Positions 1 to 34,384 of a DNA stretch of 34,384 nucleotides are shown here, piece after piece (positions within the stretch are counted from its first letter, which is position 1; the number at the start of each line of letters is the position of its first letter). Source of the stretch: Clostridia bacterium. GTDB taxonomy: Bacteria > Bacillota > Clostridia > TANB77 > CAG-465. The DNA is taken from NCBI GenBank assembly GCA_030524345.1, contig JAUNGP010000016.1, forward strand, positions 1-34,384, given 5' to 3'. The notes under the pieces are model-generated. The model ran no database searches. It saw only the letters and a list, made by a program, of their open reading frames with translations, and was not told the origin of the DNA. The translations under genes were made by a program, and so were the position numbers.

Positions 1-50
1 CCGACACGGGGATTTTCAGTCCCCTGCTCTACCGACTGAGCTATCTGACC
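1..50 (-). tRNA. tRNA-Phe (GAA), 3' part cut by window edge
   Basis: The minus strand gives a tRNA 5' half starting GGTCAGA, with a D-arm (AGCTCAGTCGGTAGAGC) and an anticodon stem GGGGA/TCCCC enclosing the loop CTGAAAA, so the anticodon is GAA (Phe). The T-arm and acceptor 3' side lie beyond the window. It is the third gene of a Val-Asp-Phe cluster read leftwards. Confidence 0.93.
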
Positions 51-59
51 AAAAAAAAA

Positions 60-136
60 TGGCGACCTGAATGGGGCTCGAACCCACGACCTCTAGCGTG
101 ACAGGCTAGCGTTCTAACCAACTGAACTACCAGGCC
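60..136 (-). tRNA. tRNA-Asp (GTC)
   Basis: A complete cloverleaf on the minus strand. Acceptor GGCCTGG pairs with TCAGGTC (two G-T wobbles), the anticodon stem is CTAGC/GCTAG, the loop CTGTCAC gives anticodon GTC, and the T-stem is GTGGG/CCCAT with one wobble. Discriminator G is followed by a genome-encoded CCA (60-62). It lies 11 nt downstream of tRNA-Val in the same transcript. Confidence 0.96.
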
Positions 137-147
137 AAAAAAATAAG

Positions 148-223
148 TGGTGGGCACTACAGGGCTCGAACCTGTGACCCCCTGCTTGTAAGGCAGATGC
201 TCTCCCAACTGAGCTAAGCGCCC
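148..223 (-). tRNA. tRNA-Val (TAC)
   Basis: A complete minus-strand cloverleaf. Acceptor GGGCGCT pairs with AGTGCCC, the anticodon loop CTTACAA gives anticodon TAC (UAC, Val), the T-stem is ACAGG/CCTGT, and CCA is encoded (148-150). It is the first gene of the Val-Asp-Phe cluster and sits just downstream of a consensus promoter at 245-273. Confidence 0.96.
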
Positions 224-244
224 ACTTACCTGTTGACAAGTATT

Positions 245-273
245 ATTATAACTGATAATATTTGTTTTGTCAA
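245..273 (-). promoter_or_regulatory. Promoter of the tRNA Val-Asp-Phe operon
   Basis: On the minus strand TTGACA (268-273), a 17-nt spacer and TATAAT (245-250) form a perfect sigma-A promoter about 20 nt before tRNA-Val. It lies in a perfect 10-bp inverted repeat (CTGTTGACAA 230-239, TTGTCAACAG 267-276). The left arm carries TTGACA on the plus strand too, followed after 17 nt by TAATAT, so a weaker opposing promoter is possible. Confidence 0.85.
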
Positions 274-280
274 CAGTTTT

Positions 281-1747
281 TTATATATTTTTTAAATAAG
301 ATTTCTGAGCATTCAAGATTATGTCATCTATGCGCAATCGATATGTACCATAATTGTTAAGAACCTCTTCTGCAAGCTCTTGTTCCATCTTCTTAAATAA
401 AAAATCTCCTTGTATTTTATCAGCACCACTACTGATCGTTTTGATTAGTTTTTTATCATCGTCAATTCGACCAACTATTACCTTGTATCTAAGATCATGT
501 GAAAGCTTAATAATATCACCAAAAACTTCTTGCTTAAAATTACTTTCTTCTGTGATAAAATCAGAGGCTATTTTGATTTCATCAATTGGAAGTGAATTAA
601 TAAGCTCTAATGACTCATATTTTAATTCTAAATTATTGATAATAATATCAGCTCCACTCTTTTTCAGTTGATCAAACATATTTCTATAGCTTTCCATTTT
701 ACTTACTTCTAACGGATTCACAAGCTCAATTTGTATTTCACCCTGCTCTAGGTTATGACTTGATATAATCTCGCATAGTCTATCAACAAAAGCATCTTTT
801 GTTGCATGCTTATTAGATATATTCACAGCCATCTGAATATTTTTAAATCCCTTTTCCTTAAACTCTACAATCTTATCGCATACAAGATTTAACACATATT
901 GATCCAGATGAATCATAAGTGCCATTTCTTCTGCCTGATTGATAAAATAAGAAGATTGTAATTTTCCAAGTGTTGGATGATTCCAATAAAGTAGTGCCTC
1001 AAAACATATTTTACTAGTATCTTTTACATTAATTCTAGGTTGCAAATATACACCAAATTCATGATTTTCATATGCTCTCTTTAAATCTAACTCCATTTTT
1101 GTCTTATTTTCTAATTTGGCTTTTAAAGTTTTATTATGGAAATAATAATTATTCTTTCCATGTTCTTTAATATAATACATTGCATCATCGGCATACATGA
1201 TAAGTTCTTGTCTATCACTTGCATCTTCTGGATATATTGCAACACCTAAACTATATTCCAATGAAATATTAGTATTTCCTACTGCTACTGGTGCTGTCAA
1301 ATCTTTTTTTAAATTATCAAGAACCACAGTTACATCTTCTGTTGTTTTGATGTCTTTTATAATAATTGCAAATTCATCTCCACCAAGTCTATACGCAGTA
1401 GAATTTTTCGGAAGTTTTTCATCAAATAAGTTAGATAACGCTTTTAATAATTCATCCCCTGCATCATGTCCCATCGTATCATTGATTTGCTTAAATCCAT
1501 CAAGATCCATAAAACATACAGCAAATTTTTTGTTTTTCTTAATTAAATTGTCCATTACTGAATAAAGTAAATATCTATTTCCTCTTCCTGTTAATTGATC
1601 AGTAAAAGCTTGCTTCTTTACACTTTTAGTTTCTCTTAATTTACCAATAGTAAGTAATCTATAAAGAAGCATCCCTATTAAAATAAATACAGAGCCCTGA
1701 AATATTTTTACTATTATCGGCAGTAATAATTCATTATTCCAACTCAA
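281..1747 (-). CDS. Membrane-anchored GGDEF protein with degenerate EAL domain
   Basis: A c-di-GMP signalling protein of 488 aa. One membrane helix (about 8-31) is followed by a GGDEF domain with intact GGDEF at 122-126, so diguanylate cyclase activity is likely. No RxxD inhibitory site is seen before it. An EAL domain follows from about 220. Its EAL glutamate (E250), the VNIS asparagine (N309), E341 and K392 remain. However, the metal-binding DD of the usual DDFG motif reads NN (371-372), and the conserved AEGVE region reads VGRID. Phosphodiesterase activity is therefore probably lost, and the domain may bind c-di-GMP or only regulate. The start is TTG at 1747: an in-frame TGA lies three codons upstream and AAAAGGTG sits 9 nt before it. 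It is the last gene of the lipid kinase/HD/leuS operon (25-nt gap after leuS). Confidence 0.9.
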   Translation of the reverse strand: MSWNNELLLPIIVKIFQGSVFILIGMLLYRLLTIGKLRETKSVKKQAFTDQLTGRGNRYLLYSVMDNLIKKNKKFAVCFMDLDGFKQINDTMGHDAGDELLKALSNLFDEKLPKNSTAYRLGGDEFAIIIKDIKTTEDVTVVLDNLKKDLTAPVAVGNTNISLEYSLGVAIYPEDASDRQELIMYADDAMYYIKEHGKNNYYFHNKTLKAKLENKTKMELDLKRAYENHEFGVYLQPRINVKDTSKICFEALLYWNHPTLGKLQSSYFINQAEEMALMIHLDQYVLNLVCDKIVEFKEKGFKNIQMAVNISNKHATKDAFVDRLCEIISSHNLEQGEIQIELVNPLEVSKMESYRNMFDQLKKSGADIIINNLELKYESLELINSLPIDEIKIASDFITEESNFKQEVFGDIIKLSHDLRYKVIVGRIDDDKKLIKTISSGADKIQGDFLFKKMEQELAEEVLNNYGTYRLRIDDIILNAQKSYLKNI

Positions 1748-1772
1748 AACATATCACACCTTTTCATATATA

Positions 1773-4625
1773 TTAACCTAAAACAATGTTTACTATTTTA
1801 GATTTAATCACAATCACTTTCTTAATTTCCTTGCCATTTAAGTATTGTGATAAATTACTACTTTCTAATACAATCTTTTCTGTAGTTTTTTCATCTGCAT
1901 CAGCAGGTACATTAATTCTAAATTTAACAGACCCGTTAATTTGCACCGGTATTTCGATACTTTCTGTTACGATCTTTGTTTCATCATAAGTTGGCCACTT
2001 GCTTTCAAATACATAACCTTCAAATCCTAATCTTTGCCATAATTCTTCCGTAACATGAGGTGCAACAGGATTTAATATTTGAAGTAAAGGTTTTATATAT
2101 TTTTTACTTACTTTTTCTTGTTTGTATAATAAATTTACATATGACATCATTGCAGCAATTGCAGTGTTATACTTCATATCTTCAAAATCTTCTGTTACTT
2201 TTTTAATTGTCTTATTAATTTCTCTTTCTAATTCCTTTGATTCTATATCTTCATCTGTTGCCATATTTTCAAGTCTCATAATCCTATCAAGGAATTTCTT
2301 AGCTCCCTTAACACCATTTTCAGACCAAGGCGCTGGAAGTGAGTATTCTCCAATAAACAATATATAGGTCCTTAAAGTATCCGCGCCAAAAGTTTTTACA
2401 ATTTCATCAGGATTGATAACATTTCCTTTTGATTTTGACATCTTTTCACCATCTGGTCCTAAAATAAGGCCTTGAGCAGTTCTTTTCATATATGGTTCTT
2501 TAGTTGGTACAACACCAATATCATATAGGAATCTATGCCAAAATCTAGAATAGATTAAATGACGAGTAACATGTTCCATACCACCATTATACCAATCGAC
2601 ACATTTCCAATAATCAAGATTTTCTTTACTTGCCAAAGCATCATTATTTCTAGGATCCATATATCTTAAGAAATACCAGCTAGAGCCTGCCCATTGAGGC
2701 ATTGTATCTGTTTCTCTTTTAGCAGGTCCACCACAATGAGGACAAGTTGTATTTACCCACGAATCTACTTTAGCAAGTGGAGACTCTCCATCCTCTCCTG
2801 GAACAAAATTGTCGACTTCTGGTAAAGTTAAAGGTAAGTCTTTTTCAGATAATGGAACAAGACCACATCTCTCACATTTTACAATTGGAACTGGTTCTCC
2901 CCAATATCTCTGTCTTGCAAAAGCCCAATCTTTCATATGATAGTTTTTCTTTCTCCTACCAATTCTTTTTTCTTCAATATATTTAATTGCTTCCTCTTTT
3001 GCCTCTTTCACATCTAATCCATTTAAGAAACCAGAGTTTACCATTTTTCCATTATTAATATCAATATATGCTCTCTCATTAACAAACATATCAGTAACGA
3101 AATTTTGACTATCCACATTAATATTACTAGTTAAATTTTCTTTACTAACCCACCTGCAAGTATGCATTGCAAGCTCTTCTTGGCTCACATCCACTTTACA
3201 TTCATCTGCAAGTTCTATATAAACAGGATACTGAATAATATCTCTATTCACATTTTTGTGAGCAGCGTAAAAACTATCATAAGATATAGAGCTTAATAAG
3301 TAAGCATTTTTTACATTAAAATAGCCAGTTTCCTCTTTCATCTCACGAATTGCAGCATCAATTTCTGTTTCGCCTTCTTCAATTCCACCCATGACAAAAG
3401 ATTTCCATCCATATTTTGAGTTATAATCTTGAATTAAATATTTATCTTCTGTTGGATGCTTAATAATTGCAAGAGCAACACGTCTTTTAGTATTTTCTAC
3501 TCCCTCTCTTTTTGCATCTTCACCAGTTGCAATAAAATGTGGTGCAACGACTTGTATCATATTGATACCAAACTTTTTAGCAAATTCAAAATCTCTTGTA
3601 TCATGAGCAGGAACAGCCATAATAGCACCTGTACCATATCCCATCATTACATAGTCAGTAACCCATAATGGTACAACATTTCCAGTAACGGGATTGACTA
3701 CTTTTAATCCATAGACTTCAACACCTGTTTTTTCCTTAGCAAGTTCAATTCTTTCAAATTCTGATTTTTTATTTGCTTTTTTCTTATATTCAACAATTTC
3801 ATCATAATTTTGGATTCTATCTTTATATTTTTCAAGTAAAGGATGTTCAGGTGCAATTGCCATATAAGTTACACCAAATATTGTATCTGGTCTTGTTGTA
3901 TAGACAGTCAGTTTATCATCTGTACCATCTACTAAAAAGTCAATTTCTGCTCCATATGATCTTCCAATCCAGTTTTCTTGTTCAAGTCTTACCCTAGGAT
4001 GAAATTTGACTTCATCTAGTCCATCAAGTAGTTTATCTGCATAATCTGTAATTTTAAGCATCCAAACTTCTTTTTCCTTTTGAACGATTTCACTATCACA
4101 TCTATCACATTTTCCACCTTGAGACTCTTCATTGGCAAGAATAACTCTACATTTTGGACAGTAATTTACATATGTTTTATCCTTATAAGCTAGTCCATGC
4201 TCAAATAACTTTAAAAATATCCATTGTGTCCATTTATAATAATTAGGATCTGTTGTATCTATTACTCTATCCCAATCAAAAGAAAAACCAACAGATTTTA
4301 ATTGCTTTGTAAAAGTAGCAATATTATCATCAGTTACTTTTCTTGGATGAATACCCGTCTTAATAGCATAATTTTCAGTAGGAAGTCCAAAAGCATCAAA
4401 TCCTATTGGAAATAATACATTATAATCTTCCATTCTTCTTTTTCTAGATATTACATCCATTCCCATATATGCTCTTATATGACCAACATGCATACCTGCG
4501 CCTGATGGATATGGAAATTCGATTAGTGAATAAAATTTTTTCTTTGACTTATCTTCACTTGCATGAAAACATTTCTTTTCTTCCCATATTTTTTGCCATT
4601 TACCATCTATACTTTTATCATACAT
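1773..4625 (-). CDS. leuS: Leucyl-tRNA synthetase with an inserted Nudix domain
   Basis: Class I aminoacyl-tRNA synthetase that charges tRNA-Leu in the cytoplasm. Visible are HVGH (46-49), cysteine pairs of a zinc site (156/159, 173/176), editing-domain motifs TTRPDT (243-248) and AVPAHDTRDF (337-346, with D345), KMSKS (728-732) and a C-terminal tRNA-binding part. Bacterial LeuRS is usually about 800-860 aa; this one is 950. The excess is a block of roughly 150 aa (about 362-515) directly after the editing motif. It contains a perfect Nudix box at 413-435 (G-x5-E-x7-REMKEETGY). Downstream, the LeuRS sequence resumes at AYIDINNGKMVNSGF. The ATG is preceded by GGAGAG. The gene lies 15 nt after the HD-protein gene, with no room for a T-box leader. 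The LeuRS call is certain; what the Nudix part does is unknown. Confidence 0.97.
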   Translation of the reverse strand: MYDKSIDGKWQKIWEEKKCFHASEDKSKKKFYSLIEFPYPSGAGMHVGHIRAYMGMDVISRKRRMEDYNVLFPIGFDAFGLPTENYAIKTGIHPRKVTDDNIATFTKQLKSVGFSFDWDRVIDTTDPNYYKWTQWIFLKLFEHGLAYKDKTYVNYCPKCRVILANEESQGGKCDRCDSEIVQKEKEVWMLKITDYADKLLDGLDEVKFHPRVRLEQENWIGRSYGAEIDFLVDGTDDKLTVYTTRPDTIFGVTYMAIAPEHPLLEKYKDRIQNYDEIVEYKKKANKKSEFERIELAKEKTGVEVYGLKVVNPVTGNVVPLWVTDYVMMGYGTGAIMAVPAHDTRDFEFAKKFGINMIQVVAPHFIATGEDAKREGVENTKRRVALAIIKHPTEDKYLIQDYNSKYGWKSFVMGGIEEGETEIDAAIREMKEETGYFNVKNAYLLSSISYDSFYAAHKNVNRDIIQYPVYIELADECKVDVSQEELAMHTCRWVSKENLTSNINVDSQNFVTDMFVNERAYIDINNGKMVNSGFLNGLDVKEAKEEAIKYIEEKRIGRRKKNYHMKDWAFARQRYWGEPVPIVKCERCGLVPLSEKDLPLTLPEVDNFVPGEDGESPLAKVDSWVNTTCPHCGGPAKRETDTMPQWAGSSWYFLRYMDPRNNDALASKENLDYWKCVDWYNGGMEHVTRHLIYSRFWHRFLYDIGVVPTKEPYMKRTAQGLILGPDGEKMSKSKGNVINPDEIVKTFGADTLRTYILFIGEYSLPAPWSENGVKGAKKFLDRIMRLENMATDEDIESKELEREINKTIKKVTEDFEDMKYNTAIAAMMSYVNLLYKQEKVSKKYIKPLLQILNPVAPHVTEELWQRLGFEGYVFESKWPTYDETKIVTESIEIPVQINGSVKFRINVPADADEKTTEKIVLESSNLSQYLNGKEIKKVIVIKSKIVNIVLG

Positions 4626-4640
4626 AATACTTCTCTCCTT

Positions 4641-5771
4641 TTATTTATACTTTCTGTATTCTTTTTCTACAAAGTTATCTGTCATACCAGATAAGTAATC
4701 AATTATTTTTTGAAAATCAGATGTATTTTCTAAATAATCTTTTGACATATTATTTAAAAATATTCTATTGATATGATTTTCTTGGTCTTTCCTATTTAAA
4801 GCTTTTTCATAGACATCATACAATGTATATAAAATTGTTTTATACTCTTTTCTTTTATCATCATCAATTGCTTTTTTATATATATTTTCATAATTAAAAT
4901 TCTTTAAGTCAACAATTGCCTCATACATTTTGTCAGACAAACTAATATATGGCTTATGATAGCTTTCTTTTACCACATCTAGGATGATATTATTCATGAT
5001 TTGCGCATTTGAAGTTCCAAGTACTTCTTTTACATTTTGGGGCAGTGTATCTATATCAAATCCTTTTAGTCTTTTACTATCTTCTATATCTTTTCCAAGA
5101 TATCCAATAATGTCAGAAAGTCTTACAACACAACCTTCCATTGTCATAGGTCTAATATTTTTTATTTTACTATTATCTTGAAGACACATATGATATTCTT
5201 CTAAAAATTTTTCACATGTTTTAGGCATTGGTCTATATTCTGCCTTTACCATCTCACCATTATGTGTCATGATACCATCCAAAACTTGTAGTGTTAAATT
5301 ACAGCCTCTTCCGTTATTTTCAAGTTTTGTAAAAACCCTAACACTATTTAAATTATGTGCAAAATGAGTTCCATTTTTCTCAAAGGATAACTCATCTAAT
5401 ATATATTCGCCAACATGTCCAAATGGTGTATGACCAATGTCATGTCCTAAAGCGATTGCCTCACTTAAATCTTCATTTAATCCCAGAGCTCTAGATATCG
5501 TTCTTGCAGCACGACTAACAAATTGTACATGAGTCATCCTAGTAGAAATATTATCATTTCCAGAATCTGTATACACTTGTGTTTTATCAATATATCTAGT
5601 ATATGATAATGCATGTACTATTCTATCAGTGTCTCTTGCAAAATCTAAACGTATATCATTTTCTTTTTCTTCTTTATTCAGTCGTATAGCCTCATTTGAC
5701 TTACAAGCAAATGGACTGAATAGTTCTTCTCTTTTCATTGCCATTTCTCTTATTTCATTAAAATTTAACAT
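4641..5771 (-). CDS. dGTPase-like HD-domain phosphohydrolase
   Basis: 376 aa, similar in layout to deoxyguanosinetriphosphate triphosphohydrolase-like proteins, which hydrolyse dNTPs to the nucleoside and triphosphate. The HD signature is seen as H53 (in IVHALSYTRY), H81 (RMTHVQFVSRAARTI), H110-D111 (ALGHDIGHTPFGH) and later conserved helices with a Mn-binding Asp near 218 (RLSDIIGYL). The substrate cannot be read from sequence. GGAGGTGA lies 7 nt before the ATG. It is the second gene of the operon that starts at the promoter 6708-6736, 15 nt after the lipid kinase and 15 nt before leuS. Confidence 0.88.
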   Translation of the reverse strand: MLNFNEIREMAMKREELFSPFACKSNEAIRLNKEEKENDIRLDFARDTDRIVHALSYTRYIDKTQVYTDSGNDNISTRMTHVQFVSRAARTISRALGLNEDLSEAIALGHDIGHTPFGHVGEYILDELSFEKNGTHFAHNLNSVRVFTKLENNGRGCNLTLQVLDGIMTHNGEMVKAEYRPMPKTCEKFLEEYHMCLQDNSKIKNIRPMTMEGCVVRLSDIIGYLGKDIEDSKRLKGFDIDTLPQNVKEVLGTSNAQIMNNIILDVVKESYHKPYISLSDKMYEAIVDLKNFNYENIYKKAIDDDKRKEYKTILYTLYDVYEKALNRKDQENHINRIFLNNMSKDYLENTSDFQKIIDYLSGMTDNFVEKEYRKYK

Positions 5772-5786
5772 GCATTCACCTCCATA

Positions 5787-6671
5787 CTACATAAATAAAT
5801 TGATTCCCTTTTCAACACACTTTACTTCTAGTGGAAATTGCGGTCCAAAGTCTCCATCTACATCTGGATTATCACATTTTCCTTTGATTTTATTTATTTT
5901 GATCCATTTCTCTTTTAAATAAATAATATTATCATCATCAAGACTATTTCCTGCAAATATTTTTCCAACAATAATTCCTACTTCACGAAGACTACAATTT
6001 TTAATAATCATAATATCTAGTAGTCCATCTTGAATACTAGAATTATCAGTAAATTTATCTATTCCACCAACGCTACTACCATTAAATATTAAAAACAAAT
6101 TGATTTTTTCAATCATGATGTCTGTTTCTGTCTCGATTTTTACACTAAATGGTCTAAACTTAAATAATTCTTTTGCACCTGTCATAAAATAAGAAGCTTT
6201 TCCAAAAGTATTCTTCAAATTCTTATCTGCACGTATTGAAGTATTCGTAAAAAGTCCTGCAGAACATACATTGATAAAATACTTATCATTTACAAGCCCC
6301 ACATCTATTGGCTGAATATTTCTGGCAAGTATTTTATCAATACATTCAGAAAAATTATTTGGCATTTTAATATGTCTTGCAAAATCATTAGAAGTACCTG
6401 CAGGTATAATTCCAAGCGGAGTCTTGATACCATTTTTCATCATAACATTTACAACTCTATTGACTGTGCCATCTCCACCAGCCACTACGATACCATATAA
6501 ATCCTCTTTATCTGCATCTTTTAAATATTCGTATAAATTTGTTTTGTTTCCTGCTCTAAATACGGAAACTTCTATTCCATTTTGCATGAATTTTTCAATA
6601 ATCGTGTCTAAAAAGTACCTGAACTTACTTTGTCCGGCCCCTGAATTATATATTAGTTTAATTTTTTTCAT
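5787..6671 (-). CDS. Diacylglycerol kinase-family lipid kinase (YegS/BmrU type)
   Basis: 294 aa, about the usual family length. The N-terminal nucleotide-binding fold has NSGAG (9-13), the GGDGT loop (65-69) and PAGTSNDFAR (90-99), the diagnostic ATP-site motifs of DAGK_cat enzymes. The C-terminal half is the beta-sandwich lipid-binding part, ending in a DGDFGPQFP segment typical of the family. Such enzymes phosphorylate diacylglycerol or related lipids at the inner membrane face. The ATG follows GAGGGG. It is the first gene of a four-gene operon with its own promoter at 6708-6736. Confidence 0.92.
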   Translation of the reverse strand: MKKIKLIYNSGAGQSKFRYFLDTIIEKFMQNGIEVSVFRAGNKTNLYEYLKDADKEDLYGIVVAGGDGTVNRVVNVMMKNGIKTPLGIIPAGTSNDFARHIKMPNNFSECIDKILARNIQPIDVGLVNDKYFINVCSAGLFTNTSIRADKNLKNTFGKASYFMTGAKELFKFRPFSVKIETETDIMIEKINLFLIFNGSSVGGIDKFTDNSSIQDGLLDIMIIKNCSLREVGIIVGKIFAGNSLDDDNIIYLKEKWIKINKIKGKCDNPDVDGDFGPQFPLEVKCVEKGINLFM

Positions 6672-6707
6672 TTGAAACCCCTCTCAAAAGGTAATTTTAT
6701 AAACCAT

Positions 6708-6736
6708 ATTATATTATATAATAGCCAAAATTTCAA
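6708..6736 (-). promoter_or_regulatory. Promoter of the lipid kinase-HD-leuS-GGDEF operon
   Basis: Minus strand TTGAAA (6731-6736), a 17-nt spacer, TATAAT (6708-6713). The predicted start is near 6701, about 30 nt before the lipid kinase ATG. The four downstream genes are separated by only 15-25 nt, and no other promoter was seen between them. Confidence 0.8.
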
Positions 6737-6796
6737 GAAATTTTAACAAATTATATTCTTTTATGTAGATTTTAATTGCCATTGCGCCTAGAATGA

Positions 6797-6825
6797 TAGA
6801 AAAAGATGAACATGAAGTTCATCTT
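6797..6825 (-). terminator. Rho-independent terminator after the CNNM/CBS gene
   Basis: A 9-bp stem AAGATGAAC/GTTCATCTT (6817-6825 with 6803-6811), a 5-nt loop, then TTTTTC on the minus strand, 7 nt past the stop of the CNNM/CBS gene. Confidence 0.75.
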
Positions 6826-6832
6826 ATATAAA

Positions 6833-7879
6833 TTATGCATTTTCCTGATGATTAAATTCATCAAATATATTTCCAACTAGTTTTGATAACATATCAGATA
6901 TTGTTACAATTCCCTCAACTTTGTTATCACTATTCAGTACGATAGCCATCACTTTAGAATTTAATTGCATAATTCTAAATGTATCATCTACTTTATCATT
7001 TTTATCTACAAAAAACGCTGGCCTAATCAATTTTTTGATATCAATCTTTTTATTTTTATCTCTAATTTTTCCATATTCACATATGATATCTTTTACATTT
7101 AAAATTCCTACAATATTGTCAATTGTTCTATCGTATACAGGAATTCTTGTATACGCATATTTCCTAATGACACCTAATACTGCATTATAACTAGTATTGA
7201 TATCAATAAATGTTACTTTATCTCTTTGAATTAAAATATCTTTAATACACAAATCATCAAATTTTAAAGCATTAAGAAGTAATATTTTCTCTTCGGCATC
7301 AATCACTCCAACGTCTTTTCCCTCTGAAATAATCATTTTTAGTTCCTTTTCTGTTAGTCTTTCTTGTTTTTCATCTTTTATATGAAATATCTTACAGATT
7401 GCTTTCAGTGAAACATTTAGGACTAATTCAAAAGGATAGATTAATTTACTAACGAAATATACTAAATATACAACTGACATTGCAGTTCTCTCAGGATAAT
7501 TTTTAGCGATTCTTTTCGGCAATAAATCTCCAATAATTAATGAAACATATGATAAAATGATTGTAATAATTATCATGGAGATAATATAGATCACATTATT
7601 ATCTAGTGGCAAAAATTTTAACTTTTCGCATAAGTGTTTTAAAAATGTTTCTGCTGCAAATCCACTAGCGGCAAATTCTAATAATGTTATGCTTATTTTT
7701 ATCGTAGCAAAGAACTTATTCCTACTTTTTAATAATTCATTTAACAGTTTTGCTTTCTTATTTCCTCTTTTAGCCAGTTGAGAGATTTTACTTCTGTTTA
7801 AATATAACAAAGCTTCATCACTAGCTGAAAAAATAGATTTTGTTAATATTAGCAGCGCAAGTATTATTAAATTTTTCAT
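6833..7879 (-). CDS. CNNM (DUF21) membrane protein with CBS pair, no CorC tail
   Basis: 348 aa. The N-terminal half (about 1-165) has membrane helices of the CNNM/DUF21 domain, including the STLLEFAASG-like segment (ISITLLEFAASGFAAE) and GDLLPKRIAKNYPE, the usual GE(I/L)xPK motif. A CBS-domain pair follows at about 205-325 (IPVYD and IVGILNVKDI; VEGIVTISDML). The protein stops right after LVGNIFDEFNH, where family members normally continue into a CorC_HlyC domain, so that domain is absent. Relatives are implicated in Mg2+ or other cation transport; the ion here is unknown. GAGGATTAG precedes the ATG. It is 12 nt downstream of the DUF5050-like gene and shares its promoter. Confidence 0.88.
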   Translation of the reverse strand: MKNLIILALLILTKSIFSASDEALLYLNRSKISQLAKRGNKKAKLLNELLKSRNKFFATIKISITLLEFAASGFAAETFLKHLCEKLKFLPLDNNVIYIISMIIITIILSYVSLIIGDLLPKRIAKNYPERTAMSVVYLVYFVSKLIYPFELVLNVSLKAICKIFHIKDEKQERLTEKELKMIISEGKDVGVIDAEEKILLLNALKFDDLCIKDILIQRDKVTFIDINTSYNAVLGVIRKYAYTRIPVYDRTIDNIVGILNVKDIICEYGKIRDKNKKIDIKKLIRPAFFVDKNDKVDDTFRIMQLNSKVMAIVLNSDNKVEGIVTISDMLSKLVGNIFDEFNHQENA

Positions 7880-7891
7880 ATCTAATCCTCT

Positions 7892-9025
7892 TTATCTTTG
7901 GTTTTTATTTGTTACTTGTGTCTCTCCTATCTCTGTATAGTTATCTATATAGAATTCCTTTACTTTCCTTTTTGTAACTTGGGACATAAAGTTTGTATCA
8001 TAGTTAAATAAGTATACCCCCATCTCATTTTTTATCTTGTAAAATATTGTTGAATCCACATTTTGAAGTATTTCAACAGCAACAGAAATAACTACTTCTT
8101 TTTCTTTTGTCTCTAAATTTACTTTCCATAGAGTATTTCCATCCTCTGTATTAATATAATAAAGGTAACCATCATTGACAAACATATATTTAGAGCCATC
8201 TACCTCTTTTATATCGCCTTTATCAGATACACTTACGATATCTGCCAGTTTTTCTTCATTTGAGCCATCTTTATTAATGCAATAAACTTTATTAGAATCC
8301 TGCTTATTGACATAGTATATCTTAGATTTATCTTGTATAATATAAGATACATTAGAGTCTTTGGTAAGCTCTCTTTTATTTTCACCAGATCTATCAAAAG
8401 CAATTAATACTTTTTTTATCTTTTCATCTTTTACCACAAATACATTATTATCATCAACTAGTATTTCAGTAGCAATATCTACATCAAATTCCTTTTTTTC
8501 CTTAGTCGAAATATTAAGTGAATTTAGCTTGCCATCTAAAGTGATATAGTATATCATATCATCTTTTAGTACATACTTTAAAACATCCTTTTCTATGATT
8601 GACTCGAATTCATTTGTTTCTCTATTTAATCTATATACACCTTTTTGTTTTAATCCATAAATAAAATCCTTTGTGACAAATATATCGGAAAGTCCACTAT
8701 TTGAATAAACTACTTTTTCATCAAAGCCATCAGAATGAATACTACTCAAAGAATATACTGGATCATAAGTATATCCCTCAGTAACATAATAAATATTATA
8801 TACCTTTTGTGCCTCAAGCTCTAAGGCAGCTGTATATTTGAAATTATTTGTTTTTCTATAAACATAAAATTGAGTTAAAATATATATAATAAGAAAAGCA
8901 ACAAAGAAGAACATAAAATAAGTGATTTTGCTCCTTTTCTTTAAACTATTAGCCTTTTTCTTTTTTCTTTTTAAGTACTCTTTTCTTGTTATTTCTTCAT
9001 CAGCATTTAATTGTAATCTTTGCAT
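7892..9025 (-). CDS. Membrane-anchored beta-propeller-like protein (DUF5050-like)
   Basis: Predicted 377 aa with a very basic cytoplasmic N-terminus, one membrane helix and an extracellular part made of repeated short beta units such as DIFVTKDFIYGLKQKGVYRL, KIYYVNKQDSNKVYCIN and YLYYINTEDGNTLWKVN. This resembles DUF5050/PQQ-like propellers; no enzymatic motif is seen. An open frame extends to a TTG at 9082, but that TTG lies inside the spacer of the promoter at 9065-9093. AGGAGG sits 12 nt before the ATG at 9025, so the ATG is preferred. Function unknown. It is co-transcribed with the CNNM/CBS gene (12-nt gap), which suggests both serve the cell envelope. Confidence 0.75.
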   Translation of the reverse strand: MQRLQLNADEEITRKEYLKRKKKKANSLKKRSKITYFMFFFVAFLIIYILTQFYVYRKTNNFKYTAALELEAQKVYNIYYVTEGYTYDPVYSLSSIHSDGFDEKVVYSNSGLSDIFVTKDFIYGLKQKGVYRLNRETNEFESIIEKDVLKYVLKDDMIYYITLDGKLNSLNISTKEKKEFDVDIATEILVDDNNVFVVKDEKIKKVLIAFDRSGENKRELTKDSNVSYIIQDKSKIYYVNKQDSNKVYCINKDGSNEEKLADIVSVSDKGDIKEVDGSKYMFVNDGYLYYINTEDGNTLWKVNLETKEKEVVISVAVEILQNVDSTIFYKIKNEMGVYLFNYDTNFMSQVTKRKVKEFYIDNYTEIGETQVTNKNQR

Positions 9026-9064
9026 GAGTGTTTTAATCCTCCTCTTCTTTTGTTTTACAAGATT

Positions 9065-9095
9065 ATTATATACTAATTTCAAACGTTTGTAAACG
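9065..9095 (-). promoter_or_regulatory. Promoter of the DUF5050-like/CNNM operon with overlapping palindromes
   Basis: Minus strand TTTACA (9088-9093), 17-nt spacer, TATAAT (9065-9070). Two overlapping palindromes, CAAACGTTTG (9080-9089) and CGTTTGTAAACG (9084-9095), cover the -35 and spacer and could be an operator. The stretch also partly resembles a CcpA cre site. Confidence 0.72.
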
Positions 9096-9109
9096 ATTTA
9101 AATGCGTTT

Positions 9110-9151
9110 TCATAAAAAAAATAAATGCATTTTATCTTAACGCATTTATTT
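9110..9151 (-). terminator. Terminator after the sortase gene
   Basis: A 10-bp stem AAATAAATGC/GCATTTATTT (9142-9151 with 9119-9128), a 13-nt loop, then a run of T on the minus strand, starting 10 nt past the sortase stop. Confidence 0.75.
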
Positions 9152-9161
9152 TATATACTGA

Positions 9162-9965
9162 TTATTTTTTATCTTCTTCTAAATATAACTTTGCATGGAC
9201 CACAATTCTTCTCGTACTATCAGAAGTACATGTAGAAAGAGTAAGAATTCTATCTGGTGCTCCTACTGCTACATTAAAGTTAATTGTAGATCTTTCCTTT
9301 AAGGTATTTAAAAAATTATTATATGCTTCATCATCAGCAAAATTAGTTGTAAGATAATATGACTCTGGATCAACAATGTAAGTTGAAAATACTTTATACA
9401 CTCTATTTTTATCTTTTGTATAAATATATATGTCTACACTGTCGCCATATTTTCCTGCTTGAAGATCTTGAAGATCTGCAAACATCAAGCCAGTTTTTAT
9501 ATTATGTCCATAAATTATCGTATTTCTATCTGTAAAATCACCACTGTTTCTATAATCCATAAAAGGCCAGCCAAACCAACTATAATTTTTATCAATTGAT
9601 CTTCTAAGATAAAAATCATTATCATAAGATTGTAATATTGCATAATCTATAGCCGTGCCTTTAATTGTTATCCATCCTACAACATCGCTATTCATGCTTT
9701 CTAATTTTTCAAAATCGATTCCAAAAGTTGCTCCAATATTTTCTAAGTCACTGTTTGGTTCTACTTTTACAGTATTATTAATATTTTTTATCGTATCATT
9801 ACTTGCCTTATTTGTCTTTAAGTAGTTAAATAAAACATATCCTGAATAAGATAGAGCAAATAAACATACTATAAGTATTAAATATGCTATGATGTTTTTT
9901 ATGATTCTTCCAACTTTACCACTGTTTTTCTTTTCTTTTTTGACTTCTTCTATATTTTCACTCAT
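9162..9965 (-). CDS. srtB: Class B sortase
   Basis: Membrane-bound cysteine transpeptidase of 267 aa that attaches surface proteins to the cell wall or to each other. A membrane helix lies at about 21-47. The catalytic triad is H154 (IIYGHNIKTG), C246 (LTLSTC) and an arginine at R252/R253 (TRRIVVHAK). The sequence between H and C has the extra helix and the spacing of class B enzymes, and DVVGWITIKGT with DNDFYL and MDYRN are family hallmarks. GAGGG lies 8-9 nt before the ATG. The gene has its own promoter and terminator and no substrate gene beside it. The only obvious candidate substrate in the window is the Cna-B protein at 29320-34332, whose C-terminal signal is atypical. Confidence 0.93.
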   Translation of the reverse strand: MSENIEEVKKEKKNSGKVGRIIKNIIAYLILIVCLFALSYSGYVLFNYLKTNKASNDTIKNINNTVKVEPNSDLENIGATFGIDFEKLESMNSDVVGWITIKGTAIDYAILQSYDNDFYLRRSIDKNYSWFGWPFMDYRNSGDFTDRNTIIYGHNIKTGLMFADLQDLQAGKYGDSVDIYIYTKDKNRVYKVFSTYIVDPESYYLTTNFADDEAYNNFLNTLKERSTINFNVAVGAPDRILTLSTCTSDSTRRIVVHAKLYLEEDKK

Positions 9966-10003
9966 CTGTAAATTCCCTCTTTATCATCAAATTTATATTA
10001 TAT

Positions 10004-10032
10004 ATTATATCTCAAATCAAAAATCAATACAA
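10004..10032 (-). promoter_or_regulatory. Probable sortase promoter
   Basis: Minus strand TTGTAT (10027-10032), 17-nt spacer, TATAAT (10004-10009), about 40 nt before the srtB ATG. A second TATAAT 8 nt further on is possible with a poorer spacing. Confidence 0.6.
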
Positions 10033-10085
10033 TATATTTTATTACTTTTTCTTCAAGATCAATTTAAAACGATTTTCTATTTATA

Positions 10086-10120
10086 TTATGTAAAATCAAA
10101 GCCTCATGTTTTTTACATAA
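10086..10120 (-). terminator. Possible weak terminator after the HD-hydrolase gene
   Basis: A perfect 10-bp inverted repeat TTATGTAAAA/TTTTACATAA around a 15-nt loop, 35 nt past the HD-protein stop. The stem is AT-rich and the following sequence (TATAAATAG) is not a clean T-run, so this is tentative. Confidence 0.35.
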
Positions 10121-10154
10121 AAGTCTAATAACAAACTAATTACTAAGGATTTTC

Positions 10155-10709
10155 TTATTCTATTGTAAAACTTCTCATAGCAAGTATTGTCTCCTCAATT
10201 AATTTATCTAGATCCCATCCAAGCATATCAGCGCCTTTTTGAATCACTTCTCTAGAACATCCAGCTGCAAACTTTTTATCTTTAAATTTTTTCTTCACAG
10301 ATTTTAGTTCCAAATCCATAACACTTTTAGATGGTCTCATAATGGCAACTGCTCCAATTAATCCAGTTAATTCATCTGTTGCATATAGTACTTTTTCCAT
10401 GATATGTTCAGGTTTTATATTAACAGTCAATTCGTATCCATGACTAGCTGTTGCATGTATCAGTCTTTCGTCAAGATTTCTCTTTTTCATTATTTCTTGA
10501 GATTTTATACAATGCTCACTGGGATATCTCTCATAATCTAAATCATGTAAAAGTCCTACTATACCCCAAAATTCTGTTTCATCTGCAAAACCTAGTTTCT
10601 GACTAAAATATCTCATTACTCCCTCAACGGTCAAAGCATGTTTTAGATGAAATGGTTCACGATTATATTCTTTTAAAAGATCAAATGCTTCCTCTCTTGA
10701 AATATTCAT
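10155..10709 (-). CDS. HD-superfamily hydrolase
   Basis: 184 aa. The HD metal-binding pair is at H55-D56 (VGLLHDLDYERYP), with an upstream H24 (HLKHALTVEG) and downstream H66 and H89 (ATASHGYE), and a D at 112 (YATDELTGL). This is the pattern of small stand-alone HD phosphohydrolases (COG2316-like). Substrate unknown. AAGGAG lies before the ATG. It is a single-gene unit with its own promoter at 10735-10763, just downstream of the kinase-gene terminator. Confidence 0.85.
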   Translation of the reverse strand: MNISREEAFDLLKEYNREPFHLKHALTVEGVMRYFSQKLGFADETEFWGIVGLLHDLDYERYPSEHCIKSQEIMKKRNLDERLIHATASHGYELTVNIKPEHIMEKVLYATDELTGLIGAVAIMRPSKSVMDLELKSVKKKFKDKKFAAGCSREVIQKGADMLGWDLDKLIEETILAMRSFTIE

Positions 10710-10734
10710 CTATTCTTTCACTCCTTTTCTCACT

Positions 10735-10763
10735 ATTTTAACATATATTTTTATAAAACACAA
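10735..10763 (-). promoter_or_regulatory. Probable promoter of the HD-hydrolase gene
   Basis: Minus strand TTGTGT (10758-10763), 17-nt spacer ending TGT (extended -10), TAAAAT (10735-10740). It abuts the kinase-gene terminator stem. Confidence 0.55.
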
Positions 10764-10794
10764 CAAAGCAGATTCAAAATATCGAATCTGCTTT
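10758..10794 (-). terminator. Terminator after the kinase gene
   Basis: An 11-bp perfect stem AAAGCAGATTC/GAATCTGCTTT (10784-10794 with 10765-10775), 8-nt loop, then TTGTGTTTT on the minus strand, 10 nt past the kinase stop. The T-run is interrupted. Confidence 0.65.
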
Positions 10795-10804
10795 ATTGTA
10801 TATT

Positions 10805-12574
10805 TTAAGCACCAAACCTATATAATGTATTTTCACTTAAAATGTCAAAACCACCATTTCTAAATCTTAATACTGACTCTTCATTTACCACATGACACTC
10901 AAAGTTTTTAACTCTATTTTGTGCATAATTGATTCCAACGATTTTTTCAGAAGATGGTGAAAAGATGGTGTTATTGGCAAAACAAATGTTATTTAGAGAA
11001 GTAGCACTATATCGATAAATGGTACTATCAAATATTACTTCGCCTTTAGGAGATATTACAACTGTTCTGTGTCCCCCATTTCTAGTTTCATAAATAAAAA
11101 GCCAATTTTTGGTGACATCATCATACTTGATGGCATACTCAGTAATTTTATCATTGTAATTTAAGAATATACTATAGTTTTTAGAAGTGATTAGCATTTT
11201 CTTATCATACAAAAGAATTGCCAAATAATCTTTACTATTTGCAGCAAATATAGTGTTTACATATACTGGAAGTAAAGGCTCATAAAAGTTTCCTGTAGGC
11301 TTGATTTCACTTCTACAAAGTTTTAAAGTTTCATCAATATAATAAATAAACTTATCCACAATGTAGACAGACGACTTATATGTTTTATAAATCTTAAACA
11401 TAAAATTTTTGGTACTGGCATGATATACCAAAATCTCGCTGTCATATACTTCAAAAGCATACTTACCATCCTCAGAAAATTCCACCCTATACTCATTAGA
11501 TGCCTTCCAAGTATTGCCACTCTTTAAATGAACAAAGTTAAAATTGTTACTTAAATACTTACTAAAGTCAAAGAAGTAATTCACCTCTTTTGCTGTAAAT
11601 ATCGTTTTAATACTAAGTCCCTTGGCAACATTATTCTGAACAATACTAGGCATAACACTTACCTTAGCATTTTCATTGCAAATAGGACAATCTGAGTACT
11701 TAGAATAGTAGTACATTTGATGCTTATCACAAAACTTCATATGACTCAAAAGCTCTTCAAGTTCATTTGTAATGTACTTTCTTTCTCCTTTTTCGAAAAT
11801 AGCTAAAAAACTATCTAACAATTTTGGAGACATCCAAGCCCATGATTCAATCATTGGTGGAATCTTGATCTCATATTTTCCTAGTACAGAGATGTGTTTT
11901 TCAATTCTTGTTTTTGTATCCATATCTGGATCTTTTTCATAAGTTCCATTAAATGGATGAATGCGAGTTAAAAGTTTAAAGCAAAGAATTGCAAATGCAA
12001 ACATATCGGTTTTCTCATTTAATTCTACTCTGATCAAGTTTTTTCCCTTGTATTGATATGCATTAGGATCAGTATAAATTTCTGTGTACGCATCGGCCGG
12101 CAGTGCATCAATGCCAAAGCTATCGGTGTCAATATAGTACAAATCTTTTCCCTTCAACAAAACATTTTGTTCGTTGATATCACCAATACACTTTCCTTCC
12201 TTATGAATTCTTTCCATTTTTTTAGAATAATCAAGAAGAATTTCTAGTACATCCTTGTTTGTAAAGCCGGTAAGCTTAATGTACTTCTTTTTAGCTAATG
12301 TACCAATTGGAGATGCATTTTCCACTTTTTTTAAAGTGTAGCCTGCAAATTTGTTTGCAACTCTTACATCCTCTATTGGCGATACTACAAAAGGCATTTT
12401 GGTCGCTTTCAGCCATGCTAAAACTTTTTGTTCCTTCAAGTCAAGCATGACATGATCTTTAAAAATTTTCATAAGAGTTTTAGAATCAAATTCAAAAATC
12501 TTAGCTTCTCCGCCTTCTGCCATTAAATGATAAGTTCCATTTTCCAGTTCAGATTTTCTAATTTTAATTCCCAT
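10805..12574 (-). CDS. Ser/Thr protein kinase-like protein with zinc ribbon (TerY-P triad kinase)
   Basis: 589 aa. The N-terminal protein kinase fold has EGGEAKIFEF as the ATP loop, a lysine in LMKIF (about 36), catalytic GDINEQN (131-137, in place of HRDxxxxN) and DTDSFG (149-154, in place of DFG). It resembles the divergent YegI/TerY-associated kinases. Next comes a small zinc ribbon with C282, H285, C296 and C299 (FCDKH...DCPIC), then about 280 residues of beta-rich repeats without a clear family. The ATG at 12574 has AGGAGG 7 nt upstream. An ATG seven codons earlier overlaps the phosphatase stop and has no ribosome site. It lies directly behind the PP2C gene and behind the vWA gene, the gene set described for TerY-phosphorylation triads. 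Confidence 0.85.
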   Translation of the reverse strand: MGIKIRKSELENGTYHLMAEGGEAKIFEFDSKTLMKIFKDHVMLDLKEQKVLAWLKATKMPFVVSPIEDVRVANKFAGYTLKKVENASPIGTLAKKKYIKLTGFTNKDVLEILLDYSKKMERIHKEGKCIGDINEQNVLLKGKDLYYIDTDSFGIDALPADAYTEIYTDPNAYQYKGKNLIRVELNEKTDMFAFAILCFKLLTRIHPFNGTYEKDPDMDTKTRIEKHISVLGKYEIKIPPMIESWAWMSPKLLDSFLAIFEKGERKYITNELEELLSHMKFCDKHQMYYYSKYSDCPICNENAKVSVMPSIVQNNVAKGLSIKTIFTAKEVNYFFDFSKYLSNNFNFVHLKSGNTWKASNEYRVEFSEDGKYAFEVYDSEILVYHASTKNFMFKIYKTYKSSVYIVDKFIYYIDETLKLCRSEIKPTGNFYEPLLPVYVNTIFAANSKDYLAILLYDKKMLITSKNYSIFLNYNDKITEYAIKYDDVTKNWLFIYETRNGGHRTVVISPKGEVIFDSTIYRYSATSLNNICFANNTIFSPSSEKIVGINYAQNRVKNFECHVVNEESVLRFRNGGFDILSENTLYRFGA

Positions 12575-12585
12575 ATTCTTTCCTC

Positions 12586-13287
12586 CTAATAACAAATCGT
12601 AATATCATCTTTGATACTGTCATAGTTTCTTGCAATTTGAACTCGTATTCTTCCTGCTTTATCATTTAATAAGTTTTCATCTAACTTTGATTTAACAGGA
12701 AATCCTAAATCCAAAAGATACCTTAGTCCATCACTTGCGATTCCAACATTTTCATACTCCTCCTTAGAAAATTCTTTTGTTTTAAAAGAAACTCCCTCAG
12801 AATAAAGCTTAGATGAAATATAATTATACACATAATATTTTGGACATCCCTCATTACACTCGGATTCAAGAGAAATATACTCAAGCTCATCTTCAGCTTC
12901 GCTTACATTCTTTTTTCTAGTAATAATGTATCCATCACCACAGTACTTCACAACAAATTTTTCTTCAAGTTCATATACAATCAGAATTGTAAAGCAAAAG
13001 TTCTGTGAGATAAAACTTTTATCTGTTGCAAGCGAAATCAATTTGTCAAATATTAAATTGACGCACGTTTCAAGTAGCTCTGGGTTATTTCTTATATCCT
13101 TTGGTAGTCTTTCAAACAATTGTGAAAAGAGCTTAACACCTACCTCAGATTTTAACCACTCTCCATTTTCATCTTTAGAGCATCCATCAAGCACCATCTT
13201 AATATTGTCTACTGCCAAGAAGTAGTCTTGATTGGCAATATCTTCAAAAACATGTAACGATCCCATTTTATTAATCAAAACTGACAT
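12586..13287 (-). CDS. PP2C-like protein phosphatase (TerY-P triad)
   Basis: 233 aa. It shows the PP2C/PPM motifs in order: NQD (19-21), VLDG (32-35), CGDGY (116-120), ASDGLRY (184-190) and DDIT (227-230), supplying the metal-binding aspartates. It should remove phosphate from Ser/Thr, presumably opposing the kinase encoded 11 nt downstream. AAGGAGG lies 6 nt before the ATG. A strong terminator hairpin separates it from the vWA gene and no promoter is visible in that gap. Its expression therefore probably depends on read-through. Confidence 0.85.
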   Translation of the reverse strand: MSVLINKMGSLHVFEDIANQDYFLAVDNIKMVLDGCSKDENGEWLKSEVGVKLFSQLFERLPKDIRNNPELLETCVNLIFDKLISLATDKSFISQNFCFTILIVYELEEKFVVKYCGDGYIITRKKNVSEAEDELEYISLESECNEGCPKYYVYNYISSKLYSEGVSFKTKEFSKEEYENVGIASDGLRYLLDLGFPVKSKLDENLLNDKAGRIRVQIARNYDSIKDDITICY

Positions 13288-13303
13288 AGATTTCCTCCTT
13301 AAT

Positions 13304-13335
13304 CAAAAAAGGGGATGGCTAATTTAACCATCCCC
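13304..13335 (-). terminator. Intra-operon terminator between vWA and PP2C genes
   Basis: A GC-rich 8-bp stem GGGGATGG/CCATCCCC (13328-13335 with 13311-13318), 9-nt loop, then TTTTTT on the minus strand. It falls 20 nt after the vWA stop and 17 nt before the PP2C ATG. Confidence 0.85.
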
Positions 13336-13355
13336 AAATAGTAATTATTGTTTTG

Positions 13356-14048
13356 TTATACCTGGAAAAATGCTCCAGCAGATGGATTAACTGCATTCTT
13401 ACTTGCAGAGATAGCAGATTTTGAAACAATATCAAAAATATTTCTCAAAGTCTTCTCATCAGCCTTGTCATATTCCAATACATTCCTAAATCCCAGATCC
13501 GTTCCAATACCGCATGCATTTGCACCAAAGCCGATATATGCTGTAATGATTTCTTTCTGGTTCAGATACTCAATAGCACGTCTTGCATCACTTGCAGAAA
13601 GATTGGAATGCTCATCGTTGCCATCAGTAATGATAACAAAGATTCCTTTTGTAGAAATTCCATTCTTTTTCAACTCATCAATGTAACCATCTTTTTGATC
13701 AGTTACCAGGGACACCTGTGCACCTACGATTGCATCATAAAGTGCAGTTCCGCCGCTAGAATGATAACTGGAATCAACATCTTTTACCATCTTGTATCCG
13801 GAACGGCTTACATTATGGTCAAATTTTGTTAAACTGATCAAGAATTCATCTTCACTTTTACTGTGAATAATAGCATCCTTTACTGTTTCGATGCAGCCGG
13901 GCATAACACTGTCATAATTCCACATTGATCCGGACTTGTCGACATACAGAGCAAGTACCGTCTGACGTTCACTTTCGAGTTCATCGATCTGAACATTCTT
14001 GCCAAGATCATAATCGTCTCCACCAAAAATAGTTGTAATTTTACTCAT
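13356..14048 (-). CDS. TerY-like vWA-domain protein
   Basis: 230 aa, essentially one von Willebrand factor A domain. The MIDAS metal site is complete: DKSGSM (37-42), the threonine in SGGTALYDA, and ITDGND. TerY-like proteins are thought to act as cytoplasmic scaffolds in stress and phosphorylation complexes with a kinase and a PP2C. Both partners lie directly downstream here. The gene and its upstream neighbour look clearly more G+C-rich, with CTG, CAG and GGC codons, than the flanking genes, which suggests acquisition as a pair. AAGGAG precedes the ATG. The gap to the isochorismatase-like gene is 30 nt, and a strong terminator follows. Confidence 0.88.
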   Translation of the reverse strand: MSKITTIFGGDDYDLGKNVQIDELESERQTVLALYVDKSGSMWNYDSVMPGCIETVKDAIIHSKSEDEFLISLTKFDHNVSRSGYKMVKDVDSSYHSSGGTALYDAIVGAQVSLVTDQKDGYIDELKKNGISTKGIFVIITDGNDEHSNLSASDARRAIEYLNQKEIITAYIGFGANACGIGTDLGFRNVLEYDKADEKTLRNIFDIVSKSAISASKNAVNPSAGAFFQV

Positions 14049-14078
14049 AATGTTTCTCCTTTCATTTTGTAGACCAGT

Positions 14079-15092
14079 TTAAAGCTGCAAATCGGTAGAC
14101 TTAACCAAGTTGATATTGTACTGCTTCTGAAGTCTCAAAAGTTCGGCTTCAGTCTGTGCCTCAGTACCCGGAATACAAGAACAGCAGTCAATCAAGAAAT
14201 AGACTTTGCTTGTAATCTCAGGCCTATCAGAATAAACCTCAAGAAACTGTTTCAAAGATTCCAGTACACAGTGAGACTTTGCCTCACCAGCAACCAAAAT
14301 TCTGTCATATTCTGCGATCTTATTGGTTGCAGTAGTGTTGACCTTAGAGGTACCACCTCTGGAATATTCTTCTTTGAAGATACCATACATTTCAGAATAA
14401 GGACTCTGACCTTTCTGAATACTTAATGCACGGTTTCTTCTTGCCGCCTCATGGAAATAGATCATCTTAACCAGCTCCTGTTCGGGAAGCCAGCCCTTTG
14501 TAAACTCCAGACAATGCTGTGTCCAAATTGTAAGTTTCTGCTTACTGGTATTATCCAGCCCTTCCAGATATTCCTTGAAGATTCGAGGATACATCGTAGG
14601 AGTGTATTCACCAGCATCAGAAGCTTCCTTGGTAATCATCGTGTACGGCTTCACATATTCACCATTTTTATCTTTCCAGCAGCATGCGGAAAAAACATGG
14701 AACAGTGAATGTGTATCCAAGGAGATCATAAATCTTGTGATCTTATCCAAATTGTTGTAAGCAAATCTTAACAGACGTTTAAAGTCTTCGGCAGCTCCAG
14801 GGACTGCGAGTGTACCGTTATCCTCAAAATCAAACTGCGGATCAATGATCAAGAACAAAGTCTTGACAATGTCATTTTCGGAAGGCTCAAGATCCTCAGA
14901 AAGTCCCATATCCAGGATATCCTGATATCCAAGCTCCTTTTCTGACTCAAGCATACTGATCAGCTCAGATACTTCTTTTTTAGGATACTTAACAGCCAGG
15001 TCACTCAGTCTCTTCATATACCACTGCTTGTCGGACAGGCCGATACGATCTTCACATACAATACTCTCATAGGGTGTTTTCAGTTTTGTCAT
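14079..15092 (-). CDS. Isochorismatase/nicotinamidase-family cysteine hydrolase
   Basis: 337 aa, longer than the usual 180-210 because of an N-terminal helical extension (about 1-75) and insertions. The family core is visible: catalytic D84 in IIDPQFDF, metal-site LDTH (125-128), WTQHC (190-194) and the nucleophile C275 in VAGEAKSHCV. Relatives hydrolyse nicotinamide, pyrazinamide or isochorismate; the substrate here is unknown. It is the first gene of the vWA/PP2C/kinase operon, shares the raised G+C of the vWA gene, and has AGGAGG before the ATG. Transcription starts about 335 nt upstream at a consensus promoter. Confidence 0.87.
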   Translation of the reverse strand: MTKLKTPYESIVCEDRIGLSDKQWYMKRLSDLAVKYPKKEVSELISMLESEKELGYQDILDMGLSEDLEPSENDIVKTLFLIIDPQFDFEDNGTLAVPGAAEDFKRLLRFAYNNLDKITRFMISLDTHSLFHVFSACCWKDKNGEYVKPYTMITKEASDAGEYTPTMYPRIFKEYLEGLDNTSKQKLTIWTQHCLEFTKGWLPEQELVKMIYFHEAARRNRALSIQKGQSPYSEMYGIFKEEYSRGGTSKVNTTATNKIAEYDRILVAGEAKSHCVLESLKQFLEVYSDRPEITSKVYFLIDCCSCIPGTEAQTEAELLRLQKQYNINLVKSTDLQL

Positions 15093-15150
15093 AGTTTTTT
15101 CCTCCTATTTTATAAATTGATTGGTTTAACTTGTTAACAAACAACTTGAT

Positions 15151-15179
15151 TTGTTTTTTTCTCTAAAAAGTGTTATAAT
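15151..15179 (+). promoter_or_regulatory. Plus-strand promoter inside the operon leader
   Basis: TTGTTT (15151-15156), 17-nt spacer, TATAAT (15174-15179) preceded by TGT (extended -10). It faces away from the isochorismatase gene and has a terminator 70 nt downstream. Confidence 0.6.
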
Positions 15180-15185
15180 ATAATA

Positions 15186-15293
15186 ACAGTATTTTTAGAT
15201 AAAGAATTGAAAGCGCCAACTTAATTTTCTTTAAAACTAAAATCTGTAGGATATAAAGTAATTAGCTAAGCTATTTATTTTATATCTTTTTTT
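15186..15293 (+). ncRNA. Candidate antisense RNA (about 108 nt)
   Basis: A plausible transcription unit on the plus strand: the extended -10 promoter at 15151-15179, about 108 nt without a coding frame, then an intrinsic terminator (15250-15293). It is fully complementary to the middle of the leader of the isochorismatase-vWA-PP2C-kinase mRNA, so it could base-pair with or interfere with that transcript. It matches no RNA family I recognise. Confidence 0.45.
15250..15293 (+). terminator. Plus-strand intrinsic terminator in the operon leader
   Basis: Near-perfect hairpin starting GATATAAA (15250-15257) and closing TTTATATC (15279-15286), with one T-T mismatch and one wobble over about 16 pairs, followed by seven T on the plus strand. 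On the minus strand no T-run follows, so it acts on plus-strand transcripts only. Confidence 0.75.
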
Positions 15294-15338
15294 GTTTGCA
15301 TATTTTCTACATAAACTACTTTGTTAAAACATTTAATA

Positions 15339-15360
15339 CTATACCATATGATTTCCTCCC
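15339..15360 (-). other. Two-codon mini-ORF with strong ribosome site in the leader
   Basis: GGGAGG (15355-15360) stands 7 nt before ATG GTA TAG (15339-15347). An 8-bp stem-loop (15365-15384) ends just upstream of it. It may be a ribosome-loading site for leader control or a remnant of a lost gene. Confidence 0.4.
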
Positions 15361-15432
15361 TTCATCCTAATTTCTTAATTAGGAGATTCACAAACCAAAT
15401 TTTTTGTTTGTTATTATCTTTTTGTTAATAAC

Positions 15433-15461
15433 ATTATATTCAAAACGTAATCATTTGTCAA
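15433..15461 (-). promoter_or_regulatory. Consensus promoter of the isochorismatase-vWA-PP2C-kinase operon
   Basis: Minus strand TTGACA (15456-15461), exactly 17 nt, TATAAT (15433-15438): both hexamers perfect. It predicts a start near 15427 and the long leader described separately. Confidence 0.85.
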
Positions 15462-15554
15462 CACTTTTTTGAAAATTTTTTAATATTTTTTTAAGTTTAT
15501 TTTTGTAATATTTATGAAATCCAGTCATATCAAGGCTTTCATAAATTACGATAA

Positions 15555-15597
15555 AATAGAAAAAAATATGGAAATCATAAACTATCTCCATATTTTT
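15555..15597 (-). terminator. Terminator after the alpha/beta hydrolase gene
   Basis: An 11-bp stem AAAAATATGGA/TCCATATTTTT (15587-15597 with 15562-15572), 14-nt loop, then TTC and T-rich sequence on the minus strand, 15 nt past the stop. Confidence 0.75.
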
Positions 15598-15612
15598 AAT
15601 CAATTTTCTAAA

Positions 15613-16392
15613 TTATGTATCTAAAAATTTCCTTATTTCATTAAGACAAGATTTCTGTTTCTCTGCAAAAGCAAAATGTCCACAATGATCATACATTATT
15701 GTTTTCTTCGATACTATTTGAAGTTCTAGTGTATCTGCAACTGATATAAAATCATAATCTCCTTTGATCAGTAAAATATCATTTTGAAGAGTTTGACAAA
15801 AATTTGAAAAATCAAATTTTGTAATCTCACTATTTATTTTATCACACATCTGATGATTATATATAGAAAAATCAACTTTTTTCCCAGAATCATATAAATA
15901 ATAAGGAAGCAACAACGACATGATCATAAGTCCTGCCTCTTCACTATTTTTTAATTCAAAATAGTGAATTTTTTCCATTACTTCTTTGGGTATTCTTTTT
16001 AATAACACCTTGCTACTTTTTACATAGTCATCATATTTTAATGGTGATGGATTAATAACAACGATTTTATCAATATTAACATCATCATACTTTTCTAATA
16101 CACTAAATAATAAATGAGATCCAAACGAATGAACGAATACATCTTTTTTCTCATTACAAAACGTTAAAATATCATGTAATTGTTCACATAATATATCTAA
16201 ACTAGTACACTCTTCTTTGTATAGCCCATATTGATTATAAAAGACAAGCTCTCTTGTATCTGATAAAGGCACAAGAAATTTATATAAATAGGAATAATCA
16301 AGTCCAGGTCCACCTCCAATCACATAAAGTGGCTTTCCTACTCCTACTTTTTCAATATAATATTTACTATTTATATAGAATCTCTGATTCAT
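15613..16392 (-). CDS. Alpha/beta hydrolase (proline iminopeptidase-like)
   Basis: Predicted 259 aa. Features of the alpha/beta hydrolase fold: an oxyanion segment GGGPG (26-30; usually HGGPG), a nucleophile serine near 89 in VHSFGSH (a relaxed elbow, with V where G is usual), an aspartate in GDYDFIS, and the final histidine in DHCGHFAFAE. The HGGPG-like motif points to the proline iminopeptidase group, but the substrate is unknown. An open frame continues 37 codons upstream. However, the promoter at 16414-16442 lies inside that stretch, and GAGGG sits 5 nt before the ATG at 16392, so the shorter start is chosen. It is a single-gene unit with a terminator. Confidence 0.82.
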   Translation of the reverse strand: MNQRFYINSKYYIEKVGVGKPLYVIGGGPGLDYSYLYKFLVPLSDTRELVFYNQYGLYKEECTSLDILCEQLHDILTFCNEKKDVFVHSFGSHLLFSVLEKYDDVNIDKIVVINPSPLKYDDYVKSSKVLLKRIPKEVMEKIHYFELKNSEEAGLMIMSLLLPYYLYDSGKKVDFSIYNHQMCDKINSEITKFDFSNFCQTLQNDILLIKGDYDFISVADTLELQIVSKKTIMYDHCGHFAFAEKQKSCLNEIRKFLDT

Positions 16393-16413
16393 AACATCCC
16401 TCAATTCTAATTC

Positions 16414-16442
16414 ATTGTATAGAAAAAAAACAAAATAGTCAA
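16414..16442 (-). promoter_or_regulatory. Promoter of the alpha/beta hydrolase gene
   Basis: Minus strand TTGACT (16437-16442), 17-nt T-rich spacer, TACAAT (16414-16419), 22 nt before the chosen ATG. Confidence 0.78.
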
Positions 16443-16459
16443 GTGCAAGCCAAGAGCCT

Positions 16460-16500
16460 TGGCAAATAAATCTAATATTCATAGATCTATTTCCAAGGCC
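16460..16500 (-). terminator. Possible terminator after the repeat-containing membrane protein gene
   Basis: GCCTTGG and CCAAGGC pair on the minus strand, extended by an AAATA/TATTT inner stem past a bulged G, just after the stop at 16508. No T-run follows (TCTTGGCTTGC), so an intrinsic terminator is uncertain. Confidence 0.35.
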
Positions 16501-16507
16501 CATATAA

Positions 16508-17209
16508 CTATTTTGACAAAAGAATCAATTTCTCAATTCTTTCCCACTCACCACGTGGAATATCGGTTCGATAATTCCCATCTGCAACCGTTATATTGAT
16601 TGCTTCGAGATCTGGAATTTCGTGCCAGATTAACATTTGCAATCCCAGAGCTTTTTCATTAATGAATAAAAATCTCGCATATTCCTCGTCAGGAAACACA
16701 TAATCCCTCTTTATGGAAGGTTCAGTGTTGGTAGAATTGCTCAAAAAGTTAATTTTTTCCTGCTTTAATATACTTACAAGTTCATCCCACTTGTTCAATG
16801 GAATACTAGTATGATAAGTAACATAACGCAAATCATCATCCGGATCTTCCACTGTGATATTAATTTCTTCAGTGTCCGCGTACCAAATAACGGCTTTTAC
16901 TTCTCTTTCATTTCTCATAATATCTTCTGCCGATCCTTCTGAAAGAAAATAGGGTCCCTTTACTACAATATTGGATGTGGTAACTTTAGTTACCGAAGGG
17001 AGTTCAGGAATCGAAGTAGGTATAGGAGCCGGACTATCTGCACTGATTTGGGGCATCACAGTCTCAGTCGATCTGGGAACTAGAAATCCAATACCGATTC
17101 CAAGAATAAGAGCAATAAAAATGGCTACAATAGTCTTCTCATTACTTTTAATACAATTCACCATAGTGTCTTTCATAGTTTTCATTTTTTCAGTCATAAT
17201 TTTGACCAT
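16508..17209 (-). CDS. Membrane-anchored protein with an internal repeat, function unknown
   Basis: 233 aa. A basic N-terminus and one membrane helix (about 26-44) are followed by a Pro/Ser/Thr-rich linker (55-75) and two related modules at about 104-148 and 189-231. Both share the order (V/L)IW, INITV, then a (P/T)-(L/R)-x-(K/E)W(D/E) helix (IPLNKWDELVSIL versus IPRGEWERIEKLIL). I recognise no family. The base composition looks higher in G+C than the neighbouring hydrolase and ASCH genes. GGAGG lies 9 nt before the ATG. Its promoter has a 10-bp inverted repeat around the -10. Confidence 0.7.
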   Translation of the reverse strand: MVKIMTEKMKTMKDTMVNCIKSNEKTIVAIFIALILGIGIGFLVPRSTETVMPQISADSPAPIPTSIPELPSVTKVTTSNIVVKGPYFLSEGSAEDIMRNEREVKAVIWYADTEEINITVEDPDDDLRYVTYHTSIPLNKWDELVSILKQEKINFLSNSTNTEPSIKRDYVFPDEEYARFLFINEKALGLQMLIWHEIPDLEAINITVADGNYRTDIPRGEWERIEKLILLSK

Positions 17210-17232
17210 CCTTTCTCTCCTCCATTATGAGG

Positions 17233-17290
17233 GTGATATAATAAATTTGTTTCATACTTATATTATATCACATTTTCAGTTTTTCCTCAA
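17233..17290 (-). promoter_or_regulatory. Promoter with inverted repeat before the repeat-containing membrane protein gene
   Basis: Minus strand TTGAGG (17285-17290), 17-nt spacer, TATAAT (17262-17267). The -10 lies in one arm of a perfect 10-bp inverted repeat, GTGATATAAT (17233-17242) and ATTATATCAC (17262-17271), separated by 19 nt, which could bind a dimeric regulator. Confidence 0.6.
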
Positions 17291-17317
17291 AAGGATGTCA
17301 ATATTTATATGATATCA

Positions 17318-17701
17318 CTAATTTACAGTATAATTCCAAAGTCCTAATTTTCCATTTATTTCTATAGGATAATCAAATGCCTCAATATTTTCAACTTGCC
17401 AAGCAAACTCGCCAATCTGAGAATTTTTATAAATATCCGGATTCTCCTTTAAAAGTTCTTCTTTTAAATTCTTATCTAATAGAATACAATCTACCATACT
17501 TACTTTTCCAATTATTTTTCCAATGGGAAGATTTTCAGGAAGATAAATAGCTAACCTTTTCATTGCCTCTTTATCTATACTCTTCCCAGCATGTATTAAT
17601 AATTCTCCTCTATAATTTGTTTTCCAACTTCTAAATTCAAATCTTTTTAATCCAGACATGATTAATGTAGCCCATGGCTGTTTTATCGTTAAAACTTTCA
17701 T
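17318..17701 (-). CDS. ASCH-domain protein
   Basis: 127 aa, one ASCH (ASC-1 homology) domain. The signature segments are IKQPWATLI near the start, the G-x-K-x-x-E-x-R-x-W stretch (GLKRFEFRSW), then GELLIHAGKS and a late GLWNY. ASCH proteins adopt a PUA-like fold and are thought to bind RNA or modified nucleosides; some small ones are amidohydrolases on N4-acetylcytidine. The role here is inferred only from the family. AAGGAG lies 6 nt before the ATG. It stands alone, back to back with the small plus-strand gene at 17757. Confidence 0.85.
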   Translation of the reverse strand: MKVLTIKQPWATLIMSGLKRFEFRSWKTNYRGELLIHAGKSIDKEAMKRLAIYLPENLPIGKIIGKVSMVDCILLDKNLKEELLKENPDIYKNSQIGEFAWQVENIEAFDYPIEINGKLGLWNYTVN

Positions 17702-17756
17702 AACAACTCCTTAACCTAAACTCAAATTTTTTCATATAATACGATAGGTGATTTCT

Positions 17757-17939
17757 ATGAATTCGTGTGAAATAGTCTCTCTTATCTCTGCAATCTCATG
17801 TGCAATAGCCAAAGGAAGAACAACTGATGAGTTAAATATATTATCTGCAATATTTACACAAATAGGAGATTCTCTAACAACCATTGCTGTTACTAGAACA
17901 ACTTCAAACACTACTGATAACAATATCCATTCCTGTTAG
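17757..17939 (+). CDS. Small protein, DUF6774-like
   Basis: 60 aa, starting MNSCEIVSLISAISCAIAKG and continuing with an LSAIFTQIGDSLTTIA segment. The layout of an N-terminal Cys, a short hydrophobic helix and a TQ(L/I)GD-x-L motif fits the small clostridial DUF6774 family as I remember it; the function is unknown. AGGTG precedes the ATG at 17757; a GTG three codons earlier is also open. TATAAT at 17735-17740 is close upstream but lacks a good -35. Its stop overlaps that of ogt (opposite strand) by 2 nt. It is the only plus-strand gene in this stretch. Confidence 0.62.
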   Translation: MNSCEIVSLISAISCAIAKGRTTDELNILSAIFTQIGDSLTTIAVTRTTSNTTDNNIHSC

Positions 17940-18394
17940 CTATTGTCTTGTTCCAATTTTAAAAGCATTTCTTTTTTTTCTATGCCTGCTACATAGCCAG
18001 TCATTTTTCCATTACTTCCTACTATTCTATGACAAGGTACCATTATCAGTATTGGATTTTTTCCTATGATATTTCCAACTGCTCTTACAGAGTTCTCTCT
18101 TCCAATTCTCCTTGCTATTTCTTTATATGTAGTAACCGTACCATATGGAATCTTTAATATCTCATTCCATACTAACTTTTGAAATTCACTACCATCTATC
18201 TCTAACGAAATATCAAACTCTTTTCGCTTTCCTTCAAAGTATTCTAATAATTCTTTTGCACACCTTCTTGTGATCTCATTTTCAGTAACATTTTCATTTT
18301 CTTCTTCTACAAATAACACAGAAAGTAGTTTTCTACTAGTTGCTCGAATTTCTATAATCCCCAGTTCTGTTACAATATAGCTTGTATATATCAT
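17936..18394 (-). CDS. ogt: Methylated-DNA--protein-cysteine methyltransferase
   Basis: 152 aa DNA-repair suicide enzyme that transfers O6-alkyl groups from guanine to its own cysteine. The active-site PCHR is at 120-123 (C121), followed by IVGSNGKMTGYVAG; the helix-turn-helix part has FQKLVWNEILKIPYGTVTTY, all hallmarks of Ogt/MGMT. The start ATG follows directly after the stop of the SDR gene, with GGAGAG inside the end of that gene, so the two are translationally coupled. A decayed second ogt copy is present at 19893-20105. Confidence 0.95.
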   Translation of the reverse strand: MIYTSYIVTELGIIEIRATSRKLLSVLFVEEENENVTENEITRRCAKELLEYFEGKRKEFDISLEIDGSEFQKLVWNEILKIPYGTVTTYKEIARRIGRENSVRAVGNIIGKNPILIMVPCHRIVGSNGKMTGYVAGIEKKEMLLKLEQDNS

Positions 18395-19372
18395 TTAAAT
18401 CTCTCCTCTTTCCCTATACCATTTTATGGTATCTTTTAATGTATCATCAATTCCTCTTATTGTATATCCTAATTCCTTTTTTGCCTTGCTGATACTAAAA
18501 TGAGCATTTGTACCTAAAGTATATACAGCATATGAGGTAAAGAGTGGTTTTTCCCTCACAATTTTAGAATATAACTCAGAAAAAACACCTGTAATATATG
18601 CAAACCACCTTGCAATCTTAAATTTTGGAGCTTTAACTCCTGTTATTTTTTCTATATGTAACATAAGTTCTCTTACAGATATGACATCTCCAGCTAAAAT
18701 ATAGCACTCTCCTGCTCTTCCTTTTTCAAACGCTAAAATGATTCCACTTGAAACATCTCTTACATCAACAAAATTATAACCACCACTTAAATAGGCACCA
18801 ATCCTTCCCTTTGCACAATCTATAATCAGTTGTCCTAAATTAGATATTTCATATTCATATGGACCAATTACTCCAGATGGATGTACAATAATTACTTCTA
18901 ATTCGTCAGAATTGGCTTCTAAAATATACTTTGTTGCCTCTGCCTTTGTTTTAGCATATGTACCCTTTACTAATTTTGGATCAAATATTTTTGTTTCACC
19001 GATTACTTCATTTTTAGGCTTTTCTTCAATTGCGTGAACCGAGCTTGTGTAAACTAGTTTTCTTACCTTCATTTCCTTACATGCCAAAACTACATTCTTA
19101 CTTCCATTGACATTGACGTCATATACTCTTTTTTTATTTCCACTACCAATTTCTATCATACCTGCCAAATGAAACACTACATCTGCCCCTTGAAAAGCCC
19201 TCTTTAAGCTTTCTATATCTCTTACATCACCAAATGCTATCTCAACATCAAGATCGTCTGGCATTTTTGTATTTGGAAGAATAAAGCATTTTACATGATA
19301 ACCCCTTTTTAAAAGATCCCTTACAAGAACATTTCCTATATGACCATTGGCACCCGTTACAACACAATTCAT
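18395..19372 (-). CDS. NAD(P)-dependent epimerase/dehydratase (extended SDR)
   Basis: 325 aa. The Rossmann glycine motif TGANGHIG is at 6-13, an acidic residue after strand 2, HLAG at 68-71, catalytic S110/S111 and the YAKTK pair Y139/K143. The later HPSGVIGP and NFVDVRDV segments resemble dihydroflavonol-4-reductase/3-beta-HSD-like bacterial SDRs. The substrate is unknown. AAGGGGTGA precedes the ATG. It is the first gene of a two-gene operon with ogt and has a promoter at 19396-19424. Confidence 0.88.
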   Translation of the reverse strand: MNCVVTGANGHIGNVLVRDLLKRGYHVKCFILPNTKMPDDLDVEIAFGDVRDIESLKRAFQGADVVFHLAGMIEIGSGNKKRVYDVNVNGSKNVVLACKEMKVRKLVYTSSVHAIEEKPKNEVIGETKIFDPKLVKGTYAKTKAEATKYILEANSDELEVIIVHPSGVIGPYEYEISNLGQLIIDCAKGRIGAYLSGGYNFVDVRDVSSGIILAFEKGRAGECYILAGDVISVRELMLHIEKITGVKAPKFKIARWFAYITGVFSELYSKIVREKPLFTSYAVYTLGTNAHFSISKAKKELGYTIRGIDDTLKDTIKWYRERGEI

Positions 19373-19395
19373 TCAACTCACCCCTTATAAAATAA

Positions 19396-19424
19396 ATTAT
19401 ACTTTATTTTTCTTATCTTTTCAA
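19396..19424 (-). promoter_or_regulatory. Promoter of the SDR-ogt operon
   Basis: Minus strand TTGAAA (19419-19424), 17-nt spacer, TATAAT (19396-19401), 24 nt before the SDR ATG. Confidence 0.8.
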
Positions 19425-19448
19425 GAAAATAGGAGGCATAAATCCTCC
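19425..19448 (-). terminator. Small terminator upstream of the SDR-ogt promoter
   Basis: GGAGG/CCTCC stem (19444-19448 with 19432-19436), 7-nt loop, then TATTTTCTT on the minus strand. It would end transcripts arriving from the nrdR side. Between it and 19695 I see only AT-rich sequence with a small hairpin (ACTACA/TGTAGT near 19568) and no gene. Confidence 0.45.
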
Positions 19449-19694
19449 CATTTATATTATTCTTTTCCATATTTTGGAATTAATCAAGCCATCTCTTATT
19501 TTATAATAATTCTAAGCAAAACCAATAATATGGTAACCCATTATTTACTTTTTTGTTATTTATAAAACTACATTTTTTTGTGTAGTCTATTCATCACTTT
19601 ATGCATTTTAGTTCCATAGCTTTGCCTCTTTCTATAATCTTTCTCGATTACACATATATATTATCATTTTTTGATTTTTTTCAATATCATTACA

Positions 19695-19721
19695 CAAAAA
19701 TACACTACTTAATGTAGTGTA
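19695..19721 (-). terminator. Terminator behind the nrdR-tail fragment
   Basis: Perfect 8-bp stem TACACTAC/GTAGTGTA (19714-19721 with 19701-19708), 5-nt loop, then TTTTTGTG on the minus strand, 5 nt after the duplicated nrdR stop codon. The intact nrdR gene does not have this hairpin behind it. Confidence 0.75.
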
Positions 19722-19726
19722 CTTTA

Positions 19727-19893
19727 TTATTTTAACAACTTATTTAATTCCCTTTTAAACTCATTGATATCTTTAAACTGTCTATAAACAGATGCAAATC
19801 TAACGTAAGCGATTTCATCTAGATCTTTTAATTTTGCAATTACCATATCCCCAATTTTAGAAGCTTCAACTTCTTTTTCTGGTGAATGATGCA
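19727..19893 (-). pseudogene. Duplicated 3' fragment of nrdR
   Basis: About 165 bp nearly identical (a handful of differences) to the last third of nrdR (20643-20811), including the stop codon. It encodes the same [17 protein letters not shown] and ELNKLLK residues. Only the C-terminal part of the ATP-cone is present; the zinc ribbon is missing. It is fused in frame behind the tail of an ogt pseudogene, giving an open frame of 74 codons, but no ribosome site was seen. It forms a direct repeat with nrdR about 0.9 kb away. Confidence 0.85.
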
Positions 19894-20105
19894 GTTTTTC
19901 CTTTCTTTCCACGCCAGCAATATATCCTGTTAATTTACCATTACTTCCCACTACTCTATGGCAAGACTTTTAGCTATCTCTTTATATGTAGTAACTGTTC
20001 CATATGGAATCTTTAATAATGCATTTCATACTTCTTTTTAGAACGGATTACCTTCTATCTCAATTTCAATATCAAATTCTTACCATATATCTCTTTTAGT
20101 AATAT
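19893..20105 (-). pseudogene. Decayed ogt-like pseudogene
   Basis: Minus-strand remnants in Ogt order: EFDIEIEIEG, then F-stop-KEV-stop where Ogt has FQKxVW (Gln and Trp codons turned into TAA and TGA), and KIPYGTVTTYKEIA. After a deletion of about 23 codons with a frame change, [17 protein letters not shown] follows. The active-site cysteine codon survives, but the gene cannot make an enzyme. It is clearly diverged from the intact ogt at 17936, so it is an older paralogue, interrupted at its 3' end by the nrdR fragment. Confidence 0.85.
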
Positions 20106-20117
20106 ACTTACCCATTC

Positions 20118-20507
20118 TCATTCCTTTCTCTTTGCATTTTTATTTAAGAAATCAGAATCCATATCTAATAGTTCAACTGTTAGCTCTTCTTTAATATCTT
20201 TTATCAAAGTAGAACCAAGCATTGCTTGATCAATAAAGTTATCAATCGAATGATATTCTACATCATTCAATGTAACACTTAGTCCCTTTTCTTGTTCAGA
20301 TTTCACATCAGAAGCCGCAAAATTCCAAACTACTATCTTATATTTTTCTTCATGATAGTATAAATTAAAATTTGCAACAGCTTCTAGATTATTTTCCATA
20401 GAAAATTCTAATTCTTTTTTCATAAATGTAAAGATTGTATTTACATCACAAATGTATTCAAATCCTTTTCCCATATTTTTGATTGCTTTTTTTAACTTAT
20501 CAAACAT
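20118..20507 (-). CDS. Hypothetical protein
   Basis: 129 aa from the ATG at 20507, which has GGAG 8 nt upstream; a GTG three codons earlier overlaps that site. The sequence is acidic and soluble, with a beta-rich centre (ANFNLYYHEEKYKIVVWNF) between helical ends. No signal peptide or known motif was recognised. It lies between nrdR and its duplicated tail, so recombination between the two repeats would delete it. TATAAT at about 25 nt upstream lacks a good -35. Confidence 0.6.
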   Translation of the reverse strand: MFDKLKKAIKNMGKGFEYICDVNTIFTFMKKELEFSMENNLEAVANFNLYYHEEKYKIVVWNFAASDVKSEQEKGLSVTLNDVEYHSIDNFIDQAMLGSTLIKDIKEELTVELLDMDSDFLNKNAKRKE

Positions 20508-20642
20508 ATAAATCACTCCACTATTTTTATTATATACATATAAACTGAAATTATCATTTTACTGATAAAATTTTTCTTAATGATGAATTACTATACATTT
20601 TCATATAATAATAAGTCTTTATGACCTTGTCTCCTAAATTGA

Positions 20643-21092
20643 TTATTTTAACAATTTATTTAGCTCCCTTTTAAACTCATTGATATCTTTAAATTGTCTA
20701 TAAACAGATGCAAATCTAACGTAAGCGATTTCATCTAGATCTTTTAATTTTGCAATTACCATATCCCCAATTTTAGAAGCTTCAACTTCTTTTTCTAGTG
20801 AATTATGTAGTTCCATTTCGATTTCATCAACAATTTGTTCGACTTGTTCAATTGTCACCGGCCTCTTTTCGCATGATCTAAGAATCCCATTTATAATTTT
20901 ATTTCGATCAAACTGCTGTCTTAATCCATTTTTCTTTACTACAATAATTGGTGTATACTCTAATTTTTCATAAGTTGTAAATCTATATTTACAATTCAAA
21001 CATTCTCTTCTTCTTCTAATAGAATTTCCCTCTTCAATACTTCTAGAGTCCACTACTTTACTCTCTTCACATCCACATTTTATACAATGCAT
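20643..21092 (-). CDS. nrdR: Transcriptional repressor NrdR
   Basis: 149 aa regulator of ribonucleotide reductase genes. The zinc ribbon has C3, C6, C31 and C34 with VDSR between, followed by RRRRECLNC and an ATP-cone (from about 46: [16 protein letters not shown]) that senses (d)ATP. Length is typical. It is the last gene of the nrdD operon (12-nt gap after nrdG). A perfect NrdR box lies at the nrdD promoter, so it probably represses its own operon. AGGTGA lies before the ATG. Confidence 0.97.
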
Positions 21093-21104
21093 ATTTCACC
21101 TCAT

Positions 21105-21626
21105 TTAAAATTCATAAAGAACAGTATTACCACTTTCTAAGCTTTTATTCAAATCAATTGATCTTTGGTTTAAACTTCCTCTAAAAGGCAATTTTTCACT
21201 TTTTTGATCAATTTCAAATTTTCCATCAATTAGAATATCTGCACTTCTTAATAAATCCATATATCCATTTTCATCGTTTGCATTCTTGACCAAATATTCA
21301 TATTCAAATCCAGAATAAACCATTACATTTAATTTCTTTCTATCTAAATTTGAAATAAGAGTAGCAATCTTTTTTGCCTGCATGAAAGGTTCGCCACCAC
21401 TTATTGTAATACCTTTTAGCAAAGGATCTTTTTGGATATCTTCCACAATTTTTGAAATACGAACAAAGCTTCCAGCATTAAAATCATGTGTCTGAGGATT
21501 ATGACATCCATTACAATGATGTGGACATCCTTGTGTAAATATTGTATATCTTATCCCAGGACCATCCACAATTGATTCTTTTACTACACCTGCTATTTTT
21601 ATTTCATCATTACTTAAATTATACAT
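21105..21626 (-). CDS. nrdG: Anaerobic ribonucleotide reductase activase
   Basis: 173 aa radical-SAM enzyme that installs the glycyl radical on NrdD. The [4Fe-4S] ligands are C34, C38 and C41 (GCPHHCNGCHNP), with DGPGIRYTIF before and GITISGGEPF after. The ATG at 21626 is chosen because AGGGGG lies 4 nt upstream; a longer frame overlaps the preceding gene without a ribosome site. It sits between the stand-alone glycyl-radical gene (11-nt gap) and nrdR. Confidence 0.96.
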   Translation of the reverse strand: MYNLSNDEIKIAGVVKESIVDGPGIRYTIFTQGCPHHCNGCHNPQTHDFNAGSFVRISKIVEDIQKDPLLKGITISGGEPFMQAKKIATLISNLDRKKLNVMVYSGFEYEYLVKNANDENGYMDLLRSADILIDGKFEIDQKSEKLPFRGSLNQRSIDLNKSLESGNTVLYEF

Positions 21627-21637
21627 CTTTCCCCCTA

Positions 21638-21919
21638 TTATAGAGTAGAACAACAAACATCATGCTTTACTCTATCTTTTTCTTCTGCTCTTTTAGCGTT
21701 ATTAAATCTATCTACTGTTCCTACTAAATATCCTGTTATCCTTCTAATTCTCTCAAAAGGAACATTATTTACAAAAGTATAATTCATATCAACAAAATCA
21801 CCATCAATTTTTAAATCTAATGTTGCAATTTCCTTATCTGGAAATTTTTCACCTAAATACTTAACATAGCTATCTATTTCCTCTTGTTTCATTTCACCAT
21901 TCATAACATTAATTTTCAT
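21638..21919 (-). CDS. Stand-alone NrdD-type glycyl-radical domain protein
   Basis: 93 aa. Residues 55-91 are almost identical to the C-terminal end of NrdD, including RRITGYLVG with the putative radical G63 and the final VKHDxCCS. At DNA level about 110 bp (21648-21757 against 22024-22133) differ at only about six positions. Residues 1-54 are unrelated to the part of NrdD preceding that segment and carry no zinc cysteines. AGGGGG lies 8 nt before the ATG. It lies between nrdD and nrdG, so it is made with the activase. By analogy with GrcA/YfiD, it could replace a damaged glycyl-radical loop of NrdD; this is inference. It may also be a non-functional by-product of duplication. Confidence 0.8.
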   Translation of the reverse strand: MKINVMNGEMKQEEIDSYVKYLGEKFPDKEIATLDLKIDGDFVDMNYTFVNNVPFERIRRITGYLVGTVDRFNNAKRAEEKDRVKHDVCCSTL

Positions 21920-21954
21920 ATAAATTCCCCCTATACTTTTTAATATATCATAAC

Positions 21955-21990
21955 ATTAGACAAGATGTAAAATAACTACATCTGTCTAAT
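21955..21990 (-). other. Intercistronic RNA hairpin between nrdD and the stand-alone radical domain
   Basis: A 14-bp stem with a single bulge (ATTAGACA and GATGTA pairing with TACATC and TGTCTAAT) in the 83-nt gap. No T-run follows on the minus strand, so it looks like an mRNA processing or stability element rather than a terminator. Confidence 0.55.
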
Positions 21991-22002
21991 ATTTAACAAA
22001 AT

Positions 22003-24351
22003 TTAGTCATCAAAACTTTCAGATGAACAACAAATATCATGCTTTACTCTATCTTTTTCTTCTGCTCTTTTAGCATTATTAAATCTATCTACTGTTCCTA
22101 CTAAATACCCTGTTATTCTTCTGATTCTTTCAAAGCCAACTTGATTATCTTCAAATTCATGTCTTCCACAATGTGGACATTCATCTTTAATAATTCCAGT
22201 ATATCCGCATACAGGATCTCTATCTACTGGATGATTTACTGAACCATATCCTATTCCTGACTCCTTCATACATCTTACAACCTGCTCGAACGCCTCTAAA
22301 TTCTTTGTTGGATCTCCATCTAATTCAACATAACTAATATGTCCACCATTTGTTAAATTATGATATGGAGCTTCAATTCTTATCTTATCAAATGCATTTA
22401 TTTTATAATATACTGGTACATGGAATGAATTTGTATAATAATCTCTATCAGTAACACCAGGTATAATTCCAAATTTCTTCTTATCCATTCTTACAAATCT
22501 TCCAGAAAGGCCTTCTGCTGGAGTGGCTATTACTGTAAAATTAAGTTTTCTTTTCTTAGCCTCTTCGTCCATTCTTGCCCTCATATGAGAAACAATTCTT
22601 AGGCCAAGTTCTCTTGCTTCTTCACTTTCACCATGATGTTTCCCTATAAGTGCTTTTAATGTTTCTGCAAGACCTATAAATCCAACTGTAAGACTTCCAT
22701 GCTTTAGTACTTCTCCTACTTCATCATCAAATTTTAATTTCTCAGAATCAAGCCAAACATGCTGTCCCATTAAAAATGGATAATTATATACATGTTTTGC
22801 TGATTGAATCTTCAATCTATGAAGTAATTGATCAATCACTAAATCTAACTTTTCATCTAACATTTCAAAGAATTTATCGATATCACCTTTTGCAAGTATT
22901 CCAAGTCTTGGTAAATTAATAGATGTGAAACTTAAATTTCCCCTTCCACAAGTAACTTCTCTTGTAGGATCATATACATTTGCCATAACTCTTGTTCTAC
23001 ATCCCATATATGCAACCTCTGTATTATAATCACCTGGTCTATAATATGGTAAATTAAATGGGGCATCTATGAATGAGAAATTAGGAAATAGTCTCTTAGC
23101 AGATACTTTACAAGCAAGTTTAAATATATCATAATTTGGTTCACCAGGATTGTAATTAATACCATCTTTGATTTTTAGTATTTGAATTGGGAAAATTGGT
23201 GTTTCGCCTTGACCAAGACCTGCATCAGTTGCAAGTAACAATTGTTCCATTACAAGTCTACCCTCTGGAGTTGTATCAAGTCCGTAGTTAATACTACTAA
23301 ATGGTACTTGTGCTCCTGCTCTAGAATGCATTGTATTTAAATTATGAATAAATCCTTCCATTGCTTGATATGTAGCTTTTGTTACTTCTTGTTCTGTATA
23401 TTTTACTGCAAATTCTTGTATTTTTTCTACAACTTTAGGGTCAAACATTTTCTCAAGTTCTTTTCTTTCTACTGCCAAATATCCATTACTGTCTCCTAAT
23501 GTAGCCAATAAATCCTTTTCATATTTTATCGTTTTAACAATGTCTTTTGCAATGAATTCTGGATCTTTTACATCTGTTAATAATTCTATTGCTTTTGTTA
23601 AATTTTTAAGATATTCCCTTTTATATGTTTTTCTAACACCAATTGCCATAGCATATTCAAAGTTTGGTACACTTTGACCACCATGTTGATCATTTTGATT
23701 TGATTGGATTGCTATAGCTGCAAGAGCTGCATAGCTTCCAATTGACTGTGGTTCTCTTAAATGTCCTTCTCCAGTACAGAAGCCATCCTTAAATAGTTTT
23801 ACCAAATCTATTTGACAACATGTAGTAGTAAGAGTTAAAAAGTCCAAATCATGTATATGTATATCACCATCAGCATGTGCTTTTGCATGTTCTTTTTTTA
23901 GTACAAACATTTGATAAAATTTCTTTGCACCCTCAGAACCATATTTTAGCATTGTACCCATCGCTGTATCAGCATTTACATTTGCATTTTCTCTTTTAAC
24001 ATCACTATCTTTTGCGTCCTTAAATGTTAATTGCTCATATGTTTTCATTATTTCAGAGTTCATTTCTCTTTGTCTTGTTCTTTCTGCCCTATACAATATA
24101 TAAGCTTTTGCAGTAGATGCATGACCTTCTTCAATTAAAATATGTTCAACTGCATCTTGAACTTGTTCTACAGTTGGTTCTTTTAATTCCAATTCTTCAT
24201 CAATATAATGACATATTTTATCAGCAAGTTCTTCTGAAGTTTTATAATCTTGACCTCCTACTGAATTAGCAGCTTTATAGATTGCTTGTGCAATTTTTTC
24301 TGCGCTAAATGCTACCTTTCTTCCATCTCTTTTAACTATCTTAGTTATCAT
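22003..24351 (-). CDS. nrdD: Anaerobic (class III) ribonucleoside-triphosphate reductase
   Basis: 782 aa oxygen-sensitive enzyme that reduces NTPs to dNTPs using a glycyl radical. An N-terminal ATP-cone is at about 1-90 (KIVKRDGRKVAF), followed by the 10-stranded barrel core with HIHDLDFLT and conserved active-site cysteines. Near the C-terminus are zinc-site cysteines (DPVCGYTG, ECPHCGRHE) and RRITGYLVG with the radical glycine near 748. The tail ends CCSSESFDD. The ATG at 24351 has AGGGG 10 nt upstream; a GTG four codons earlier lies on top of that site. It is the first gene of nrdD-radical domain-nrdG-nrdR, behind a consensus promoter and NrdR box. Confidence 0.97.
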   Translation of the reverse strand: MITKIVKRDGRKVAFSAEKIAQAIYKAANSVGGQDYKTSEELADKICHYIDEELELKEPTVEQVQDAVEHILIEEGHASTAKAYILYRAERTRQREMNSEIMKTYEQLTFKDAKDSDVKRENANVNADTAMGTMLKYGSEGAKKFYQMFVLKKEHAKAHADGDIHIHDLDFLTLTTTCCQIDLVKLFKDGFCTGEGHLREPQSIGSYAALAAIAIQSNQNDQHGGQSVPNFEYAMAIGVRKTYKREYLKNLTKAIELLTDVKDPEFIAKDIVKTIKYEKDLLATLGDSNGYLAVERKELEKMFDPKVVEKIQEFAVKYTEQEVTKATYQAMEGFIHNLNTMHSRAGAQVPFSSINYGLDTTPEGRLVMEQLLLATDAGLGQGETPIFPIQILKIKDGINYNPGEPNYDIFKLACKVSAKRLFPNFSFIDAPFNLPYYRPGDYNTEVAYMGCRTRVMANVYDPTREVTCGRGNLSFTSINLPRLGILAKGDIDKFFEMLDEKLDLVIDQLLHRLKIQSAKHVYNYPFLMGQHVWLDSEKLKFDDEVGEVLKHGSLTVGFIGLAETLKALIGKHHGESEEARELGLRIVSHMRARMDEEAKKRKLNFTVIATPAEGLSGRFVRMDKKKFGIIPGVTDRDYYTNSFHVPVYYKINAFDKIRIEAPYHNLTNGGHISYVELDGDPTKNLEAFEQVVRCMKESGIGYGSVNHPVDRDPVCGYTGIIKDECPHCGRHEFEDNQVGFERIRRITGYLVGTVDRFNNAKRAEEKDRVKHDICCSSESFDD

Positions 24352-24389
24352 AAAAAATACCACCCCTTGTGTTCCTTCTTATATTCAAC

Positions 24390-24405
24390 ACACAATATAT
24401 TGTGT
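24390..24405. promoter_or_regulatory. NrdR box
   Basis: A perfect 16-bp palindrome ACACAATATATTGTGT, which matches the known NrdR-box pattern (acaCwATATwGtgt-like). It lies just downstream of the nrdD -10 element. NrdR normally binds two boxes about three helical turns apart; I could not identify a convincing second one. Confidence 0.85.
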
Positions 24406-24419
24406 TTTTACTGATTGAG

Positions 24420-24448
24420 ATTATATCACTAAGACTATACCTTGTCAA
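24420..24448 (-). promoter_or_regulatory. Consensus promoter of the nrdD operon
   Basis: Minus strand TTGACA (24443-24448), exactly 17 nt, TATAAT (24420-24425). The start is predicted near 24413, so the NrdR box covers about +8 to +24. Confidence 0.87.
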
Positions 24449-24483
24449 CAATTTTTTACAAAAAATAAAAGAAATATTTTTCA

Positions 24484-24514
24484 AAAAAAATTGGGTAAAT
24501 TTTCCAATTTTTTT
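24484..24514. terminator. Isolated two-way terminator-like hairpin
   Basis: An 11-bp A/T-flanked stem AAAAAAATTGG/CCAATTTTTTT with a 9-nt loop and T-runs on both strands. It sits behind the nrdD promoter with no gene ending into it from either side. The stretch 24515-24749 holds only a five-codon frame (ATG at 24572, after AAGGAG) and AT-rich sequence. Confidence 0.45.
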
Positions 24515-24749
24515 ACTTTTTAGATTTAAGAATCATTATAAAATTTTAAAACTACATAAGGAGATTACAAAAATGATTTACTATAATTGAAAAATTTTTT
24601 TAAGAAATTCTTTCAAGCATATTTTGTTACAAAAATATTACTACTTTTTTTCATACAAACTATCTTTTTGCAATTAAAATGTAATGAAAAAGACTTTTTC
24701 TTTTTTAAATATCTCTACCATGAAATTTAAATAATTTTAAAGATAACTA

Positions 24750-24778
24750 TTGCATTATCTAAAAAAAAATGTTACAAT
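24750..24778 (+). promoter_or_regulatory. Promoter of tRNA-Trp
   Basis: TTGCAT (24750-24755), 17-nt A-rich spacer, TACAAT (24773-24778), 18 nt before the tRNA. Confidence 0.75.
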
Positions 24779-24796
24779 GAATTTGTTAAAACTGAT

Positions 24797-24870
24797 AGGG
24801 GTATAGTTCATCGGTAGAATAAGAGTCTCCAAAACTCCAGAGCTAGGTTCGATTCCTAGTACCCCTGCCA
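24797..24870 (+). tRNA. tRNA-Trp (CCA)
   Basis: Acceptor AGGGGTA pairs with TACCCCT, the D-arm is GTTC/GAAT, the anticodon loop CTCCAAA gives anticodon CCA (Trp), and the T-arm is CTAGG/CCTAG. Discriminator G is followed by encoded CCA. The first anticodon-stem pair is an A-C mismatch. It stands alone with its own promoter and terminator. Confidence 0.95.
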
Positions 24871-24876
24871 AACAAT

Positions 24877-24907
24877 AAAAGATTCCAAATTTTGGAATCT
24901 TTTATAT
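24877..24907 (+). terminator. Terminator after tRNA-Trp
   Basis: A long perfect inverted repeat AAAAGATTCCAAA/TTTGGAATCTTTT with a tiny loop, followed by ATATT. It precedes the small gene at 24929. Confidence 0.7.
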
Positions 24908-24928
24908 TAAGTAAGGAGGATGAAAACT

Positions 24929-25159
24929 ATGGACATGATGTCTCCTGAATTATACATGAAACAACAAGAAAAATGTACAACCGAAGAATTGCTACAGAAA
25001 AAGAAATCTTTACAAGAATCATTGATAAAAATGCAAAAAGACATAGACAATAATGTTCCAGATATTTTCAATGGTGGTAGAATTACCCGCTATAAAATGT
25101 ATCAAGAATATCTTCAAAAAATAGAGGAGATTCTTTCTAAAAGAGATTCAAAGAATTAA
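24929..25159 (+). CDS. Small coiled-coil protein, function unknown
   Basis: 76 aa. The ATG at 24929 has AGGAGG 9 nt upstream; an ATG three codons earlier touches that site and is unlikely. The protein is charged and mostly helical (EELLQKKKSLQESLIKMQKD and KIEEILSKRD), consistent with a helical hairpin. No family recognised. It follows tRNA-Trp directly, past its terminator; reading through the tRNA unit may drive it, as no separate promoter was seen. Confidence 0.65.
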   Translation: MDMMSPELYMKQQEKCTTEELLQKKKSLQESLIKMQKDIDNNVPDIFNGGRITRYKMYQEYLQKIEEILSKRDSKN

Positions 25160-25181
25160 AGCACAATATAGTGCTTTTTTT
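25160..25181 (+). terminator. Terminator after the small coiled-coil gene
   Basis: A short stem AGCAC/GTGCT (25160-25164 with 25171-25175) and 6-nt loop are followed by six more T residues, directly at the stop codon. Confidence 0.7.
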
Positions 25182-25204
25182 ATTTCAAAATACAACAAAT
25201 TTTC

Positions 25205-25233
25205 TTGAATTTTTAGCTATAATATGTTATACT
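25205..25233 (+). promoter_or_regulatory. Promoter of the gene at 25309
   Basis: TTGAAT (25205-25210), 17-nt spacer ending TGT (extended -10), TATACT (25228-25233). It predicts a leader of about 70 nt. Confidence 0.65.
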
Positions 25234-25308
25234 ACTTTACATATTGTTACATGTTAATGTTGTAAAAACTTTAGCAACTGTGTTTTATCATTAAGGAGGA
25301 CATGATTC

Positions 25309-25746
25309 ATGGGAGAAATTGCAAGAGAAATGATCTGCTACAATTGTACAAGAAAAAATATGGAAGAAAATATCATTTCAGAGGGAATCGATGAAAATGG
25401 TGTACATTACTTTGTAACAAAGCCTAACGAAACTTATATATTAGATGAAAACTATTTTCCATCCGATAACTTTTTAAGAAAGGGACTAATAGAAATATCA
25501 AATTATTATATTCCGCGGATGGGAAAATATGAATTAGAAAGTTTTGTTGCAAAAGAGCTTATGACTGCAATATTTGTAACCCGAAGTCTGGATAGAATTT
25601 TTAACATCTCCATCATGATTACAACTTTTGGTGGCTCTTGTTATATTTCAAAAGAAAACTTAAAAGAACTGCTTCTTCCACTTTTTCAAATACGTAAAGA
25701 TAATCATGTATACAAATGTAGGTTTAAGGAAGAAATTTTTAAATAA
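25309..25746 (+). CDS. Hypothetical protein with CxxC motif
   Basis: 145 aa, start supported by AAGGAGG 9 nt before the ATG; an ATG 7 nt earlier is out of frame. One CxxC (C10, C13 in ICYNCTRKN) could be half of a metal site, but no second pair follows. The rest is a mix of helices and strands without membrane segments. Not recognised. It is a single-gene unit with its own promoter, converging on the alpha-CTD-like gene. Confidence 0.7.
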   Translation: MGEIAREMICYNCTRKNMEENIISEGIDENGVHYFVTKPNETYILDENYFPSDNFLRKGLIEISNYYIPRMGKYELESFVAKELMTAIFVTRSLDRIFNISIMITTFGGSCYISKENLKELLLPLFQIRKDNHVYKCRFKEEIFK

Positions 25747-25788
25747 TATAAAAACTGGTGAATCACTCAATTCACCAGTTTATTTGCT
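25745..25788. terminator. Two-way terminator between convergent genes
   Basis: A 12-bp perfect stem AAACTGGTGAAT/ATTCACCAGTTT (25752-25763 with 25770-25781) and 6-nt loop. T-rich tails exist on both strands (TTTATTTG plus, TTTTTATATT minus). Confidence 0.85.
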
Positions 25789-26689
25789 ACAGATCCCAAC
25801 TTTTAAAATAAAAACTCCATAAAGTATCAATAATTGTTTTGGCATTAACAATGCCAACTCCTTCAAGGCGTAATAATTGATCATTTCTGATGATATCCTG
25901 CAAATTCCCAATACTTCTTACATTTGATTCTAAAAGCAAATTATACAGTCTTGTATTAAAGCCGAGTTTTTCTAAAGGCAGCTTAGACAAATCAGTTTCA
26001 CAAGAATAGTTTGTTTTAACAATATATGCAGCAATATCGAATACATTTTCAAAAAGCCTATCTTCATTAAAATACATGATAATGACTTTTTTCTCTAACT
26101 CTCCAAAGAATTTAAATACAAAATAGGTATCAATACCAAAACTTCCAAGTTCAATAAACTTTATAATATCATCTTTATATACTCCTTCTTCTTCGGCATA
26201 TTTTAATATTTTCGCTACTACCTCAATTACATGCCTATCATAATATCTCTCTTTAATATATTGAGATACCCACTGACGTTTTGTATAAGCTCTAGAATTA
26301 TATAGGCTATTATTTTCTACCAAATTATTTTTTTCTAACATTTCCTTTACTTCTTCACGTGTCAAATACTTCCTCATTCGCCTATATTTATTAAGTATTC
26401 TTCTTATGCACCTTTCATTTTCCTCTCCATTAGGCCTTAAAAAAACATCCTCATTTTCCATATATAAATGGTATAAAAAGAAGATAAACGGCCTTTCGGA
26501 AGTACCAAACATAGATTTAATCTTTTGAATCGCTTCCTCATTTTTGGAATATGCCTTAGTAACAATTTCTTTCTCAATTATATATTCATACCGCTCTCCC
26601 AAAATTCCTTTCACCTCTTCAATAGCTTCTGCTTTGCCACTCATTAAATTTCTAAGTAATACTTCATCAATTAAAAATTCTTTTGCCAT
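25787..26689 (-). CDS. Protein with C-terminal RNA polymerase alpha-CTD-like domain
   Basis: 300 aa from the ATG at 26689, which has GGAGGA 6-7 nt upstream; the frame opens six codons earlier. The first 230 residues are helical and charged and match nothing I know. The last 65 residues (LSKLPLEKLGFNTRLYNLLL, then VRSIGNLQDI and LLRLEGVGIVNAKTI) have the layout of the helix-hairpin-helix alpha-CTD of RNA polymerase: LxxLxLxxRxxNxLxxxxIxTxxxL, then L..xxGxGxxxxxxI. Such a domain may contact DNA or transcription factors. It is transcribed alone from a consensus promoter. Confidence 0.7.
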   Translation of the reverse strand: MAKEFLIDEVLLRNLMSGKAEAIEEVKGILGERYEYIIEKEIVTKAYSKNEEAIQKIKSMFGTSERPFIFFLYHLYMENEDVFLRPNGEENERCIRRILNKYRRMRKYLTREEVKEMLEKNNLVENNSLYNSRAYTKRQWVSQYIKERYYDRHVIEVVAKILKYAEEEGVYKDDIIKFIELGSFGIDTYFVFKFFGELEKKVIIMYFNEDRLFENVFDIAAYIVKTNYSCETDLSKLPLEKLGFNTRLYNLLLESNVRSIGNLQDIIRNDQLLRLEGVGIVNAKTIIDTLWSFYFKSWDL

Positions 26690-26739
26690 AATACGTCCTC
26701 CAATCAAATTATTTTAATGTTTGCTATAAAGTTTGTGAT

Positions 26740-26768
26740 ATTATACAACAATGTTTTTATTATGTCAA
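26740..26768 (-). promoter_or_regulatory. Consensus promoter of the alpha-CTD-like gene
   Basis: Minus strand TTGACA (26763-26768), exactly 17 nt, TATAAT (26740-26745), 50 nt before the ATG. Confidence 0.85.
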
Positions 26769-26806
26769 TGAAACAAATGGCCTATTGAAAAATCAATAAG
26801 CCATTT
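26769..26806 (-). terminator. Terminator of the M50-tsaD-phosphoesterase operon
   Basis: A 14-bp stem with one G-T wobble (26793-26806 with 26775-26788), 4-nt loop, then TTTGTTTC on the minus strand, just after the phosphoesterase stop. It runs into the -35 of the next promoter. Confidence 0.8.
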
Positions 26807-26809
26807 TAA

Positions 26810-27514
26810 CTATAATTTTACTAAATCAAATTTGGTATAATCACATGATACCATTTTATAGTCAATCCCATCTATCATACCTTCTCTGATCATACTATGA
26901 CCGTATCCATGAAGGTGACCATAAATACATATTTTTACCCCATACTCTTTCATAATACTTTCAAATCTACTAATAAAAGGAGGAAAATGCAGTGCCACAA
27001 GAATATCTTTTTCTATTCCCTTGGCATTCAATTCATTTTTTAATCTCATTCCATTCTCTAAAGAAAGTATCAGTCTTCCTTCCTCTCTAGCAATTATTTT
27101 CTTGTCTGCGATAGCATCGTTATGCTCTGTTTTTCCCCAGCCTCTTGCACCACATATGATATAATTTTCAACATCAAAAGCATTATTATGTAAAATTTTT
27201 AATGTACTTAAATTGTTTTCAACTAAAAACTTTTCAAGCTTTGTTTTTGTAGGAAAATAATAATCATGATTTCCTCTTAAGAATATTTTTTTTCCAGGTA
27301 AAGCATCAATAAATTTAAAATCTTCTAAAGCTTCTTTTAAATCAATTCCCCAAGATATATCTCCTGGAATTATAACAGTATCTTCTTCCTTTACTTTTGC
27401 TATCCAATTTTCCTTAATTTTTTCTTCATATCCATTCCAAATCTCACCAAATATATTCATTGGTTTATTTGTTCCAAATGACAAATGTAAATCAGATATT
27501 GCATATACTGCCAT
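26810..27514 (-). CDS. Metallophosphoesterase
   Basis: 234 aa calcineurin-like phosphoesterase of the COG1768 type. The five metal motifs are complete: DLH (8-10), GD (51-52, PGDISWG), GNHD (81-84), the histidine in ALHFPP and GHLHG. It should hydrolyse phosphomono- or diesters with a two-metal centre; the substrate is unknown. AGGTGA precedes the ATG. It is the last gene after tsaD (31-nt gap). Confidence 0.9.
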   Translation of the reverse strand: MAVYAISDLHLSFGTNKPMNIFGEIWNGYEEKIKENWIAKVKEEDTVIIPGDISWGIDLKEALEDFKFIDALPGKKIFLRGNHDYYFPTKTKLEKFLVENNLSTLKILHNNAFDVENYIICGARGWGKTEHNDAIADKKIIAREEGRLILSLENGMRLKNELNAKGIEKDILVALHFPPFISRFESIMKEYGVKICIYGHLHGYGHSMIREGMIDGIDYKMVSCDYTKFDLVKL

Positions 27515-27545
27515 TTAATCACCTAACCTTCTCATTTTTTGTTAT

Positions 27546-28547
27546 TTACTCACCAATTCTTAAATTTGCTTTTGCATTTAGATCTAATTTATCTTTTATA
27601 TCATAATATTTTCCTGAAATAAAATTATAATGAGCAGCACTTGCTATCATAGCTGCATTATCCGTACAGTATTTTAAATCAGGCATATATGCAGTATATC
27701 CTAGTTCATCAGCTTTTTCTTGTATCATTTTTCTTAATAGTCTATTTGCAGATACTCCCCCTGCAAGTGCAACTTTATTGATATTTAACGCTTTCATTGC
27801 TAAAAAGCAATTATCCGTCAATTCTTCGCAAACAGTGGTTTCAAATGAACAAGCCATATCCTCACGCCTTAATTTTTCTCCTTCTTTATGTGCAATATTG
27901 ATAACTGCCGTTTTAATTCCACTAAAACTAAAGTCATAATTATCAAACTTTGTCTTGGGAAGCTTATATGTAAATTCACCTTTTTCTGCAAGTCTACTTA
28001 CTTCTGGTCCACCAGGATAAGGAAGTCCAAGCACCCTTGCAACTTTATCAAAAGCTTCTCCAACCGCATCATCTCGAGTCTTTCCTATGATTTCAAACTC
28101 AGTATAATCTTTTACGTATATTAAATGTGAATGTCCACCCGATACTACAAGTGCCATAAAAGGAGGTTTTAACTCATTATATGTAAGATAATTTGCTGCA
28201 ATATGTCCCTCGATATGGTGCGTTGGAACAATCGGCTTATTGATAGCATATGCAAGTGATTTTGCATATGCTACACCAACAAGTAAGGCTCCCACAAGAC
28301 CAGGTCCATAAGTTACTCCTATATAATCTATATCATCAAATGTGATATTTGCCACATTTAAAGCCTCCTCAACAACATAGGCAATATTAGACAAATGTTT
28401 ACGTGATGCTATTTCTGGTACTACTCCTCCATATTGTTTATGTATTTCTATTTGCGTAGAAATAATATTTGAAAGAACTTCTCTTCCATCCCTTATCACA
28501 GATACTGATGTTTCATCACAACTAGTTTCTATTCCTAAACAAATCAT
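27546..28547 (-). CDS. tsaD: tRNA N6-adenosine threonylcarbamoyltransferase
   Basis: 333 aa universal enzyme that, with TsaB, TsaE and TsaC products, makes t6A at position 37 of ANN-reading tRNAs. It starts GIETSCDET as in the family. The metal-binding HHIEGH is at 110-115 (H111, H115), with VVSGGHSHL and late ALAGGVSANRLLR and CTDNAAMIA for ATP and metal binding. Length is typical. AGGAGAGG overlaps the stop of the M50 gene. No tsaB or tsaE is in the window. Confidence 0.97.
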   Translation of the reverse strand: MICLGIETSCDETSVSVIRDGREVLSNIISTQIEIHKQYGGVVPEIASRKHLSNIAYVVEEALNVANITFDDIDYIGVTYGPGLVGALLVGVAYAKSLAYAINKPIVPTHHIEGHIAANYLTYNELKPPFMALVVSGGHSHLIYVKDYTEFEIIGKTRDDAVGEAFDKVARVLGLPYPGGPEVSRLAEKGEFTYKLPKTKFDNYDFSFSGIKTAVINIAHKEGEKLRREDMACSFETTVCEELTDNCFLAMKALNINKVALAGGVSANRLLRKMIQEKADELGYTAYMPDLKYCTDNAAMIASAAHYNFISGKYYDIKDKLDLNAKANLRIGE

Positions 28548-28559
28548 TTTTTCCTCTCC

Positions 28560-29213
28560 TTAAAGTGCTATTATAAGACCAAGTATATACATGATTCCAT
28601 TGATAAATGGAGTTATGATAATACTTCCTAAGTTTGTTACAAAAAGTACTAATAATATTACAAATGAATATTTTTGTAAGGTATACATAATATTTTTATA
28701 TTTATATGGTAAAAAATAATGTAATACCTTAGAACCATCAAATGGTGGTATTGGTAACATATTAAATACTGCAAATACCACATTAAACTGAATTGTTAAA
28801 ATTAACATATTAAATAGTATACTTGCAATACTATTTGTAGCGACAACAGATAATACTCCTGTTATAATCAATATCTTTAAAAGTATCGTTAAAACTACTG
28901 CAAGTATAAGGTTGGCCAAAGGCCCTGCAAGTGATACAAGCATAATACCTTTTGCTCTATTTTTAAAGTTTCTATCATCTATTACTACAGGCTTTCCCCA
29001 ACCTATACCGACTAAAGCAATGCATAAAAATCCAATCCAATCAATATGTTTAAATGGATCAAGCGTAAGTCTTCCCATTGCTTTTTGACTCTTATCTCCC
29101 AATTTATATGCAACATATGCATGTGCATACTCATGAATAGATAAAGAAAGTAATAATGCGGGTAATGTATATAAAAATGATATCAAACCATTTTGACTAA
29201 AAATATTAAACAC
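28560..29213 (-). CDS. Site-2 protease-family (M50) membrane metalloprotease
   Basis: 217 aa intramembrane protease of the short, PDZ-less type. The zinc motif HEYAH is at 27-31 (H27, E28, H31), several membrane helices follow, and the third ligand region is PIPPFDGSKV (Asp of the usual NPDG/PxxDG). It probably cuts membrane-embedded anchors or peptides. The start is GTG at 29213 with GGAGAG upstream; the ATG 7 nt earlier reads only four codons before a stop. It is the first gene of the tsaD operon (12 nt between). Confidence 0.9.
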   Translation of the reverse strand: MFNIFSQNGLISFLYTLPALLLSLSIHEYAHAYVAYKLGDKSQKAMGRLTLDPFKHIDWIGFLCIALVGIGWGKPVVIDDRNFKNRAKGIMLVSLAGPLANLILAVVLTILLKILIITGVLSVVATNSIASILFNMLILTIQFNVVFAVFNMLPIPPFDGSKVLHYFLPYKYKNIMYTLQKYSFVILLVLFVTNLGSIIITPFINGIMYILGLIIAL

Positions 29214-29242
29214 TAACCATCTCTCCTCTTTTTTATTCCTAT

Positions 29243-29271
29243 ATTATACCATGCATATTAAAAGAAGTAAA
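29243..29271 (-). promoter_or_regulatory. Promoter of the M50-tsaD operon
   Basis: Minus strand TTTACT (29266-29271), 17-nt spacer ending TGG (extended -10), TATAAT (29243-29248), 29 nt before the GTG start. Confidence 0.75.
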
Positions 29272-29278
29272 CAAAAAA

Positions 29279-29312
29279 TAACATAAAAATGACTAGAAAT
29301 TTCTAGTCATTT
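29279..29312 (-). terminator. Terminator of the large surface-protein gene
   Basis: A perfect 26-nt palindrome (29287-29312; arms AAATGACTAGAAA and TTTCTAGTCATTT) followed by TTATG and further T on the minus strand, 7 nt after the stop. Confidence 0.8.
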
Positions 29313-29319
29313 AAAAACT

Positions 29320-32300
29320 TTATTTTTGATTTAACCCTATTTTATTCTTTCTTACAATTAATATTCCAACAAGTACTCCAACAATTGCTATAAGGAAAAT
29401 GATAAAATAGATCCAAATATTTTTATCACTTGTTTCTACTGGCGGTTCATATGTACATGTATTGATTATTTTATTTCCCTCTATTTTACTTTCATAATCT
29501 CTTACTTCTTTTTCTACTATGCTATATTCCACTTCATTTCCAAGTTTATCATACTTTGGTAACTCAAATGTATGTTTCCAATTTTCTTTTTTATTTACTG
29601 CATATTCTGTTACTACTTCTCCTTTCGCTATAATCTGTACTACTACACTTTCAGGACGTTTTCCATATTTATCATTTTGATCGTTCCATTCCTTTTCTAC
29701 TGTTAATTCTATTCTATCATCTGGTACTACAAATTGATTGATTATTGTATTTCCTATGATTTCTTTGATATAGAACTCACTTTCTGTTTCTTTTTCATCT
29801 ACACTATATTCTATCTCGTTTCCTAGTTCATCATATTTTGGTAACTCAAATATATATTTCCAATTATCCGCTTCTGTTACTTCTTGCTCTGCTACTACAA
29901 CTCCATCTGCTTTGATTTGTAACACTACACTATTTGATCTTTTTCCTGCTTCGTTATCATTATCATCCCATACTTTTAATACTTCCATTTCTACTTTTTC
30001 ATCTGGCACTTTAAATGTATTTGTTATCTCATTTCCATTAATTTCTTTTTCATAAAAGATACTTGTTATTTCTTCATCGATTGTATATTCTATTTCATCT
30101 CCTAATTCATCATATTTTGCTAGTTTAAATGTATATTTCCAATGATTTTCTTCACTTAATGTATATTCTGTTACTTTCTGTCCCTTAGCACTTACTATTA
30201 TTTTAATACTTTCTGGGCGCTTTCCCACTTTATCATTTTCATCTTTCCATATCTTTTCTACTGGTATCTCTATTTGGTCATCTGGTACTACGAATCGATT
30301 TGTGATTACATTTTCTGTTATTTCTTTTACATAGAATTTTGACTCAAATTCTTCATCTACTGTATACTCTATTTCATTTCCTAGTCTATCATATTTTGGT
30401 AACTCAAATGTATATCTCCAGTTATCGTTTTCTGTCACTGTTTTTCTTGCTACTTCTTTTCCTTCTGCTTTTACGATTAACTCAATACTTTCTGGCCTTT
30501 TATTTGCTTTATTTTCTTCATCTTCCCATATTTTCAATACTTCTATTTCTACTTTCTCATCTGGTACTTTAAATGTATTTGTTACTTCATTTTTATCTAT
30601 TGTTTTTTCATAGAACTTATTGCTATAATCTTCATCTATTGTATATATAATTTCTTTTCCATTGGAATCATATTTTAGTTTCTTCTTAAATACAGTTCTC
30701 CAATTACTTTCTTCATTTACTTCTACTCTTTCATTCTCTATTCCATCTGCATATAATATGAGATTTATACTATCTGGTCTCTTCTGTGGCTCATTTGCAT
30801 TATCTTCCCATTTCTTGATTGCTTCTATATCCACATATGTGATGAGTCCTGCATTAATATTTTCTTCTTCTATTAGTTCTAGTTTTTCTTCTGTATTTAG
30901 TTTTGTTAATATATCTGTCCTTGCACTATTGTTTTTTACTGCATTAATATTGCTATTAATTGTCTCATCTTCTCCTACTAATTTCTTGGTTGCTTCATAC
31001 TTTGTTCCATCTACTAAAAACTCTACAATATATTCTCCTTTTGGTAATGAACTAAATTCATAATATCCATTCTCATCTGTTGTCACACTTTCTACTTTAC
31101 TTCCTTCTACATCTATTGCTTCATTTCCTTGTTTATCTAGTAATCTGACTTTGATTCCTGATAATAACTCTTCTGTTTCTTCTTTTATTCCATTTTGATT
31201 TTTATCTTCAAATACTCTTCCACTTATTTTTCTCTCTATTACTTTATCTATTTGGATATTGGATTTGATCACTCCTGTGAAACTATCTACTGTTACATTT
31301 GCACTACTTCCATATTCATCTCCTGCTTGATTTCCTCTTGGCAATATGGTATATCCTATCTTGCTACTTTCTCCTGATGTTAATACTTCTTTTACAAAAA
31401 TGAATGCTGTTGTATCTTCTGCTACTTTTCCTTCTTCTATTTTAGTCCAATTATCATTATTTTCTAAGTCTACACCTACTGCACTTAGCTTACCATTTTG
31501 ATCTCTTGTTAAACCGCCATCTGTTTCCAACTTATCTAATGGTAATGTTGTATAATATCCTGTTATATCATCTGGTATATTTACTTCTTTTAATGTATAT
31601 TCTCCCGTAAAATGTGTCCCATTCTCATCTCCATTATATGGTAATATATCCAGCATTCTGATATTAGTTAGATCTTTGTCACTTCCACTTACTACTTCTG
31701 TTTCAAATCTTATATCACTGTTTATTTCTACTACTGGTGTATCTGTACTTTTTTCTACTCCTAGCCCCGCTAAGTTTACAATTGTAATTCCATATGAGCC
31801 TGTTCTTGCGCTTTCATATGACCAATCGTTTGCTGTTGAGATAACCACTTTATTTGTTAATTTCTCATTGTTTTTTAAAGTATAACTCATTTCTGCCTGA
31901 AAAGTTATCTTTGGGTATTCTGGTGCTTCATGATTAATCTGCCAATTTTCGTATTCCCATACGATTTCTGTGATTCCTGTTTCTTCATTTAATGTTACAC
32001 TTACTGGCTCTTTATTAGCACTTCCCTCTACGTATGTTAATCCCTTTGGTAGATAATCTACTACTTGTACTTTATCCACATAGGCATCATTGTCTGTTGC
32101 TTCTTTTTCTGTACTAAGCTTTGGTGTTACACTAAAATTTATCATTCTCTCATTTACATCATAAGTTGTTTTTGGTTTGTTACTACTTCCCAAATCCTCT
32201 ACTGATGTTGCTACTGTTACATGATAAGGTATAACTAATATGTTATTTCCTCTTGTTTCGTCTACATGATATTTTTGAATGATTCCATTATTATCATATT

Positions 32301-34332
32301 CCGTTTTTACATAAGTGTTATAACCTGCAGTAACATATTTCGTTCTTTCCTCATCAGAATAAATTCTTACTTTTTGTTTTATAATATAGTTATTATATAA
32401 ATACTCTTTATCATCAGTAATTCTTAAATATACCTGTACTCTTCTTGCAACACCATATCCCTTATGATCTGGATCATTCATATATATACATGTGATCTTT
32501 CCATATTGCATAGCTTCCTTAGGGGTAGAGTACCATTCAAAATCATCAAAATCTGCATTTTCTATCATCTCATCAGTGGTTAAACCATTTACTTTATCAG
32601 CTTTATATATTCCATATTTCAATATTATATTTTCCGTTGGCGCTAAAGACATAGCTGTATTCTGACCTGATCTATGCTCTGACAATATATTTTGCCAAGA
32701 ATTATCATTATATTGTTCTAACGTAAATACATCTGTTCTCCACATAAAAATTCTTTCACTACCACCAATATAGTAGCCATTAATATCAAGTAAAAAATCT
32801 ACACGTTTTTTTTCACCTAATACACCATATGCATCTCCTAAAAAGTAGAGACTTTCTCCCTCCACTTGAACCTTTTGACTAATAATTCCACCAGCAGCAG
32901 ATTTATTATTTAACCAAGTAATTTTATTATCTGTTAAGACTACATCTTGCAAAGTTTCATTTTCAAAAGGAATATCTATGTTTTTTGTCTCAGTGTTTAC
33001 ATTACATTCCTCTATATTAAAATTGATATTATATTGATATGGTATACTCGAATCATTATCATAATTAGGTGCAAATATTTCTATTTGTCCTACTACAAAG
33101 TACGCATTTTGTATGGTATTACCATTATCGCTACTCTGAAAAATCCCATCCACTTTGAAATCATCAAATCTAATTTGTAAAATATTCTGATATTTTTCTA
33201 AATTCATATTACCTGAATCAGTAATAGTCCATACACTCCAACTGGATTGTTTAACATATGGTAATCCTATTCTAATATCCTTGCTTGGCCAATAATTCTC
33301 ATTCTCATTATAATTTACTTCATATCCAACAACTTCTATTCCATTTGCGATTCCATATCCTAATGGATCATCATCTTCTACCGTTTTCCAACCATCATTT
33401 GTATTCTTGTTATAATATTGATATTCTAATTTTATTTTAGCACTAACACTATCTTTTGGATACTCCAACCCCCTTAAATCACTTAGTTCTGCTATATCTT
33501 GTTTTAATTCTATTCCTATTCCACAATTCATATAATATCCTTGTTTACCATTGTATGTTCCAGGATAATTAATATCCCCCTTTATTAATTTCACATTAAA
33601 GGCAGCTCTCCCAGTTATATAGAGTTCCTCTTCATCAGTTACCTCTACTTTTTCTTTAGTTGAATCTTCATTTTCTTCTTTATTTCCTTCCATATATATT
33701 TCAAATGTTGGCTTTGGTGCTTGTTCTCCTTCTTTTGTTACGTATCCTTCCGCCTTCATCTCAAAATTTAGATTCTGCACTCCAGGTGCACTCTTTTGTG
33801 TATCTGCTATCGCGTATTCTGCATATAATGTTCTTCCATCATCTGTCATACTTACATTTTGCATCCATGCTTGTTGTACCCATTTAAAGTGACTTTGTCC
33901 ATCTACTGCAGGTATTGATGCCTTTACCTTGATTGTTCCTCCATAAAATACACTTGTTTCCTCTACTCCCTCTACATCTGTATTAGGTCTCATAATTGTG
34001 CTTACTGTATAATTTACTGTATCAAATGTTCTTACATAGTTATCATCTTCTGAATAATCCATTCCATCTTCTGGTATATCTGGTATTGTTCCATCTTCTC
34101 TTGTTGTAAATGGGCCTGTTCCTGTTTTTCTTTCTTCTATTGTTGCACTTTCTACATATATCTTATCATACAGTTCACTTTTCTCTACTGCATTATTTTT
34201 TCTGATACTACTGAATGTGATTGTTATCATTGTTGCTACTAAAAATAGCCACAGGATTACTGTTATCATTGATATTTGTCGCTTTTTTGCTTTCTTCTTA
34301 CATACTTTTTTTGGTCTTTTTTCCTGTTTCAT
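29320..34332 (-). CDS. Giant Cna-B repeat surface protein, C-terminally anchored
   Basis: 1,670 aa. A very basic N-terminus and a signal/anchor helix (about 20-42) are followed by about 650 residues of unclassified beta-rich sequence. Next are two DUF11-like stretches (about 730-1030; LPKGLTYVEGS and LTNIRMLDILPYN), an SdrD-B-like domain (1034-1166, GRVFEDKNQNGI) and five Cna-B domains at about 1167-1261, 1262-1354, 1355-1447, 1448-1541 and 1542-1637. Each Cna-B keeps the Lys in (K)xW(D/E)D, the Glu after Y(T/S)(I/V) and the Asn of (I/V)xN, so internal isopeptide bonds are likely. The C-terminus is PPVETSDKN, a membrane helix (about 1639-1661) and RKNK: sorting-signal shape without a standard LPXTG. 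The ATG at 34332 has AGGAGG 5 nt upstream; the frame opens 14 codons earlier at TTG. It probably acts as an adhesin or pilin-like stalk. Confidence 0.88.
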   Translation of the reverse strand: MKQEKRPKKVCKKKAKKRQISMITVILWLFLVATMITITFSSIRKNNAVEKSELYDKIYVESATIEERKTGTGPFTTREDGTIPDIPEDGMDYSEDDNYVRTFDTVNYTVSTIMRPNTDVEGVEETSVFYGGTIKVKASIPAVDGQSHFKWVQQAWMQNVSMTDDGRTLYAEYAIADTQKSAPGVQNLNFEMKAEGYVTKEGEQAPKPTFEIYMEGNKEENEDSTKEKVEVTDEEELYITGRAAFNVKLIKGDINYPGTYNGKQGYYMNCGIGIELKQDIAELSDLRGLEYPKDSVSAKIKLEYQYYNKNTNDGWKTVEDDDPLGYGIANGIEVVGYEVNYNENENYWPSKDIRIGLPYVKQSSWSVWTITDSGNMNLEKYQNILQIRFDDFKVDGIFQSSDNGNTIQNAYFVVGQIEIFAPNYDNDSSIPYQYNINFNIEECNVNTETKNIDIPFENETLQDVVLTDNKITWLNNKSAAGGIISQKVQVEGESLYFLGDAYGVLGEKKRVDFLLDINGYYIGGSERIFMWRTDVFTLEQYNDNSWQNILSEHRSGQNTAMSLAPTENIILKYGIYKADKVNGLTTDEMIENADFDDFEWYSTPKEAMQYGKITCIYMNDPDHKGYGVARRVQVYLRITDDKEYLYNNYIIKQKVRIYSDEERTKYVTAGYNTYVKTEYDNNGIIQKYHVDETRGNNILVIPYHVTVATSVEDLGSSNKPKTTYDVNERMINFSVTPKLSTEKEATDNDAYVDKVQVVDYLPKGLTYVEGSANKEPVSVTLNEETGITEIVWEYENWQINHEAPEYPKITFQAEMSYTLKNNEKLTNKVVISTANDWSYESARTGSYGITIVNLAGLGVEKSTDTPVVEINSDIRFETEVVSGSDKDLTNIRMLDILPYNGDENGTHFTGEYTLKEVNIPDDITGYYTTLPLDKLETDGGLTRDQNGKLSAVGVDLENNDNWTKIEEGKVAEDTTAFIFVKEVLTSGESSKIGYTILPRGNQAGDEYGSSANVTVDSFTGVIKSNIQIDKVIERKISGRVFEDKNQNGIKEETEELLSGIKVRLLDKQGNEAIDVEGSKVESVTTDENGYYEFSSLPKGEYIVEFLVDGTKYEATKKLVGEDETINSNINAVKNNSARTDILTKLNTEEKLELIEEENINAGLITYVDIEAIKKWEDNANEPQKRPDSINLILYADGIENERVEVNEESNWRTVFKKKLKYDSNGKEIIYTIDEDYSNKFYEKTIDKNEVTNTFKVPDEKVEIEVLKIWEDEENKANKRPESIELIVKAEGKEVARKTVTENDNWRYTFELPKYDRLGNEIEYTVDEEFESKFYVKEITENVITNRFVVPDDQIEIPVEKIWKDENDKVGKRPESIKIIVSAKGQKVTEYTLSEENHWKYTFKLAKYDELGDEIEYTIDEEITSIFYEKEINGNEITNTFKVPDEKVEMEVLKVWDDNDNEAGKRSNSVVLQIKADGVVVAEQEVTEADNWKYIFELPKYDELGNEIEYSVDEKETESEFYIKEIIGNTIINQFVVPDDRIELTVEKEWNDQNDKYGKRPESVVVQIIAKGEVVTEYAVNKKENWKHTFELPKYDKLGNEVEYSIVEKEVRDYESKIEGNKIINTCTYEPPVETSDKNIWIYFIIFLIAIVGVLVGILIVRKNKIGLNQK

Positions 34333-34384
34333 TTTCTCCTCCTGTCTGTTATGATTATGGCGACTCGCACGCAAAAAGAGCTGG

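Follow-up and report, generated by a model that had tools for sequence, protein, structure and literature searches.

A Nudix hydrolase domain nested within the CP1 editing domain of a clostridial leucyl-tRNA synthetase

Results and Discussion

A housekeeping LeuRS with a nested Nudix domain

The window, that is, the whole stretch of 34,384 nucleotides from a Clostridia bacterium analysed here, carries leuS once, and the leucyl-tRNA synthetase (LeuRS) it encodes almost certainly holds an intact Nudix module nested within one loop of the CP1 editing domain, as judged by profile, alignment and predicted fold. The open reading frame lies on the minus strand (4625..1773), begins with ATG and has no internal stops. 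Its product scored above the curated cut-off of TIGR00396, leuS_bact (960.5 against 548.4 bits), Pfam placed an anticodon domain at residues 797-913, and the predicted structure of the whole protein (pLDDT 85.8) matched the LeuRS structures 2v0c (Z 44.1, rmsd 5.9, 731 aligned) and 2bte_A (Z 43.3, rmsd 3.7, 794 aligned). The HIGH motif (HVGH), the KMSKS motif and the CP1 editing Thr and Asp were all found to be intact despite the insert, as had been said of this gene in a preliminary description; T253 and D345 we take to be the equivalents of E. coli T252 and D345. The genome is 99.85% complete and no second LeuRS was found in it, so that this protein very likely charges tRNA-Leu. By these features it is a housekeeping LeuRS of complete bacterial type. 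It shares the catalytic motifs, the CP1 domain with its Thr and Asp and the fold with known bacterial LeuRS (TIGR00396; T. thermophilus 1h3n/2bte, E. coli 4as1), but has a 156-residue Nudix domain where these have a short CP1 loop, and, compared with the T. thermophilus enzyme, lacks roughly 50 residues ahead of KMSKS. The features are as follows.

1773..4625, minus strand: leuS, leucyl-tRNA synthetase with Nudix insert, 950 aa, stop codon included
3978..4625, minus strand: N-terminal catalytic part, aa 1-216 (Pfam, 1h3n alignment)
4479..4490, minus strand: HIGH motif (HVGH, aa 46-49)
3546..3977, minus strand: CP1 editing domain, first part, aa 217-360 (PF13603 at 217-363)
3867..3869, minus strand: editing-site Thr, T253, in TTRPDTIFGVT
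3591..3593, minus strand: editing-site Asp, D345, in VPAHDTRD
3078..3545, minus strand: Nudix insert, aa 361-516 (alignments and predicted fold)
3120..3485, minus strand: PF00293 NUDIX match, aa 381-502 (Pfam)
3321..3389, minus strand: Nudix box GGIEEGETEIDAAIREMKEETGY, aa 413-435
3267..3272, minus strand: aromatic pair F452-Y453 of the X-loop, +17 and +18 after the Nudix box (X-loop as in PMC5389931)
2946..3077, minus strand: CP1 editing domain, second part, aa 517-560 (resumes at ERAYIDINNGKMVNSG; end placed by eye)
1776..2945, minus strand: segment after the second part of CP1 (Pfam, 1h3n alignment)
2430..2444, minus strand: KMSKS motif, aa 728-732
4641..5771, minus strand: gene for an HD-domain protein like phosphohydrolases (PF01966, PF13286), 15 bases from leuS, on its strand, and judged to lie outside the feature

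On alignment to T. thermophilus LeuRS (1h3n), residues 5-360 and 517-725 correspond to 8-362 and 374-581, and residues 361-516 replace 11 residues of 1h3n; the insert thus occupies a CP1 loop, ordinarily of about 10-15 residues, that lies about 15 residues past the editing-site Asp. Pfam recognised NUDIX within it (E 4.3e-12, 46.6 bits against a cut-off of 21.1), and the insert modelled alone (pLDDT 89.2) gave a top fold match to 2azw (Z 18.0, rmsd 2.2, 143 aligned). Profile, alignment and predicted fold thus bear out the earlier proposal of a complete Nudix domain, nested and in frame, in the editing region. The Nudix box had been called perfect. Its place and its catalytic positions (Gly, Glu, Arg-Glu and Glu-Glu) stand, and these positions are present in all 19 Nudix-bearing LeuRS found; its last residue is Tyr in 19/19, whereas the published consensus GX5EX7REX2EEXG[ILV] has I, L or V there. 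The fold, box, catalytic residues and, tentatively, the X-loop aromatic are shared with other PF00293 proteins (2azw, MutT1 and the ApnA hydrolases 4mpo, 1vc8 and 3i7u), from which the insert differs in being nested in a synthetase, in its Tyr-ended box and in an identity of 15-21% to the solved proteins listed. Degeneracy of the domain, raised earlier as a concern, was not found, the catalytic residues being kept throughout and insert omega being 0.13-0.36 in the five pairs computed, and the domain is very probably catalytically active.

Distribution among genomes

The nested build was found in 19 genes from 18 genomes, 17 at species level besides the window's own: in the window's order 9 of 238 genomes carry it, and in a second class 9 of 247. 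A scan of genome contigs with one pattern is not exhaustive. In Chloroflexota, none of 251 genomes gave a spanning match among the matches listed by E-value. LeuRS with a similar insert probably occurs in Patescibacteria as well, and further cases are probably present in databases. In 17 of the 18 genomes no LeuRS was found besides the Nudix-bearing one, and the remaining genome has two, both with the Nudix domain. In 15 congeners of the window's bacterium, whose LeuRS halves are 74-86% identical to those of the window, a short loop occupies the insert site. Such patchy presence among near relatives would fit a conditional benefit better than routine housekeeping, which counts against the by-product role proposed below. 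Our search of the literature, including queries aimed at a synthetase plus Nudix, found no description of such a LeuRS; another fusion of a class I synthetase with an enzyme domain foreign to it is, by its name, IleRS with an N-acetyltransferase domain (NCBIfam NF040702), where both the synthetase and the domain are different.

Evolution of the insert and the LeuRS body

When placed on a tree of LeuRS bodies, as had been proposed at the outset, the Nudix-bearing bodies did not form one clade (AU p 6e-31), and presence of the domain required at least nine changes. The inserts themselves fall into two subfamilies. Two insert subfamilies on non-monophyletic bodies mean repeated gain, loss or exchange at one site; by these trees, Nudix modules have entered, left or passed between numerous LeuRS lineages, and have done so at precisely one loop. 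Their recurrence at one spot in scattered, distantly related LeuRS suggests that an insertion is useful there. In subfamily I, the three genes of family f102 have inserts of 39-44% identity on bodies of 78-79%, the insert diverging faster. In subfamily II, the divergence of the insert showed no correlation with that of the body (windowed r about -0.2 to 0.1). Comparisons of this kind suggest domain swapping between LeuRS genes. Several constraints gave no significant result: when the inserts of f102 (three) or of f1 (five) were forced into one clade (p 0.08 and 0.07), when the insert tree of subfamily II was made to follow body clades (p 0.16, 0.18 and 0.18), and when, in the CP1 tree, G710b CP1 was forced to its body group (p 0.135) and body clade B1 was forced to be exclusive (p 0.26).

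Candidate substrates and roles of the insert

We propose that the module would be a metal-dependent hydrolase which, being fixed to the very enzyme that forms leucyl-adenylate, would remove adenylylated by-products where they arise. Charging and proof-reading by LeuRS would go on unchanged, with the Nudix site as a second, independent clearing site. The likeliest substrates would be Ap4A and Ap3A, formed when ATP or ADP attacks the aminoacyl-adenylate. Synthetases produce Ap4A and Nudix enzymes break it down, according to a review in whose main text the words 'leucyl' and 'LeuRS' do not occur (PMC10148737). An ApnA-type by-product as the main substrate is our first choice, to be taken as tentative.

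The X-loop gives a hint in this direction. Tyr in this loop has been described as marking ApnA hydrolases (PMC5389931). Position +17, counted from the box, is F or Y in all 19 Nudix-bearing LeuRS, and 17 of them, including that of the window, have Tyr at +16 to +18 (G229 and G233 do not), against 19/116 with F, Y or W and 11/116 with Tyr in a comparison set of other Nudix boxes; this contrast is purely statistical, and as the 19 genes are related its p-values exaggerate it. The aromatic X-loop thus points weakly to substrates resembling diadenosine polyphosphates. Clearing of Ap4A, as first suggested for this gene, would be compatible with the data and is weakly favoured by this loop. Among the best 50 fold matches listed, ApnA hydrolases (4mpo, Z 15.3; 1vc8, 15.2; 9cxx, 15.0; 3i7u, 15.0; 1ktg, 14.4; 4ijx, 14.3) were mixed with other Nudix types, including MutT1 (Z 15.8) and RppH-DapF 6d1q (Z 14.2). 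The top PDB profile match was the Ap4A hydrolase 1f3y (E 5.8e-7, 39 of 157 profile positions), with a NudB structure narrowly behind, and the window insert alone gave one match against PDB sequences, the phosphatase NudJ, which is not an ApnA hydrolase. The best NCBIfam equivalogs, RppH NF001936 (33.7 bits on the window insert, cut-off 118) and the NudB dihydroneopterin triphosphate diphosphatase NF006961 (29.7 bits, cut-off 103), fell far below their cut-offs, and therefore no named substrate class fits.

Our second choice, possible though unlikely, is detoxification of an inhibitor. The Nudix domain would destroy a LeuRS-directed nucleotide (one that mimics leucyl-adenylate, as agrocin-84/TM84 does, or some other aminoacyl-nucleotide) or would reshape CP1 against an editing-site inhibitor. 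The scattered occurrence of the domain in close relatives at one locus, the nine or more changes and the uncoupled divergence of subfamily II are all in keeping with it. The phosphoramidate of TM84 is an unusual bond for Nudix enzymes and counts against it, and so does the fact that in 17/18 genomes the Nudix-bearing protein is the sole LeuRS found and not an added resistant copy; moreover, an obvious cluster for inhibitor biosynthesis or resistance beside leuS was not noticed by eye in the loci compared. In its favour, LeuRS is known to be targeted by a compound of this type, and agrocin-84 self-immunity relies on a second, resistant LeuRS, AgnB2 (5ah5; PMC5059758). Like the window protein, AgnB2 is a variant bacterial LeuRS lacking the leucine-specific domain, and it differs at the KMSKS loop (PMC5059758); this loop is altered to KMGKR in 4 of the 19 Nudix-bearing LeuRS, which also speaks for the resistance reading. 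AgnB2, however, is encoded on a plasmid as a copy for self-immunity, comprises 822 residues in its crystal structure and has no Nudix-sized insert, whereas the window LeuRS is the only one in its genome. In a further reading, which we regard as speculative and unlikely, the Nudix module may be a mobile quality-control or immunity cassette recombining among leuS of unrelated lineages, alone or with CP1, as a second hydrolytic centre that would destroy one particular adenylylated by-product, or else a nucleotide toxin directed at LeuRS and encountered in the community.

Less probable still is that the insert hydrolyses noncognate leucyl-like adenylates, or cleans up the nucleotide pool (8-oxo-dGTP or NDP-X) in a manner unrelated to LeuRS, the fusion serving as a parking place. 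Nudix enzymes are promiscuous and MutT1 ranks high among the fold matches, but one identical loop used by two insert subfamilies in many LeuRS lineages argues that location matters, and three other Nudix-like frames of 153-206 aa in the window's genome, which match the insert search, leave free-standing enzymes at hand. About as improbable, and placed just after it, is a role at RNA ends, in which the domain would act like RppH on an RNA 5' end or cap held near CP1, or would couple nucleotide state to editing of tRNA-Leu. CP1 of LeuRS takes the tRNA 3' end during editing, RppH-DapF is among the fold matches, and RppH models are among the best NCBIfam matches, reaching 47.9 bits on the G222 insert, but this is far under the cut-off of 118. 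That the insert is non-catalytic, and serves for binding or structure or is carried along neutrally, appears very improbable, as the catalytic residues and low omega run against it; the faster divergence of the f102 inserts is the point in its favour. An assembly chimera or annotation artefact, conceivable for one contig of a 39-contig draft genome, is refuted by 18 further genes of the same build in 17 other species-level genomes, and GC is similar in the N part, insert and C part (31.0, 32.3 and 32.5%).

LeuRS, whose CP1 site is a drug target, ranks among the editing synthetases that have been studied most closely. The recurrence of an intact hydrolase in CP1 of the sole, presumably essential LeuRS would imply a nucleotide problem at this enzyme worth solving in some bacteria. 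These proteins offer a single-protein route to ask if Ap4A-type by-products of synthetases are waste, signal or target, and the genus with members having and lacking the module at the same locus provides a natural experiment.

Neighbouring genes and source of the insert

The HD gene next to leuS had been offered, as a dGTPase-like neighbour, as a clue to function. It was found to adjoin leuS in all six Nudix-less relatives with flanks compared, on which ground we reject a link with the insert, and outside the window's family it was not found beside Nudix-bearing leuS in the loci compared. The idea that Nudix-bearing LeuRS stands in for the Ap4A hydrolase YqeK is likewise unsupported: YqeK, which is present in the window's own genome, was above cut-off in 6/18 genomes with Nudix-bearing LeuRS and 5/28 without (Fisher p 0.30).

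Close free-standing Nudix relatives of the insert were not found in 291 genomes of the class, where the matches listed apart from the window's own gene were weak (E 1.8e-9 or worse). Neither viral contigs nor phage and plasmid records yielded a viral or plasmid origin. At 43 Nudix loci of viral contigs the LeuRS motif was absent from frames over 200 aa, one whole-protein scan of viral contigs gave no match, and none of 17 viral synthetase-like loci (12 of LeuRS length, 5 shorter) had a Nudix box. Insert matches in 13 phage and 3 plasmid records fell under Nudix-type genes where function was annotated, and a viral fold search returned generic Nudix matches. Among the leuS loci, an ABC-transporter-like frame was noticed near leuS in L243, and such frames also follow the insert fragment in L106.

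Architecture of the window's LeuRS

The window is an entire contig (C37, 34,384 bases) of a 1.71 Mb genome of 39 contigs that is 99.85% complete. Its LeuRS carries a Nudix insert in the CP1 editing domain, with the following features.

4625..1773 (-), leuS, LeuRS with Nudix insert, 950 aa, ORF
aa 217-363 (-), CP1 editing domain, Pfam
aa 381-502 (-), NUDIX domain, Pfam, 46.6 bits
aa 413-435 (-), Nudix box, sequence

The protein scored 960.5 bits with the bacterial LeuRS model, its catalytic parts and anticodon domain were also recognised by Pfam, and in alignment the insert was found to occupy residues 361-516, where T. thermophilus LeuRS has 11 residues. The preliminary description had claimed a complete Nudix domain nested in the editing region, a Nudix box at 413-435 and intact LeuRS catalytic and editing motifs, and all of this was borne out. 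The Pfam domain lies within the insert, and HVGH, KMSKS, TTRPDTxxGxT and VPAHDxRD were all found. The best full-length model (pLDDT 85.8) matched structures of bacterial LeuRS with a Z of 44, and the insert modelled on its own (pLDDT 89.2) reached a top Z of 18.0 with Nudix structures. A LeuRS with a Nudix domain was not described in the titles and abstract openings listed, among which few subscription journals were covered. Patescibacteria LeuRS in databases probably have a similar insert; we therefore do not count this build as a new kind of system, and it is, as far as we have seen, uncharacterised. The window also has tRNA-Asp, tRNA-Val and tRNA-Trp genes at 60-223 (-) and 24797-24870 (+), and a further partial tRNA match extends beyond its start.

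Distribution of Nudix-LeuRS

Altogether 19 such genes were found in 18 genomes. Insert-spanning matches occurred in 9 of the 238 genomes searched of the window's order, namely the window's own (G000) and G222 of the same genus, G229, G233 and G227 of the same family, and G351, G284, G425 and G384 of another family. The class of G710 had Nudix-LeuRS in 9/247 genomes (10 genes, two of them in G710). Matches in the wider samples were ranked by E-value with spanning ones topmost, and among the matches listed the window's genome stood alone in the phylum sample (1/199 genomes) and in the insert-profile search of the class sample (1/291), with no spanning match in Chloroflexota (0/251). Nudix-LeuRS was the sole LeuRS found in 17/18 genomes, and both copies in G710 carry the domain; since several carrier genomes are incomplete, an unseen second copy in some of them is conceivable.

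The two LeuRS of G710 (1.1 Mb), at L107:2843-5710 and L242:556-3366, are 53% identical over the whole match and their inserts, both of subfamily II (see below), 72%. In four Nudix-LeuRS forming one body clade (L247, L248, L249 and L250, from G899, G786, G893 and G865), each the sole LeuRS found in its genome, KMSKS is replaced by KMGKR and HIGH by HAGH. L106:1-471 (CANQPF010000011.1) may be a twentieth case. Here the contig opens within a Nudix insert and the frame ends about a dozen residues into LeuRS-like sequence, which points to either a broken leuS or the edge of an assembly; G711, the genome that it belongs to, also has a further LeuRS-like frame that lacks the insert.

Recurrent gain or loss of the Nudix module

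We mapped the build on a tree made from 88 LeuRS bodies, 19 Nudix-bearing and 69 plain, after the insert columns had been taken out; L241 was omitted, as it had no ORF, and none of the 69 plain LeuRS had a Nudix box. Nudix-bearing rows were scattered over many places, a single Nudix clade was rejected (AU p 6e-31) and at least nine state changes were needed, a count which does not separate gain from loss. The inserts split into subfamily I (8 genes, including the window's) and subfamily II (11 genes). Subfamily II inserts were 52-78% identical and their bodies 45-78%, with no correlation between identity in insert windows and in the body (r about -0.2 to 0.1), and subfamily I showed the reverse, G284 and G425 sharing 79% of the body and 39% of the insert. 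Purely vertical descent would require opposite rate ratios in the two subfamilies.

In fifteen members of the window's genus the two halves of LeuRS match those of the window at 74-86% identity and a short loop stands at the insert site, and some other members have a more distant LeuRS (42-49% per half), likewise without the insert. Nudix-bearing G000, G222 and G229 and Nudix-less G223, G212, G209, G203 and G206 all have leuS between an EAL/GGDEF gene and the HD gene; therefore, the module was gained or lost in place. In G231 (L060, Nudix-less) and in G233 and G227 (both Nudix-bearing) the HD gene also adjoins leuS, without the EAL/GGDEF gene next to it on the other side. This neighbour (4641..5771 (-) in the window), earlier called dGTPase-like and placed in the same operon, is therefore unrelated to the module.

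By eye, in 7/8 subfamily II loci compared a small ORF (frames of 126-167 aa) that apparently encodes a membrane protein is the next one upstream of leuS; both G710 copies have it, and it is absent at L100.

Small upstream ORFs, by eye
L107:2410-2895
L242:3359-3802
L243:6267-6767
L245:2788-3237
L247:2977-3414
L249:5691-6086
L250:6054-6431

REP-type-transposase-like ORFs, similar to each other, were also seen by eye within a few kb of Nudix-leuS in two genomes (L099:243-998 and L100:2848-3618).

Extent of the putatively exchanged piece

Co-variation with the insert spans residues ~340-560, much of CP1. The correlation of the first CP1 part with the rest of the body was r 0.26 in subfamily II and 0.87 in the 69 plain LeuRS, and it fell no lower than 0.52 when 11 plain rows were drawn at random 56 times. 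A CP1-only tree without insert columns placed 8/11 subfamily II rows in one supported clade (100/98), and their bodies fall in three places; in the second G710 copy, the windows covering CP1 resemble other Nudix-LeuRS, most of the remaining ones being closer to plain LeuRS from other groups. These sequence comparisons suggest that CP1 and the Nudix domain can be transferred together. Against this, CP1 groups with relatives in every subfamily I member, in G879 and G872 and in G710a (one of the two G710 copies), and congruent placements were not rejected by AU tests on the short regions (p 0.07-0.26). A similar picture could arise if CP1 had co-adapted with its insert. Co-variation with the insert also extends to the last 70 residues (r 0.44-0.68, all pairs), which are distant from CP1 in the sequence, and in plain LeuRS too the body is tracked less well by the second part of CP1 (r 0.64) and by the C-terminus (r 0.66).

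Putative function of the Nudix domain

The pattern G-x5-E-x7-R-E-x2-E-E-x-G was kept in 19/19 inserts, so the domain is not degenerate in relatives, and omega of the insert was 0.13-0.36 in five pairs, at high synonymous divergence (dS 0.46-1.34). Substrate choice is located in the Nudix 'X-loop', where a Tyr marks ApnA hydrolases (PMC5389931, whose main text nowhere uses 'tRNA' or 'synthetase'). Residue +17 past the box was F or Y in 19/19 inserts, with a neighbouring second aromatic in 18/19, as compared with 19 and 3, respectively, of 116 other Nudix boxes encountered in the analysis, one of which (L106) is itself probably a LeuRS insert. PDB profile and fold matches of the inserts mixed Ap4A/Ap6A hydrolases with MutT1, NudB and others, the sole PDB sequence match of the window's insert alone was NudJ, and the inserts scored far under the cut-off of NCBIfam equivalogs. 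We thus weakly favour an ApnA-like substrate. Replacement by the module of YqeK, a further Ap4A hydrolase, is not supported. Within the window's genus, YqeK was above the cut-off in both Nudix-bearing members (G000 and G222) and in 0/14 Nudix-less ones searched, which may reflect a single event, as G000 and G222 are sisters.

Ap4A is formed by synthetases from the adenylate and is cleaved by Nudix enzymes (PMC10148737). The architecture, conservation, sole-copy status and recurrence are observed here, and as the best explanation we infer that a Nudix site tethered to LeuRS would clear Ap4A-type by-products where they are formed; the cargo cleared at source might alternatively be another adenylylated compound. 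The chief rival is that the domain detoxifies a LeuRS-directed nucleotide inhibitor, which the patchy, exchanging distribution fits well; in the agrocin-84 system LeuRS can be an inhibitor target and a variant LeuRS can confer immunity (PMC5059758).

Follow-up and report, generated by a model that had tools for sequence, protein, structure and literature searches.

The window, as we call the whole stretch of DNA analysed here, comprises 34,384 nucleotides from a Clostridia bacterium. On its minus strand lies an operon spanning 15461-10765, with genes for a hydrolase, a vWA protein, a PP2C phosphatase and a kinase, in that order. An earlier note on this DNA had described the products as an isochorismatase-like hydrolase, a vWA protein with a complete MIDAS, a PP2C phosphatase and a zinc-ribbon kinase, and all four are present. 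Transcription would start from a sigma-A promoter (TTGACA-N17-TATAAT, 15433..15461, minus strand) that agrees with the consensus at 12 of 12 positions and is the sole such match within 10500-15700. Position 15461, the end point of the region in the earlier note, belongs to the -35 box of this promoter. The -35 and -10 boxes are kept in loci L017, L018 and L019. Immediately 3' of the -10 box is a palindromic operator, GTTATTAACAAAAAGATAATAAC (15410..15432, minus strand), a putative NrtR site. The 5' leader that follows (15093..15409, minus strand) is long, at about 330 nt, against about 100 nt in relatives. A riboswitch in the leader was considered and dropped, since the search against Rfam returned nothing at gathering score and weak matches alone.

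The genes, all on the minus strand, encode a nicotinamidase-like cysteine hydrolase of 337 aa (14079..15092), the vWA protein of 230 aa (13356..14048), the phosphatase of 233 aa (12586..13287) and a YegI-like Ser/Thr kinase (10805..12574). The ATG at 12574, preceded by AGGAGGA, is preferred as the kinase start over a TTG at 12595. A hairpin scan found a terminator-like hairpin in the gap between the vWA and PP2C genes (13311..13335, minus strand), and this is probably an attenuator. The same gap in the other bacterial loci also holds strong hairpins, most of them with a T run. A further hairpin closes the operon (10765..10794); we assign it to the minus strand, and the scan lists it on the plus strand, its stem being able to act on both.

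The hydrolase and the TerY-P-like triad

Profile, fold and active site all identify the hydrolase as a nicotinamidase, and the reaction predicted for it is the hydrolysis of nicotinamide. By itself, the window sequence has zero matches to Pfam, including PF00857 (Isochorismatase), or to NCBIfam. It is too divergent for a single-sequence scan, while the profile of its family does reach solved nicotinamidases; the assignment is therefore based on that profile compared with the PDB and on the fold. The profile matches yeast Pnc1 (2h0r) at E 2.3e-16 and PncA (3pl1) at 9e-10. A Foldseek search with the AlphaFold model (pLDDT 95.4) places nicotinamidases on top, with 2wta at E 3e-12 and a target TM of 0.79 over the isochorismatase-like fold. 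The top matches by both routes are all nicotinamidases, not other isochorismatase-like enzymes. Aligned to Pnc1, the catalytic residues D84, K227 and C275 are present in all 93 sequences of the family, and the metal residues D126, H128 and H193 are likewise invariant (93/93). Residues 1-75 form an N-terminal extension that is helical in the model.

The other three proteins form a TerY-P-like triad, as the earlier note had proposed, and each has an E. coli homolog by hhalign. The vWA protein matches YegL (E 8e-9). Its MIDAS is complete (D37, S39, S41, T101 and D142) in 82 of 82 sequences, 4 of which have T in place of S39, and its C-terminal serines S209, S211 and S216 are conserved. The phosphatase scores above the cut-off for PF13672 and matches PphC (E 3e-5), and its metal-binding aspartates D34, D118 and D186 are found in 75 of 75 sequences. 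The kinase matches YegI (E 3e-14), the alignment extending to the YegI CPxC. Its kinase domain occupies residues 1-280, with K36, D132 and D149 in 64 of 64 sequences; the model has a pLDDT of 91, and VIA-align, with kinases taking up its list, places PknB at Z 19.1 over residues 6-277. The zinc ribbon follows at C282, H285, C296 and C299. These residues are shared by all bacterial kinases and one phage subclade and are missing from the remaining phages. The tail, residues 320-589, is beta-rich and is probably a beta-propeller.

The earlier note had also remarked on the absence of TerD and TerC, and neither was found among the window proteins scanned. More broadly, no Pfam family of Ter, restriction or CoCoNuT genes occurs among them. 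According to PMC11090510, such linkage is not required of stand-alone triads. PADLOC on the window gave weak matches to the kinase domain alone, to PD-T4-6-like models. The genome also holds a second, paralogous triad that has no nicotinamidase.

Distribution in phages and bacteria

The four-gene unit is conserved; giant bacterial viruses carry it widely, and some Clostridia have it also. A scan of IMG/VR with the single window hydrolase sequence gave zero matches, and one with the family alignment gave 173. All four genes recur in 62 of the 80 loci fetched, usually in the same order and on contigs of up to 485 kb; after de-duplication, 59 of 73 loci hold all four, all on one strand. The earlier note had reckoned with hydrolase and vWA genes sitting together without kinase and PP2C in relatives. 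This is not the pattern: in a contig scan anchored on the kinase, for which we used the narrower alignment A9 because alignment A5 was too diverse, the hydrolase is present at 69 of 73 phage loci and the complete set at 68. Most contigs with the module are those of huge phages. The terminase family PF03237 was seen as a phage marker in just 6 of 22 records, so it is IMG/VR, together with the huge-phage assemblies LR756500, LR756511 and LR745208, that identifies single contigs as phage. In an outgroup-rooted tree, the root of which rests on long branches, the bacterial sequences are nested among the phage ones. No paper found in the literature searched describes the unit, which is apparently previously undescribed.

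The phage module tends to lie near genes of NAD+ synthesis. NadE is within 20 kb of it in 19 of the 28 contigs having NadE (4.7 expected), and NAPRTase in 19 of the 27 having that gene (5.2 expected); the family identities of these neighbours were confirmed. Neither gene was present in 18 of 50 phage records checked, many records being fragments.

Among bacteria, 7 genomes from two families keep the four-gene set, one of them being that of the window. G079 has the hydrolase on its own, and G134 a fragment of it. Across 391 genomes of the class, strong matches to the hydrolase were confined to its own genome and G010, the rest being weak matches to ordinary nicotinamidase-like proteins (E 1e-4 to 1e-10). 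Bacterial carriers have a NAPRTase in 9 of 9 cases vs 29 of 134 other genomes (Fisher 3e-6), and within the window's genus in 4 of 4 vs 4 of 24. They often have no other nicotinamidase. G010 and G024 have pncB, nadD and nadE together, yet no PF00857 nicotinamidase, which leaves the module hydrolase as the only candidate for that step. In the window's genome (G000) and in G008, an ordinary nicotinamidase gene also lies near pncB, so a second one is not strictly needed there. In one genus, NARP1 genes adjoin the hydrolase (G097 and G079, loci L022 and L023); the NAMPT-like protein encoded next to it in L023 comes closest to the SpbetaL1 Namat (9W5W, E 3e-135), with human Nampt at about 1e-48. 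In G080, the module is flanked by two serine recombinases.

The operator ties the operon to the NAD regulon. The same sequence occurs at the same position in the promoters of pncA-pncB and nadE in the window's genome and of the pncB operons of G024 and G010. A weight matrix derived solely from NAD genes gives the operator 33.1 bits, against 6.7 for the next site in the window and 15.8 for the best of 40 Markov copies. A search of 143 genomes finds the pattern with zero mismatches at just 7 sites. Three are in G000, at this operon, pncA-pncB and nadE, the nadE site having been left out when the pattern was built; the other four are the module and the pncB operon in G024 and the same pair in G010. 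NrtR genes (PF21906) adjoin the pncB operons of G010 and G024, and none was located in G000. The operator is absent from the carriers of the other family (L020-L023) and from phages. NrtR leaves DNA upon binding of ADP-ribose in the species tested (PMC12735969, PMC6800001). The operon appears to be switched on together with the NAD-rebuilding genes in the Clostridia carriers.

Proposed function and comparison with known systems

We lean towards reading the operon as a unit for NAD+ salvage that is subject to two controls, a repressor of the NAD regulon and phosphorylation. Nicotinamide, released wherever NAD+ is cleaved, should be converted to nicotinate by the hydrolase, and nicotinate should be carried on to NAD+ by PncB, NadD and NadE. 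In the earlier note, the hydrolase was suggested to supply or remove a nucleoside- or nicotinamide-like signal; nicotinamide agrees with the profile, fold and active site, the signal finds no support in that form, and NAD+ salvage fits the context better. In the window's genus, the promoter would be held by the repressor common to the NAD operons. This is most likely NrtR, and it would let go on a build-up of ADP-ribose, the other product of NAD+ cleavage. We infer control of the hydrolase by the kinase and phosphatase: they may set its activity, probably via the vWA protein, of which the C-terminal serines S209, S211 and S216 would be the best candidate phosphorylation target. The hairpin between the vWA and PP2C genes might keep the hydrolase and vWA protein abundant and the phosphatase and kinase scarce. 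Salvage controlled in this way probably opposes NAD+ depletion, and a stress or counter-defence role of the operon is possible. In huge phages, the unit, near genes for PncB, NadE and NMN adenylyltransferase, would restore NAD+ during infection, which would also counter host NADase defences.

It is quite possible that phage counter-defence came first: the unit would be a huge-phage system of NAD+ reconstitution, like NARP1 in purpose, that senses and repairs the NAD+ loss caused by host NADases, and the bacterial copies would be domesticated phage genes. The prevalence in huge-phage contigs, the nesting of bacterial sequences among phage ones, the NARP1 genes beside the hydrolase in G097 and G079 and the recombinases of G080 all agree with this. 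However, phages need NAD+ for NAD-dependent DNA ligase too, as at L032, a need that plain provisioning would satisfy, the tree root depends on long branches, and the operator of a bacterial NAD regulon suggests housekeeping use in bacteria.

TerY-P-type defence or stress signalling seems rather unlikely. The triad would then be the sensor, and the nicotinamidase an effector that removes nicotinamide, an inhibitor of NAD-consuming enzymes, or shifts the NAD+ pool as an alarm. The triad is indeed homologous to YegI, PphC and YegL, and TerY-P-like modules can be anti-phage defence, as stated in PMC11090510, citing Gao et al. 2020. Nevertheless, the conserved set has no toxic effector or nuclease, phages themselves carry it, the common operator and the neighbours indicate NAD synthesis rather than cell death, and the PADLOC matches are weak and limited to the kinase domain.

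We regard it as improbable that the substrate is another amide, such as a modified nucleobase or a peptide amide, with an indirect link to NAD. In its favour, structural alignments show less than 20% identity between the hydrolase and characterised nicotinamidases, and a conserved insertion at residues 139-185 (W139, G144, T151 and Y175) is peculiar to the family; against this, the best matches are all nicotinamidases, the catalytic and metal residues agree with theirs, and in G010 and G024 the hydrolase fills the gap before nicotinate phosphoribosyltransferase. An accidental pairing of the metabolic gene with the signalling triad, for which the triad without nicotinamidase elsewhere in the genome, the lone hydrolase of G079 and the fragment in G134 might speak, is refuted by the neighbourhood survey (59/73 and 69/73).

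The salvage reading can be extended, tentatively and with more doubt than confidence, to a switch for NAD+ recovery, gated by phosphorylation, that huge phages invented or spread. The triad would sense NAD+ collapse, or its products, and turn on the dedicated nicotinamidase; this would be a further, regulated way past NADase immunity, beside NARP1, which some Clostridia would have put under their own ADP-ribose-responsive NAD regulon. TerY-P-like triads of kinase, phosphatase and vWA protein are widespread, and we know of no target reported for them. The module gives one of them a fixed metabolic partner whose reaction can be predicted and is simple to assay, and so opens the function of such triads to direct testing. 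Should the link hold, the phage literature searched has missed a regulated unit for NAD+ salvage in huge phages, bacteria share it under a control that is probably ADP-ribose-responsive, and protein phosphorylation, NAD+ repair and phage conflict are joined.

Like the jumbo-phage NAD+ systems of Iyer et al. 2021 (PMC7824862), the module is a case of NAD+ synthesis encoded by large phages. The study covers 224 jumbo phages and mentions NAPRTase and NMN adenylyltransferases, and the words PP2C and isochorismatase are absent from its text. As in NARP1 (Adps and Namat), NAD+ would be recovered from the products of its cleavage, but the module would deamidate nicotinamide to nicotinate whereas NARP1 uses it directly, and the module carries its own phosphorylation genes. 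Adps and Namat are absent from the window. With Preiss-Handler salvage (PncA, PncB, NadD and NadE) under NrtR, the module shares the nicotinamidase step, the operator and genes for PncB and NadE that are linked to it or co-occur with it. It differs in that its nicotinamidase belongs to a divergent family, extended at the N-terminus and bearing an insertion, and in the coupling of that enzyme to a kinase, a phosphatase and a vWA protein; we know of no such set in ordinary salvage operons. With the TerY-P triad, in which the kinase has a C-terminal zinc ribbon or OB fold, it has in common a MIDAS vWA protein, a PP2C phosphatase and a YegI-like kinase with zinc ribbon encoded together. Here, the kinase has a long beta-rich tail, many phage kinases of the module lack the zinc ribbon, Ter and restriction genes do not accompany it, and the constant fourth member is a nicotinamidase.

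Organization of the operon and its products

The module is a minus-strand operon of four genes spanning 15092-10805, in a genome of 1.71 Mb (completeness 99.9%). A hydrolase (337 aa, upper end 15092) is followed by a vWA protein (230 aa), a PP2C phosphatase (233 aa) and a kinase (lower end 10805), for which the most likely start is ATG 12574, preceded by AGGAGGA and giving 589 residues. This is the order described in the earlier note. Its upper coordinate of 15461 is instead that of the promoter, since a perfect TTGACA-N17-TATAAT lies at 15461-15433 on the minus strand; the genes themselves reach up to 15092. Hairpins lie 3' of the kinase gene (10765-10794) and in the gap between the vWA and PP2C genes (13335-13311). 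Strong hairpins occupy this gap in bacterial loci, with a T run in most. They are GC-rich in the window (13311-13335), in loci L017, L018 and L019, and in the other-family loci L020, L021 and L023, conserved in position and not in sequence. About 230 nt of extra leader (15110-15340) between promoter and hydrolase is missing from the three same-genus relatives and matches no known RNA family.

Searched singly, the hydrolase had no Pfam or NCBIfam match. In the PDB, a profile of 12 relatives matched nicotinamidases that include yeast Pnc1 (2h0r, E 2.3e-16) and a PncA (3pl1, 9e-10), and the top Foldseek matches to its AlphaFold model (pLDDT 95.4) are the nicotinamidases 2wta, 2wt9 and 3v8e. The catalytic residues D84, K227 and C275 and the metal ligands D126, H128 and H193 are present in 93/93 aligned sequences. 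By sequence and fold the protein is a nicotinamidase, with that activity predicted. The family has two features of its own, a conserved insertion at about residues 139-185 and a helical N-terminal extension of 75 residues. The window's genus has this extension at full length; in other bacteria and in one phage subclade it is shorter, and most phages lack it.

The other three proteins had been read as a TerY-P-like triad, and profile comparison to the E. coli proteins bears this out (vWA to YegL, E 8e-9; PP2C to PphC, 3e-5; kinase to YegI, 3e-14). The vWA MIDAS motif, also in the earlier note, is conserved in essentially every copy, as are the PP2C metal-binding aspartates and the kinase Lys/Asp/Asp. 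The zinc ribbon and beta-rich tail described for the kinase are both present in its model (pLDDT 91): residues 6-277 match PknB (Z 19.1), the ribbon (C282/H285/C296/C299) comes next, and the tail looks like a propeller from a strand pattern read by eye. Every bacterial copy retains the ribbon, as does one phage subclade, and it is lost in other phages. Three vWA C-terminal serines, conserved in about 95% of copies, are candidate phosphorylation sites.

The same genome encodes a second cluster (L136, contig C34, 1000-16000) of PP2C, vWA, a 529-aa protein, another vWA and a giant 1561-aa double kinase, adjoining a SpoIVA-like ATPase (by eye). Many genomes of the order encode kinases related to this one, 1300-1700 aa long and unaccompanied by the nicotinamidase. 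Elsewhere in the window are a leucyl-tRNA synthetase (1773-4625) carrying a NUDIX domain (residues 381-502; Pfam E 4e-12), a class B sortase (9162-9965), a 93-aa ORF (21641-21919) duplicating the C-terminal end of the anaerobic ribonucleotide reductase encoded full length at 22003-24363, and a surface protein of 1684 aa (29320-34374) that contains Cna_B and SdrD_B repeats.

Distribution and descent

The module is conserved as a unit and occurs mainly in huge phages. Among 143 related genomes, a clear hydrolase appears in 9, once as a fragment, and all four genes in 7. A phage collection gave four records, including three assemblies of huge phages (462-595 kb). IMG/VR gave 173 hydrolase relatives, and in 62 of the 80 loci fetched from these the complete set lies in a stretch of about 17 kb. 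After de-duplication, with bacteria included, 59 of 73 loci are complete, always on one strand, and 48 of the 59 have exactly the window's order. A reverse survey anchored on the kinase found the hydrolase in 69/73 loci, and most of the other four lie at a stretch or contig edge. Chance adjacency of hydrolase and triad, raised earlier as a possibility, is thereby ruled out.

In the trees, the bacterial sequences belong to a clade that has strong support and lies among those of phages. This suggests transfer from phages to bacteria, although long branches leave the root unsure. The module in G080 (L020, 3331-12613) has a large serine recombinase on each side, as a mobile element would. Upstream of the module, two phage-labelled contigs encode a protein that resembles DUF2828 and contains a vWA-type domain (L013, 2255-3706; L032, 5609-7105; by eye). 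RNA-repair type genes, KptA/Tpt1 and Thg1 (RtcB by eye), lie near huge-phage modules (L090, 833-1378; L039, 6910-7716; L027, 13878-15155); Tpt1 consumes NAD+.

Connections to NAD metabolism

Five lines of observation link the module to NAD. First, the genes found most often beside it in phages encode NadE, PncB and an NMN-adenylyltransferase/Nudix protein; of whole phage contigs with NadE, 19/28 have it no more than 20 kb from the hydrolase (4.7 expected), and for NAPRTase the count is 19/27 (5.2 expected). Second, NAPRTase is present in 9/9 bacterial carriers versus 29/134 other relatives (Fisher 3e-6), and in the window's genus alone in 4/4 versus 4/24 (p 0.003), both values being generous because closely related genomes are not independent. 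Third, PF00857 nicotinamidases are lacking from carriers G010, G024, G080, G097, G079 and G134, and G142 has a match below cut-off only. G010 and G024 group pncB, nadD and nadE together. Fourth, Prs-like and NAMPT-like genes adjoin the hydrolase in G097 and G079. By sequence these are a NARP1-like pair: the NAMPT-like protein of L023 is closest to SpbetaL1 Namat (E 3e-135; human Nampt about 1e-48). Loci L022 and L023 occupy the same chromosomal site (gpsA-plsY-der, by eye), both with Prs/Namat and nicotinamidase; vWA-PP2C-kinase is in L023 and not L022, a natural with/without pair.

The fifth line is a shared operator. Directly 3' of the -10 box lies the palindrome GTTATTAACAAAAAGATAATAAC (15432-15410, minus strand). 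It follows TATAAT at the same position in the module promoters of G024 and G010, and also follows TATAAT in the NAD operons pncA-pncB of the window's genome (G000), Nudix-pncB-nadE-nadD of G024 and Nudix-pncB of G010. A consensus of these three module and three NAD-operon sites, searched in 143 genomes, matched exactly at only 7 places: the six building sites and G000 nadE, which had been left out of the building. One-change matches (gene names by eye) precede nadD-nadE (G079, G092), pncB (G066) and Adps-Namat-nadE (G056); several others have no NAD gene nearby. With a weight matrix made from the NAD-gene sites alone, the window's site scores highest at 33.1 bits, the next separate site 6.7, and 40 Markov copies at most 15.8. 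The operator is missing from carriers of the other family. In G056 (L164, contig C34, 1993-6690), Adps, Namat and then NadE adjoin a divergent NrtR-like gene (by eye), and this locus makes bacterial NARP1 a possible member of the NAD regulon.

PF21906 NrtR genes adjoin the G010 and G024 operons; none was located in G000. We infer that NrtR binds the putative operator at 15432-15410. In other species tested, ADP-ribose releases NrtR from DNA (PMC12735969, PMC6800001).

Proposed mode of action and precedents

The module probably works as ADP-ribose-derepressed, phosphorylation-tuned NAD+ salvage, with regulatory steps that we infer. Cleavage of NAD+ yields nicotinamide and ADP-ribose. The ADP-ribose would derepress the module and the NAD operons, and the nicotinamidase would convert nicotinamide to nicotinate, supplying substrate for PncB, NadD and NadE. 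Kinase and phosphatase may tune the nicotinamidase step, most simply through vWA bound to the enzyme, since no two genes of the module pair more closely than those for hydrolase and vWA (direct neighbours in 51 cases). The vWA-PP2C hairpins would give much enzyme and vWA and little kinase and phosphatase. In phages, the module would keep NAD+ supplied in the course of infection, when NADase defences of the host may be depleting it.

Searches of the open-access literature gave no match to the four-gene combination, an absence that is not proof. Iyer et al., in their survey of jumbo phages (PMC7824862), mention NAD+ systems and name neither PP2C nor isochorismatase. The individual parts are known already. 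What appears to be new is their combination in a fixed set, how widely huge phages carry it, and its inclusion in an NAD regulon of bacteria.
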